Source of the DNA: Methyloversatilis sp.
Lineage (GTDB): Bacteria > Pseudomonadota > Gammaproteobacteria > Burkholderiales > Rhodocyclaceae
DNA: 49,348 nt
Assembly (NCBI RefSeq): GCF_030696805.1
Contig: NZ_JAUYRO010000083.1
Span: 1 to 49,348 of the forward strand
Direction: 5' to 3'
A program made the position numbers and the translations under genes. Position 1 is the stretch's first letter. Every line of letters begins with the position of its first letter. Below, piece after piece: positions 1-49,348 of the stretch. The notes below the pieces were generated by a model, which saw only the letters and a program-made list of their open reading frames with translations, had not been told where the DNA came from and searched no databases.

Positions 1-746
1 GCACGCGCGGCCGGCCGGCCGGCATCCGCCGCGGCACGCCGGGCAATGGCGCAAGACTGAACCTGATAGAAACGCTGCGCGCGGCCGCGCCCTGGCAGCC
101 GTTGCGTCGCGCCGCGCGCGCCGGTACGCCGTCGAACTGCCTGATCGATGTGCGGCCGGACGACTTCCGCATCACCCGCTTCGCGCAGCGCTCGGAAACC
201 ACGACCATCTTCCTGGTCGACGCCTCCGGCTCTTCGGCGCTGAACCGGCTGGCCGAAGCCAAGGGTGCGGTCGAACTGCTGCTGGCCGACTGCTATGTGC
301 GGCGCGACCGCGTGGCGTTGATCGCCTTTCGCGGCACCGGCGCCGAAGTGCTGCTGTCGCCGACCCGTTCGCTGGTGCGCGCCAAGCGCAGTCTGGCCGG
401 CCTGCCCGGCGGCGGTGGCACGCCGCTGGCCGCCGGCATCGATGCCGGCTGGCTGCTGGCCGATGCGGTGCAGCGCCGGGGCGACACGCCGACGCTGGTG
501 CTGCTGACCGACGGCCGTGCCAATGTGGCGCGTGACGGCGGAGGCGGCCGCGCCCGGGCCGGAGAGGATGCGCGCTCGGCTGCGCGCCGGGTCCGTGCGA
601 GCGCCTTCCGGGCGCTGTTCATCGACACGTCGCCGCGGCCGCAGCCGGCCGCCCGCGAGCTGGCGGCCGACATGGCGGCGATGTACATGCCGCTGTCGGC
701 GGCCGACGCGGTCAGCATTTCGAAGATCGTCCGCGCGATCGGCTGA
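1..746 (+). CDS. bchD: Magnesium chelatase subunit D, C-terminal part
   Basis: This is the 3' end of bchD; the reading frame is open through the left edge of the window, so the start and the N-terminal AAA+ part are missing. BchD forms the AAA+ motor with BchI that drives Mg insertion into protoporphyrin IX by BchH. The visible part is the integrin-I (von Willebrand A-like) domain. It begins with strands ending in VDASGSS, a DxSxS metal-ion-dependent adhesion site, and continues through a GGGGTPLAAG loop and VLLTDGRANV. The stop is at 744-746. The partner bchH is at 23445-27260 on the other strand; bchI is not in the window and probably lies upstream. Seen: MIDAS motif and domain. Inferred: the rest of the gene. 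Confidence 0.93.
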   Translation, partial: TRGRPAGIRRGTPGNGARLNLIETLRAAAPWQPLRRAARAGTPSNCLIDVRPDDFRITRFAQRSETTTIFLVDASGSSALNRLAEAKGAVELLLADCYVRRDRVALIAFRGTGAEVLLSPTRSLVRAKRSLAGLPGGGGTPLAAGIDAGWLLADAVQRRGDTPTLVLLTDGRANVARDGGGGRARAGEDARSAARRVRASAFRALFIDTSPRPQPAARELAADMAAMYMPLSAADAVSISKIVRAIG

Positions 747-814
747 GTCGGCGTCAGGGCTACACCGGCACGCGGGCGTATGGGCTGACGAGTGTCAATC
801 TTTCGAGAAATTTA

Positions 815-843
815 TTGTCAATCGAAATTGACAAATCTATACT
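815..843 (+). promoter_or_regulatory. Predicted sigma-70 promoter of crtB
   Basis: A TTGTCA (-35, 815-820) is followed by a 17-bp spacer and TATACT (-10, 838-843). The start site would lie near 850, leaving a leader of about 130 nt before the chosen crtB ATG at 983. The hexamers and spacing are seen; activity is inferred. Confidence 0.6.
816..833. promoter_or_regulatory. PpsR/CrtJ-type palindrome upstream of crtB
   Basis: The 18-mer TGTCAATCGAAATTGACA fits the PpsR pattern TGT-N12-ACA and has perfect 7-base inverted arms around CGAA. A second half-site, TGTCAATC, lies at 793-800. The palindrome overlaps the -35 hexamer and spacer of the predicted crtB promoter, the expected position for a repressor that competes with RNA polymerase. 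Confidence 0.8.
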
Positions 844-982
844 CGGTCCACAATGCTGCCTCCTTCCGCCCTGTCAGGAATCGCTGTATCGAACGCGCTT
901 CGTCGTTGCGCACCGCGCTCATCGCACGCCGCCGGTGCTGCGGCATTGCAGGTCCGTCGCACTGCGCCGCAGCGTGATCTGC

Positions 983-2038
983 ATGGCTGAGCCGACGCAC
1001 GCACAGGACATGCGGGCCTGTCGCAGATTGCTGCGCAAAGGCTCGAAATCCTTTTTTGCGGCTTCGTTGCTGCTGCCGCGCGCCGTGCGCGAGCCGGCCT
1101 GTTCGCTGTATGCCTTCTGCCGCATCGCCGACGACCTGGTCGATGACAGCCAGGCAGACGCAAACGCTGTCGCGCACCTGCGCTGGCGGGTCGAGCAGGC
1201 CTGCGCCGGGCATCCGCATCCGGAACCGGCCGACCGCACGCTGGCGCGCGTGGTGGCCCGCTTCAACATTCCGGCATCGCTGCTGCTGGCGCTGATCGAA
1301 GGTTTCGAGTGGGACGCGCGCGGCCGGCAGTACATGACGCAGTCCGAACTGTTCGAATACTGCGCCCGCGTGGCCGGCACGGTGGGCGCGATGATGGCGT
1401 TGCTGATGGGGGTGCGCGATCGTGAAATCGCGGCGCGCGCCTGCGATCTGGGCCTGGCGATGCAGCTCACCAACATCGCGCGCGACGTCGGCGAAGACGC
1501 CCGGCGTGGCCGACTCTACCTGCCGCACGACTGGCTGGTCGAAGCCGGGCTCGACCCAGCTGGCTGGCTGGCCGAACCGGTGTTCGACGACCGGCTCGCG
1601 CAGGTGGTGCGCCGCCTGCTGCAGTGTGCCGACCTGCTCTATGCGCGTGCCGCGCCCGGCATCGAAAAGCTGCCCTCTGGCTGCCGCCCGGGCATTCGCG
1701 CGGCGCGCAGCGTCTATGCCGAAATCGGCCGCGGGGTCGAACGCCGGGGCTACGATTCCGTGACGTCGCGCAGCATCGTGTCGCACTGGCGCAAGAGCGT
1801 GCTGCTGGCCGAAGCGCTGAGCGGCGCGCCAAGCCTGACCGGCGCGGCGCATTACCACGTGCTCGACGAAGTGTCGGCACTGGCCGACGCGGTCGCGGCG
1901 GCGCCCACCGTCGACATGTCGGCGCTGACCGGCATTCCGCGCCGCACGCCGCAGCAGCGCATCGAGTGGCTGATTGACCTGTTCGAGCGGCTCGAGCGCG
2001 AAGAACGCGACCGCAGCACCCAGGGCACGACTGGCTGA
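983..2038 (+). CDS. crtB: 15-cis-phytoene synthase
   Basis: CrtB condenses two geranylgeranyl diphosphates to phytoene, the first committed carotenoid step. The 351-residue product has the squalene/phytoene synthase fold. The first aspartate-rich motif is seen in YAFCRIADDLVDD, and the second in TNIARDVGEDARRGRLYLP. I chose the ATG at 983 (MAEPTHAQDM) because homology begins just after it; the frame stays open further upstream to a TTG at 815, but that lies inside the promoter and PpsR site. The gene follows bchD with its own promoter and is convergent with bchO (6 bp between stops). The substrate comes from crtE at 4338. Family assignment is secure. Confidence 0.95.
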   Translation: MAEPTHAQDMRACRRLLRKGSKSFFAASLLLPRAVREPACSLYAFCRIADDLVDDSQADANAVAHLRWRVEQACAGHPHPEPADRTLARVVARFNIPASLLLALIEGFEWDARGRQYMTQSELFEYCARVAGTVGAMMALLMGVRDREIAARACDLGLAMQLTNIARDVGEDARRGRLYLPHDWLVEAGLDPAGWLAEPVFDDRLAQVVRRLLQCADLLYARAAPGIEKLPSGCRPGIRAARSVYAEIGRGVERRGYDSVTSRSIVSHWRKSVLLAEALSGAPSLTGAAHYHVLDEVSALADAVAAAPTVDMSALTGIPRRTPQQRIEWLIDLFERLEREERDRSTQGTTG

Positions 2039-2044
2039 ATTCGT

Positions 2045-2929
2045 TCAGCGGTGCGCCGTGCCGCGGCATCCGTCCGCCGCGAAAATGTGCCGCGCGGTGA
2101 GCGCGGGCGCTTCTTCGTGCGCCAGATGCCCCAGACTTTCCAGTTCCACCAGTCGCGAGCCCGGCACCATGCGGTGCACCCGGCGCGATTCGTCCGGCGA
2201 CACGGTTTCGTCACCGTTGCCGACCACCAGCGTCAGCGGTGCGCGCAGCAAAGGCAGATCGCGCACCAGCGGCGATACATCCCAGTTCGCCATCATGGCC
2301 AGTGCCCCGGCGACATGGGCGGGCGTGCTGACCAGTTTGTGATAGAGCGCCACGCCGGCCGGGTCGAGCGCCGAACCGGTGCTGCGGATCAGTCGATCGA
2401 CCGCATCGCGCTGCGTGGCACGCCAGGCGAAGGCCTGCGGCGCGAAGGGCAGGGCGGACAGCAGTCGTGCCGCCGGCGGGAACAGCAGTCCGGCCAGACC
2501 GGGCAGCGGCAGCATGGCGCCATTGAGGCTGACCAGCGTGCGCGCCGGCAGCAGCCCGTCGATACTCATGCGCAGCATGATGGCCGCACCCGCTGAATGC
2601 CCGGCGACCACCTGCGGTTCTGCCTGCAACGCCGCCAGCAGGCCACCCAGCGCACGCGCAATGCCCTGCAGGGTCAGTCGGTGAGGCGCTGGCGTGCTGC
2701 TGAAACCGTGACCGGGCAGGTCGGGCGCGACGACCGTGTAGCGTGTCGCCAGTTCGGGCAGCAGCGCGCGCCACGAATGGGTGGCGGCGCCCGTGCCGTG
2801 CAGCAGCAGCAGCACCGGCCCGTCGCCAGCCACCTGGACATGCCAGCGCAATCCGCCCGCCTCGACGAAGCGGCTGGATGCTCGGTTGGGCCAGTCGCTG
2901 CCGTCGCGTGTCCAGTCAAGCGCCTTCAT
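2045..2929 (-). CDS. bchO: BchO, alpha/beta hydrolase associated with Mg chelatase
   Basis: This 294-residue alpha/beta hydrolase matches BchO, encoded near bchD/bchI in many purple bacteria and thought to assist Mg chelation; its biochemical role is not settled. Seen: oxyanion-hole region LLLHGTGAATHSW, strand-turn VVAPDLPGHGFS, nucleophile elbow VAGHSAGAAIM, and near the end a LVVGNGDETVSP acid-residue region and SLGHLAHEE with the probable catalytic histidine. ATG at 2929. It is transcribed toward crtB and away from the small gene at 3019; the 89-bp space between them must hold both start regions. Confidence 0.9.
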   Translation of the reverse strand: MKALDWTRDGSDWPNRASSRFVEAGGLRWHVQVAGDGPVLLLLHGTGAATHSWRALLPELATRYTVVAPDLPGHGFSSTPAPHRLTLQGIARALGGLLAALQAEPQVVAGHSAGAAIMLRMSIDGLLPARTLVSLNGAMLPLPGLAGLLFPPAARLLSALPFAPQAFAWRATQRDAVDRLIRSTGSALDPAGVALYHKLVSTPAHVAGALAMMANWDVSPLVRDLPLLRAPLTLVVGNGDETVSPDESRRVHRMVPGSRLVELESLGHLAHEEAPALTARHIFAADGCRGTAHR

Positions 2930-3018
2930 GACGGTGTGGCGTCAGAACCTGCGCCGGGGAGCGGGGTCAGCATCACCGGAAGAGGTGCCGAGAATGAATG
3001 GCCGAAGGAGGGTGGGGC

Positions 3019-3174
3019 ATGAGTTCCACGATGTTGAAACTGATCGAAGCGGTCCTGATAATCGGCGGCGTGCTTGGATTCGCCGTGTATCAACTGGTAT
3101 CGGTGCGACGCCAGATCAGGGAGGACCGCGCGCGGGCCGCAGCGGCGGCCGAGGACAACGACGCTGCGCACTGA
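3019..3174 (+). CDS. Small single-pass membrane protein, function unknown
   Basis: A 51-residue reading frame (MSSTMLKLIEAVLIIGG...) starts at an ATG preceded by a strong Shine-Dalgarno (GGAGG, 7 nt spacing). It has one predicted transmembrane helix (about residues 8-25, LIEAVLIIGGVLGFAVYQLV) followed by a basic then acidic soluble tail (RRQIREDRARAAAAAEDNDAAH). It is divergent from bchO and ends 2 bp before the convergent stop of crtC. I do not recognise the family. The ribosome-binding site, clear helix and lack of overlap with other genes support a real gene. It could be a small membrane factor tied to pigment synthesis, but that rests only on location. Confidence 0.6.
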   Translation: MSSTMLKLIEAVLIIGGVLGFAVYQLVSVRRQIREDRARAAAAAEDNDAAH

Positions 3175-3176
3175 GC

Positions 3177-4175
3177 TTACAGCGCTGCGCGCGCCCGCGT
3201 ACCGCTGCGGCGCGGCATGCGGAAGGGCAGCAGGGTCTGCACCCAGCGGCTGCGGAAGCGGTCGAGGTCCAGGCTTTCATGCATGCTGCCGACGGACTCG
3301 CCGAGCAGTTGCGTACGTACCATCGATCGGGCGTAGAACGGTGTGTCTTCCAGCGTTTGAGCCTGCGGCGATGCGTGCTCGCTGCGCGTGGCACGGCCGA
3401 CGCGCCACATCGTGGTCGGCAGCGCCTGCTCGGGCGGCGGGTCGAAGCTGCTGAAGCCGCCGTCGGCATCGAAGCGCAGTGCCAGTGACGCGCTCGACGC
3501 ATCGCGCCGCGTCACGTCATAGAGCACCGCCGTGTCGCCGCCGTGCAGGCTTGCGCGCGACCAGTGCCAGCGAATGAAGGCTTCCTCAAGCGACGTTTCC
3601 CCGGCGTTGCTGTCGAGGTAGCCGTCGCCCTGCCAGTGCAATGCAGGCGCGTCGAGCTGCACGCTGACCCGCGCGCAGGGCGCGATCGGCGACCACAGGT
3701 GGCGCCCTTCGGCATCGAGCGCGAAGGCGTTGCGCGACAGCACCGGCGACTGCACGCGTACCTGTCCGCGCAGGCGCTGCGGCATCGGTGTCGTGATTTC
3801 GTCCAGGTCGATCACCAGCTCGTCGCCGTTCCAGTGCAGGCGGCTCGGGCCGATGGCCAGTTCATTGGCCGAACGGCGCAGTCCGCCGACGCCGCGCTCG
3901 GTCATCGCCCAGCGGCGGCATTCGCCGTACAGCGCGACATTGACCGAACAGAAATCCTGCGGATCGGCCGCACCCGGGGCGCGTCGTCGTGCGGCGGCGT
4001 AATAGGGTGAAAACACGCTGCCGATGAAGGCAATGATGGTCAGGCCGTAGCGGCCGTCGTCGCTCATCGCATCCACATACCACCACTGGTAGCCACCGGG
4101 CGGGACGCGGGCCGAGAAGTCGCGCGCGTTCATTGCCTGGCCGATGTGCCGCAGGCGCACGCGCCTGTTGCGCAC
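3177..4175 (-). CDS. crtC: Acyclic carotenoid 1,2-hydratase (hydroxyneurosporene synthase)
   Basis: CrtC hydrates the terminal double bond of acyclic carotenoids (neurosporene/lycopene), making the 1-hydroxy group that CrtF methylates. The 332-residue product shows family segments PPGGYQWWYVDAMSDDG, TIIAFIGSVFSPYY, and later LDSNAGETSLEEAF with a W-H-W run. The GTG at 4175 is preferred because GGAGGG lies 6 nt upstream; an ATG at 4133 (MNARDFSARV) is the alternative and has a weak site. It is divergent from crtE across a shared regulatory region with PpsR-type palindromes, so it is probably light- and oxygen-regulated with the crtE superoperon. Function follows from family. Confidence 0.92.
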   Translation of the reverse strand: MRNRRVRLRHIGQAMNARDFSARVPPGGYQWWYVDAMSDDGRYGLTIIAFIGSVFSPYYAAARRRAPGAADPQDFCSVNVALYGECRRWAMTERGVGGLRRSANELAIGPSRLHWNGDELVIDLDEITTPMPQRLRGQVRVQSPVLSRNAFALDAEGRHLWSPIAPCARVSVQLDAPALHWQGDGYLDSNAGETSLEEAFIRWHWSRASLHGGDTAVLYDVTRRDASSASLALRFDADGGFSSFDPPPEQALPTTMWRVGRATRSEHASPQAQTLEDTPFYARSMVRTQLLGESVGSMHESLDLDRFRSRWVQTLLPFRMPRRSGTRARAAL

Positions 4176-4247
4176 CGGCAGCCCTCCGCATCCCGCCCGT
4201 TTCCAACCTTGTCATGCGCGCTCACGGAAGCTCCTGTAAATCGTGAT

Positions 4248-4276
4248 TGACGTTGCTGTGTGTAATGTCTACATTA
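4248..4276 (+). promoter_or_regulatory. Predicted sigma-70 promoter of crtE superoperon
   Basis: TTGACG (4248-4253), 17-bp spacer, TACATT (4271-4276). The leader before the crtE ATG would be about 55 nt and contains a good AGGAG site. Activity is inferred from the hexamers and the overlapping PpsR palindrome. Confidence 0.55.
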
Positions 4277-4279
4277 CAT
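4262..4279. promoter_or_regulatory. PpsR/CrtJ palindrome between crtC and crtE
   Basis: TGTAATGTCTACATTACA is a TGT-N12-ACA site whose 8-base arms are perfectly inverted around CT, the most symmetrical site in the window. A weaker related element, CGACAAGCAAGCTTGACA, lies at 4293-4310, 31 bp start to start (about three helical turns). The main palindrome overlaps the predicted crtE -10, so binding should block crtE and probably also the divergent crtC promoter. Confidence 0.82.
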
Positions 4280-4337
4280 GACACTACTACGCGACAAGCA
4301 AGCTTGACAGTCGCGACGACAACAACAGGAGACGGAC

Positions 4338-5231
4338 ATGGACGGCATGAAGCGTATCGAGCGGGCCCTGAGTGCTGCAGTCGAACAATCGCTGGAGGCC
4401 GCACTGTCGCATGCCGACGGTCCGACCTGTCCTCCGCTGCTGGCGTCCGCCATCCGCTATGCCGTGTTCCCCGGTGGTGCGCGCATCCGTCCGCGTCTGT
4501 GTCTCGCCGCCGCCTGCGCCTGCGGTGAAGACGATACTTCGGTAGCAGACCATGCCGCTGCCGCCATCGAACTGCTGCACTGCGCCTCACTGGTGCATGA
4601 CGATCTGCCCTGTTTCGATGATGCGCCGACGCGCCGCGGCAAGCCTTCCGTACATAGTGCCTACGGCGAACGCATTGCAGTGCTGGCCGGCGATGCGCTG
4701 ATCGTGCTCGCTTTCCAGACGCTGGCGCGTGGGGGTGCGAATGCGCCATACCGCCTGGTGCCGCTGCTGTCCATCATCGGCCGTGGTGTCGGCGTGCCGT
4801 CGGGCATCGTGGCGGGTCAGGCGTGGGAATGCGAGTCGGACGTCAATCTGCGCGAATACCAGCAGGCCAAGACCGGTTCGCTGTTTGCGTCGGCCACGAT
4901 GGCCGGTGCGGCGGCTGCCGGCGCCGATCCCGGCCCCTGGCGTGCGCTGGGTGACTGCATGGGTGAAGCGTTCCAGGTCGCCGACGACATTCTCGATGCG
5001 GCGTCCGATGCAACGAAGATCGGCAAGCCGGTCGGTCGCGACGTGGCGCTTGGACGTCCGAGCGCGGTGCGCGAACTCGGCCTGCATGGCGCCATCCGCC
5101 GCCTCAACCTGCTGGTGGCCGAAGCCATCGATTCAGTGCCGGTGTGTTCGGGCGCCGACGGTCTGCGTGCGGTCATCGCGATGGAAGCTTCGCGGCTGAT
5201 TCCGCGCGAACTCGCCGACAGCGTCCTCTGA
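4338..5231 (+). CDS. crtE: Geranylgeranyl diphosphate synthase
   Basis: CrtE elongates farnesyl diphosphate to geranylgeranyl diphosphate, used for phytoene (CrtB) and for the bacteriochlorophyll tail (BchG/BchP). The 297-residue protein has the short-chain trans-prenyltransferase motifs: HASLVHDDLPCFDDAPTRRG (first Asp-rich motif, DDxxxxD type) at about 90-105 and FQVADDILDAASD (second Asp-rich motif) near 215. ATG at 4338 follows an AGGAG site. It is the first gene of the crtEF-bchCXYZ-puf superoperon. Its context and sequence fit CrtE better than the housekeeping farnesyl synthase IspA, but the two families are close. Confidence 0.92.
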   Translation: MDGMKRIERALSAAVEQSLEAALSHADGPTCPPLLASAIRYAVFPGGARIRPRLCLAAACACGEDDTSVADHAAAAIELLHCASLVHDDLPCFDDAPTRRGKPSVHSAYGERIAVLAGDALIVLAFQTLARGGANAPYRLVPLLSIIGRGVGVPSGIVAGQAWECESDVNLREYQQAKTGSLFASATMAGAAAAGADPGPWRALGDCMGEAFQVADDILDAASDATKIGKPVGRDVALGRPSAVRELGLHGAIRRLNLLVAEAIDSVPVCSGADGLRAVIAMEASRLIPRELADSVL

Positions 5232-5251
5232 AGCCGGGTCTTCCCGCTTCA
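5229..5251 (+). other. Intercistronic hairpin over the crtE stop codon
   Basis: TGAAGC and GGG (separated by one bulged C) pair with CCCGCTTCA across a TCTT loop, about 9 bp. The left arm starts with the crtE TGA. There is no T-run, so it more likely affects mRNA processing or coupling to crtF than termination. Confidence 0.5.
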
Positions 5252-5271
5252 GGCCGGCGCGCACAGACAAC

Positions 5272-6447
5272 ATGAGTACCCCTTTCAGCATGGAGTCTTC
5301 GGCTTTCGACAGCGACCGCAAGCCCGGTCTCGCCGACCGGCTGCGCGACGCGGCCGATCGCCTGCTCAGCAGCCCGCGCTTTCATCACTGGGCGTCCGCG
5401 TTTCCGCTGACCCGCTGGAAAGCCCGGCGCGAGGCACGTGCGCTGTTCGATCTGTGCGGCGGCTTCGTCTATTCGCAGATATTGCTGGCCTGCGTGCGGG
5501 TCGACCTGTTCCGGCTGCTGGCCGGCGGGCCGATGGCTGCACATCCGATCGCAACGCGCATCGGCATGTCGGACGAAGCGGCAACCCGCCTGCTGGACGC
5601 CGCAGTCGCGTTACGCCTGGTGGCCCGTCGCTCCGGCGGCCGTTACGGGCTGGGCATGCTGGGCACGGCGATGGTCGCCAACCCGGGCATCGCGGCGATG
5701 GTTGAACACCACGGTCGCATCTATCGTGATTTCGAAGATCCGCTGGCGCTGCTGCGCGGCCTGTCGCAGCGCACCGCGCTGTCGCAGTACTGGCCGTATG
5801 CCGGCAACGAACAGGCGTCGGAACTGGAAGGCGATCGCATCCGCGACTACACCGCGCTGATGGCGGCCTCGCAGCCTATGGTGGCGGCCGAGGTGCTTGA
5901 TGCCTACCCGGTCGGCATGCATCGCTGCCTGCTCGACGTCGGCGGCGGCGACGGCAGCTTCCTCGCCGCCGCCGCACAACGCGCGCCCGACCTGAAGCTT
6001 CAGTTGTTCGATCTGCCAGCGGTCGCCGAACGCGCCCGCATGCGTTTCGACGCGGCTGGTCTTGCCGCGCGAGCCACGGCGTTCGGCGGCTCCTTCCAGT
6101 CGGGCGAGCTGCCGACCGGCGCCGACCTGGTATCGCTGGTGCGCGTGCTTCACGACCACGACGACGAAGACGTCATGGCGCTGCTGCGGGCCATCCACCG
6201 TGCGCTGCCTGATGACGGCGTGCTGCTCATTGCTGAGCAGATGTCCGGGGTGCGCGGTGCCGAACCGGTGGGCGATGCCTATTTCGGCTTCTATTTGATG
6301 GCGATGGGCCGCGGTCGTCCGCGCTCCGAAGCCCGCCTGACCGAAATGCTGCGCGCCGCCGGCTTCTGCCAGATTGGCCTGATTCCGACCCGTATTCCGG
6401 TGCAGACGTGCGTGCTGGTCGCGCGTCCGAAACATTTACAGACATAA
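5272..6447 (+). CDS. crtF: Carotenoid 1-hydroxy O-methyltransferase (CrtF)
   Basis: CrtF methylates the C1 hydroxyl made by CrtC (demethylspheroidene/hydroxyneurosporene O-methyltransferase), leading to methoxy carotenoids of the spheroidene or spirilloxanthin type. The 391-residue protein has an N-terminal winged-helix dimerisation region (about 60-150) and a class I SAM-binding domain with motif I LLDVGGGDGSFLAAAA near residue 225, followed by LVRVLHDHDDEDV. The start ATG at 5272 has no clear Shine-Dalgarno; translation may couple to crtE 40 bp upstream. The stop overlaps an inverted repeat and lies just before the bchC promoter. Confidence 0.92.
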   Translation: MSTPFSMESSAFDSDRKPGLADRLRDAADRLLSSPRFHHWASAFPLTRWKARREARALFDLCGGFVYSQILLACVRVDLFRLLAGGPMAAHPIATRIGMSDEAATRLLDAAVALRLVARRSGGRYGLGMLGTAMVANPGIAAMVEHHGRIYRDFEDPLALLRGLSQRTALSQYWPYAGNEQASELEGDRIRDYTALMAASQPMVAAEVLDAYPVGMHRCLLDVGGGDGSFLAAAAQRAPDLKLQLFDLPAVAERARMRFDAAGLAARATAFGGSFQSGELPTGADLVSLVRVLHDHDDEDVMALLRAIHRALPDDGVLLIAEQMSGVRGAEPVGDAYFGFYLMAMGRGRPRSEARLTEMLRAAGFCQIGLIPTRIPVQTCVLVARPKHLQT

Positions 6448-6451
6448 ATGT
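6432..6451 (+). other. Inverted repeat at the crtF stop
   Basis: ACATTTA (6432-6438) and TAAATGT (6445-6451) are perfect 7-base inverted arms around CAGACA. The right arm contains the crtF TAA and shares its last bases with the PpsR palindrome of bchC. AT-rich and weak as an RNA hairpin; it may be part of the operator. Confidence 0.35.
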
Positions 6452-6488
6452 AATGATTAGTTGACACTAATCAGAGTAAGCCTAGAAT
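6449..6488 (+). promoter_or_regulatory. bchC promoter with PpsR/CrtJ site
   Basis: TGTAATGATTAGTTGACA (6449-6466) fits TGT-N12-ACA. Its last six bases are a consensus -35 TTGACA (6461-6466), followed 16 bp later by TAGAAT (6483-6488). The start site would be near 6495, 55 nt before the bchC ATG. An internal promoter here lets bchCXYZ-puf be expressed separately from crtEF, as known for the R. capsulatus bchC promoter, which CrtJ represses. Confidence 0.75.
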
Positions 6489-6550
6489 GACACTCAAGGT
6501 GACAAGCCGTCGCGACACATGAACGACGGGGTCCTCAACGCGGAGGCGCG

Positions 6551-7486
6551 ATGAACAGTATTGCCGTAGTACTGAAGCAGCCGGAGCAGTTGGAGCTGAG
6601 CCAGCTCGAACTGACACCGGCAGGCGATGCCGATGTCGTGGTCGACGTCGAGTGGAGCGGCATCAGTACCGGCACCGAGCGCCTGCTGTGGTCCGGCCGC
6701 ATGCCGCCGTTCCCCGGCATGGGTTATCCGCTGGTGCCGGGCTACGAGTCGGTGGGGCGCGTCAGTGCCGCCGGCGCCGCCTCCGGTCTGAATGTGGGTG
6801 ATCACGTATTCGTGCCGGGTGCACGCTGCTTCGGCGAAGTGCGCGGTCTGTTCGGCGGAGCGGCATCCCGCCTCGTGGTGCCGGCTGCCCGCACCGTCAC
6901 GCTCGACGACAGTTTCGGCGAACGCGGCATTTTGCTGGCCCTTGCAGCGACTGGACAGCACGCCATCGCCGACGGCGATCACCTGCCTGACCTGATCATC
7001 GGTCACGGCGTGCTCGGTCGCATGATCGCCCGGCTGACCGTTGCCGCCGGAGGCGATCCGATCGTGTGGGAACGCAACCCGGCGCGCGCCGATGGCGCCC
7101 AAGGCTATCGCGTCATCGACCCCGCAACCGACGAGCGCCGCAATTACCGCTGCATCTGCGATGTCAGCGGCGACGGCAGCCTGCTTGACGCACTCATTGC
7201 CCGGCTGGTCCCGCACGGAGAGATTGTGCTGGCCGGTTTTTACGAAGACGCACTGTCGTTCAACTTCCCGCCGGCCTTCATGCGTGAAGCCCGCCTGCGC
7301 ATCGCCGCGCAGTGGCAGGAAAGCGATCTGGTGACGGTGCGCGACATGGCAGCCGCCGGGCGGCTGTCGCTCGAAGGTCTGATTACCCACCGGCAGAGTG
7401 CGACCGATGCGGATGCGGCTTACCGCACGGCGTTCTCGGACCCGGCCTGCCTGAAAATGATTCTCGACTGGAGATCCCTGTCATGA
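6551..7486 (+). CDS. bchC: 3-hydroxyethyl bacteriochlorophyllide a dehydrogenase
   Basis: BchC oxidises the C3 hydroxyethyl group to acetyl, a late step of bacteriochlorophyllide a synthesis. The 311-residue protein is a medium-chain dehydrogenase of the zinc-alcohol dehydrogenase type without the usual zinc signature: WSGISTGTERLLWSGRMPPFPGMGYPLVPGYESVGRV (given here as family landmarks at about residues 32-65) and a nucleotide-binding part with IIGHGVLGRMIARL near 155. ATG at 6551 follows a GGAGG site. The stop overlaps the bchX start (ATGA, 7483-7486), which indicates translational coupling. It has its own predicted PpsR-controlled promoter. Confidence 0.93.
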   Translation: MNSIAVVLKQPEQLELSQLELTPAGDADVVVDVEWSGISTGTERLLWSGRMPPFPGMGYPLVPGYESVGRVSAAGAASGLNVGDHVFVPGARCFGEVRGLFGGAASRLVVPAARTVTLDDSFGERGILLALAATGQHAIADGDHLPDLIIGHGVLGRMIARLTVAAGGDPIVWERNPARADGAQGYRVIDPATDERRNYRCICDVSGDGSLLDALIARLVPHGEIVLAGFYEDALSFNFPPAFMREARLRIAAQWQESDLVTVRDMAAAGRLSLEGLITHRQSATDADAAYRTAFSDPACLKMILDWRSLS

Positions 7487-8505
7487 GCGACGCCTGCGGA
7501 ACATCGTCCGGCACCTCGCCGATCAAGTTCGACCTGAACAAGGTGCTGCGTGCCGAAGCCGCGATCGATCCGGATCCGGTCCCGACCGGTGAAGCGACCA
7601 AGACGACGCAGATCATCGCGATCTACGGCAAGGGCGGCATCGGCAAGAGTTTCACGCTGGCCAACCTGAGTTACATGATGGCGCAACAGGGCAAGAAGGT
7701 ATTGCTGATCGGCTGCGATCCCAAGAGCGACACCACCAGCCTGCTGTTCGGCGGCAAGGCCTGCCCGACCATCATCGAAACCAGCAGCAGGAAAAAGCTC
7801 GCCGGTGAGGACGTGAAGATCGGCGACGTCTGCTTCATCCGCGACGGCGTGTTCGCGATGGAGCTGGGCGGGCCGGAAGTCGGTCGCGGCTGCGGCGGTC
7901 GCGGCATCATCCACGGCTTCGAAACGCTCGAAAAGCTCGGCTTCCACGACTGGGGGTTCGACTACGTGCTGCTCGACTTCCTGGGCGACGTGGTGTGCGG
8001 CGGCTTCGGTCTGCCGATCGCCCGCGACATGTGCCAGAAGGTCATCGTCGTGGCCAGCAACGACCTGCAAAGTCTGTATGTCGCCAACAACGTGTGCAGT
8101 GCGGTCGAATACTTCCGCAAGCTCGGTGGCAACGTCGGCGTGGCCGGCGTGGTGATCAACCGCGACGACGGAACGGGCGAAGCCGCGCAGTTCGCCGAAG
8201 CGGCCGGCATTCCGGTGCTGGCCACGATTCCCGCCAACGACGACATCCGCCGCAAGAGCGCCAGCTACGAAATCATCGGCCGGCCCGGCTCGCAGTGGGC
8301 GCCGCTGTTCGAGGAACTGGCGATGAATGTGGCCGAAGCGCCGCCGGTACGGCCGAAACCGATGACGCAGGACGGCCTGCTGGGCCTGTTCGCTGCCGAT
8401 GTCACCGGACGCGACTATGTCATGACGCCGGCCACCGTGGCCGACATGCTGGGCAAGGATGAAGTGATCAAGCCCACGCTCGAAGTGGTGTACGACACCG
8501 TTTGA
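7483..8505 (+). CDS. bchX: Chlorophyllide a reductase iron protein subunit X
   Basis: BchX is the NifH-like ATP-dependent electron donor of chlorophyllide a oxidoreductase (COR), which reduces the B ring. The 340-residue protein has the P-loop [14 protein letters not shown] near residue 45, and the two cysteine regions that hold the inter-subunit 4Fe-4S cluster: GRGCGGRG and [16 protein letters not shown] at 7483 overlaps the bchC stop. It is distinguished from BchL at 22466 by its longer N-terminus and the COR neighbours bchY and bchZ. The dimer acts on the BchYZ tetramer in the cytoplasm. Confidence 0.96.
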   Translation: MSDACGTSSGTSPIKFDLNKVLRAEAAIDPDPVPTGEATKTTQIIAIYGKGGIGKSFTLANLSYMMAQQGKKVLLIGCDPKSDTTSLLFGGKACPTIIETSSRKKLAGEDVKIGDVCFIRDGVFAMELGGPEVGRGCGGRGIIHGFETLEKLGFHDWGFDYVLLDFLGDVVCGGFGLPIARDMCQKVIVVASNDLQSLYVANNVCSAVEYFRKLGGNVGVAGVVINRDDGTGEAAQFAEAAGIPVLATIPANDDIRRKSASYEIIGRPGSQWAPLFEELAMNVAEAPPVRPKPMTQDGLLGLFAADVTGRDYVMTPATVADMLGKDEVIKPTLEVVYDTV

Positions 8506-8515
8506 GGTGGTCACC

Positions 8516-10042
8516 ATGTCCAACATATCCGACATCAAGGTCATCAACGCCGACGCGCTGAAAAGCGATGGTCTGGGTTGCCATGCCGGTCGCGATCAGC
8601 TGGAAGGTGCAGCCCGCGCCGCCGGCAAGAGCGGCGTGCTGGATCAGTACGCACTGGATTATCCGAAAGGTCCGCACGATCAGCCGCAGTCGATGTGTCC
8701 GGCGTTCGGTTCGCTGCGCGTTGGTCTGCGCATGCGCCGCACCGCGACAGTACTGTCGGGTTCCGCCTGCTGCGTATATGGATTGACCTTCACGTCGCAT
8801 TTCTACGGTGCGCGTCGCAGCGTCGGTTACGTGCCGTTCAACAGTGAATCGCTGGTGACCGGCAAGCTGTTCGAAGACATCCGCGAAGCGGTGTTCAAGC
8901 TGGCGGACCCGGCGCTGTACGACGCAGTGGTGATCATCAACCTGTGCGTGCCGACGGCCAGTGGCGTGCCGCTGCAGCTGTTGCCCAAGGACATCAACGG
9001 CGTACGCATCATCGGCATCGACGTGCCGGGTTTCGGCGTGCCGACGCACGCTGAAGCGAAAGACGTACTGGCCGGTGCGATGCTGCGTTACGCACGCACC
9101 GAAGCGGAGCAGGGTCCGGTGCAGGCGCCGCGCAACGGCATCAGCGACAAGCCCACGGTCGCCCTGGTGGGCGAAATGTTTCCGGTGGATCCGGTCGGCA
9201 TCGGTGCAATGCTGGAACCCCTTGGCCTGGCGGCTGGTCCGGTGGTCCCGACGCGTGAGTGGCGCGAGCTGTATGCCGCCCTCGATTGCGCCGTGGTGGC
9301 GGGTATCCACCCTTTCTACACCGCGAGTTTCCGTGAATTCGAAACCGCAGGGCGCGCCATTGTCGGCTCGGCGCCGGTCGGGCACGACGGCACTGACGCC
9401 TGGCTGCAGGCCATCGGCAACGCATGCAATGTCGGACAGGCGCAGATCGATGCGGCCAGAAACCGCTTCCTGCCGGCCATCCGGGGCGCGCTGTCGGCCA
9501 ATCCGATCAAGGGCCGCATCACGCTGAGCGGCTACGAAGGGTCCGAACTGCTGGTCGCCCGCCTGCTGGTCGAAAGCGGCGCCGATCTGCGCTACGTCGG
9601 CACGGCCTGCCCGCAGACGGTGCACAGCGCGGCCGACCTCGACTGGTTGAACGCGCACGGCGTGCATGTTCAGTACCGCGCGTCGCTGGAACAGGATCTG
9701 GCGGCGATGCACGAATTCAAGCCCGACCTCGCGATCGGCACGACGCCCATCGTCCAGGCGGCGAAGGAGGCCCGCATTCCGGGTCTGTACTTCACGAACC
9801 TGATTTCCGCCCGCCCGCTGATGGGACCGGCCGGTGCCGGCTCGCTGGCGACGGTGGTCAACAGCGCCATCGGCAACAAAGCGCGTTTCGACACCATGAG
9901 TGACTTCTTCGAAGGCGTGGGCACCGGGCATACCGCCGGTGTGTGGCAGGAATCGCCGAAGGACCATCCCGAGTTCCGCACCGCCTACAAGGCGAAAATG
10001 GCCAAGCTGGCCAAGGCGCGCAGCGTAGAGGAGGCCATCTGA
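8516..10042 (+). CDS. bchY: Chlorophyllide a reductase subunit Y
   Basis: BchY is the NifD/BchN-like catalytic subunit of COR; with BchZ it binds the bridging Fe-S cluster and chlorophyllide a. The 508-residue product has the family cysteines in [12 protein letters not shown] and [12 protein letters not shown] near the N-terminus and the conserved segment [14 protein letters not shown] near residue 340. I chose the ATG at 8516 (MSNISDIKV), 10 bp after bchX and preceded by GAGG; a GTG at 8507 is less likely. The stop shares one base with the bchZ ATG (TGATG). Family and context agree. Confidence 0.96.
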
Positions 10043-11490
10043 TGTTGGTCCTCGATCACGATCGCGCAGGCGGCTACTGGGGTGCGGTGTATGTGTTTAC
10101 CGCCGTCAAGGGACTGCAGGTGGTCATCGATGGTCCGGTCGGTTGCGAAAACCTGCCGGTCACCTCGGTGCTGCACTACACCGACGGCCTGCCGCCGCAT
10201 GAACTGCCCATCGTGGTGACCGGACTGGCCGAAGAGCAGCTCGGGCGCGAAGGCACTGAAGGGGCGATGAAGCGCGCTCACGCAGTGCTCGATCCCGACA
10301 TGCCCGCCGTGGTGGTGACCGGTTCGATCGCCGAAATGATCGGCGGCGGCGTGACCCCCGAAGGCACGAACATCCAGCGCTTCCTGCCGCGCACCATCGA
10401 TGAGGACCAGTGGCAGTGCGCGAACCGCGCCATCAACTGGCTCTGGACGCAGTACGGCACAAAGAAGATTCCGGAGCGCAAGGCGCGCGCCGAAGGCGAC
10501 AAGCCGCGGGTGAACATCATCGGGCCGATCTACGGCACCTTCAATACGCCGAGCGATCTGGCCGAAATACGCCGCCTGGTCGAAGGCATCGGCTGCGAAA
10601 TCAATATGGTGTTCCCGCTCGGGAGCCACCTGGCCGACATACCGAAGCTGGTCAATGCCGACGTCAATGTCTGCATGTACCGCGAGTTCGGGCGGCTGCT
10701 GTGCGAAACACTGGAACGTCCCTACCTGCAGGCGCCGATCGGCCTGCACAGCACGACGCTTTTCCTGCGCAAACTGGGCGAACTGACCGGTGTCGATCCG
10801 GAACCGTTCATCGAGCGCGAAAAGCACACCACGATCAAGCCGATCTGGGACCTGTGGCGCTCGGTCACGCAGGATTTCTTCGGCACCGCCAGCTTTGCGG
10901 TGGTCGCCAACGAAACCTACGCACGTGGTCTGCGCCACTTCCTCGAAGAAGACATGGGTCTGCCGTGCAACTTCGCGGTGTCGCGCTGCCCTGGCCAGAA
11001 GACCGACAACGACGACGTGCGCCGTCTGGTGCGCGAGAAGACCCCGCTGGTGATGTTCGGCAGCTACAACGAGCGCATGTACATGGCCGAATGCGGCGCA
11101 CGTGCGAGCTATATCCCGTCGTCCTTTCCGGGCGCCATCATCCGCCGCCACACGGGCACGCCCTTCATGGGCTACGCCGGTGCGACGTATGTGGTGCAGG
11201 AAGTGTGCAACGCGCTGTTCGACGCACTGTTCCACATCCTGCCGCTGGCCACCGACATGGACCGGGTCGACCCGACGCCCGCGCGCATCACGCGCGCCGA
11301 TACGCGTCCGTGGGATGACGAGGCGCAGCGCCTGCTCGATCAGTACGTGAATGAAAAACCCTTTCTGGTCCGCATTTCGGCAGCCAAACGCCTGCGTGAC
11401 CGGGCGGAAGAAGACGCCCGCCGCGCCGATGAAGCACGCATCACGGCGGAACGGGTAATGAATGCGCGCCTTGCGCTCGAGCCGACATGA
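10042..11490 (+). CDS. bchZ: Chlorophyllide a reductase subunit Z
   Basis: BchZ is the NifK/BchB-like partner of BchY in COR. The 482-residue protein begins [19 protein letters not shown] and has the cluster-ligand region [13 protein letters not shown] near residue 30, [20 protein letters not shown] near 160, and the C-terminal region typical of the light-independent reductases. The ATG overlaps the bchY stop by one base; the frame extends further upstream but only inside bchY. It is followed after 158 bp by pufB, and the gap contains competing hairpins that could separate bch from puf expression. Confidence 0.96.
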
Positions 11491-11535
11491 GTCCGGCCGG
11501 CCGACAAGGCGCAGTAACCGAAATCGAAAGATGCG

Positions 11536-11564
11536 TCCGGTCTGACCGGAACACGATCTTCCGG
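11536..11564 (+). other. Mutually exclusive hairpins upstream of pufB
   Basis: TCCGGT (11536-11541) can pair with ACCGGA (11545-11550) across CTG. Alternatively CCGGAA (11546-11551) can pair with TTCCGG (11559-11564) across a 7-nt loop. The two share 11546-11550 and cannot form together. A third hairpin, CCGCGC/GCGCGG (11591-11596/11604-11609), lies before the pufB ribosome-binding site AGGAGG. They lie where puf 5' mRNA processing is expected. Confidence 0.5.
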
Positions 11565-11648
11565 GGTGCAGCCTGCCTCGAAAGTCCCTGCCGCGCGGGA
11601 TTTGCGCGGTGGTAATACGGCCGAAAGGCCCATCAGGAGGTAAATGTT

Positions 11649-11879
11649 ATGGCTGATGCCAATAGCGGATCCCTGTCAGGATTGACAGCTTCCGAAGCGC
11701 GTGAATTCCACGCCATTTTCATGACGAGTTTCATCGTGTTTCTCGTCGTCGCAATCGTTGCACACATCCTAGTCTGGAACTGGCGTCCGTGGCTGCCGGG
11801 TTCGGAAGGTTATGCGTCACTGATTGAAGGCGTCCGGGCAGCGACGTACTCAGTCATCCCTTACATCTATCAGGCATAG
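11649..11879 (+). CDS. pufB: Light-harvesting 1 beta chain
   Basis: LH1 beta polypeptide, 76 residues, which with the alpha chain binds bacteriochlorophyll a and forms the ring around the reaction centre. Seen: the N-terminal amphipathic part with EFH (H21), the single transmembrane helix about residues 24-42, the bacteriochlorophyll-ligand histidine H39 in [14 protein letters not shown], and the WRPWL interface motif. After P50 there are 26 further residues ([13 protein letters not shown]...), an unusually long C-terminal tail for a beta chain, possibly removed after translation. AGGAGG lies 8 nt before the ATG. Gene order pufB-pufA is standard. Confidence 0.95.
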
Positions 11880-11889
11880 GAGCATAAAT

Positions 11890-12090
11890 ATGTGGCGTAT
11901 ATGGATGTTGTTCGATCCGCGCAGATCACTGGTGGCTCTGGCCGTCTTTCTGTTTGTGCTCGCGATCGTGATTCATTTCATTCTTCTCAGTACCGATCGC
12001 TTCAACTGGATCGAAGGACCGAGCAAGAAGCCGATGGCTGCGGCGAGTGTCGCGATGCCGGCACCGGTTGCACTGAATCAGGTGCAGTAA
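11890..12090 (+). CDS. pufA: Light-harvesting 1 alpha chain
   Basis: LH1 alpha polypeptide of 66 residues. It begins [20 protein letters not shown], the typical alpha N-terminus, and has the ligand histidine H29 in [16 protein letters not shown], with the aromatic residues that hydrogen-bond the pigment. The C-terminal tail ([20 protein letters not shown]) is long and Ala/Pro-rich, like alpha chains in related betaproteobacteria that may be processed. AGGAG lies upstream of the ATG, 10 bp after the pufB stop. A stable hairpin follows the gene. Confidence 0.95.
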
Positions 12091-12109
12091 AGAGGAAGGC
12101 GCAAGTCTG

Positions 12110-12136
12110 GCGAGGACCGGGCCTGCCCGGCCTCGC
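12110..12136 (+). other. pufA-pufL intercistronic mRNA hairpin
   Basis: GCGAGG and CCGGG (separated by one bulged A) pair with CCCGGCCTCGC across a CCTG loop: 11 GC-rich base pairs. A second, weaker stem follows at 12163-12181 (GGGAGCC with GGC-TTCCC). In Rhodobacter the equivalent hairpin blocks 3'-5' decay and raises pufBA mRNA over pufLM; the same job is inferred here. Confidence 0.7.
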
Positions 12137-12195
12137 TTGTTGCGAAGCCAAGTTTGAAAAGTGGGAGCCCGAAGGCTTCCCAAAAGGGGGTTGGC

Positions 12196-13020
12196 ATGTC
12201 CATGCTCAGTTTTGAAAGAAAGTACCGCGTCCGCGGTGGCACGCTGATAGGCGGAGACCTGTTCGATTTCTGGGTAGGCCCCTTCTATGTAGGATTCTTC
12301 GGCGTCACCACGATGTTCTTTTCCCTCGTGGGAACGCTGCTCATCGTCTGGAGTGCCTCGCAGGGGCCGACCTGGAATCTGTGGCAGATCAACGTTGCGC
12401 CGCCTGACCTGAGTTACGGGCTGGGCATGGCTCCGCTGATGGAAGGCGGGCTCTGGCAGTTGATCACGGTGTGTGCAATCGGTGCCTTTGTGTCCTGGGC
12501 GCTGCGAGAAGTTGAAATATGTCGCAAGCTTGGCATCGGTTATCACGTTCCGGTGGCATTCGGTTTCGCGATTCTGGCTTACGTGACCCTGGTCGTGTTC
12601 CGGCCCATCCTGATGGGTGCGTGGGGCCACGGATTCCCTTACGGCATCATGAGTCACCTGGACTGGGTTTCGAATACCGGTTACCAGTATCTGCACTTCC
12701 ATTACAACCCGGCGCACATGCTGGCGGTGAGCTTCTTCTTTGCCACCACCCTCGCACTGTCGCTGCACGGCGCGCTCATCCTGTCCTCGACCAACCCTGC
12801 CAAGGGCGAAGTGGTCAAGACGCCGGATCATGAAAACACTTTCTTCCGCGATGCGATCGGCTACTCGATCGGCACGCTCGGTGTGCACCGTCTCGGGCTG
12901 TTCCTTGCGCTGTCGGCGGTCTTCTGGAGTGCCGTGTGCATCATCATCAGCGGCCCGTTCTGGACGCGCGGCTGGCCCGAATGGTGGAGCTGGTGGCTCA
13001 ACCTCCCCGTGTGGCGCTAA
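12196..13020 (+). CDS. pufL: Reaction centre L subunit
   Basis: PufL is one of two core subunits of the type II photosynthetic reaction centre. The 274-residue protein begins [15 protein letters not shown] and has five transmembrane helices. Pigment and iron ligands are visible: [16 protein letters not shown] (accessory bacteriochlorophyll His), FHYNPAHM (special pair and iron His region) and [10 protein letters not shown], with [15 protein letters not shown] carrying another iron ligand. ATG at 12196 matches the known N-terminus; an open frame extends upstream to 12154 without support. A second ATG lies at 12202. Confidence 0.98.
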
Positions 13021-13043
13021 CAGAAGAAAGAGAGGGTAGAGTC

Positions 13044-14021
13044 ATGGCGGAATACCAGAATATTTTCACCCAGGTCCAGGTGCATGGACCCGCCTTCCCG
13101 GGCGTCTCGATCGGTCGCGACGACCGTGAGCGGATGGGCAAACCCACAGACGTGCATCTGTTCGGCAGGCTGGGCGATGCACAGATCGGCCCGATCTATC
13201 TGGGCTGGCTGGGAATAGCATCGATCATCTGCTTCCTGGTCGCGTTCGAAATCATCGGCCTCAACATGCTGGCGTCGGTGAACTGGAGTCCGATCGAATT
13301 CGTGCGGCAGCTTTTCTGGCTGGGGCTCGAACCGCCGCCGCCGGAATATGGATTGAAGTTGCCGCCGCTCAATCAGGGTGGCTGGTGGCTGATGGCCGGC
13401 TTCTTCCTGACATTGTCGATCATGCTGTGGTGGCTGCGCATGTACCGCCGCGCCAAGGCGCTCGGCATGGGCACCCACGTGGCCTGGGCATTCGCCGCGG
13501 CGATCTGGCTCTACCTCGTGCTCGGCTTCATCCGTCCGCTGCTGATGGGTTCCTGGTCGGAGGCAGTTCCATTCGGCATCTTCCCGCATCTGGACTGGAC
13601 GGCCGCGTTCTCGATCCGCTACGGCAATCTGTTCTACAACCCGTTCCACATGCTGTCGATCGCCTTCCTGTACGGATCGGCGCTGCTGTTCGCCATGCAC
13701 GGTGCAACCATCCTTGCGGTCAGCCGCTTCGGTGGCGAACGCGAAATCGAACAGATCGTCGATCGTGGTACGGCATCGGAACGTGCAGCACTGTTCTGGC
13801 GCTGGACGATGGGCTTCAACGCGTCGATGGAATCCATTCACCGCTGGGCGTGGTGGTTCGCAGTGCTGTGCCCGCTGACCGGCGGCATCGGCATCCTGCT
13901 CACCGGCACCGTGGTCGACAACTGGTATCTGTGGGCGGTCAAGCACCACGTCGCACCGATGTACCCGGCGGTATTCGGCACTGTTGTCGATCCCGCAATG
14001 CTGCAAGGAGCGCAACAATGA
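13044..14021 (+). CDS. pufM: Reaction centre M subunit
   Basis: PufM pairs with PufL around the bacteriochlorophyll special pair, bacteriopheophytins, quinones and non-heme iron. The 325-residue protein begins [16 protein letters not shown] and has five membrane helices. Visible landmarks are [35 protein letters not shown] (special-pair His), [10 protein letters not shown] (iron ligand) and [20 protein letters not shown] (iron ligand). The ATG at 13044 follows an AGAGGG site 23 bp after pufL. The stop overlaps the pufC ATG (ATGA), so PufC is translationally coupled. The C-terminus [10 protein letters not shown] is typical of species that have PufC. Confidence 0.98.
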
Positions 14022-15112
14022 TGAAGTCCTATACAGCGATACGCATCGCACTGTTGCTGGCGGCCGGCGTTCTGGTGTCGGCATGCGAAAGGCCGCCGAT
14101 CACCACCGAGCAGCACGGCTTCCGCGGCACCGCGATGGTCAAGGTCGCCAACCCGCGCATTGTCGCCGAGCAGGCAGGAATCCATGCCGTACCGGCGGCG
14201 CTTCCCGTCGCGCCGCAGGAAGGGCAGAAGGCGTCCGAGGTGTATCAGAACGTCAAGGTGCTGGGCGACGTCAGCGTGGCGGAATTCACCCGCATCATGG
14301 TTGCCATGACGCAGTGGGTTTCGCCGGAGCAGGGTTGCGGTTACTGCCACAACCTGCAGAATCTGGCCGATGATTCGCTCTACACCAAGGTCGTGGCGAG
14401 GCGCATGATCCAGATGACGCAGACCATCAACAGCGACTACAAGACGCACGTAGCGGATACCGGCGTCACCTGCTACACCTGCCACCGCGGCATGCCGGTA
14501 CCGGCCAATGTGTGGTTCGCACCTGAGCCGCAGAAGCACGCAACGCGCATGGTCGGCAGCAAGGGCGGGCAGAACACGCCGGCCGAGTCGGTGGCCTATG
14601 CATCGTTGCCCTACGATCCTTTCACCCCGTATCTGAGCAAGGCCAACACGATCGCCGTGAATGCGACGACCGCGTTGCCGAATGTACGGGTGGGATCGAT
14701 CCAGGCGACAGAGGACACCTACGCGCTGATGATGCACATGTCGGATGGTCTCGGCGTGAATTGCACCTACTGCCACAACACGCGTGCTTTCTCGTCGTGG
14801 GAAACCAGCACGCCGCAGCGCGTGACCGCCTGGCACGGCATCCGGATGTCGCGTGACCTGAACAACACCTATATGGAACCGCTGACGCAGACCTTCCCGG
14901 TCCATCGCCTCGGCGCCTTGGGTGATGTGGCCAAGGTGAATTGTGCAACCTGCCACCAAGGGGCCTACAAGCCGCTGTACGGTGCGCCGATGCTCAAGGA
15001 CTACATGGCGCTCAGTGCAGCGGGCGCGCTGGCAGCGATGCCGGCTGCAGCCGCACCCGAGGCGCCGGCCGAGCCAGCTGCCGAAATGCCGGCTGAAGCC
15101 GAAAAGCCGTAA
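14018..15112 (+). CDS. pufC: Reaction centre tetraheme cytochrome subunit
   Basis: PufC is the periplasmic tetraheme cytochrome that re-reduces the photo-oxidised special pair. The 364-residue precursor has a lipoprotein signal with lipobox LVSAC (Cys23). Four CxxCH heme sites are seen: CGYCH (107-111), CYTCH (152-156), CTYCH (249-253) and CATCH (309-313). Methionines such as those in ARRMIQMTQ and ALMMHMSD are placed to act as axial ligands. The tail after residue 330 is rich in Ala, Pro and Glu. ATG at 14018 overlaps the pufM stop. A hairpin follows at 15118. Confidence 0.98.
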
Positions 15113-15491
15113 GTTCGATCGCCGGCCGCGTGCCGGCGATTGGCACAGATCGTCCGGCCGCTCCTGCATCACCCCCGCCGTGCCAGACGGCGTTTGCGGG
15201 GGCGGATCCCGACCCTGGCAGTACACTTGGGGCCCTTCGGGGCCCTGAGCCGTTCACGCAGTGCTGTCGCACGTTTGCTTCAAGTGAGCTGCTGCGCGGC
15301 AGCAGTCTGCGCACTTCGCCGCGGACATCGCTGCAGGGGTTCGCGGCTGACCACGAACCTGAGAGAATCCGTTTCCGAAGCGCATCGCCGGGTTGCAACC
15401 GCTGCGTCCCGTGATCCCGCCAATCCATGGCTTCGCCAGTGCCCGCAGCGCTGCGGCCAGAGCCCATACCTGAAAACAGAAGGATCCATCG
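15113..15491 (+). other. 379-bp intergenic region pufC to ppi
   Basis: Apart from the hairpin at 15118-15140, this stretch holds a second compact stem, GGGCCC-TTCG-GGGCCC (15230-15245), with a UUCG tetraloop. The downstream half has no gene I can support and no convincing -35/-10 pair, so the promoter of the isomerase gene is not located. Candidate frames here are antisense or overlap shadows. Confidence 0.45.
15118..15140 (+). terminator. Hairpin downstream of pufC
   Basis: ATCGCCGG pairs perfectly with CCGGCGAT across a 7-nt loop, and two further flanking pairs are possible. It starts 5 bp after the pufC stop. There is only a short T tract, so it may stabilise the puf mRNA 3' end as well as, or instead of, terminating. 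Confidence 0.55.
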
Positions 15492-16304
15492 ATGAACCAC
15501 ACTTTGAGCTGTCTGGCCGCCGCGATCGCGATCGGCACAGCACTCCCCGCTTCGGCGCAGGAAGCGGCCGCGACGACCCCAGCGTTCACCGACAAGGTTG
15601 CCAGGGTCAACGGCGTGCCGATCCCGTCGGAACTTGGCAATGTATTCATCAAGGAACAGGTGGCCCAGGGGGCGCTCGACAGCCCGGATCTGCGCTCGCG
15701 CGTGCGCGATCACCTGGTGCGTCGCGAGGTGCTGCTGCAGGCGGCGCGCGAAGGCAAGGTGGACAAGGATCCCGCGCTGCTGCAGCGCATCGAGTACGCA
15801 CGCGACGAAATGGTGATCAACGCCTACCTCGACGGCTGGTCGAAGGAGCACCCGATCACCGACGCACAGATCACGGCGGAATATGACCGCGCAGCGGCCA
15901 AGATGGGCACCGGCACGGAATACAAGGCGCGGCACATCCTGGTTGACCAGGAGGGCGCGGCGAAATCCATCATCGACAACCTGAACAGCGGCATCGAGTT
16001 CAGTGCGCTGGTTGTGTACTCGAAGGACACCGGCAGCCAGGAACGGGGCGGCGATCTCGGCTGGGCGGATGCGGCGACCTACGTCAAGGAGTTCAGCGAG
16101 GCGATGACCAAGCTGGAAAAGGGCAAGTACACGACTGAACCGGTGAAGACGCAGTTCGGCTTTCACGTCATCCTGCTCGATGACGTGCGCAAGAAGGGCC
16201 CGCCGCCGCTCGAACAGGTGAAGGAGCGCATGGTCCAGCACCTGCAGCAGCAGGCTGTGCAGGAACACGTCACGACGCTGCTGGGCAAGGCGAAGGTCGA
16301 GTAG
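15492..16304 (+). CDS. Periplasmic parvulin-type peptidyl-prolyl cis-trans isomerase
   Basis: A 270-residue exported foldase of the SurA/PrsA/PpiC type. Seen: a Sec signal peptide ending ALPASAQ (cleavage near residue 22), an N-terminal helical chaperone-like segment (about 30-130), and a parvulin domain (about 137-240) with YKARHILVD, FSALVVYSKDTGS, RGGDLGWADAATYV, and VKTQFGFHVILLDDV. It is likely to isomerise prolyl bonds in periplasmic or outer-membrane clients. ATG at 15492 follows AGAAGGA. It sits alone between the puf and puh operons, so a role in cytochrome or membrane-protein folding during phototrophic growth is possible but unproven. Confidence 0.88.
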   Translation: MNHTLSCLAAAIAIGTALPASAQEAAATTPAFTDKVARVNGVPIPSELGNVFIKEQVAQGALDSPDLRSRVRDHLVRREVLLQAAREGKVDKDPALLQRIEYARDEMVINAYLDGWSKEHPITDAQITAEYDRAAAKMGTGTEYKARHILVDQEGAAKSIIDNLNSGIEFSALVVYSKDTGSQERGGDLGWADAATYVKEFSEAMTKLEKGKYTTEPVKTQFGFHVILLDDVRKKGPPPLEQVKERMVQHLQQQAVQEHVTTLLGKAKVE

Positions 16305-16314
16305 TGAGACATCG

Positions 16315-16355
16315 ACAAGGCACCCGTTCGAGCTGTGCCCGAACGGGTGCCTTGT
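16315..16355. terminator. Bidirectional terminator between ppi and puhE
   Basis: ACAAGGCACCCGTTCG pairs perfectly with CGAACGGGTGCCTTGT across a 9-nt loop (16331-16339): a 16-bp stem. It lies between the convergent stops of the isomerase gene (16304) and puhE (16362) and should end both transcripts. Confidence 0.85.
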
Positions 16356-16361
16356 TGCAGA

Positions 16362-17219
16362 TCAGGGTTTGGCGGCGTCGATGGTGGCGATGCGGTGCGT
16401 GTGCACGGCCGTCGAACATTGATGACCCGGCTTCAAGGCCGGAGCGGCTTTCAGTTCGCGTGACTTCAGGCCCCACTTCCACAGCGCATTGAAGGGCAGC
16501 GGCAGCACCATGAACCAGTGCTCGATCACCGCGAGGCCTGACATCGTGGCCAGCAGCGTGAAGCACACGGTTGTCGCCTCGCTGTTGCCGGCCGCGCCTA
16601 TCTGCTGGATCAGCAGCACGGTCACGATGGTTCCGGTGGTCACCGAGAACGGAAACAGCAGGTTCATGCGCCGGCGCCGGAAGAAGCTCTTCAGATAGGT
16701 CAGGTGCGGCGGCAGGAATTCCTCGCTGAAATTGCGCACGCCGAAATGCAGGTTCAGTTTGGCGCTGAGCCGCATCCCCCACAGCAGCATGAAGGTCCAC
16801 GTACCGGTCTGGTTCGGGTCGCCCCAGGTGATGGCGGTGATGACGATGGCGGCGACCAGAATCGACAGTTCATGATGGATGATGGCTTCCGTGGCGTGCC
16901 AGAAATGTGCCGGCCCGCCGCAGCCGTCCGGGCAGCCGTGCTTGCGCGGGCCGGTGATGAAACCCATCAGGAAGGTCATTTCCAGCCAGCCCCAAACGAT
17001 CAGCGCACTGGTGAAGCTGCAGTACGTCATCGCGACCGACGTGTCGGCTGCGCTGTGATTCAGCGCAAACAGCGCAGCCACCATCAGCAGGCTGGCCGCC
17101 AGCAGACTCTGGCGGAAGGTGTGCCGCGGCAGACCGTCCAGATAAAGGATGGCGCCGGTGGCAAACCACCACAGGCCGAGTGCAAACAGCGCCGGTGTCA
17201 TCCAGTCGCTCATCGACAT
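16362..17219 (-). CDS. puhE: Putative photosynthetic complex assembly protein PuhE
   Basis: This 285-residue polytopic membrane protein matches PuhE (DUF3623, 'photosynthetic complex assembly protein 2'), required for normal reaction-centre and LH1 levels in Rhodobacter. About seven transmembrane segments are predicted, with landmarks LWWFATGAILYLDGLP, FLMGFITGPRKHGCP, ATEAIIHHELSIL and the NLHFGVRNFSEEFLPPHL loop. The ATG at 17219 shares a base with the acsF stop (TGATG); the frame is open further upstream but only within acsF. It is the last gene of the bchF-puhE operon and is followed by the 16315 terminator. Confidence 0.9.
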   Translation of the reverse strand: MSMSDWMTPALFALGLWWFATGAILYLDGLPRHTFRQSLLAASLLMVAALFALNHSAADTSVAMTYCSFTSALIVWGWLEMTFLMGFITGPRKHGCPDGCGGPAHFWHATEAIIHHELSILVAAIVITAITWGDPNQTGTWTFMLLWGMRLSAKLNLHFGVRNFSEEFLPPHLTYLKSFFRRRRMNLLFPFSVTTGTIVTVLLIQQIGAAGNSEATTVCFTLLATMSGLAVIEHWFMVLPLPFNALWKWGLKSRELKAAPALKPGHQCSTAVHTHRIATIDAAKP

Positions 17220-18295
17220 CACCAGGCCGGTTGCATGCGCACGGACTGGGGAATGTCGTTGCGCTTCACCGGATGCAGGTAGAGCCGGGCAAAGGTGCCG
17301 AAAGCCGCCACTGCGCAAGCGCCGCGCTTGACCAGTCCGATTAAGCCGCCCTGCGCCTTGGCGCGTTCGTTCGCCTGGGCCAGCGCGAACAGGCGCTCGA
17401 AGCCGGCGCGGAACACGGCGCTGTCGGTGTCCAGCGTGAGCGGGAAGACCTGCTTGGAAATTTCCGAGGTGATGCGGAAAACTTCGTAATCGTAGTTGTC
17501 GGCATCCAGACCCATGGCCTGATGCAGTTGCGGACGCATGTGATCGCGCACGTACATCGTGGCGTACACGGCGAGCAGGAAGAACCTGACCCAGAGGAGG
17601 TTGCCGCCGCGCAGCAGGTGCGGGTTGGCGCGCATGATCAGCGCAAACGACTCGCCGTGGCGGAATTCGTCATTGCACCAGCGCTCGAACCACCGGAATA
17701 TCGGATGGAAGCGCAGCTCCGGGTGCCGTTCCAGCTGACGGTAAATCGTGATGTAGCGGGCGTAGCCGATCTTCTCCGACAGGTAGGTTGCGTAGAAGAT
17801 GTATTTCGGCTTGAAGTAGGTGTACTTCTTCGTGCGCTTCAGGCCGCCCAGATCGACGCCCAGACCGTAGTCCTTCAGCGACATGTTCAGGAAGTTGGCG
17901 TGCCGGGCTTCATCGCGCGCCATGTAGGACATCAATTCCTTGATGTCCGGATTTTCGACGTTCTTCTTGATTTCGTTGTACAGCACGCAGCCGGAGAACT
18001 CCGACGTGATCGAGCTGATCAGGAAGTCCATGAACTCCTGGTGCAGTTCCGGCGGCAGTTGCCTGATCTGCTCGCCGAAGTCTTCCGTGCGCTGGAAGTG
18101 GTCGTGATTGTTGTCGCCTTCGTACTCGGCCATCATCACGTCCCATTCCGCGCGCACGGCGCTGACGTCGATGCGGTCCATCGCCTCGAAATCGGTGGTG
18201 TAGAAGCGCGGGCTGAGCATGGTGCTCACGCGCGCCTTGGCGGTCGATTCCTCGGATACGGCAGCCGCAGCGGCGGTGTGGGTGGCGGTAGTCAT
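17219..18295 (-). CDS. acsF: Mg-protoporphyrin IX monomethyl ester oxidative cyclase (aerobic)
   Basis: AcsF is the oxygen-dependent diiron cyclase that forms the isocyclic ring, giving divinyl protochlorophyllide. The 358-residue protein has diiron-carboxylate features: [34 protein letters not shown] and [13 protein letters not shown] (ExxH motifs), plus the family segment [24 protein letters not shown] at 18295 overlaps the puhC stop (ATGA). No bchE (anaerobic cyclase) is seen in the window, so at least this route needs oxygen. It sits between puhC and puhE, a common arrangement in proteobacterial clusters. Confidence 0.97.
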
Positions 18296-18771
18296 TGCGG
18301 TGCTCCTGAGGCGTGCATTTCGGGCGAGCGCGCAACGTCGAGCAGCTTGACGAAGGCGCCGGCATTGGTCGGGCCGAACGAATCGAGGTCTACGCGTCGG
18401 CTGGTGGCGGGATCGATCAGGGTCAGCCGGCCGTCGGCGCGCCCGATCAGCTGGAAGGCCACATCGGCGCCGATGCCCTGGCGCTTGCGTTCGCGCGCGA
18501 GCCCGCGCAGCGTGCCGCGGATGAAGCCCTGTTCTCCGACGATGGATTCGATCTCGGCGCCGCTTCGCGCATCGATAACGGCGATGCTGCCGTCGGCCCT
18601 GTCTTCGAAGCGCAGATCGCGTGTTGCCACGGCGGCGGCGTCGGGCACGCTGATGTTCACGCCCGACAGCCTGACCGTGGTGACTGCCAGCAGCACGACC
18701 AGCAGCATGGCGCCGATGGCAATGAGCGGGCCGCGCGACAGCGGGTGATGCGAGACAACTTGGGCTTCCAT
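18292..18771 (-). CDS. puhC: Photosynthetic complex assembly protein PuhC
   Basis: PuhC is a single-pass membrane protein that supports assembly of the LH1-reaction centre complex in Rhodobacter. The 159-residue product has an N-terminal cytoplasmic segment, one transmembrane helix (about residues 14-33, [20 protein letters not shown]) and a soluble domain with [18 protein letters not shown] and [18 protein letters not shown], the most conserved stretch of the family. ATG at 18771 lies 10 bp after the puhB stop, and the TGA overlaps the acsF start. Assignment rests on sequence and on position. Confidence 0.9.
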
Positions 18772-18781
18772 GGTCCTGACC

Positions 18782-19504
18782 TCAGTCGATCGCGAGTTGC
18801 GGGGTGCCGCCGTTCAGGCTGCGGGCGGGCTGCGGACTTTCGCTGCCGGCGGCACGCAGGGGCGTTGCCGCCAATGCCGCCGATGCAGCGGCTTCGCCGG
18901 CAGCGGCCGTCCATGCGCTCTGCAGAACCTGCGCCACATGAGCAGCGTCCGGCACGCAGCACAGCATGGGCTCCGGCTTCGTCACGCGCCACGGGCGGGC
19001 ATGCGGCCACAGGTGCAGCACGGCGATGCGTTCGGTGCCGCCCAGCGTCAGCGGAATGTTGCCGTGACCGTCCTTGTGCAGCTTGAGCCCGGCCGATTCG
19101 ATGCGCCGCAGCGGCAGGTTGAACGTGAGGCTCAATACGATTCCCACGCGCATGACGACGCGCTTGTCGGTGATCGTATAGACCGTGGTGCGCGCCGACA
19201 GCCAGGCCAGCAAGGCCAGCGAGCCGAGGGCGAACACCACCAGCGGCAGCAGCATGACGATGGCCATCGCCGCATCGCCGATGCTGCCCTCGCCGGACAT
19301 GACGAAACCGGCGCGCAGGATCAGGATGGCGGCGAAGTAGCCGGTAAGCGCCGGCAGATGGAAGCGCTCGCGTGCCATGCGCTTCCAGTCCGGTGCGCCC
19401 TGCCACAGCACGCGTTCATCCTGCGGCAGTCGTTCCGGCAGCCCGAGCTGCGGTTCGAACTCGTGTTCGTGCCCGGTATTGGGCACGGCTTTGAGCGTGC
19501 TCAC
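18782..19504 (-). CDS. puhB: Photosynthetic complex assembly protein PuhB
   Basis: PuhB helps reaction-centre assembly. The 240-residue protein has an N-terminal motif LPQDERVLWQGAPDW typical of the family, two transmembrane helices (about 50-70 and 80-105), and a PH-like domain with TVYTITDKRVVMRVG, LTFNLPLRRIESAGL and GNIPLTLGG. The C-terminal 60 residues are Ala-rich and poorly conserved. The start codon is GTG at 19504, overlapping the puhA stop (GTGA). Membrane topology and PH-like fold are inferred from pattern and family. Confidence 0.9.
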   Translation of the reverse strand: MSTLKAVPNTGHEHEFEPQLGLPERLPQDERVLWQGAPDWKRMARERFHLPALTGYFAAILILRAGFVMSGEGSIGDAAMAIVMLLPLVVFALGSLALLAWLSARTTVYTITDKRVVMRVGIVLSLTFNLPLRRIESAGLKLHKDGHGNIPLTLGGTERIAVLHLWPHARPWRVTKPEPMLCCVPDAAHVAQVLQSAWTAAAGEAAASAALAATPLRAAGSESPQPARSLNGGTPQLAID

Positions 19505-20271
19505 AGCAGGGGCTCCTTGCGGCCGGGTTCGGCGTACAACGTGCCGCCACCGTAATAGGCCATGACCTTTTCTTCCTCGAGGAAGGTGATCTGGTCAGGC
19601 GATGCGAGGCCGGGCACGCTCGAGAAATGGTGGCCGAGGATGGACGCCACCTTGACCTGGCGGGCACCGATGCGACTGAAGTTGATCGGCAGCATCACGC
19701 GGCGCGTGCCGCCCCCGACCGGTACGTCGAGTTCGAGGTAGCGGAACATCGCTTCCGAGCGGTCGACCCACAGGTCGCGCACCACACCACCCACCTTGCC
19801 GTCGGCACCGACCACCGGGAGGCCGCGCGGATCGGCGTCCTGGTGCGCCACGCCGTAGGCGGTATCCGCGCGCAGCGGCACGATGCGCAGGCGACCGTCG
19901 TAGGTCACGTCAGGGATGTCGGCACGATCTGCATACGCACCCGGCCCGACCCCATCGAGCATCGGATTGCCGGTCGGATTCAGCGGCGCACCCGGGAACC
20001 TGGCGCTTGGCACAGCCTTCAGCGTCTGCGGTGACACAGCGAAATTCGGAGCCGTCACGGTACGGCCATCCTGCAGCTTGTAGGTCTTCGGATCCGGAAT
20101 GGCCGGGAAGCCCTGGACCTTGATGCTGCCCGATCGATCGGATTCGAGCGGGTAGCCTTCCCGCTTGCTTTCCTGGTGCAGGTAGTAGATCAGGCCGGCG
20201 AAAAAGACCCAGAAAACGTAGAGCGTGATCTGCGCGACGTCGATGTATGCAGTGATGGCACCAGTACCCAT
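19501..20271 (-). CDS. puhA: Reaction centre H subunit
   Basis: PuhA caps the cytoplasmic side of the reaction centre and shapes proton uptake to QB. The 256-residue protein has one N-terminal transmembrane helix in MGTGAITAYIDVAQITLYVFW (positions 1-35), the basic loop YYLHQESKREGYPLE, and a C-terminal PRC-barrel domain with LPVVGADGKVGGVVRDLWVD, the hallmark of the family, and INFSRIGARQVKVASI near 205. ATG at 20271 has AAGGAG upstream. It is followed by puhB with a 4-bp overlap. Confidence 0.97.
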   Translation of the reverse strand: MGTGAITAYIDVAQITLYVFWVFFAGLIYYLHQESKREGYPLESDRSGSIKVQGFPAIPDPKTYKLQDGRTVTAPNFAVSPQTLKAVPSARFPGAPLNPTGNPMLDGVGPGAYADRADIPDVTYDGRLRIVPLRADTAYGVAHQDADPRGLPVVGADGKVGGVVRDLWVDRSEAMFRYLELDVPVGGGTRRVMLPINFSRIGARQVKVASILGHHFSSVPGLASPDQITFLEEEKVMAYYGGGTLYAEPGRKEPLL

Positions 20272-20296
20272 TTTGCTCTCCTTCTTGGAATGACGA

Positions 20297-21745
20297 TCAG
20301 CCGGGAAACTCGGCCAGTCCGAACTTCGTGCTGCTTGGTGTGGAGGATTGATGCGCAGAGCGGACCAGAGGGCCGATCGCGATCAGGCTAGCGAACAACA
20401 TGTAAATCTCGCAGTGATAAACGAAGCTGTACCCGATTGCGGGACTGCTCAGCGCCGAACCCAGTGCGCCCGACGTGGCCAGTCCCGATACGACGTCGCG
20501 GAGCGCGCCGCCCAGTGCAATCGCCAGACCGGTGCAGGTGGCATGCACCGCGCCCCAGGCGCCAAGTGCGAGGCCGTTCAGCCCGCCACTTTCCAGTCCC
20601 ATGGCGGCCGTCAGCGTGCCGACCGAGAACAGTCCACCGCCGAAGCCGATCAGTGCCACGCCGATGCGGAACAGCGGAACCGAATGCAGCGGTTCGGCGA
20701 ACACGACGGCCGAAAAGGCGATGATGCCGGTCAGCGCGCCAAGCGCCGCCAGCCGGTAGGAGTCGAAGCCGCGCGCCAGCACGCGCGCGGCCAGTGCAAA
20801 GGCGGCGATCGCGCCCAGCGCCATCAGGGCGGTCAGCGACGTGGTGGCGCCGACGCCCATGCCGAGGATTTCGCCGCCGTACGGTTCGAGAATGATGTCC
20901 TGCATGCTGAAGGCCGCGCTGCCCAGACCTACCGCGCACAGGTAGCGTGTGGCACGGGCGTGCTGCGAAAAGCTGCGCCATACCTCGCGGAACGGCAGCC
21001 GCGGCGCCTGCTGCGCCGTCGTGCGCATGCCGCGCGGCTCCTGCTTCCACAGCGCGATGACATTGAGCACCATCGTGAGCATGGCCGAGCCCTGTACCAC
21101 CTGGATCAGTTTCATCTGCGTGAAGTCGGCCAGCAACAGACCGAACACAATGCCGCTGACCACCATGCCGACCAGCAGCATCAGGTACATCATGGCCACC
21201 ACACGCGGCCGGTTGGCCGGCGCAGCGAGGTCGGTGGCCAGTGCAAGCCCTGCGGTCTGCGCGGTCTGCATGCCGGCACCGACCATCAGGAAGGCCAGTG
21301 CGGCGCCGGCCTGCCCGATCCAAGCCGGACCCTGGGTGTCGCCGGACAGCAGGATGAGCGAGAACGGCATGATGGCCAGGCCGCCGAACTGGATCAGCGA
21401 ACCCATCCAGATGTATGGGACGCGCTTCCAGCCCAGCACCGAACGGTGCGTGTCCGAGCGGTAGCCGATCAGCGCGCGGAACGGTGAGAACAGCAGCGGC
21501 AGCGCCACCATCAGCGCGACCAGCCAGGCCGCCATGCCCATCTCGACGATCATCACGCGGTTCAGCGTGCCGATCAGCAGCACGGTCGCCATGCCGACCG
21601 ACACCTGGAACAGCGACAGACGCAGCAGACGCCCGAGCGGCAACTCTGCCGTCGCCACATCGGCGAACGGCAAAAAGCGCGTGCCCACACCGGTCCACAG
21701 CTTTGCAGCGCGGTCGTTGAGCGAGCGGGCGGACAGCGTCTTCAT
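20297..21745 (-). CDS. lhaA: LH1 assembly protein LhaA (PucC family)
   Basis: LhaA is a 12-helix major-facilitator-like protein that acts in LH1 assembly, perhaps handling bacteriochlorophyll or LH polypeptides. The 482-residue product has landmarks LFQVSVGMATVLLIGTLNRVMIVEMG, PFRALIGYRSDTHRSVLGWKR and GLALATDLAAPANRPRVVAMMY (cited as family segments). ATG at 21745 (MKTLSARS) overlaps the bchM stop by 4 bases; a TTG at 21754 is possible but less likely. Its position directly before puhA is the usual one. A second family member is bch2 at 34765. Confidence 0.92.
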   Translation of the reverse strand: MKTLSARSLNDRAAKLWTGVGTRFLPFADVATAELPLGRLLRLSLFQVSVGMATVLLIGTLNRVMIVEMGMAAWLVALMVALPLLFSPFRALIGYRSDTHRSVLGWKRVPYIWMGSLIQFGGLAIMPFSLILLSGDTQGPAWIGQAGAALAFLMVGAGMQTAQTAGLALATDLAAPANRPRVVAMMYLMLLVGMVVSGIVFGLLLADFTQMKLIQVVQGSAMLTMVLNVIALWKQEPRGMRTTAQQAPRLPFREVWRSFSQHARATRYLCAVGLGSAAFSMQDIILEPYGGEILGMGVGATTSLTALMALGAIAAFALAARVLARGFDSYRLAALGALTGIIAFSAVVFAEPLHSVPLFRIGVALIGFGGGLFSVGTLTAAMGLESGGLNGLALGAWGAVHATCTGLAIALGGALRDVVSGLATSGALGSALSSPAIGYSFVYHCEIYMLFASLIAIGPLVRSAHQSSTPSSTKFGLAEFPG

Positions 21746-22440
21746 CTGCGGCAAAGCTCCAGTGCCTTCGATTTGTAGAAACCGCTCGACACATGCTGCG
21801 ATCGGCCGACCGTCATGCAGTCGAGCGCCGGTTCTTCGCCGATCAGCCGGTGCAGCAGTGTTTCGCGTACCGGTTCGATCGAGGGCGCGCGATCACCGCG
21901 CGGGAAGAACTTGCCGATGAAGCGCATCGCTTCGAGTGCATGCGTGCTCGGGGGAAACGTGAACTGGATCGAATGTTCCGTGCGCGCTGCAAGCCCGGAC
22001 AGCACGCGCACCGCGTCACCCGCCTGGTAGTGGATCAGCGAATCCATTGCGACCACGTGGTCGAACCAGCCCAGCGCGGGATCGAGCATGTCGCCGGAAC
22101 GGAAGTCGATCTTGCCGCCGTTCAGGTCTTCCGGCATGCGTTCGCGCGCCAGCTGCACCAGCGTGGGCGACAGGTCGATGGCCACCACATGGGCGCCGCG
22201 CCGTGCCGCCTCGACCGCCAGTGCGCCGGTACCGCAGCCGGCGTCCAGCACTTTGCGGCCACGCAGGTCCTGCGGTAGCCAGTCGAGCAATGTGGCGCGC
22301 ATGCGGTCACGTCCGGCGCGCACCGTGGCGCGCACGCGGCCGACCGGTGCGTCGGAGGTCAGGCGCTTCCAGGCGTCGACCGCGGTGCGATCGAAATAGG
22401 TCTGGATCTGGCTGCGCCGATCTATGTATGAGCTGTTCAT
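21742..22440 (-). CDS. bchM: Mg-protoporphyrin IX O-methyltransferase
   Basis: BchM transfers a methyl group from SAM to the C13 propionate of Mg-protoporphyrin IX, the step before AcsF. The 232-residue protein has SAM motif I KVLDAGCGTGALAVEAARRG near residue 65 and the family segments FDHVVAMDSLIHY and QFTFPPSTHALEAMRFIGKFFP. I chose the ATG at 22440 (MNSSYIDRR); the frame extends to a TTG at 22473 that would overlap the bchL stop by 8 bp, which is possible with translational coupling. The Shine-Dalgarno before the ATG is weak. Confidence 0.94.
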   Translation of the reverse strand: MNSSYIDRRSQIQTYFDRTAVDAWKRLTSDAPVGRVRATVRAGRDRMRATLLDWLPQDLRGRKVLDAGCGTGALAVEAARRGAHVVAIDLSPTLVQLARERMPEDLNGGKIDFRSGDMLDPALGWFDHVVAMDSLIHYQAGDAVRVLSGLAARTEHSIQFTFPPSTHALEAMRFIGKFFPRGDRAPSIEPVRETLLHRLIGEEPALDCMTVGRSQHVSSGFYKSKALELCRR

Positions 22441-22465
22441 GGTGTCATCGGTCCCGTTCGAAAAC

Positions 22466-27260
<4,795 letters not shown>

Positions 27261-27314
27261 GCTTCGATCACCCTGTCGTGACGTGCGGCGAGCACGGATT
27301 CGGCGGACACGGAT

Positions 27315-28955
27315 TCAGCGTCCATAGTGAGCTTTGGCATCGTAGAGCGTCTCCACCGTGATCGTTGCCAGGCCGTGTTCGCGCGCGAAGGCTTCGGTAT
27401 TGCGTTTGGCCTTGCCTCGCACGAAGAACGGAATCTTTTTCAGCTCGCGTTCGCCGTCTTCGCTCCAGGTCGGTTCGCCCGACGCGGCGATGACGGGTTC
27501 AGGGATTTCGACGGCGGCCGCAACCGGTTCGACGGCAGCGACGGCATCAGATGCGGCAGCGTGCCGTGCATCGCGGGCGACGGCCGGAAGATGGGACGCG
27601 GCGGCGTCATCATGGAATTCAAAGTCGTCGCGGAACATCTGCAGCAGATGCTCTTCAAGGCCCATCACAAGCGGATGGACCCAGGTATCGAAAATGACGT
27701 TCGCGCCTTCGAAACCGTACACCGGGCTGTAGCGCGCCGGTACGTCCTGCACGTGGATCGGGATCGAAATCACCGCACACGCCACGCCGAGGCGTTTGGC
27801 GATATGGCGCTCCATCTGGGTGCCGAGCACCAGTTCCGGTGCCGCAGCGCCGATGGCCTGTTCCACTTCGAGGTAGTCGTCGCTGATCAGCGCCTCGACA
27901 CCGTAGAGCTTGGCGGCATCGCGCACATCGCGCGCGAATTCGCGGCTGTAGGTGCCCAGGCCGACAACGGTGAAACCCATTTCCTCCTTGGCGATGCGCG
28001 CGGCCGCGATGGCGTGTGTCGCATCACCGAAGATGAACACCCGCTTGCCCGTCAGGTAGGTCGAATCGACCGAGCGGGCATACCAGGGCATGCGTGACAG
28101 CGACGACGAAAAACCTGCGACACCCGGCTGTTCCGAAGCCAGTACGGCCGATGCATCGATTCCGGCCAGTTGTGCGACCTCGGCGATGAAGTCGCGCGTG
28201 GCGCCGACGCCCATCGGAATGACACGGGTGGAAGGCATGCCGAAATTGCGTTGCAGCCAGGATGCCGTCGTGCGTGACACTTCGGGGTAAAGGTCGATGT
28301 TGAAGTCGGCCTCAGGCAGGCGACGGATGTCGTCCGGCGAGGCACCGAGCGGCGCAATCACATGGACGTCGATGTCCAGCAGGTCGAGCAGCCGGCGGAT
28401 TTCCTGCACGTCGTCGCGGCAGCGGAAGCCAAGCACCGTCGGGCCGAGAAGGTTGGCGCGCGGGCGGCGACCTTCGGCGCGCACCGGGTGCGGTGTGCCC
28501 GGCGGCGGCACCTGATCGGCGAGCAGTGCGCGCACGACGTGATAGAAGGTTTCGGCGGCACCCCAGTTTTCCTTCTTCGAATAGGACGGCAGTTCGAGCG
28601 GGATGACCGGGATCGGCAGGTTCATGCCGCAGGCCAGAGAGCCCGACTGATCCTGGATCAGTTCGGCAGTACAGGACTCGCCGACCAGCAGTGCCTTGGG
28701 TTTGAAACGTTCGTACGCTTCGGCAACGGCGGTCTTGACCAGATCCGCGGTACTGCCGCCCAGGTCACGCGCCTGGAAGGTGGTGTAAGTCACCGGCGGG
28801 CGGCGGTCCTGACGTTCGATCATGGTGAACAACAGGTCTGCGTAGGTGTCGCCCTGCGGGGCGTGCAGCACGTAATGCACGTCGCGCATTGAGGTGGCAA
28901 TCCGCATGGCGCCCACGTGAGGCGGTCCTTCGTAGGTCCACAAGGTCAGTTGCAT
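27315..28955 (-). CDS. bchB: Light-independent protochlorophyllide reductase subunit B
   Basis: BchB is the NifK-like subunit of DPOR; with BchN it reduces the D ring of protochlorophyllide in the dark. The 546-residue protein begins [20 protein letters not shown], has [15 protein letters not shown] near 95 and [15 protein letters not shown] mid-protein, and ends with the short DPOR C-terminal domain ([20 protein letters not shown]). Between them (about 425-480) lies an Ala-rich, low-complexity linker. ATG at 28955 has GAGGAG 6 nt upstream, 10 bp after bchN; the frame upstream lies inside bchN. Confidence 0.96.
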
Positions 28956-28965
28956 CAGTTGCTCC

Positions 28966-30838
<1,873 letters not shown>

Positions 30839-30848
30839 TACATCATGG

Positions 30849-30971
30849 TTGACACGCGAAGAGCGCTGCAGCTAATTTGTCATAACGCGAGGTGAATGGT
30901 CGCCGCAAAGCAATGATGGCTCTCGATACTGACAAGTAAACTTGACAGTTGCCCTTGCCGCGAACTATCTC
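30849..30971 (+). promoter_or_regulatory. Upstream region of ppaA: candidate promoters and PpsR-like site
   Basis: Two TTGACA hexamers face ppaA: 30849-30854 with TAATTT 18 bp on, and 30942-30947 with a weak TATCTC 18 bp on. The second overlaps TGACAAGTAAACTTGACA (30930-30947), a PpsR-like palindrome with one mismatch (TGA for TGT). Which promoter is used cannot be told from sequence. The whole 367-bp gap 30762-31128 is a divergent regulatory region with no gene seen. Confidence 0.45.
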
Positions 30972-31128
30972 TATAAGCTGGTTGCTCTTGTGATTGGTGC
31001 CTTCATGGGCTGCGCGCTGGGGTAAGCGCTGTACGAAGTTATAAAAAGCACGGCCGTTCCTTGCTTCCCAGCAGTGCCGCGGGAAGCCTGAGTCGGAGCC
31101 GGCACACACAAACACCAAAGGACGAGAG

Positions 31129-32043
31129 ATGGCCGGAAGAGCGCAGGAAGACGCCGGCAAGGCGCGCACGACAGGAGAATACTGGTCCGACACGGACGCG
31201 CTTCAGCGAAGCCATCCGCAGTCCGGGAATCACAACGGCGGGGAGCTGGTTTTTCCGGTGGACGACTGGATGGGTGATCTCGCCCGTACCATCGAAGCCG
31301 AAATCATTCCGCGCCTCATGCTCGCGCACGGTGGCGCTGATCCGTCGGCACCGCAGGTCGCCTGTGAAGTCCGGGCACCGTCTTCACCGGAAGTGGTCGA
31401 GTTCGCGAATCTGGTTCTCGCGCAGGACGCGCGCGTCGCGCGCACGTGGGTGGAGGCGGTGCGCGCGCGCGGCGCGTCGCCTGACACGATTTTTCTTGAG
31501 TTGCTGGCGCCGGCCGCACGGCGACTCGGGGAATTGTGGGAAGCGGACCTGTGCGATTTCACGCAGGTCACGCTGGGTCTCTGGCGGATCCAGCAGGTGG
31601 TGCATGAGTTGGGGCCGAGCTTCCGCTCGGATGCCCCGTTCGCGCCGAATGGCCGCAGGGTGCTACTGTCTGCGGCGCCGGGGGATCAGCACACGCTGGG
31701 CCTGTTGATGGTCGGTGAGTTTTTCCGCAACAGTGGCTGGGAGGTCTGTGCCGAAGCATCCGGTCGCAGCCTCGACCTGGTGCTGGCGGCGCAGAATGAG
31801 TGGTTCGATGTGCTGGGTTTTTCGGTCGGTAGCGAAGCACGCATCGAACCTTTGAAGCGGCTGATTGAAGCCGTGCGTCTGGCGTCCCGCAATCGCGACC
31901 TCATCGTGATGGTGGGAGGCCCCATCTTTGTCGAACACCCTGAGTGGGTGGCACTGGTGGGTGCGGACGCGACCGCAAGTGATGCAAAAGACGCTGTGCG
32001 GCGCGCTGACGCCTTGGTGCCACTGCGATGTACGCAGGGCTGA
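31129..32043 (+). CDS. ppaA: PpaA/AerR-type B12-binding regulator
   Basis: This 304-residue protein matches PpaA/AerR, which bind cobalamin and act as light- or oxygen-sensitive partners of PpsR/CrtJ. Seen: a variable N-terminus, a helical segment FLELLAPAARRLGELWEADLCDF (about 125-145), and a Rossmann-like B12 domain beginning VLLSAAPGDQHTLGLLMVGEFF near residue 185; the His in GDQHTLG is at the family position proposed as cobalt ligand. There is no helix-turn-helix, as expected. It is encoded 85 bp before ppsR and divergent from the bchF operon. Whether it is activator or anti-repressor is not visible. Confidence 0.88.
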   Translation: MAGRAQEDAGKARTTGEYWSDTDALQRSHPQSGNHNGGELVFPVDDWMGDLARTIEAEIIPRLMLAHGGADPSAPQVACEVRAPSSPEVVEFANLVLAQDARVARTWVEAVRARGASPDTIFLELLAPAARRLGELWEADLCDFTQVTLGLWRIQQVVHELGPSFRSDAPFAPNGRRVLLSAAPGDQHTLGLLMVGEFFRNSGWEVCAEASGRSLDLVLAAQNEWFDVLGFSVGSEARIEPLKRLIEAVRLASRNRDLIVMVGGPIFVEHPEWVALVGADATASDAKDAVRRADALVPLRCTQG

Positions 32044-32128
32044 ACTGGTTTGACGAGGTGATCGATTGGGATCGGAGCAGGAGCGCAGTGAGTTTTCGAG
32101 AATCGACGCGAAGTGGGGGGCTGCCAAC

Positions 32129-33553
32129 GTGAAGCCGTTTGAATCGCCCCTCCTATCGTTTGGAGGCGTCGATGCCAACTCCACAGCAAAACTCATCGCC
32201 GCCGCGTCGGATCTGGCGCTGGTGGTGGACAAGCAGGGCATCATCCGCGATGTAGCCTTCGGCAACGATGAACTCGTACCCGATGGTTACGAGGGCTGGG
32301 TCGGCAGACGCTGGACCGATATCGTGACGGTCGAAAGCCGCGCCAAGGTCGAAGCCCTGCTCATCGATGCTTCGGCCGAGGCCGCCCAGAAGTGGCGGCA
32401 CGTGAATCATCCGGTGTCCGGCGGCATCGACATGCCGGTGCTTTATTCGGCCATCAAGGTCGGGCACGAAGGCCGGGTTGTCGCGTTCGGCCGCGATCTG
32501 CGCTCCCTGTCGTCGCTGCAGCAGCGGCTGGTTGACGCGCAGCAGTCGATCGAGCGTGACTACGCCAAGCTACGGCAACTTGAAACCCGCTATCGCCTGC
32601 TGTTCCAGATGACATCGGAAGCGGTGCTCATCGTCGAGGCCGGCAGTCAGCGCGTCATGGAAGCCAATCCGGCCGCGCTCCGCCTGCTCGGCCCGTCACC
32701 CAAGGGACTGGTCGGGCGTACCTTCCCGGAAGGATTCGACGAAGCAGGCATGCAGTCGGCGCAGGATCTTCTGGCCAGTGTCAGGGCGGCAGGGCGTGCC
32801 GACGACGTTCGCGTGCGACTGGCCGACGATGGACGCGAGCTGCAGGTTGCAGCTTCGCTGGTGAGACAGGACAACGCCGCGCTTTTCCTCGTGCGCCTTT
32901 CGCAACGTGCCGTCGAACACACGACCTCGGGACTTCATCAGGCCTTGCTTGACGTGATGGAGAACGTGCCGGACGGATTTGTCCTGACGGATGATTCGGG
33001 CCGCATCCTGACGGCCAATCACGCGTTTCTCGATCTTTCCCAGCTCGCTTCGGTCGAGCAGGCGCGCGGCGAGCCGCTCGAACGCTGGCTGGGTCGCCCC
33101 GGCGTCGATTTCAAGGTGTTGATGGTCAACCTCCGCCAGCACGGATCGGTCAGACTGTTTTCCACCCTGGTTCGCGGCGAACATGGTTCGGATGTCGAAG
33201 TCGAAATCTCGGCTGTGTCGGTACCGCATGGCGAAACGCCATGTCTCGGCTTCACGGTGCGTGGCATCAGTCGGCGCATCGAGGCCGATCCGCGAATGGG
33301 CCGCGAACTGCCCAGGTCGGTCGAACAACTGACCGGGCTGGTCGGCCGCGTGTCGCTGAAGGAACTGGTGCGTGAATCCACCGACCTGATCGAGAAGCTG
33401 TGCATCGAGGCAGCCCTCGAACTGACGCATGACAATCGAGCATCGGCAGCCGAAATGCTCGGTCTGAGCCGGCAAAGTCTGTACGTGAAACTGCGCCGCT
33501 ACAGCATCGGCGATCTCAACGCCGAGCACGAAGACATCGAAACTGAAGATTAG
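32129..33553 (+). CDS. ppsR: Photosynthesis gene transcriptional repressor PpsR/CrtJ
   Basis: PpsR is the main regulator of photosynthesis genes and binds TGT-N12-ACA palindromes. The 474-residue protein has an N-terminal PAS domain (about 15-125), a coiled Q-linker (about 130-160, QQRLVDAQQS), two more PAS domains (about 160-265 and 285-390) and a Fis-type helix-turn-helix at the C-terminus (RASAAEMLGLSRQSLYVKLR). Only two cysteines are present, one in the third PAS domain (ETPCLG) and one just before the HTH (EKLCIEA), so the intramolecular disulphide of R. sphaeroides PpsR is probably not made in the same way. GTG at 32129 with GGGG upstream is preferred; TTG at 32066 is possible. Confidence 0.94.
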   Translation: MKPFESPLLSFGGVDANSTAKLIAAASDLALVVDKQGIIRDVAFGNDELVPDGYEGWVGRRWTDIVTVESRAKVEALLIDASAEAAQKWRHVNHPVSGGIDMPVLYSAIKVGHEGRVVAFGRDLRSLSSLQQRLVDAQQSIERDYAKLRQLETRYRLLFQMTSEAVLIVEAGSQRVMEANPAALRLLGPSPKGLVGRTFPEGFDEAGMQSAQDLLASVRAAGRADDVRVRLADDGRELQVAASLVRQDNAALFLVRLSQRAVEHTTSGLHQALLDVMENVPDGFVLTDDSGRILTANHAFLDLSQLASVEQARGEPLERWLGRPGVDFKVLMVNLRQHGSVRLFSTLVRGEHGSDVEVEISAVSVPHGETPCLGFTVRGISRRIEADPRMGRELPRSVEQLTGLVGRVSLKELVRESTDLIEKLCIEAALELTHDNRASAAEMLGLSRQSLYVKLRRYSIGDLNAEHEDIETED

Positions 33554-33712
33554 CGTCTGTTGGCACTGGCGGACCGCTCGCCAGGCCTGCTGCGTCTGGA
33601 TCAAGTCGGACACACGGCGGCTGACGTGCGCTCAAGCCGGAAGATCCGGTGCGTGATGTGGCTCAGCGGGCTCGCGTACTTCTTGTTCGCAGCCTGCCCA
33701 CCCTCTTGCCGC

Positions 33713-33757
33713 GGTGCATGCCTTGTCGAGACCCGCCGTCTCGACAAGGCATGCACC
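33713..33757 (+). terminator. Perfect 20-bp hairpin downstream of ppsR
   Basis: GGTGCATGCCTTGTCGAGAC (33713-33732) pairs without mismatch with 33738-33757 across a CCGCC loop. It lies 160 bp after the ppsR stop and has no T tract after it. It may terminate ppaA-ppsR mRNA, stabilise its 3' end, or be a dispersed palindromic repeat. Confidence 0.6.
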
Positions 33758-33786
33758 TTGGTGGGGCGTGCGCGGCAGCCCGGCCA

Positions 33787-33808
33787 GGGGTTTGACCTCA
33801 AAAACCCC
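33787..33808 (+). terminator. Small hairpin before the bchG promoter
   Basis: GGGGTTT (33787-33793) pairs with AAACCCC (33802-33808) across 8 nt. On the plus strand it is not followed by a T tract. It could insulate the bchG promoter from upstream reading. Confidence 0.35.
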
Positions 33809-33810
33809 TG

Positions 33811-33875
33811 AGTCAATCTGGGCTGACACTGCAGTGTAAGTTTGACTTGACGCATTCAAGCGTCCAGCCTACTGT
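33811..33875 (+). promoter_or_regulatory. bchG promoter with tandem PpsR-like sites
   Basis: TTGACG (33847-33852), a 17-bp spacer and TACTGT (33870-33875) form a promoter whose start site is predicted 7 nt after the -10, at the A of the bchG ATG (33882). TGTAAGTTTGACTTGACG (33835-33852) is TGT-N12-ACG, overlapping the -35; AGTCAATCTGGGCTGACA (33811-33828) is a second one-mismatch site 24 bp upstream. A 12-bp palindrome ACACTGCAGTGT (33826-33837) joins them. Confidence 0.6.
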
Positions 33876-33881
33876 TACTGC

Positions 33882-34763
33882 ATGAGTCGCCCATCCCTTT
33901 CCGTAGTCGCCGAATTCCTCAAGCCCATCACCTGGTTTCCGCCGATGTGGGCTTTCGGTTGTGGTGTCGTTGCATCCGGGTTGCCCGCTTCCGAACGCTG
34001 GCAGGTCGTCGTGGTCGGCATTCTGCTCGCCGGGCCGCTGGTCTGCGCCACCAGTCAGGCGGTCAACGACTGGTTCGACCGCCACGTCGATGCGATCAAC
34101 GAACCCAATCGCCCCATACCGTCCGGTCGCATGCCCGGCTATTGGGGTCTATACATCGCCATCGGCTGGACCGTACTGTCGCTGATGGTCGCCGCAACAC
34201 TGGGCGTATGGGGTTTCGGTGCTGCGGTGATCGGCCTGCTGCTGGCCTGGGCCTACAGCGCACCGCCATTCCGTCTGAAACAGAACGGCTGGTGGGGCAA
34301 TACCGCGTGCGCCATTTGTTACGAAGGACTGGCCTGGGTCACCGGTGCAGCCGTGATGGCTGGCGGCGCCATGCCGGACATGCGCAGCCTGCTGCTCGCC
34401 GGTCTGTACAGCGCGGGTGCGCACGGCATCATGACGCTGAATGATTTCAAGTCGGTCGAGGGTGATACCCGCATGGGCATCGGCTCGCTGCCGGTCAAGC
34501 TTGGTGTGGTGAATGCCGGACGCGTTGCGTGTCTGGTCATGGTGGTGCCACAGCTGTTCGTCGTCGCCCTGCTTTCACATTGGGGCGCCATGGGCCATGC
34601 GATGGTGGTCGGCCTGCTGCTAGCGCTGCAAGTGATGTTGATGGTGCGCCTGCTCGACAGTCCGCGCGAACTCGCCCCCTGGTACAACGGAACCGGCATC
34701 ACGCTTTACGTCGCCGGCATGCTTGTCAGCGCGTTTGCGCTGCGTGCGGTGGCGGAGATCTGA
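33882..34763 (+). CDS. bchG: Bacteriochlorophyll synthase (geranylgeranyl transferase)
   Basis: BchG esterifies bacteriochlorophyllide a with geranylgeranyl (later phytyl) diphosphate. It is a UbiA-superfamily prenyltransferase with about nine membrane helices. The 293-residue protein has the N-terminal FLKPITWFPPMWAFGCG, the first Asp-rich motif NDWFDRHVDAINEPNRPIPSG near residue 65 and the second region LNDFKSVEGDTRMGIGSLPV near 185. The ATG at 33882 has no Shine-Dalgarno and sits at the predicted transcription start, so the mRNA may be leaderless. It is followed by bch2 after 1 bp. Confidence 0.96.
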   Translation: MSRPSLSVVAEFLKPITWFPPMWAFGCGVVASGLPASERWQVVVVGILLAGPLVCATSQAVNDWFDRHVDAINEPNRPIPSGRMPGYWGLYIAIGWTVLSLMVAATLGVWGFGAAVIGLLLAWAYSAPPFRLKQNGWWGNTACAICYEGLAWVTGAAVMAGGAMPDMRSLLLAGLYSAGAHGIMTLNDFKSVEGDTRMGIGSLPVKLGVVNAGRVACLVMVVPQLFVVALLSHWGAMGHAMVVGLLLALQVMLMVRLLDSPRELAPWYNGTGITLYVAGMLVSAFALRAVAEI

Positions 34764-34764
34764 C

Positions 34765-36135
34765 ATGACCCAACTCGGCTGGCTCGGCATCTTTCGTCTC
34801 GGTCTGGTCCAGACGGCGCTCGGCGCCATCGTGGTGCTGACCACGTCGACGTTGAACCGCGTCATGGTGGTCGAGCTGGCCTTGCCGGCGATGCTGCCCG
34901 GTGTGCTGGTCGCGTTGCACTACATGGTGCAGATGCTGCGTCCGCGCATGGGGCATGGGTCCGACGTCGGCGGTCGGCGCACACCGTGGATCATCGGTGG
35001 CATGGCGGTGCTCGCTTCCGGGGGCACACTGGCCGCCGTAGCGACCGCCTGGATGGCGACCGATCAGGTCGCCGGCATCGCGCTGGCAGTGTTTGCCTTC
35101 CTGCTGATCGGTGCCGGCGTCGGCTGCGCCGGCACCTCGCTGCTGGTGCTGCTCGCCAAGCGGGTCGACCCGACCCGTCGAGCCGCCGCGGCAACCGTGG
35201 TGTGGATGATGATGATCCTCGGCTTTGCCTTGACAGCCGGCGTCACCGGAAAACTGCTGGATCCCTTCACCACGCAGCGACTGGTTCAGGTCGTAGCAGC
35301 CACTTCGCTGATCGCCTTCGTCGTTGCGCTGCTTGCAGTGCGCGGTGTCGAAGGCCGTCCGACGGCGCCTCGCGCTGCCACCGATGTTGTGTCACCCAAC
35401 CAGACCGGTGCACCGTCCCGAACCCCATTTCGCGCTGCGCTCGCCCAGGTCTGGGGCGAGTCGCAAGCGCGTCTTTTTACAATATTCGTATTCGTATCGA
35501 TGCTCGCCTACAGCGCGCAGGATCTGATACTCGAGCCGTTCGCCGGCACGGTCTTCGGCTACACGCCCGGTGAATCCACCCAGCTCGCCGGATTGCAGCA
35601 TGGCGGCGTGTTCGCCGGCATGCTGCTGGTCGCCCTGATGGGCAGCGTATTCGGCGGTCGGCAGATCGGATCGTTGAAGGTATGGACGGTCGGAGGCTGC
35701 ATTGCCTCCGCGCTTGCCCTGTTCGGTCTGGCGGCCGGCGGTTTCATGAGTGGCGACTGGCCGCTGCGCGAAACGGTATTCGTTCTCGGTGTGGCCAATG
35801 GCGCCTTTGCCGTCGCGGCCATCGCATCAATGATGAGTCTGGCCGGTGCCGGCGGTGCCGGACGCGAAGGCGTGCGGATGGGTTTGTGGGGGGCTGCGCA
35901 GGCGATCGCATTCGGCCTCGGCGGTTTTGCCGGCACGGTGGCGATCGACGTCACGCGCGCGTTCATTGAATCTCCGGGTTTTGCCTACGCGCTGGTATTT
36001 GCCTGCGAAGGCGTGCTGTTCGTCGTGTCTGCCGTCATGGCGCTGCGCATCGCCGGTGCGCCGGTCAGGCGTGCGGCGCGTGATCCGCTGTTGGCAGATC
36101 CGCCATTCATGTCCGGTATCGAAGGGAAGGCTTAG
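34765..36135 (+). CDS. PucC-family transporter-like protein (bch2/ORF428 type)
   Basis: A 456-residue, 12-helix protein of the PucC/BCD family, between bchG and bchP as in Rhodobacter (ORF428, also called bch2). Family segments are FRLGLVQTALGAIVVLTTST, LNRVMVVELALPAMLPG and QMLRPRMGHGSDVGGRRTPW near residues 8-80. A Thr/Pro-rich loop near residues 205-225 lies between the two halves. Proposed roles are moving bacteriochlorophyll or helping light-harvesting assembly; none is shown. ATG at 34765 is 1 bp after bchG. Its paralogue lhaA is at 20297. Confidence 0.88.
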   Translation: MTQLGWLGIFRLGLVQTALGAIVVLTTSTLNRVMVVELALPAMLPGVLVALHYMVQMLRPRMGHGSDVGGRRTPWIIGGMAVLASGGTLAAVATAWMATDQVAGIALAVFAFLLIGAGVGCAGTSLLVLLAKRVDPTRRAAAATVVWMMMILGFALTAGVTGKLLDPFTTQRLVQVVAATSLIAFVVALLAVRGVEGRPTAPRAATDVVSPNQTGAPSRTPFRAALAQVWGESQARLFTIFVFVSMLAYSAQDLILEPFAGTVFGYTPGESTQLAGLQHGGVFAGMLLVALMGSVFGGRQIGSLKVWTVGGCIASALALFGLAAGGFMSGDWPLRETVFVLGVANGAFAVAAIASMMSLAGAGGAGREGVRMGLWGAAQAIAFGLGGFAGTVAIDVTRAFIESPGFAYALVFACEGVLFVVSAVMALRIAGAPVRRAARDPLLADPPFMSGIEGKA

Positions 36136-36137
36136 TC

Positions 36138-37322
36138 ATGGCAAGCATGGAAAGTTTCGATGTGGTGGTGGTGGGCGGCGGACCCGCAGGGTCGACCGCA
36201 GCAACGGATCTGGCCCGTCTGGGTCACACGGTGCTGCTGCTCGATCGCGCCGGGCGCATCAAACCCTGTGGCGGGGCGATTCCGCCGCGTCTGATCGAGG
36301 AATTCGCGATTCCCGACGAGCAACTGGTCGCTAAAGCGCGTTCGGCGCGGATGATTTCACCGTCCGGCCGCAAAGCCGACATGCCGATCGAGGGAGGCTT
36401 CGTCGGCATGGTCGATCGAGAGCAGTTCGACGAATACCTGCGCTGCCGCGCCAGTCTGGCGGGTGCGCATCGCCGCACGGGCACCTTCGACCGGGTCGAA
36501 CGCGATGACGACGGCCGGGCCATCGTTCATTTCCGCAGCCATGAAGCGGAAGGCGGAACGGTGGGTGTGCGCGCCCGAGCCATCATCGGCGCAGACGGCG
36601 CCTTGTCGGCGGTCGGTCGCCAGTGCGTGCCCGGTGCCGACGAGGTTCAATGCGTATATGCGTATCACGAAATCGTCCGTTCGCCGAAGCAGGACTTCGA
36701 CGGCAGCCGTTGCGACGTGTATTACCAGGGCGTCCTGTCACCCGATTTCTACGGCTGGGTTTTCCCGCACGGCGACACAACCAGCATAGGCACCGGCACG
36801 GCGACCAAGGGTTTTTCGATCCGTCAGGGCACCACCGCGCTGCGCGAGGCGGCCGGCCTTACCGGTGCCGAAACCATCCGCCGCGAAGGCGCGCCGATTC
36901 CGATGAAGCCGCTGCGCAAGTGGGACAACGGCCGCGATGTCGTGCTCGCCGGCGATGCGGCGGGCGTCGTGGCGCCGGCCTCCGGCGAGGGGCTGTATTA
37001 CGCGATGACCGGTGGCCGGCTGGCCGCCGATGCCGTCGGCAGCTTTCTCGAAACGGGTGATGCGCGCGCGCTGGCAACGGCCCGCAAGCGCTTCATGAAG
37101 GCGCACGGCCGGGTGTTCATGATTCTCGGCATCATGCAGCGCTTCTGGTACGCCAGCGACAAGCGGCGCGAACGCTTCGTCAGCATCTGCCGTGATCCGG
37201 ATGTGCAGCACCTGACGTGGCAGGCCTACATGCACAAGAAGCTGGTCAAGGCGAAGCCGATGGCGCATGCGCGCATCTTCTTCAAGGATCTGGCTCACTT
37301 GTGCGGCATCGTATCGCCGTGA
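36138..37322 (+). CDS. bchP: Geranylgeranyl reductase
   Basis: BchP reduces the geranylgeranyl tail of bacteriochlorophyll to phytyl in three NADPH-dependent steps. The 394-residue flavoprotein has an FAD-binding N-terminus VVVVGGGPAGSTAATDLARLG (about 9-30), IKPCGGAIPPRLIEEF near 42, and the second FAD motif VVLAGDAAGVVAPASGEGLYYAMTGG (cited as a landmark near 270). ATG at 36138 is 2 bp after bch2, with GGGAAGG upstream. The stop overlaps the GTG of tspO (GTGA), implying coupled translation. Confidence 0.95.
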   Translation: MASMESFDVVVVGGGPAGSTAATDLARLGHTVLLLDRAGRIKPCGGAIPPRLIEEFAIPDEQLVAKARSARMISPSGRKADMPIEGGFVGMVDREQFDEYLRCRASLAGAHRRTGTFDRVERDDDGRAIVHFRSHEAEGGTVGVRARAIIGADGALSAVGRQCVPGADEVQCVYAYHEIVRSPKQDFDGSRCDVYYQGVLSPDFYGWVFPHGDTTSIGTGTATKGFSIRQGTTALREAAGLTGAETIRREGAPIPMKPLRKWDNGRDVVLAGDAAGVVAPASGEGLYYAMTGGRLAADAVGSFLETGDARALATARKRFMKAHGRVFMILGIMQRFWYASDKRRERFVSICRDPDVQHLTWQAYMHKKLVKAKPMAHARIFFKDLAHLCGIVSP

Positions 37323-37816
37323 ACACGATCGCCGCCCCGCGTTGGCAGCCGGTTGTTGCGGCCGCTGTGGCGGCGATGCTGGTGGCCGGTCTGGGTGCTG
37401 CTGCGACCGATCTGAGCCCTTGGTACGAAGCGTTGCACAAGCCGGCCTGGCAGCCGCCAGCCTGGTTGTTCGGCCCGGCCTGGACGCTGATTTTCGGACT
37501 TGCCGCAATGGCCGGTGTGTTGGGATGGGTGCATGCGCCCGATGCCAGCGCGCGGCGCCGGATGATTTCCTTGTTTGCGCTCAATGGCGGGCTCAACGTG
37601 TTGTGGAGTGCGCTGTTCTTTCATTTCAAGCGGCCTGACTGGGCGCTCTATGAAGTCGGCCTGCTCTGGCTGTCGGTGGCCTGGCTGGCGCTTCATCTGC
37701 GCGCGTCATCACGTACGGCGGCCAGCCTTTTGTTGCCTTACCTCGCGTGGGTGGCATTCGCGGCATTGCTCAACCTCGCGGTGGTCGAGCTGAATGCGCC
37801 GTTCGAGGCAAATTGA
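37319..37816 (+). CDS. tspO: TspO/MBR family protein (CrtK-like)
   Basis: This 165-residue membrane protein belongs to the TspO/peripheral benzodiazepine receptor family. Five helices are predicted, with family signatures SPWYEALHKPAWQPPAWLFGPAW near residues 30-52 and NGGLNVLWSALFFHFKRPDWAL near 90-111. In Rhodobacter, TspO (CrtK) is an outer-membrane porphyrin-linked negative regulator of photosynthesis genes under oxygen. The GTG at 37319 overlaps the bchP stop. It is the last gene of the bchG operon. Regulatory function here is inferred. Confidence 0.92.
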   Translation: MNTIAAPRWQPVVAAAVAAMLVAGLGAAATDLSPWYEALHKPAWQPPAWLFGPAWTLIFGLAAMAGVLGWVHAPDASARRRMISLFALNGGLNVLWSALFFHFKRPDWALYEVGLLWLSVAWLALHLRASSRTAASLLLPYLAWVAFAALLNLAVVELNAPFEAN

Positions 37817-37923
37817 CCGGATCAATATCGATGTTTTCGATCGTTCATACACGCTGACATGTATTTTTTGATGAGTTACCGTAGCATGCGGGGATGTGGT
37901 GTGAAGAAGTAAGGAGCACCGTC

Positions 37924-37992
37924 TTGTCGGACATGACATCAGGCCGCTGGCGAGGCTGCGCAATGACGCGCGCCGCGTGCGGAGAATGCTGA
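37924..37992 (+). CDS. Possible 22-residue leader peptide
   Basis: A TTG at 37924 has AAGGAG 7 nt upstream and opens a 22-residue frame (SDMTSGRWRGCAMTRAACG-like, with three cysteines and several arginines) ending TGA at 37990-37992. An in-frame ATG lies at 37933. It is too short to assess by composition. It is reported because its Shine-Dalgarno lies inside one arm of a perfect inverted repeat whose other arm is just downstream of the stop. Confidence 0.25.
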   Translation: MSDMTSGRWRGCAMTRAACGEC

Positions 37993-38053
37993 TGCAGTGC
38001 GAGGGTGCTCCTGTGCAGACTTTTGCGCCCCGTCCATGTGACATGCCGTGCCC

Positions 38054-38073
38054 CCCGGTAGGCGCCGGGTTTT
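38054..38073 (+). terminator. Terminator-like hairpin in the ppsR-like leader
   Basis: CCCGG pairs with CCGGG across TAGGCG and is followed at once by TTTT (38070-38073). The stem is only 5 bp but all GC. It lies about 60 bp before the ATG of the PpsR-like gene, so termination there would be premature. Confidence 0.35.
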
Positions 38074-38131
38074 GCAATTCATGCAGGTTCGCACGCTGTG
38101 CTTTGCGACTGCGTTCATCCGGTTCCGTATC

Positions 38132-39322
38132 ATGAACAAGCTACCGAACGACCCGGGCGATCTGAGCGCGTTTTCGGAGGTCGCCCCCGAACTGGCCGAC
38201 ATGCTGGTGTCGGTCACCAGTGACATTGCACTCGTGCTCGACGACAAGGGCTTCATCCGCAGCGTCGCGCTGGGTGGTGCAGAACCTGTCAGCGCGACTG
38301 CCAGCGAGTGGCTGGGCCGCCAGCTGGTGGATACGGTGACGCGCGACACCCGTCGCAAGGTCGAGGAACTGTTGCGCGAAGCCAATGTGGCAGGCGTATC
38401 GCGCACACGTCACATCAATCATCCCTCCGCTGCCGGCGCCGACATTCCGGTTGCGTATACGGCGGTGCGGCTCGGTCAATCCGGCCCGCTTCTGGTCGCC
38501 GGACGTGACCTGCGCGCCGTGTCCGTCATGCAGCAACGTCTGGTCGACGCGCAGCAATCGATGGAACGCGACTACTGGCGCATGCGCCAGGCGGAAACCC
38601 GCTATCGCTTGCTGTTCCAGATTGCGACGGATGCAGTGCTCATCATCGACGCCGATACCTTGCACGTGATCGACGCCAACCGCGCCGCAGCACGCATGTT
38701 CGGCTGCTCGGTGCAGGACATGCCGGGACGTCAGGCCACGGATGGTGTCGCACCGGCTTCACTCGGAACGCTGGAAGAACTGCTGGGCACGGTGCGTGTT
38801 TCAGGCCGCCCGGGCGAGGCTCACATCACGTTGTCGGGGCTTGGCGGCGCCATCCACGTATGGGTATCGCCGCTGCGTGGCGAAGGACAGAGCCTCTTGC
38901 TGCTGCGCGCCACACCCGATGGCAGCTCGTCGCTCATTGCGCCTGACGACCCGTTGCTGCCCGAACTGATGCGCCTCACCCCTGACGCCATCGTGTTCAC
39001 CAACGAACAGGGCATGTTGCTGAGCATGAACGCCGCGTTTGCCGAACTGGTCAAGATTTCGGCTGAAAAGGGCGTCCAGAGCCGTTCCCTCGGTGATTGG
39101 CTGGAACGTGACGGCGGTGGATTCACGAATCTTCTCGCCAGTGTGTGCCGCTCAGGCGTAAAACGCATGGGCGCGCGTCTGTGGGACGAGAAGGGCATGG
39201 CCACGGATATTGAACTGTCGGCCGTATTGATCCATAACGGAGATTCGAACAGTATCGGTTTCATCATTCGCGCGGTGCAGCCGCGTGGTCCGGGTGCGCC
39301 GCACCCGGGCAGCGTGCACTGA
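38132..39322 (+). CDS. PpsR paralogue lacking the DNA-binding domain
   Basis: This 396-residue protein is clearly homologous to the PpsR at 32129. It has an N-terminal PAS domain (about 20-128), a coiled Q-linker (133-163) with 25 of 31 residues identical to PpsR, and two further PAS domains (about 163-270 and 285-385). It stops right after the last PAS domain (SIGFIIRAVQPRGPG...), where PpsR continues into the helix-turn-helix. No HTH is found in other frames downstream. ATG at 38132 lacks a clear Shine-Dalgarno; a GTG at 38048 and ATG at 38081 are in frame. It is co-directional with bphP (31 bp gap). It may mix with PpsR and act as an anti-repressor. Confidence 0.85.
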   Translation: MNKLPNDPGDLSAFSEVAPELADMLVSVTSDIALVLDDKGFIRSVALGGAEPVSATASEWLGRQLVDTVTRDTRRKVEELLREANVAGVSRTRHINHPSAAGADIPVAYTAVRLGQSGPLLVAGRDLRAVSVMQQRLVDAQQSMERDYWRMRQAETRYRLLFQIATDAVLIIDADTLHVIDANRAAARMFGCSVQDMPGRQATDGVAPASLGTLEELLGTVRVSGRPGEAHITLSGLGGAIHVWVSPLRGEGQSLLLLRATPDGSSSLIAPDDPLLPELMRLTPDAIVFTNEQGMLLSMNAAFAELVKISAEKGVQSRSLGDWLERDGGGFTNLLASVCRSGVKRMGARLWDEKGMATDIELSAVLIHNGDSNSIGFIIRAVQPRGPGAPHPGSVH

Positions 39323-39353
39323 ACACCGCTCAGCCCGCGGTGGCGGGAGATCA

Positions 39354-41543
39354 GTGTTGAACGATCCGACATTCAGCCCTGCTTTCGGTCAGGCAGACCT
39401 GACCAATTGCGAACGTGAACTCATCCACCTGGCCGGATCGATCCAGCCGCACGGTGTGCTGCTGGTCGTCCGCCGCACGGATGGCGTCATCGTACAGGCG
39501 AGCGACAACGTCGCGCTCTGGCTGGGTGTGGCCCATGACCAGCTGCTGGGCTGTTCGCTCGATGTGCTGGGCGGCTCGCTTGCCCGGCGTGTTGCCGAAC
39601 TCGCGGACACGCTCGTTACGGATGAACTGACCGCCTTTCACTGCGACATCGGCGGAGCCGGGACGAATGCTTGGAGTGTGTTCGAAGGCATGGCCCATCT
39701 CGGCCAGTCCGACACGGTGATCGTCGAACTGGAATCCGCCGAGTCCGATACTGAATCGATCGACGAGGAAGCGCAGGCTTTGCTTGCGGCGTCAGTGCGG
39801 CGCTTCAGCGAGGCGCTCAGCATTGCTGCGCTGTCCGACGCCGTGGTTCAGTCAGTCCGCGACCTGACCGGCTACGACCGTGTGATGGTGTACCGCTTCG
39901 ACGACGAGGGCCACGGCGAGATCGTCGCCGAGGCGCGCGAGGCAAAACTTGAATCCCTGCTCGGACATCGCTACCCGGCGACCGATATTCCGCAGCGCGC
40001 GCGCGAGCTGTATGTCCGCAACCGGGTGCGGGTACTCGTCGATGCGGGCTACAACCCTGCGGCCGTACTGCCGCGCTGCGCGCCGGACACTGGCGAAGAG
40101 CTCGACATGTCGAGCTGCCATCTGCGCAGCATGTCGCCGCTGCACATCCAGTATCTGCGGAACATGGGCGTGACCGCCACCCTCGTGGTTTCGCTCGTGC
40201 GCGAGGGCAAGCTGTGGGGGCTGATCGCCTGTCATCACTACTCGCCACGGCACATCCGCTATGCACAGCGTGCGGCGGTCGATCTGCTGGCCGAGGTGGT
40301 GTCCACCCGGATCGCCGCGATCGAAAATTACGTGCGCACTCAGGTCGATGTGCTGGTGCGCAGCCTTGAACTGCGCTTGATCGAAGCCACTTCGACCGAA
40401 GGCGACTGGCGCCTCGCGCTGGTTCGCAACCCGCGCACCTTGCTGCAGCCGCTCGATGCAAGCGGCGCCGCACTGTTCCATGAAGGTGAATTGCTGACTG
40501 TGGGTGACGTGCCGTCGACCGCCGAGTTGCGTGCACTGTCGCGCTGGGTTGCCGGCGAAATGCGGCAGTCGCTGTTCAGCTGTGCGTCGATCGCTCGCGT
40601 GTATCCGCCGCTGGCATCCCTGACACCGGTGGTATGCGGGGTGCTCGCGATCGAACTGTCGTCGTCCGGGCAGGATTTCCTGATGTGGTTCCGGCGCGAA
40701 CAGTCGGCCACGATCGTCTGGGCGGGAGATCCTGCCAAACCCTTCGTCGACAACGATCCGCTCACGCTTTCGCCACGGCGTTCCTTTGCCGCCTGGTCGG
40801 AGATCGTGCGTGGCACGGGTGCGTCCTGGAGCCGCGCTGATCTGGCGCTGGCGCGCGCCATCGGTACCACGCTGCGCGACGTCATCCTGCAGACGCAGGC
40901 CGTGAGCCTGTTGATCGCGCAGCACCAGCTCGATCAATTCCGCGGAGCCGTCGAAACGTCGGATGAGCCGGTGCTGGTCGCAAACGCTCAGGGGCGCGTG
41001 CTGTTCCAGAGCGTGGCTTTCGCGGCACTGTTCAATACCTCGCCGCCTCGTGTACGCACACTCGACGAAATGTGCGCCCTGTTTGTCGTACCGGCCCAGG
41101 TGCGCGAAGTCGTCGGCAACCTCATCCGCGAGCGCGACGCCTGGCGTGGCGAATGGCAACTGCGCGCCGGCGCCGGCCAGACCGTGGCGCTGGGGGTCAG
41201 GGCAGACGCGATTCCCGGCGCCGGTGGATCGGTCCTGGGCTACATCATCATCTTCACCGACCTGACCGACACCAAGCGCACGGAAGCCGCACGGCGGCAT
41301 CTCGAACAGTCACTCAGCGAAGCCGGCCGTGCCGGCATCGGGCGCGATCCGTCCATGCCGCTGCGGCGCGAGCCGGACGAGGTGGTGGGCGCCATTCTTG
41401 CCAATGCCAGTGTGGCTGCCATGGAGCTGACCGACACGGCTGCTTCGATGCCGGTGGCGACGCTCATCGAGGAACTGGAAGCGTCCGCTACCCGCGCCGC
41501 CGCGCTGTACGGCAAGTTGCGCGCCTTCACTCGGGAGCACTGA
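39354..41543 (+). CDS. bphP: Bacteriophytochrome without histidine kinase
   Basis: A 729-residue biliverdin-binding red/far-red photoreceptor. Seen in order: the chromophore cysteine C19 in LTNCERELIHLAGSIQPHG; PAS; GAF with PATDIPQRARELY (208-213, Asp211) and CHHYSPRHI (His294/295 region); PHY with VWAGDP and PRRSF (474-478), the tongue contacts; then a PAS domain (about 525-640) and a helical tail (about 640-729). There is no H-box, and no N/G boxes of a kinase ATPase. This matches the type that controls PpsR in R. palustris and Bradyrhizobium by direct contact. Start GTG 39354 or TTG 39357, after GGGAG. Confidence 0.92.
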   Translation: MLNDPTFSPAFGQADLTNCERELIHLAGSIQPHGVLLVVRRTDGVIVQASDNVALWLGVAHDQLLGCSLDVLGGSLARRVAELADTLVTDELTAFHCDIGGAGTNAWSVFEGMAHLGQSDTVIVELESAESDTESIDEEAQALLAASVRRFSEALSIAALSDAVVQSVRDLTGYDRVMVYRFDDEGHGEIVAEAREAKLESLLGHRYPATDIPQRARELYVRNRVRVLVDAGYNPAAVLPRCAPDTGEELDMSSCHLRSMSPLHIQYLRNMGVTATLVVSLVREGKLWGLIACHHYSPRHIRYAQRAAVDLLAEVVSTRIAAIENYVRTQVDVLVRSLELRLIEATSTEGDWRLALVRNPRTLLQPLDASGAALFHEGELLTVGDVPSTAELRALSRWVAGEMRQSLFSCASIARVYPPLASLTPVVCGVLAIELSSSGQDFLMWFRREQSATIVWAGDPAKPFVDNDPLTLSPRRSFAAWSEIVRGTGASWSRADLALARAIGTTLRDVILQTQAVSLLIAQHQLDQFRGAVETSDEPVLVANAQGRVLFQSVAFAALFNTSPPRVRTLDEMCALFVVPAQVREVVGNLIRERDAWRGEWQLRAGAGQTVALGVRADAIPGAGGSVLGYIIIFTDLTDTKRTEAARRHLEQSLSEAGRAGIGRDPSMPLRREPDEVVGAILANASVAAMELTDTAASMPVATLIEELEASATRAAALYGKLRAFTREH

Positions 41544-41566
41544 CCGCGTTTGGCGAACGGTGAAAG

Positions 41567-42217
41567 TCAGCCGGGCTGCGCCGCAGCCAGTTCATCGAAC
41601 ATCGCGATGTGCCGCCGAAATCCCGATTGCGCCTCCGCCACCAGCGCATCGATGCGCGCCGAGTCCTGCGGCAGTGCGTCGAGCCCGTCGCGGTAACGAC
41701 GGATCAGACTCCCCAACTCGCCGTGGAACGCGTAAAAGCGTGTGCCACGGTCATCCTGTAGATGCAGTGCACCGGACACCACACGCCCTAGCACCTGACC
41801 GCCGTGCAGGTCACCCAGATGACGCACATAGGAATGCGCGGCGAGCAGCGCCGGCTGGTCGGTCGACAGCGCCTTCAGATGGGCCGCGTATTCGACCGCC
41901 GCCAAGCTGGGCAGGATGTCGTCCGACCAACTGCTGCCATGCAACGCGCACAGGTCGTCGTGCAGCGCCGCGGTGCGCGGCAATTCAGGCAGGCACAGCG
42001 GCGCGATGTCCGGTCGTCGGGCGTGCCGTGCCAGCCCGCTTTCGAGTGCGTCGTACAGAAGGTGAAGGCTGCGCAGAAGGCTGCAGTAGGCGCGCGTCTC
42101 GATGCGACCCTGCAACAACCGGGCCATCAGGCCGCTGCGTTCGGCAATCCGATGCAGTTGTGCGGTATCCGTACGAAGTCGCGCTGCGAGACCGGCGGTG
42201 ACAAGAGCTCCATGCAT
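41567..42217 (-). CDS. bphO: Biliverdin-producing heme oxygenase
   Basis: A 216-residue heme oxygenase that opens heme to biliverdin, the chromophore of the adjacent phytochrome. Seen: the proximal histidine region TAQLHRIAERSGLMARLLQG (His22 or so), and the distal-helix motif SYVRHLGDLHGGQVLGRVV with the GxxxG-type glycines. It is convergent with bphP (23 bp between stops), so the pair forms a sensor/chromophore module. ATG at 42217 has no good Shine-Dalgarno; the open frame extends far upstream without homology. Oxygen dependence of the enzyme may tie BphP assembly to oxygen. Confidence 0.9.
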   Translation of the reverse strand: MHGALVTAGLAARLRTDTAQLHRIAERSGLMARLLQGRIETRAYCSLLRSLHLLYDALESGLARHARRPDIAPLCLPELPRTAALHDDLCALHGSSWSDDILPSLAAVEYAAHLKALSTDQPALLAAHSYVRHLGDLHGGQVLGRVVSGALHLQDDRGTRFYAFHGELGSLIRRYRDGLDALPQDSARIDALVAEAQSGFRRHIAMFDELAAAQPG

Positions 42218-42261
42218 CCGGAAATGATAACGTGCGCGGCCGGCACAGCAGCGGAGGAAAA

Positions 42262-42537
42262 ATGGCTGAGTGGATGTCCGATGGACGATTGATCGATCTG
42301 ATCGTGGTGCTCGTGCTGATCGAGTGGCTCGCGTTCGCTGCCTGGCATCGCCGCACCGGGAAGGGCCTGTCGGGTGGCAAGCTGCTGCCCAATCTCGCGG
42401 CCGGGCTGTGTCTGATGCTGGCGCTGCGCTCGGCACTGACCGACGCATCGTGGCTGTGGGTCGCGCTTTTCGTCGCGCTGTCAGGCGTGGCGCACGTCGC
42501 CGACCTGTGGTGCCGCTGGCCGCGCCAGCGGGGCTGA
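42262..42537 (+). CDS. Small membrane protein, function unknown
   Basis: A 91-residue protein starting at ATG 42262 with a near-perfect GGAGG site 5 nt upstream. Three hydrophobic segments are visible: LIDLIVVLVLIEWLAFAAW (about 10-28), LLPNLAAGLCLMLALRSAL (about 41-59) and WLWVALFVALSGVAHVADLW (about 64-83), separated by a basic loop HRRTGKGLSGGK. It is divergent from bphO with only 44 bp between starts. I do not recognise a function; proteins of this shape are conserved hypotheticals in proteobacteria. Confidence 0.75.
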   Translation: MAEWMSDGRLIDLIVVLVLIEWLAFAAWHRRTGKGLSGGKLLPNLAAGLCLMLALRSALTDASWLWVALFVALSGVAHVADLWCRWPRQRG

Positions 42538-42563
42538 CGCGGCCAGCGGCCTGTCGGTGCGAC

Positions 42564-42581
42564 GGCCGGCGAGCGCCGGTC
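42564..42581. terminator. Candidate bidirectional terminator
   Basis: GGCCGGC pairs with GCCGGTC (one G-U) across a GAGC loop, 7 bp, between the convergent stops of the small membrane protein (42537) and the PepSY gene (42595). No strong T tract on either strand. Confidence 0.4.
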
Positions 42582-42594
42582 CGCCACTGCCGAA

Positions 42595-43104
42595 TTACTC
42601 CTTGCCGATCTGCCAGACTTCGACCGCCTGCGACACGATGGCGCCGCTCTCGGTATCGACTTCCAGTTTCACTTCCTTGCCGTCGGCGGACTTGATGTCG
42701 AATTCGTACGACGCCTTGCCGTCCGGCTCGATTTCATACTCGACTTCGACAATCTCGCCCGGCACCTTCTTCAGCGCAATTTCGCGTGCTTGCGCTTCGG
42801 TTACCTTGGCGCCGGAGAACTTCGGGTGGTCCTTGGTCACTTCCTCTTCGATTTCGACGACCTTGCCGGTCTTGCCACTGCATTCAACGTCCCAAGCCTT
42901 GCCATCGGCAGTTTCGATATCGAACTCGTAGACATGGCCTTCGCCTTCTTCCTTCTTCAGCTCGACCTTGACGATGGTGCCGTCCTTGGCCTTCAGGGCC
43001 GACTTCATGCATTTTTCGAAACCGGCAGTGGTTTTCGGCATGTCAGCAGCCTGGGTGATGCCGGCAAATGCCAGCAGGGTGACGGCTAGAGCAGTCAGTT
43101 TCAT
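42595..43104 (-). CDS. Periplasmic PepSY-domain protein
   Basis: A 169-residue exported protein. A Sec signal peptide ([20 protein letters not shown]) is followed by a domain with a repeated pattern in which a helix precedes strands of the type [20 protein letters not shown]; the second copy reads [19 protein letters not shown], so two PepSY-like units are present (about 40-95 and 105-165). The mature protein is rich in Lys and Glu. PepSY domains are often inhibitory or sensory modules in the periplasm. ATG at 43104 has AGGAG upstream; the frame beyond it is not coding. No link to photosynthesis is visible. Confidence 0.85.
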
Positions 43105-43290
43105 GGATGTCTCCTGGAGGATGGGTAAAGCCGGCCAGCATGTTGCGCTGCGACAACCGAAGTCTACCCAAGGCCGGGAGGAATTCCCGGAAAGGTGGAG
43201 AAAATGGGAAATTATCCCGTAAGAAACGGGAAAAAATCCCTGTATCAACGCGGCTGATGTATTCCATCAACTGCTGATGCGAAGCAGCAA

Positions 43291-43755
43291 TCAGTTGCCG
43301 CGACCGTTCCCTTTACCGTGGCCGTTCGAGCCCTTGTCGGGCTTGCCGCCGCGGCGGTCGTCATCATGGTCGTGGCGATCCCCGCGCCGGTCGTCGTGGC
43401 GCCCATCCTTGCCGCGACTGCGTTCCCGCTCCTGGTAGCGCGGCACATACACCGTGTTGTACCAGCTGTCCTGCACGAAATACACCGGCCGGCCGCAGGC
43501 ATCGTAGCGGCCGCAATGCTTGCGCCAGTTTTTCGCGTGACCGGGCGGCACGTGCATGTATACAGGCGGCACAATCGTCGGCCCGCGCACGATGATTCTC
43601 GGTTCGGCATAGATCAGGCGCGGTCTCGGGTAGTCGCCGATATCGATATGACCGTAAAAGCCGGGCTGTCCGATCGTGACCGAAACACCGACATCGGCCG
43701 CCAGGGCAGATGAGGCCGAGACAGCGAATGCAGCAGCCAGCAATAATGTCTTCAT
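43291..43755 (-). CDS. Secreted hypothetical protein with charged tail
   Basis: A 154-residue protein with a Sec signal peptide (MKTLLLAAAFAVSASSALAA) and a conserved-looking core: VSVTIGQPGFYGHIDIGDYP, PPVYMHVPPGHAKNWRKHCG and GRPVYFVQDSWYNTVYVPRY, with two cysteines (about 82 and 87) that could pair. The last 45 residues are low-complexity Arg, Asp, His, Gly and Lys repeats. Such proteins are common in betaproteobacteria and have no known function. ATG at 43755. An inverted repeat lies around its stop codon (43267-43297). Confidence 0.78.
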   Translation of the reverse strand: MKTLLLAAAFAVSASSALAADVGVSVTIGQPGFYGHIDIGDYPRPRLIYAEPRIIVRGPTIVPPVYMHVPPGHAKNWRKHCGRYDACGRPVYFVQDSWYNTVYVPRYQERERSRGKDGRHDDRRGDRHDHDDDRRGGKPDKGSNGHGKGNGRGN

Positions 43756-44083
43756 GGTGTGCAGGTCCTGTTGTGATCGAATCCTGTTAACGATCGTGCC
43801 GTCTTGCGGGCTGGCCGGCGTTTGTTAATCGCCCGCTTCGATTCGTAACCGTGGCGCGCGGCACGGTGTGCAGGCGTTGGCCGGCAGTCTGTTCCGGTTG
43901 CTCGCCGCAGGCTGTAGGACAGGATGAGATAGCCGTGCAGCGTTCTCTGACGCTGCATTCCGCAACACGTCGACACCTTTGCGCCAAAGTGTGTATCGAC
44001 GACAAGTGTTGAATTTGTCGCTCATTGCTTCATGCGCGAAGTCCGTACTCTCGGTCCATGCAGATTACGGATCAGAGGCCTTC
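43756..44083. other. 328-bp intergenic region with hairpin
   Basis: Between two divergent genes. The clearest structure is TGCAGCGT/ACGCTGCA (43936-43943 and 43950-43957), a perfect 8-bp stem with a 6-nt loop. A second stem near 43973-43992 (ACACcTTTG with CAAAGTGT) has one bulge. No gene is supported here and I could not place a convincing promoter. Confidence 0.4.
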
Positions 44084-44794
44084 ATGAAACAACCGCTCAT
44101 CAACACCCTTCGTACGTCGCTGGCCCTCGCGCTGATGGCAGCGCTGCCTGCACAGGCCGAACCCATTCTGGTCACCGGCTGGGCCTCGCCGGGTCCGGCA
44201 GCTGTGGTGCGCATCTCCAATACCGTACCGGCCGTCGATTCGCGGGTGTATGCCGGCGCCTTCGCGACAATGGAAAGTGGCAGCAACACTTTCGCGTCGT
44301 GGTGCATCGACATCTTCCAGCGCACGCAGATCGGCGCCACCGTGACCAACTTTTCGCAGGTCACCGGTGAAGCCTTCTTCGGCGTCCAGACCACTCGCTT
44401 CGATCAGCTCGGTCAGCTGGCGACGTTGGCCTACGCCGATGCACTGAGCAGTGTCACCCACGCCGCCGCCTTCCAGCTTGCGATCTGGGAAATCACCAAC
44501 GAAACCAGCGGCACGCTCAATGTAGGTGGCGGCAGCTTCAAGGCCTCCAATGCCAACGACGCCATGGTGCTCGCACAAACCTGGCTCGATGCATTGCCTG
44601 CCGAGTCGCTTTACGGCTTCAACGTATGGACGAGCAGCACCCATCAGGATCTGGTGGTGTTCGACATGCTTCCGCCCCGCCTGCCGCAGCCCGCGCAGGG
44701 TGTTCCGGAACCGGGCACTCTGGCGCTGGCCGCGCTGGGATTCGGTGCGCTGTTTGCCGCGCGTCGTCGCAAGACTTTCAGCGCTGCCGTCTGA
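44084..44794 (+). CDS. PEP-CTERM sorting domain protein
   Basis: A 236-residue exported protein with a signal peptide (TSLALALMAALPAQAEP) and a C-terminal PEP-CTERM signal: VPEPGTLALAALGFGALFAA, then RRRK. Such proteins are cut and released or anchored by the exosortase EpsH system, usually linked to extracellular polysaccharide. The body has a conserved SWCIDIFQ segment and YADALSSVTHAAAFQLAIWEI. ATG at 44084; upstream open frame is not supported. Its stop overlaps the convergent uvrA-like gene by 17 bp. The exosortase genes are not in the window. Confidence 0.88.
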   Translation: MKQPLINTLRTSLALALMAALPAQAEPILVTGWASPGPAAVVRISNTVPAVDSRVYAGAFATMESGSNTFASWCIDIFQRTQIGATVTNFSQVTGEAFFGVQTTRFDQLGQLATLAYADALSSVTHAAAFQLAIWEITNETSGTLNVGGGSFKASNANDAMVLAQTWLDALPAESLYGFNVWTSSTHQDLVVFDMLPPRLPQPAQGVPEPGTLALAALGFGALFAARRRKTFSAAV

Positions 44795-47700
44795 CGCTGA
44801 ACCGGGCCAGCGCGTGGGCGGTGTGCGAATCAGTCACTTGCGCCGCCTGCGCGACCAGCGCCTCCGGTGAGCCGGCGGTCACGACCTGACCGCCGCCGCC
44901 GCCGCCTTCCGGCCCAAGGTCGATGATCCAGTCGGCTTCGGCCATCAGATCGAGATCGTGCTCGATCACCACCACACTGTGCCCGGCATCAACCAGCCGG
45001 TGCAGTACCCCGATCAGCTTTGCGATGTCGGCCATGTGCAGTCCGGTCGTCGGTTCGTCCAGCACATAAAGCGTGTGCGGATTGCCGCGGCCGCGTCGGG
45101 CGTTCGCCGGGTCGTTCGAGTTTTCAGCACTGGCTGGTGACTTGGCCAGTTCGGTCACCAGTTTCATGCGCTGTGCCTCACCGCCGGACAGTGTCGGGCT
45201 GTGCTGACCCAGCGTCAGATAGCCGAGTCCCACCTCCTGCATCAGTCTGAGCGTTGCCGACAGCGTGCGGTGCGCGGCAAAGAAATCCACCGCTTCGTCC
45301 ACACTCATCGCCAGCACATCGGAAATCGACTTGCCGCGCCACATGACGGCGCGCGTTTCGCTGTTGAAGCGCGCGCCGCCGCAGGCTTCGCACGGCACCC
45401 GCACATCGGGCAGGAAGGACATTTCGATCTGCCTCAGTCCCTGGCCTTCACAGAGCGTGCACCGGCCTGGGCCGGTGTTGAACGAAAAGCGTGCTGCGGT
45501 GAAGCCGCGTTCGCGTGCGTCCTGCGTTTCGGCGTAGATCTTGCGGATGCCGTCCCAGAAGCCGATATAGGTCGCCGGGCAGGAGCGCGGCGTCTTGCCG
45601 ATCGGCGTCTGGTCGACCTCGATCACGCGGCCGAGCGCACCCCAGCCTTCGATGTCTGCGCAGCCGATGAAATGGCCGTCGTGGCCCGCCAGTTTGGCCG
45701 CCACGTTGTCGCGCAGCACGTCGCGCGCCAGTGACGACTTGCCGGAACCCGACACACCGGTCATCACGACCAGCCGGCCGAGCGGCACGCGGACGTCCAT
45801 ACCCTTGAGGTTGTGCAGCGTCGCCGCACGCACCCAGAGCGACGGCGTGTCGTCATCGACCGGGCGCCGCGGCACGAAACTGTGCGGCAGCGGGCGCGCC
45901 AGATACTGGCCGGTGATCGACTTCGGCTGCTGCGCCAGCACCGACGCGTGGCCTTGAGCGATCACTTCTCCGCCCAGCCGGCCGGCGCCGGGGCCGAGGT
46001 CGATCACGTGGTCGGCGCGCAGGATGGTGTCTTCGTCGTGCTCGACCACCAGCAGCGTATTGCCCTTGTCGCGCAGCTTCACCAGCGTATCGAGCAGCAC
46101 CTGGTTGTCGCGCGGGTGCAGGCCGATGGTCGGTTCATCGAGTACGTAGCACACGCCGCGCAGGTTCGAGCCCAGTTGGGCGGCCAGCCGTATGCGCTGT
46201 GCCTCGCCACCGGATAGCGTGGGCGCGGCGCGATCCAGCGACAGGTAGCCGAGTCCGACTTCGCTCAGAAAGTGCAGCCGGCTGCCCAGCTCGCTCACGA
46301 CGTCGCGGGCGATGTCGGCATCGCGTCCCGCCAGTGACCAGCTGCCGATCGCCGCCGACAGCGTGCTGACCGGCTGCGCCGTGAGCTGTGCGATCGACTG
46401 GCCGAACAGCTTCACATGGCGCGCCACCGGATTGAGCCGTTCGCCTTCGCAGGCCGGGCAGGCTTCAGGCTCGTCCTGCTGCCACTCGTTCCAGGTCGCT
46501 TCTTCGCCGGTCTGATCGCCGTCAAAACCGGTCAGCTGCAGACCGGTGCCCATACATTTCGGACACCAGCCATGCTTCGAGTTGAACGAAAAAAGCCGCG
46601 GGTCGAGCTCGGCAAAACCGGTGCCGCAGCTCGGGCAGGCGCGCTGGGTCGAATACACCTCGACCGTCGGGGCCGGCGCGTCCGGCTGGCCCAGCCGGTC
46701 CAGTGGCGCGAGCAGGTGCAGCACACCCTTGCCGTGTTCGAGCGACTGTCGCACCGCGTCGCGCAGCGTCTTTTCGTCGCGCTCGCTGACCACGAAATCG
46801 CGGATTGGCAGCTCTATCGTGTGTTCCTTGAAGCGATCCAGCCGCGGCCAGGGCGAGGTCGGCAGGAATTCGCCGTCCACGCGCAGATGGGTGTGGCCGT
46901 GCGACTTCGCCCAGCGCGCCAGTTCGGTGTAGTAGCCCTTGCGGCCGATCACCAGCGGCGCCAGCAGGCCGATGTGCTGGCCTCGGCGCTCGCGCAGGAT
47001 GCGCGCCACCATCGCGTCCTCGGTCTGCGGTGCGATCGCACAGCCGCAGTCGGGGCAGTGCTGCACGCCCAGCTTCACATACAACAGCCGGAGGAAGTGG
47101 TAGATCTCGGTCTGCGTCGCCACGGTGCTCTTGCGGCCGCCGCGGCTGGTGCGCTGGGCGATCGCCACGGCCGGCGGAATGCCGAACACGCCGTCGACAT
47201 CCGGCTTGCTTTCCGGCTGCACGAACTGGCGCGCGTACGCGTTGAGCGACTCAAGATAGCGACGCTGGCCTTCGCCGAACACGATGTCGAACGCCAGCGT
47301 CGATTTGCCCGACCCGGATACGCCGGTCACCACCGTGAAGCGGTCGCGCGGGATGTCGACCTCGATATTCTTCAGATTGTGCTCGCGCGCGCGGTGCACG
47401 ACGATCGAGTGCGCGGCACGGGCGCGCAGGCTGGGGGTCTGGCCGAAGGAGGCCCTTTCTTCCCTCACCCCGACCCTCTCCCGCTGATGCGGGAGAGGGA
47501 GCAAACCCTCGCCCGGCTCCCCGCTGCTCTCCCTCTCCCCGATCACGGGGAGGGGGTCGGCGTGAGGGGCAAAGACCTCCGTCAGACGGTACGCTGCCAG
47601 CGCCCGCCCCGTGTGCGAGGCTGCGCAGGTCACGATCTGCGCTGGCGTGCCTTCGAACACGAGCTGGCCGCCGTCCTCGCCCGCTTCCGGGCCGAGGTCG

Positions 47701-49348
47701 ATCAGCCAGTCGGCGGCGGCGATCACGTCAAGATTGTGTTCGATCACCAGTACCGTGTGGCCGGCATCCAGCAGTTTCGAAAAGGCGCCAAGCAGGCGTG
47801 CGATGTCGTCGAAATGCAGACCGGTGGTGGGTTCGTCGAGCAGGAACAGCTTGCTGCCGGTGGCCTGGTTCTTCTTCTTCGTGGCCGCTTCGGCGAGGAA
47901 ACCGGCCAGCTTGAGCCGCTGCGCTTCGCCGCCGGACAGGGTCGGCACCGGCTGGCCCAGTGTCACGTAATCCAGGCCGACATCGACCAGCGCTTGCAGG
48001 CCGGCCATCGCGCTGTCCGCGTATCGACGGAGTTTGGGTTCAAGGTCGGCGAGGTCGCGCAGCCAGTCCAGCGCATCACGCACCGTCATCGCCAGCAGGT
48101 CCGAAATGCTGCGCCCATCGAGCGTGATTTCACGCACTTCGGCGCGGTAGCGCGTGCCGTTGCAGTCGGCGCAGCGCAGATACACGTCGGACAGGAACTG
48201 CATTTCGACGTGTTCGAATCCTGTGCCGCCGCAGGTCGCGCAGCGGCCCTTGCCGGCGTTGAAAGAGAAGGTGCCGGCGGTGTAGCCGCGCTGCTTCGCC
48301 TCGGCCTGCAGTGCGAACAGTTCGCGCATCGGGTCGAAGGCGCCGACGTGCGTGACCGGATTTGAGCGCGCGCTCTTGCCGATGGCGGACTGGTCAACCA
48401 TCACGACGTCTGCGATCTGCTCGACGCCTGCGAGCGCGTCGTGCTCGCCCGCGCTTTCGGTCGGCCGGCCGAAGTGCTTCAGCAGCACCGGATACAGCAC
48501 ATCCTGGATCAGCGTGGATTTGCCCGAACCGGACACGCCGGTCACGGCGACCAGATGGCCGAGCGGAATCGCGATGTCGATCCGTTTCAGGTTGTGCGCG
48601 CGGGCCCCCACCAGCCGCAGTTTCGGACCGGTCTTCTTCACCGCACGCCGGGTGGCCAGCGCGGCATCGACCGTGCGACGCCCGGCAAGGTAGTCGGCGG
48701 TGAGCGTGTCGGCGGTCGCGATGCCGGCCGGCGGGCCGTCGAACACCACCTCGCCGCCCCGGCTGCCGGCGCCCGGGCCGATGTCCAGCAGGCGGTCGGC
48801 ATGGCGCATGATCTGCGGGTCGTGCTCGACCACGACCAGCGTATTGCCGGCGTCCTTCAGGCGCCGCATCACGCCGATCACGCGTTCCATGTCACGCGGG
48901 TGCAGACCGATCGACGGCTCGTCGAGCACGAACAGGGTATTCACCAGCGAGGTGCCGAGTGCCGTCGTGAGGTTGATGCGCTGCACTTCGCCGCCGGACA
49001 GTGTGCGCGACTGGCGATCGAGGTTCAGGTAGCCCAGACCCACGGTGCACAGATAACCCAGCCGCGTGCGGATTTCCGCCAGCAGCTCTTCGGTCGCGGT
49101 ATCGAGCGGCGGCGGCAACTGCAGTGCGTCCATCATCGCGCGCAACGTCGACGCCGGCCACTGCATCACGTCGTGGAAGTTGAATGCCCGAATGTCGAGC
49201 GAGTGCTGATGCCCTCGCTCGCCCTCACCCCGGCCCTCTCCCGGGGGGAGAGGGGGACGTTTGACATGTTCCGGCGCTGATGCGCTCATCGCGTCTGACT
49301 GAACAGGGCTCTCTGCATCCCGCGAGTGCTGATGCCCTCGCTCGCCCT
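44778..49348 (-). CDS. uvrA: Tandem UvrA-type excinuclease ABC subunit A (5' end outside window)
   Basis: A very long UvrA paralogue containing parts of two fused UvrA units. The frame is open through the right edge, so an ATG at 49289 is probably internal. In order along the protein: the end of a first ABC domain (TLSGGEVQRINL, VLDEPSIGLHPRD); a second ABC domain with Walker A GVSGSGKST (about 48541-48512), zinc module CATCGGTG...CADC, LSGGEAQRLKL; then a whole second UvrA with Walker A near 47328-47301, cysteine modules CPDC and CPSC, LSGGEAQRIRL, Walker A near 45760-45733, CTLC...CEAC, and LSGGEAQRMKL. The linker near 47460-47580 is made of repeat DNA. It is probably a specialised homologue beside a normal uvrA elsewhere. 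Confidence 0.88.
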   Translation of the reverse strand, partial: GERGHQHSRDAESPVQSDAMSASAPEHVKRPPLPPGEGRGEGERGHQHSLDIRAFNFHDVMQWPASTLRAMMDALQLPPPLDTATEELLAEIRTRLGYLCTVGLGYLNLDRQSRTLSGGEVQRINLTTALGTSLVNTLFVLDEPSIGLHPRDMERVIGVMRRLKDAGNTLVVVEHDPQIMRHADRLLDIGPGAGSRGGEVVFDGPPAGIATADTLTADYLAGRRTVDAALATRRAVKKTGPKLRLVGARAHNLKRIDIAIPLGHLVAVTGVSGSGKSTLIQDVLYPVLLKHFGRPTESAGEHDALAGVEQIADVVMVDQSAIGKSARSNPVTHVGAFDPMRELFALQAEAKQRGYTAGTFSFNAGKGRCATCGGTGFEHVEMQFLSDVYLRCADCNGTRYRAEVREITLDGRSISDLLAMTVRDALDWLRDLADLEPKLRRYADSAMAGLQALVDVGLDYVTLGQPVPTLSGGEAQRLKLAGFLAEAATKKKNQATGSKLFLLDEPTTGLHFDDIARLLGAFSKLLDAGHTVLVIEHNLDVIAAADWLIDLGPEAGEDGGQLVFEGTPAQIVTCAASHTGRALAAYRLTEVFAPHADPLPVIGERESSGEPGEGLLPLPHQRERVGVREERASFGQTPSLRARAAHSIVVHRAREHNLKNIEVDIPRDRFTVVTGVSGSGKSTLAFDIVFGEGQRRYLESLNAYARQFVQPESKPDVDGVFGIPPAVAIAQRTSRGGRKSTVATQTEIYHFLRLLYVKLGVQHCPDCGCAIAPQTEDAMVARILRERRGQHIGLLAPLVIGRKGYYTELARWAKSHGHTHLRVDGEFLPTSPWPRLDRFKEHTIELPIRDFVVSERDEKTLRDAVRQSLEHGKGVLHLLAPLDRLGQPDAPAPTVEVYSTQRACPSCGTGFAELDPRLFSFNSKHGWCPKCMGTGLQLTGFDGDQTGEEATWNEWQQDEPEACPACEGERLNPVARHVKLFGQSIAQLTAQPVSTLSAAIGSWSLAGRDADIARDVVSELGSRLHFLSEVGLGYLSLDRAAPTLSGGEAQRIRLAAQLGSNLRGVCYVLDEPTIGLHPRDNQVLLDTLVKLRDKGNTLLVVEHDEDTILRADHVIDLGPGAGRLGGEVIAQGHASVLAQQPKSITGQYLARPLPHSFVPRRPVDDDTPSLWVRAATLHNLKGMDVRVPLGRLVVMTGVSGSGKSSLARDVLRDNVAAKLAGHDGHFIGCADIEGWGALGRVIEVDQTPIGKTPRSCPATYIGFWDGIRKIYAETQDARERGFTAARFSFNTGPGRCTLCEGQGLRQIEMSFLPDVRVPCEACGGARFNSETRAVMWRGKSISDVLAMSVDEAVDFFAAHRTLSATLRLMQEVGLGYLTLGQHSPTLSGGEAQRMKLVTELAKSPASAENSNDPANARRGRGNPHTLYVLDEPTTGLHMADIAKLIGVLHRLVDAGHSVVVIEHDLDLMAEADWIIDLGPEGGGGGGQVVTAGSPEALVAQAAQVTDSHTAHALARFSVRRQR
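47462..47569. repeat. Palindromic repeat element inside the uvrA-like gene
   Basis: CCCTCACCCCGACCCTCTCC (from 47462) is nearly inverted by 47547-47569. Inside are a perfect 11-bp hairpin (CCCTCTCCCGC at 47474, with GCGGGAGAGGG at 47489-47499) and a second hairpin with one mismatch (47531-47556). The same core occurs at 49222. It is translated in frame as a Gly/Arg/Pro/Glu-rich linker between the two UvrA units. Confidence 0.75.
49199..49256. repeat. Second copy of the CCCTCACCCCGGCCCTCTCCC-type repeat
   Basis: A direct-repeat unit of 27 bp (49199-49225, containing GAGTGCTGATGCCCTCGC) leads into CCCTCACCCC and CCCTCTCCC with an inverted GGGGAGAGGG. The 27 bases occur again, exactly, at 49322-49348, where the window ends. 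It is read in frame as GEGRGEGERGHQHS. Confidence 0.75.
49322..49348. repeat. Truncated third copy of the repeat at the window edge
   Basis: These 27 bases are identical to 49199-49225 in the same orientation, 123 bp apart. The element continues past the window edge. Confidence 0.7.

Follow-up and report, generated by a model that had tools for sequence, protein, structure and literature searches.

Beside a gene for a kinase-less bacteriophytochrome (BphP), the window analysed here, the whole stretch of 49,348 nucleotides from Methyloversatilis sp., encodes a PpsR-derived protein that on sequence grounds is not a PpsR repressor, because a helix-turn-helix (HTH) is absent from its Pfam and TIGR02040 matches and none is encoded downstream. 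This paralogue is under purifying selection and, on the alignments and tree, HTH loss or erosion extends throughout the second PpsRs sampled across the order, with more than one origin. The explanation that we favour, at about even confidence, is that the protein derives from PpsR2, is blind to DNA and would act as a BphP-docking subunit, co-assembling with PpsR and altering its repression. The features of the window on which the analysis draws are the following.

31129..32043, + strand: B12-binding regulator gene (Pfam B12-binding, B12-binding_2) adjoining ppsR, which we take to be AerR/PpaA-like from its position upstream of ppsR
32129..33553, + strand: ppsR, full-length primary PpsR of 474 aa with TIGR02040 and HTH_8 matches and an intact Fis-type HTH
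33882..34763, + strand: bchG-like UbiA prenyltransferase (UbiA match), syntenic marker
34723..36135, + strand: PucC-family MFS gene (PUCC, 313.7 bits), syntenic marker
36138..37322, + strand: bchP-like reductase (FAD/lycopene-cyclase-type matches; name bchP from the published cluster list), syntenic marker
37217..37816, + strand: tspO-like gene (TspO_MBR, 134 bits)
38132..39322, + strand: HTH-less PpsR paralogue in the ppsR2 position, 396 aa, with N-PAS, Q-linker, PAS1 and PAS2
38513..38620, + strand: Q-linker of the paralogue, residues 128–163, including Q141 and E145
39354..41543, + strand: bphP, RpBphP1-type bacteriophytochrome of 729 aa with a GTG start, PAS-GAF-PHY-PAS9 and a C-terminal tail
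41567..42448, − strand: bphO, heme oxygenase (Heme_oxygenase, 164.5 bits over residues 87–286)

The paralogue and its phytochrome neighbour

A sequence-only reading of this DNA had described a 396-residue protein with the PAS domains and Q-linker of PpsR, ending where the HTH should start, and its coordinates proved exact. The protein passes TIGR02040 with 283.9 bits (cut-off 275.4) over profile positions 1–366 of 442, and it aligns with the primary PpsR at 37% identity over 370 columns (E 6e-83), the alignment stopping at the start of the HTH region; the primary PpsR scores 520 bits over positions 1–442 of 442 and carries HTH_8 at residues 421–458 (43 bits). A by-eye count on the alignment gives 25 of 31 Q-linker residues identical between the two proteins, and a Pfam scan of the 396-residue paralogue returned PAS-type matches alone, with HTH_8 absent. 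Loss of the HTH through a sequencing frameshift, raised in the same reading, was rejected: the 31-bp gap before bphP is too small to hide one, and by-eye inspection of the frames from the stop codon to bphP found no HTH in 13 related loci.

The best Protein Data Bank match of the paralogue is 4hh2 (residues 15–369, E 7.3e-35), PpsR-deltaHTH of Rhodobacter sphaeroides, which has the same domain layout but is a laboratory truncation from an organism in which AppA, not a phytochrome, acts on PpsR. R. sphaeroides PpsR without the HTH is reported to form dimers and tetramers with a dimer–tetramer Kd of 0.9 µM, the same as the full-length protein (PMC3949515). Under an inferred numbering offset of 5, Q141 and E145 of the paralogue, invariant across 30 aligned sequences, correspond to RsPpsR Gln134 and Glu138, and the equivalents of these two Q-linker tetramer contacts are each present in 32 of 33 second copies, a comparison of the Q-linker side that leaves out the ambiguously aligned PAS2 side (Arg339/Leu340). 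By analogy, oligomerisation of the R. sphaeroides protein without its HTH and retention of these contact residues make hetero-oligomerisation of the paralogue with PpsR plausible.

The phytochrome reported to follow 31 bp downstream does so exactly when bphP is read from the GTG at 39354, and it is kinase-less as described, Pfam giving PAS_2-GAF-PHY-PAS with no histidine kinase match. Its best Protein Data Bank match (E 2.8e-174, residues 6–641) is 4gw9, which is RpBphP1 without the HOS (PMC6899989), a two-helix output tail. The C-terminal ~88 residues beyond this match, which have the place and size of the HOS missing from that RpBphP1 chain, form an aligned tail in all 18 BphPs compared; the biliverdin Cys and the DIP and PRxSF motifs are likewise kept in 18/18. 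As judged from these domains and motifs, BphP has the PAS-GAF-PHY-PAS9 architecture, biliverdin Cys and kinase-less features of the RpBphP1 type (type 3, PAS9-HOS). Heme oxygenase, encoded by the neighbouring bphO, produces biliverdin. The initial ~80 codons of the bphO reading frame may be an overcall, tblastn alignments starting at residue 76–91 in most distant relatives and at 25–29 in L069 and L070.

Gene order ties the paralogue to known systems. The published Bradyrhizobium cluster runs BphP, ppsR2, cycA, bchP, MFS, bchG, ppsR1 (PMC10569730), and the window has the same order as this BrBphP–PpsR2/PpsR1 system of photosynthetic Bradyrhizobium, with tspO replacing cycA; the bchG-like gene lies between both PpsR genes in all compared loci holding both, L067 excepted. 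A second PpsR adjoining a kinase-less RpBphP1-type phytochrome is also the arrangement of RpBphP1–RpPpsR2 (with PpsR1) in Rhodopseudomonas palustris. In both of these systems PpsR2 carries an HTH and is a repressor that binds DNA, whereas the window protein occupies this slot without one. Given the shared gene order, the protein resembles a PpsR2 that has become DNA-blind and not an unrelated paralogue.

The window contains 14 matches to TGT-N12-ACA where 6.36 are expected, a count that 1 of 100 shuffles attained. Upstream of the paralogue–bphP pair there are none between 32433 and 38131, and a single match, at 38208, lies within the pair.

Distribution, erosion and selection of second PpsRs

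Genomes were sampled in part (family, 199 genomes; order, 399; family f49, 200; phylum, 398; another class, 367) and the best 4 candidates per genome (8 in some searches) were scored, so every number of second copies is a minimum and ‘one PpsR’ denotes one found; the second-copy collection comprises matches longer than 600 bases, plus L130. In the genus, 13 genomes were searched and 10 bear PpsR, each with a full-length PpsR and an HTH-less copy, which rejects the sporadic truncation in one genome that the sequence-only reading had weighed. The frame of the HTH-less copy is open in 9 of the 10 (60–99% identity to the window copy); the copy of G004, which has an in-frame TAG near codon 195, stands outside the second-copy set, tree and motif count.

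Extending the search to the order, as that reading had suggested, revealed a second PpsR in at least 34 of 90 PpsR-bearing genomes, adjoining bphP in 32 of the 34 and accompanied by a full-length PpsR in all of them. The sequence-only reading is borne out in that the HTH-less PpsR is real, conserved and accompanied by an RpBphP1-type phytochrome; what it had not noticed is that the gene lies in the ppsR2 slot and that HTH loss or erosion affects second PpsRs across the sampled order. Co-occurrence was counted on 80 genomes, namely 77 of the 90 PpsR-bearing ones and the 3 genus genomes without PpsR; the 13 PpsR-bearing genomes outside this count each have one PpsR. Among the 77, BphP and a second PpsR occur together in 32 and both are absent in 42. 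BphP alone occurs in one (G381, where bphP-bphO lacks an adjoining PpsR and a second PpsR was not found) and a second PpsR alone in two (G632, 80% complete, and G767).

The DNA-binding end is eroded well beyond the genus. A recognition-helix motif built on near-invariant recognition residues, S-R-Q..Y.K, occurs in 0 of 29 second copies (of 33, with 4 near-copies of the genus omitted), in 63 of 64 primary PpsRs (those with a locus available, duplicates removed) and in 28 of 28 other PpsRs. HTH_8 scores fall stepwise from 43 bits in PpsR to 34–25 in five of ten second copies scanned, 17–15 in three and no match in two, as in the window paralogue; the five above the Pfam cut-off of 22 bits may, to judge from these scores, retain some DNA binding. 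Genus g126 (family f22) was rejected as an HTH-less case, its profile match ending at 367–368 yet followed by an intact HTH in 3/3. In the other class, two genomes hold a bphP-linked PpsR that has kept its HTH.

A tree of 24 of the 33 second, 22 of the 64 primary and 10 of the 28 other PpsRs plus 11 other-class sequences requires that the HTH segment was lost three times, within two lineages of bphP-ppsR2. The copies of genus g96 (family f29) nest with the two bphP-linked PpsR2 of the other class (100/100, 96/84; bootstrap not fully settled), a placement with which BphP identities agree, the f29 BphPs being 0.60–0.63 identical to two other-class BphPs versus 0.41–0.48 to those of the window genus and of f49/f20. 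A single ancient clade of second copies, not rejected before the other-class rows were added (p-AU 0.286), fails once they are included, the g96 copies then nesting elsewhere. A recent duplication of ppsR within the genus was also rejected: the two window PpsRs are 37% identical and stand apart on the tree, whereas the window primary PpsR shares 52–65% identity with its primary counterparts from other families of the order.

Within the genus, dN/dS of the paralogue is 0.015–0.25 across 8 pairs, like that of PpsR and BphP (dS ~1 or above in distant pairs), and dN/dS of paralogue or second copies is well under 1 in all 10 pairs, which include two from g96 where second copies evolve at 0.10–0.21 and PpsR at 0.03–0.05. 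Conservation across 15 genomes of f49 (15 of the family’s 17 second copies) is uneven along the protein. Relative to PpsR, second copies are as high or higher in N-PAS (0.57 versus 0.50) and PAS1 (0.44 versus 0.41), slightly lower in the Q-linker (0.64 versus 0.71) and much lower in PAS2 (0.38 versus 0.59) and the HTH (0.41 versus 0.86). Co-adaptation between co-resident PpsRs of this family, with phylogeny uncontrolled, was indicated for N-PAS (6 of 5,000 permutations as high, n = 14); the Q-linker (2,252 of 5,000) and PAS1 and PAS2 gave no signal in the same analysis.

How far-red light might reach PpsR

With the DNA-binding end lost here and repeatedly lost or eroded in relatives, light probably acts through protein contacts and not through the paralogue on DNA. 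The paralogue keeps the dimerisation and, by analogy, the phytochrome-docking half of PpsR2 (N-PAS, Q-linker and PAS1), and without an HTH, protein contact would be its sole remaining outlet. Through contacts of its N-domain and Q-linker it could form mixed oligomers with the full-length PpsR encoded in the same cluster, as the light-gated dominant negative suggested by the sequence-only reading would; such oligomers would have too few HTHs for paired TGT-N12-ACA sites, and repression would be lost. In R. palustris, BphP1 in the Pr state binds PpsR2 and far-red light relieves repression. Here BphP in its far-red-produced Pr state would bind the paralogue and change the extent of PpsR repression, with a sign that depends on the variant: sequestration of the paralogue by BphP-Pr would let far-red restore repression, opposite to R. 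palustris, and action of BphP by way of the mixed oligomer would let far-red lift it, as in R. palustris.

Published systems supply parts of this arrangement. The Q-linker and PAS1 of PpsR2 are reported to suffice for BphP1 binding in near-infrared light, the two parts that make up QPAS1, an engineered HTH-less RpPpsR2 fragment (PMC13058837); QPAS1 does not oligomerise and has one PAS domain, where the natural paralogue has three. Several observations weigh against the favoured explanation. The paralogue lacks the HTH on which a SAXS-based RpBphP1–RpPpsR2 model places contacts (PMC6899989); the co-adaptation signal is confined to N-PAS, one genus copy has an in-frame stop, BphP and a second PpsR occur apart in three genomes, five of the ten scanned second copies keep HTH_8 above cut-off, and no TGT-N12-ACA match lies between 32433 and 38131. 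Roseateles depolymerans carries, besides ppsR, an additional crtJ homologue in its photosynthesis gene cluster, ORF350, described as of unknown contribution in an article whose main text does not contain the word ‘phytochrome’ (PMC10037100). Among the matches listed in the open-licence literature, we found no report of an HTH-less PpsR beside a phytochrome. AppA and LdaP are described as light-controlled antirepressors that likewise act on PpsR by binding. We take both to be non-homologues of PpsR, whereas the go-between here is PpsR itself minus its HTH.

Other roles for the protein deserve weighing. Full-length PpsR could be the BphP target, with the HTH-less copy competing for BphP-Pr and setting a light threshold while leaving PpsR untouched. 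This is unlikely: the Q-linker and PAS1 that suffice for BphP1 binding in R. palustris persist, in a gene co-linear with bphP, but it is N-PAS that is most tightly kept relative to PpsR, and a three-PAS protein under PpsR-strength selection within the genus would hardly be needed. Rather less probable still is a relay of the BphP signal to another partner, for example titration of the AerR/PpaA-like B12 protein through the Q-linker. AppA is reported to dock on the PpsR Q-linker (PMC3949515), AerR has been docked to CrtJ after that AppA–PpsR model (PMC9144470), and the B12-binding AerR-like gene adjoins ppsR in the window and in every compared locus holding the primary ppsR; it does so, however, also where one PpsR was found (G272, G389, G419; L181–L183), so the AerR-like gene does not track the paralogue.

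Two further alternatives concern the fate of the gene, and we consider each improbable. A PpsR2 remnant heading for loss would fit the in-frame stop in 1 of 10 genus copies, the missing PpsR beside bphP-bphO in G381 and the faster evolution of the g96 copies, but it sits poorly with the low dN/dS in every pair, the frames open throughout the rest of the genus and the near-perfect co-occurrence with bphP. Alternatively, second PpsRs with a partial HTH might still regulate DNA with altered specificity, DNA-blindness being confined to the window genus and part of g96; HTH_8 above cut-off in half of the scanned copies favours this, whereas the absence of the recognition motif from all 29 second copies compared and an HTH identity among f49 second copies of 0.41, versus 0.86 in their PpsRs, argue against it.

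Returning to co-assembly with PpsR, we tentatively extend it beyond the window: in this order a light-sensing repressor may have become a DNA-blind relay more than once, an HTH-less PpsR2 being kept under selection to pass a far-red signal to PpsR by hetero-oligomers in a three-part switch whose sign may be reversed, far-red restoring repression. If this is true, PpsR1–PpsR2 hetero-oligomers would have been important before the HTH was lost. Repeated loss of a single domain with the rest under selection amounts to a natural deletion experiment, one that tells apart what PpsR2 does in docking BphP and oligomerising from what it does in binding DNA. It opens to experiment the old question of how work is divided among a phytochrome and two PpsRs. 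HTH-less PpsRs are natural counterparts of the QPAS1 near-infrared tool and possible HTH-free partners for near-infrared optogenetics. The annotation cut-off labels the paralogue ‘transcriptional regulator PpsR’ despite the missing DNA-binding domain, and recognizing this gives light control over photosynthesis genes a different reading in these bacteria.

A second PpsR in the ppsR2 position

Besides a full-length (primary) PpsR, the photosynthesis gene cluster in the window encodes a 396-amino-acid homologue, hereafter the paralogue, followed by a bacteriophytochrome (BphP):

31129-32043, plus strand: gene for an AerR-like B12 protein
32129-33553, plus strand: ppsR
between ppsR and the paralogue gene, plus strand: bchG-like, PucC-like, bchP-like and tspO-like genes, in that order
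38132-39322, plus strand: gene for the 396-amino-acid paralogue
39354-41543, plus strand: bphP, next after the paralogue gene
41567-42448, minus strand: heme oxygenase gene, directly beyond bphP and convergent with it

Profile TIGR02040 matches the primary PpsR over positions 1-442, with HTH_8 at the C-terminal end, and the paralogue over positions 1-366 of 442 (283.9 bits, narrowly above the cut-off), where all domain matches are PAS-type; the two proteins share 37% identity over 370 columns. In the PDB, the paralogue (residues 15-369) is best matched by 4hh2, an R. sphaeroides PpsR lacking the helix-turn-helix (HTH), and BphP by 4gw9, an RpBphP1 lacking the HOS domain (E 2.8e-174).

The window contains 14 TGT-N12-ACA sites where 6.36 are expected, roughly a twofold excess, and an overlapping pair at 4261 and 4266 (4261-4283) lies ahead of an ORF at 4338. 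Elsewhere, the minus strand carries a UvrA-like ORF of 1,503 amino acids (44778-49289), far longer than the customary ~940 amino acids of UvrA; it has several P-loop matches and a UvrA interaction domain.

The Bradyrhizobium gene list (BphP, ppsR2, cycA, bchP, MFS, bchG, ppsR1), as given in PMC10569730, matches the window, and the HTH-less gene occupies the ppsR2 slot of that BphP/PpsR2/PpsR1 cluster. Type-3 BphPs with PpsR2, two PpsRs within one cluster and engineered HTH-free PpsR pieces are already known, and Roseateles depolymerans has a second crtJ homologue, ORF350, listed with no function assigned (PMC10037100). Neither a PpsR that lacks the HTH and is encoded beside a phytochrome nor repeated HTH loss in such PpsRs was found in the open literature, among the matches listed; these appear to be the new elements, a variation on the BphP-PpsR2 theme.

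Distribution of the paralogue and its pairing with bphP

A sporadic truncation, which would have counted against the sequence-only reading, is not what the genus shows: in a TIGR02040 search of 13 Methyloversatilis genomes, 10 carry two PpsR copies and 3 none, and in all 10 one match extends to position 442 and the other ends at 362-369. In one single-contig genome (G004, locus L074) an in-frame TAG interrupts the second PpsR at about codon 195, which may be a true nonsense copy or a mistake in sequencing; the remaining frame is intact and terminates where its relatives' copies do. The order ppsR-bchG-pucC-bchP-tspO-paralogue-bphP-bphO is kept in the fetched regions across the genus except in genome G010, which has the primary ppsR on a separate contig and only a fragmentary tspO match. 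Paralogue dN/dS (0.015-0.25 in eight within-genus pairs, with dS ~1 or higher in distant pairs) falls in the same range as that of PpsR (0.02-0.26, seven pairs) and BphP (0.06-0.31).

Across Burkholderiales, at least 34 of 90 PpsR-bearing genomes encode a second PpsR, and all 34 also have a full-length one. They are spread over Methyloversatilis (10 genomes), genus g96 of family f29 (6), family f49 (17) and family f20 (1). In 32/34, the gene directly after the second PpsR is bphP. The location of the pair is variable, many f49 genomes holding it away from bchG-bchP and locus L067 having a rearranged block. Among 80 of the order's genomes searched for this BphP (77 with PpsR), 32 had both BphP and a second PpsR, 1 BphP only (G381), 2 a second PpsR only and 42 neither.

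The exceptions to adjacency are G632 (80% complete; L126) and G767 (L130/L163), whose second PpsRs have an eroded HTH and no bphP alongside, as orphans of the pair. At the G381 locus (L161, G381:C1:216000-232000), the 16 kb fetched include an RpBphP1-like bphP and a bphO and gave no PpsR match. At L181-L183 (family f22, genus g126) the primary PpsR profile match breaks off after PAS2, probably because of an inserted stretch, and an intact HTH follows.

Erosion and repeated loss of the HTH

The HTH of second copies is graded, from altered through absent. The PpsR HTH motif is missing in all 29 second copies tested and kept in 91/92 other PpsRs (63/64 primary, 28/28 others), and Pfam HTH_8, which scores 43 bits on the primary PpsR, gives 34-25 bits in five of ten second copies, 17-15 in three (below the cut-off of 22) and no match in two. 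Two genomes of another class, probably Alphaproteobacteria (G1258 and G1292), have a second PpsR linked to bphP with its HTH intact. A further genome of that class (G1278, L168) has a second PpsR with intact HTH beside an oppositely oriented, more distant phytochrome (31.8% identity over residues 12-501).

In a PpsR tree built without the HTH columns, whose bootstrap is not fully settled, f29 second copies nest with those of G1258 and G1292 (100/100; 96/84), and those of Methyloversatilis, f49 and f20 form a separate clade (99/97). BphPs split likewise, those of f29 showing identities of 0.60-0.63 to the G1258/G1292 proteins and 0.41-0.48 to the rest; the G381 BphP is about equally far from both lineages (0.40-0.48). 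On the tree, three changes are required to account for the missing HTH segment and two for the missing motif, which suggests that the HTH was lost more than once; a single clade for all second copies is not rejected when the other-class rows are left out (p-AU 0.286).

Retained regions and a possible light-gated antirepressor

Second copies of 15 f49 genomes were compared among themselves, as were the co-resident PpsRs. Mean identities (second/primary) were 0.57/0.50 in N-PAS, 0.64/0.71 in the Q-linker, 0.44/0.41 in PAS1, 0.38/0.59 in PAS2 and 0.41/0.86 in the HTH; by this measure, constraint on second copies has moved to the N-terminal half. By analogy, this half includes regions sufficient elsewhere for BphP1 binding (Q-linker plus PAS1, R. 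palustris; PMC13058837) and for dimerisation (N-Q-PAS1, R. sphaeroides PpsR; PMC3949515). The Q-linker of the Methyloversatilis paralogues is 0.72 identical to that of primary PpsRs (0.69 among the primary PpsRs), with 0.31-0.33 in PAS1 and PAS2, and equivalents of Gln134 and Glu138, which form a tetramer contact in R. sphaeroides PpsR (PMC3949515), are each kept in 32/33 second copies. In f49, the N-PAS of the second copy is slightly closer to that of its own genome's PpsR than to those of other genomes (6 of 5,000 permutations as high, n = 14, phylogeny not controlled), which hints at N-domain pairing of the two proteins; for the Q-linker and the other two PAS domains the permutations gave no such likeness.

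Far-red light converts RpBphP1 of R. palustris to Pr, the form that binds PpsR2 (PMC6899989), and in Bradyrhizobium PpsR2 is a repressor and PpsR1 an activator (PMC10569730). For a BphP partner without an HTH, protein contacts would be the sole outlet. The SAXS-based RpBphP1-RpPpsR2 model uses the PpsR2 HTH (PMC6899989), which counts against docking of BphP on the paralogue, an objection softened by the authors' own caution and by the binding of QPAS1 without the HTH. Since R. sphaeroides PpsR without its HTH tetramerises with a Kd of 0.9 uM, equal to full-length (PMC3949515), and PpsR from Rubrivivax is tetrameric (PMC4452267), mixed oligomers with PpsR would be the simplest outlet. Short of HTHs, these would be expected to bind DNA poorly, so that the paralogue would be an antirepressor. 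BphP-Pr might work through the mixed oligomer, far-red light then relieving repression, or might withdraw the paralogue, far-red light then restoring repression. The latter would suit aerobic phototrophs; in Dinoroseobacter, darkness is a condition in which the antirepressor LdaP is active (PMC12654162). The dominant-negative role toward PpsR put forward in the sequence-only reading is plausible.
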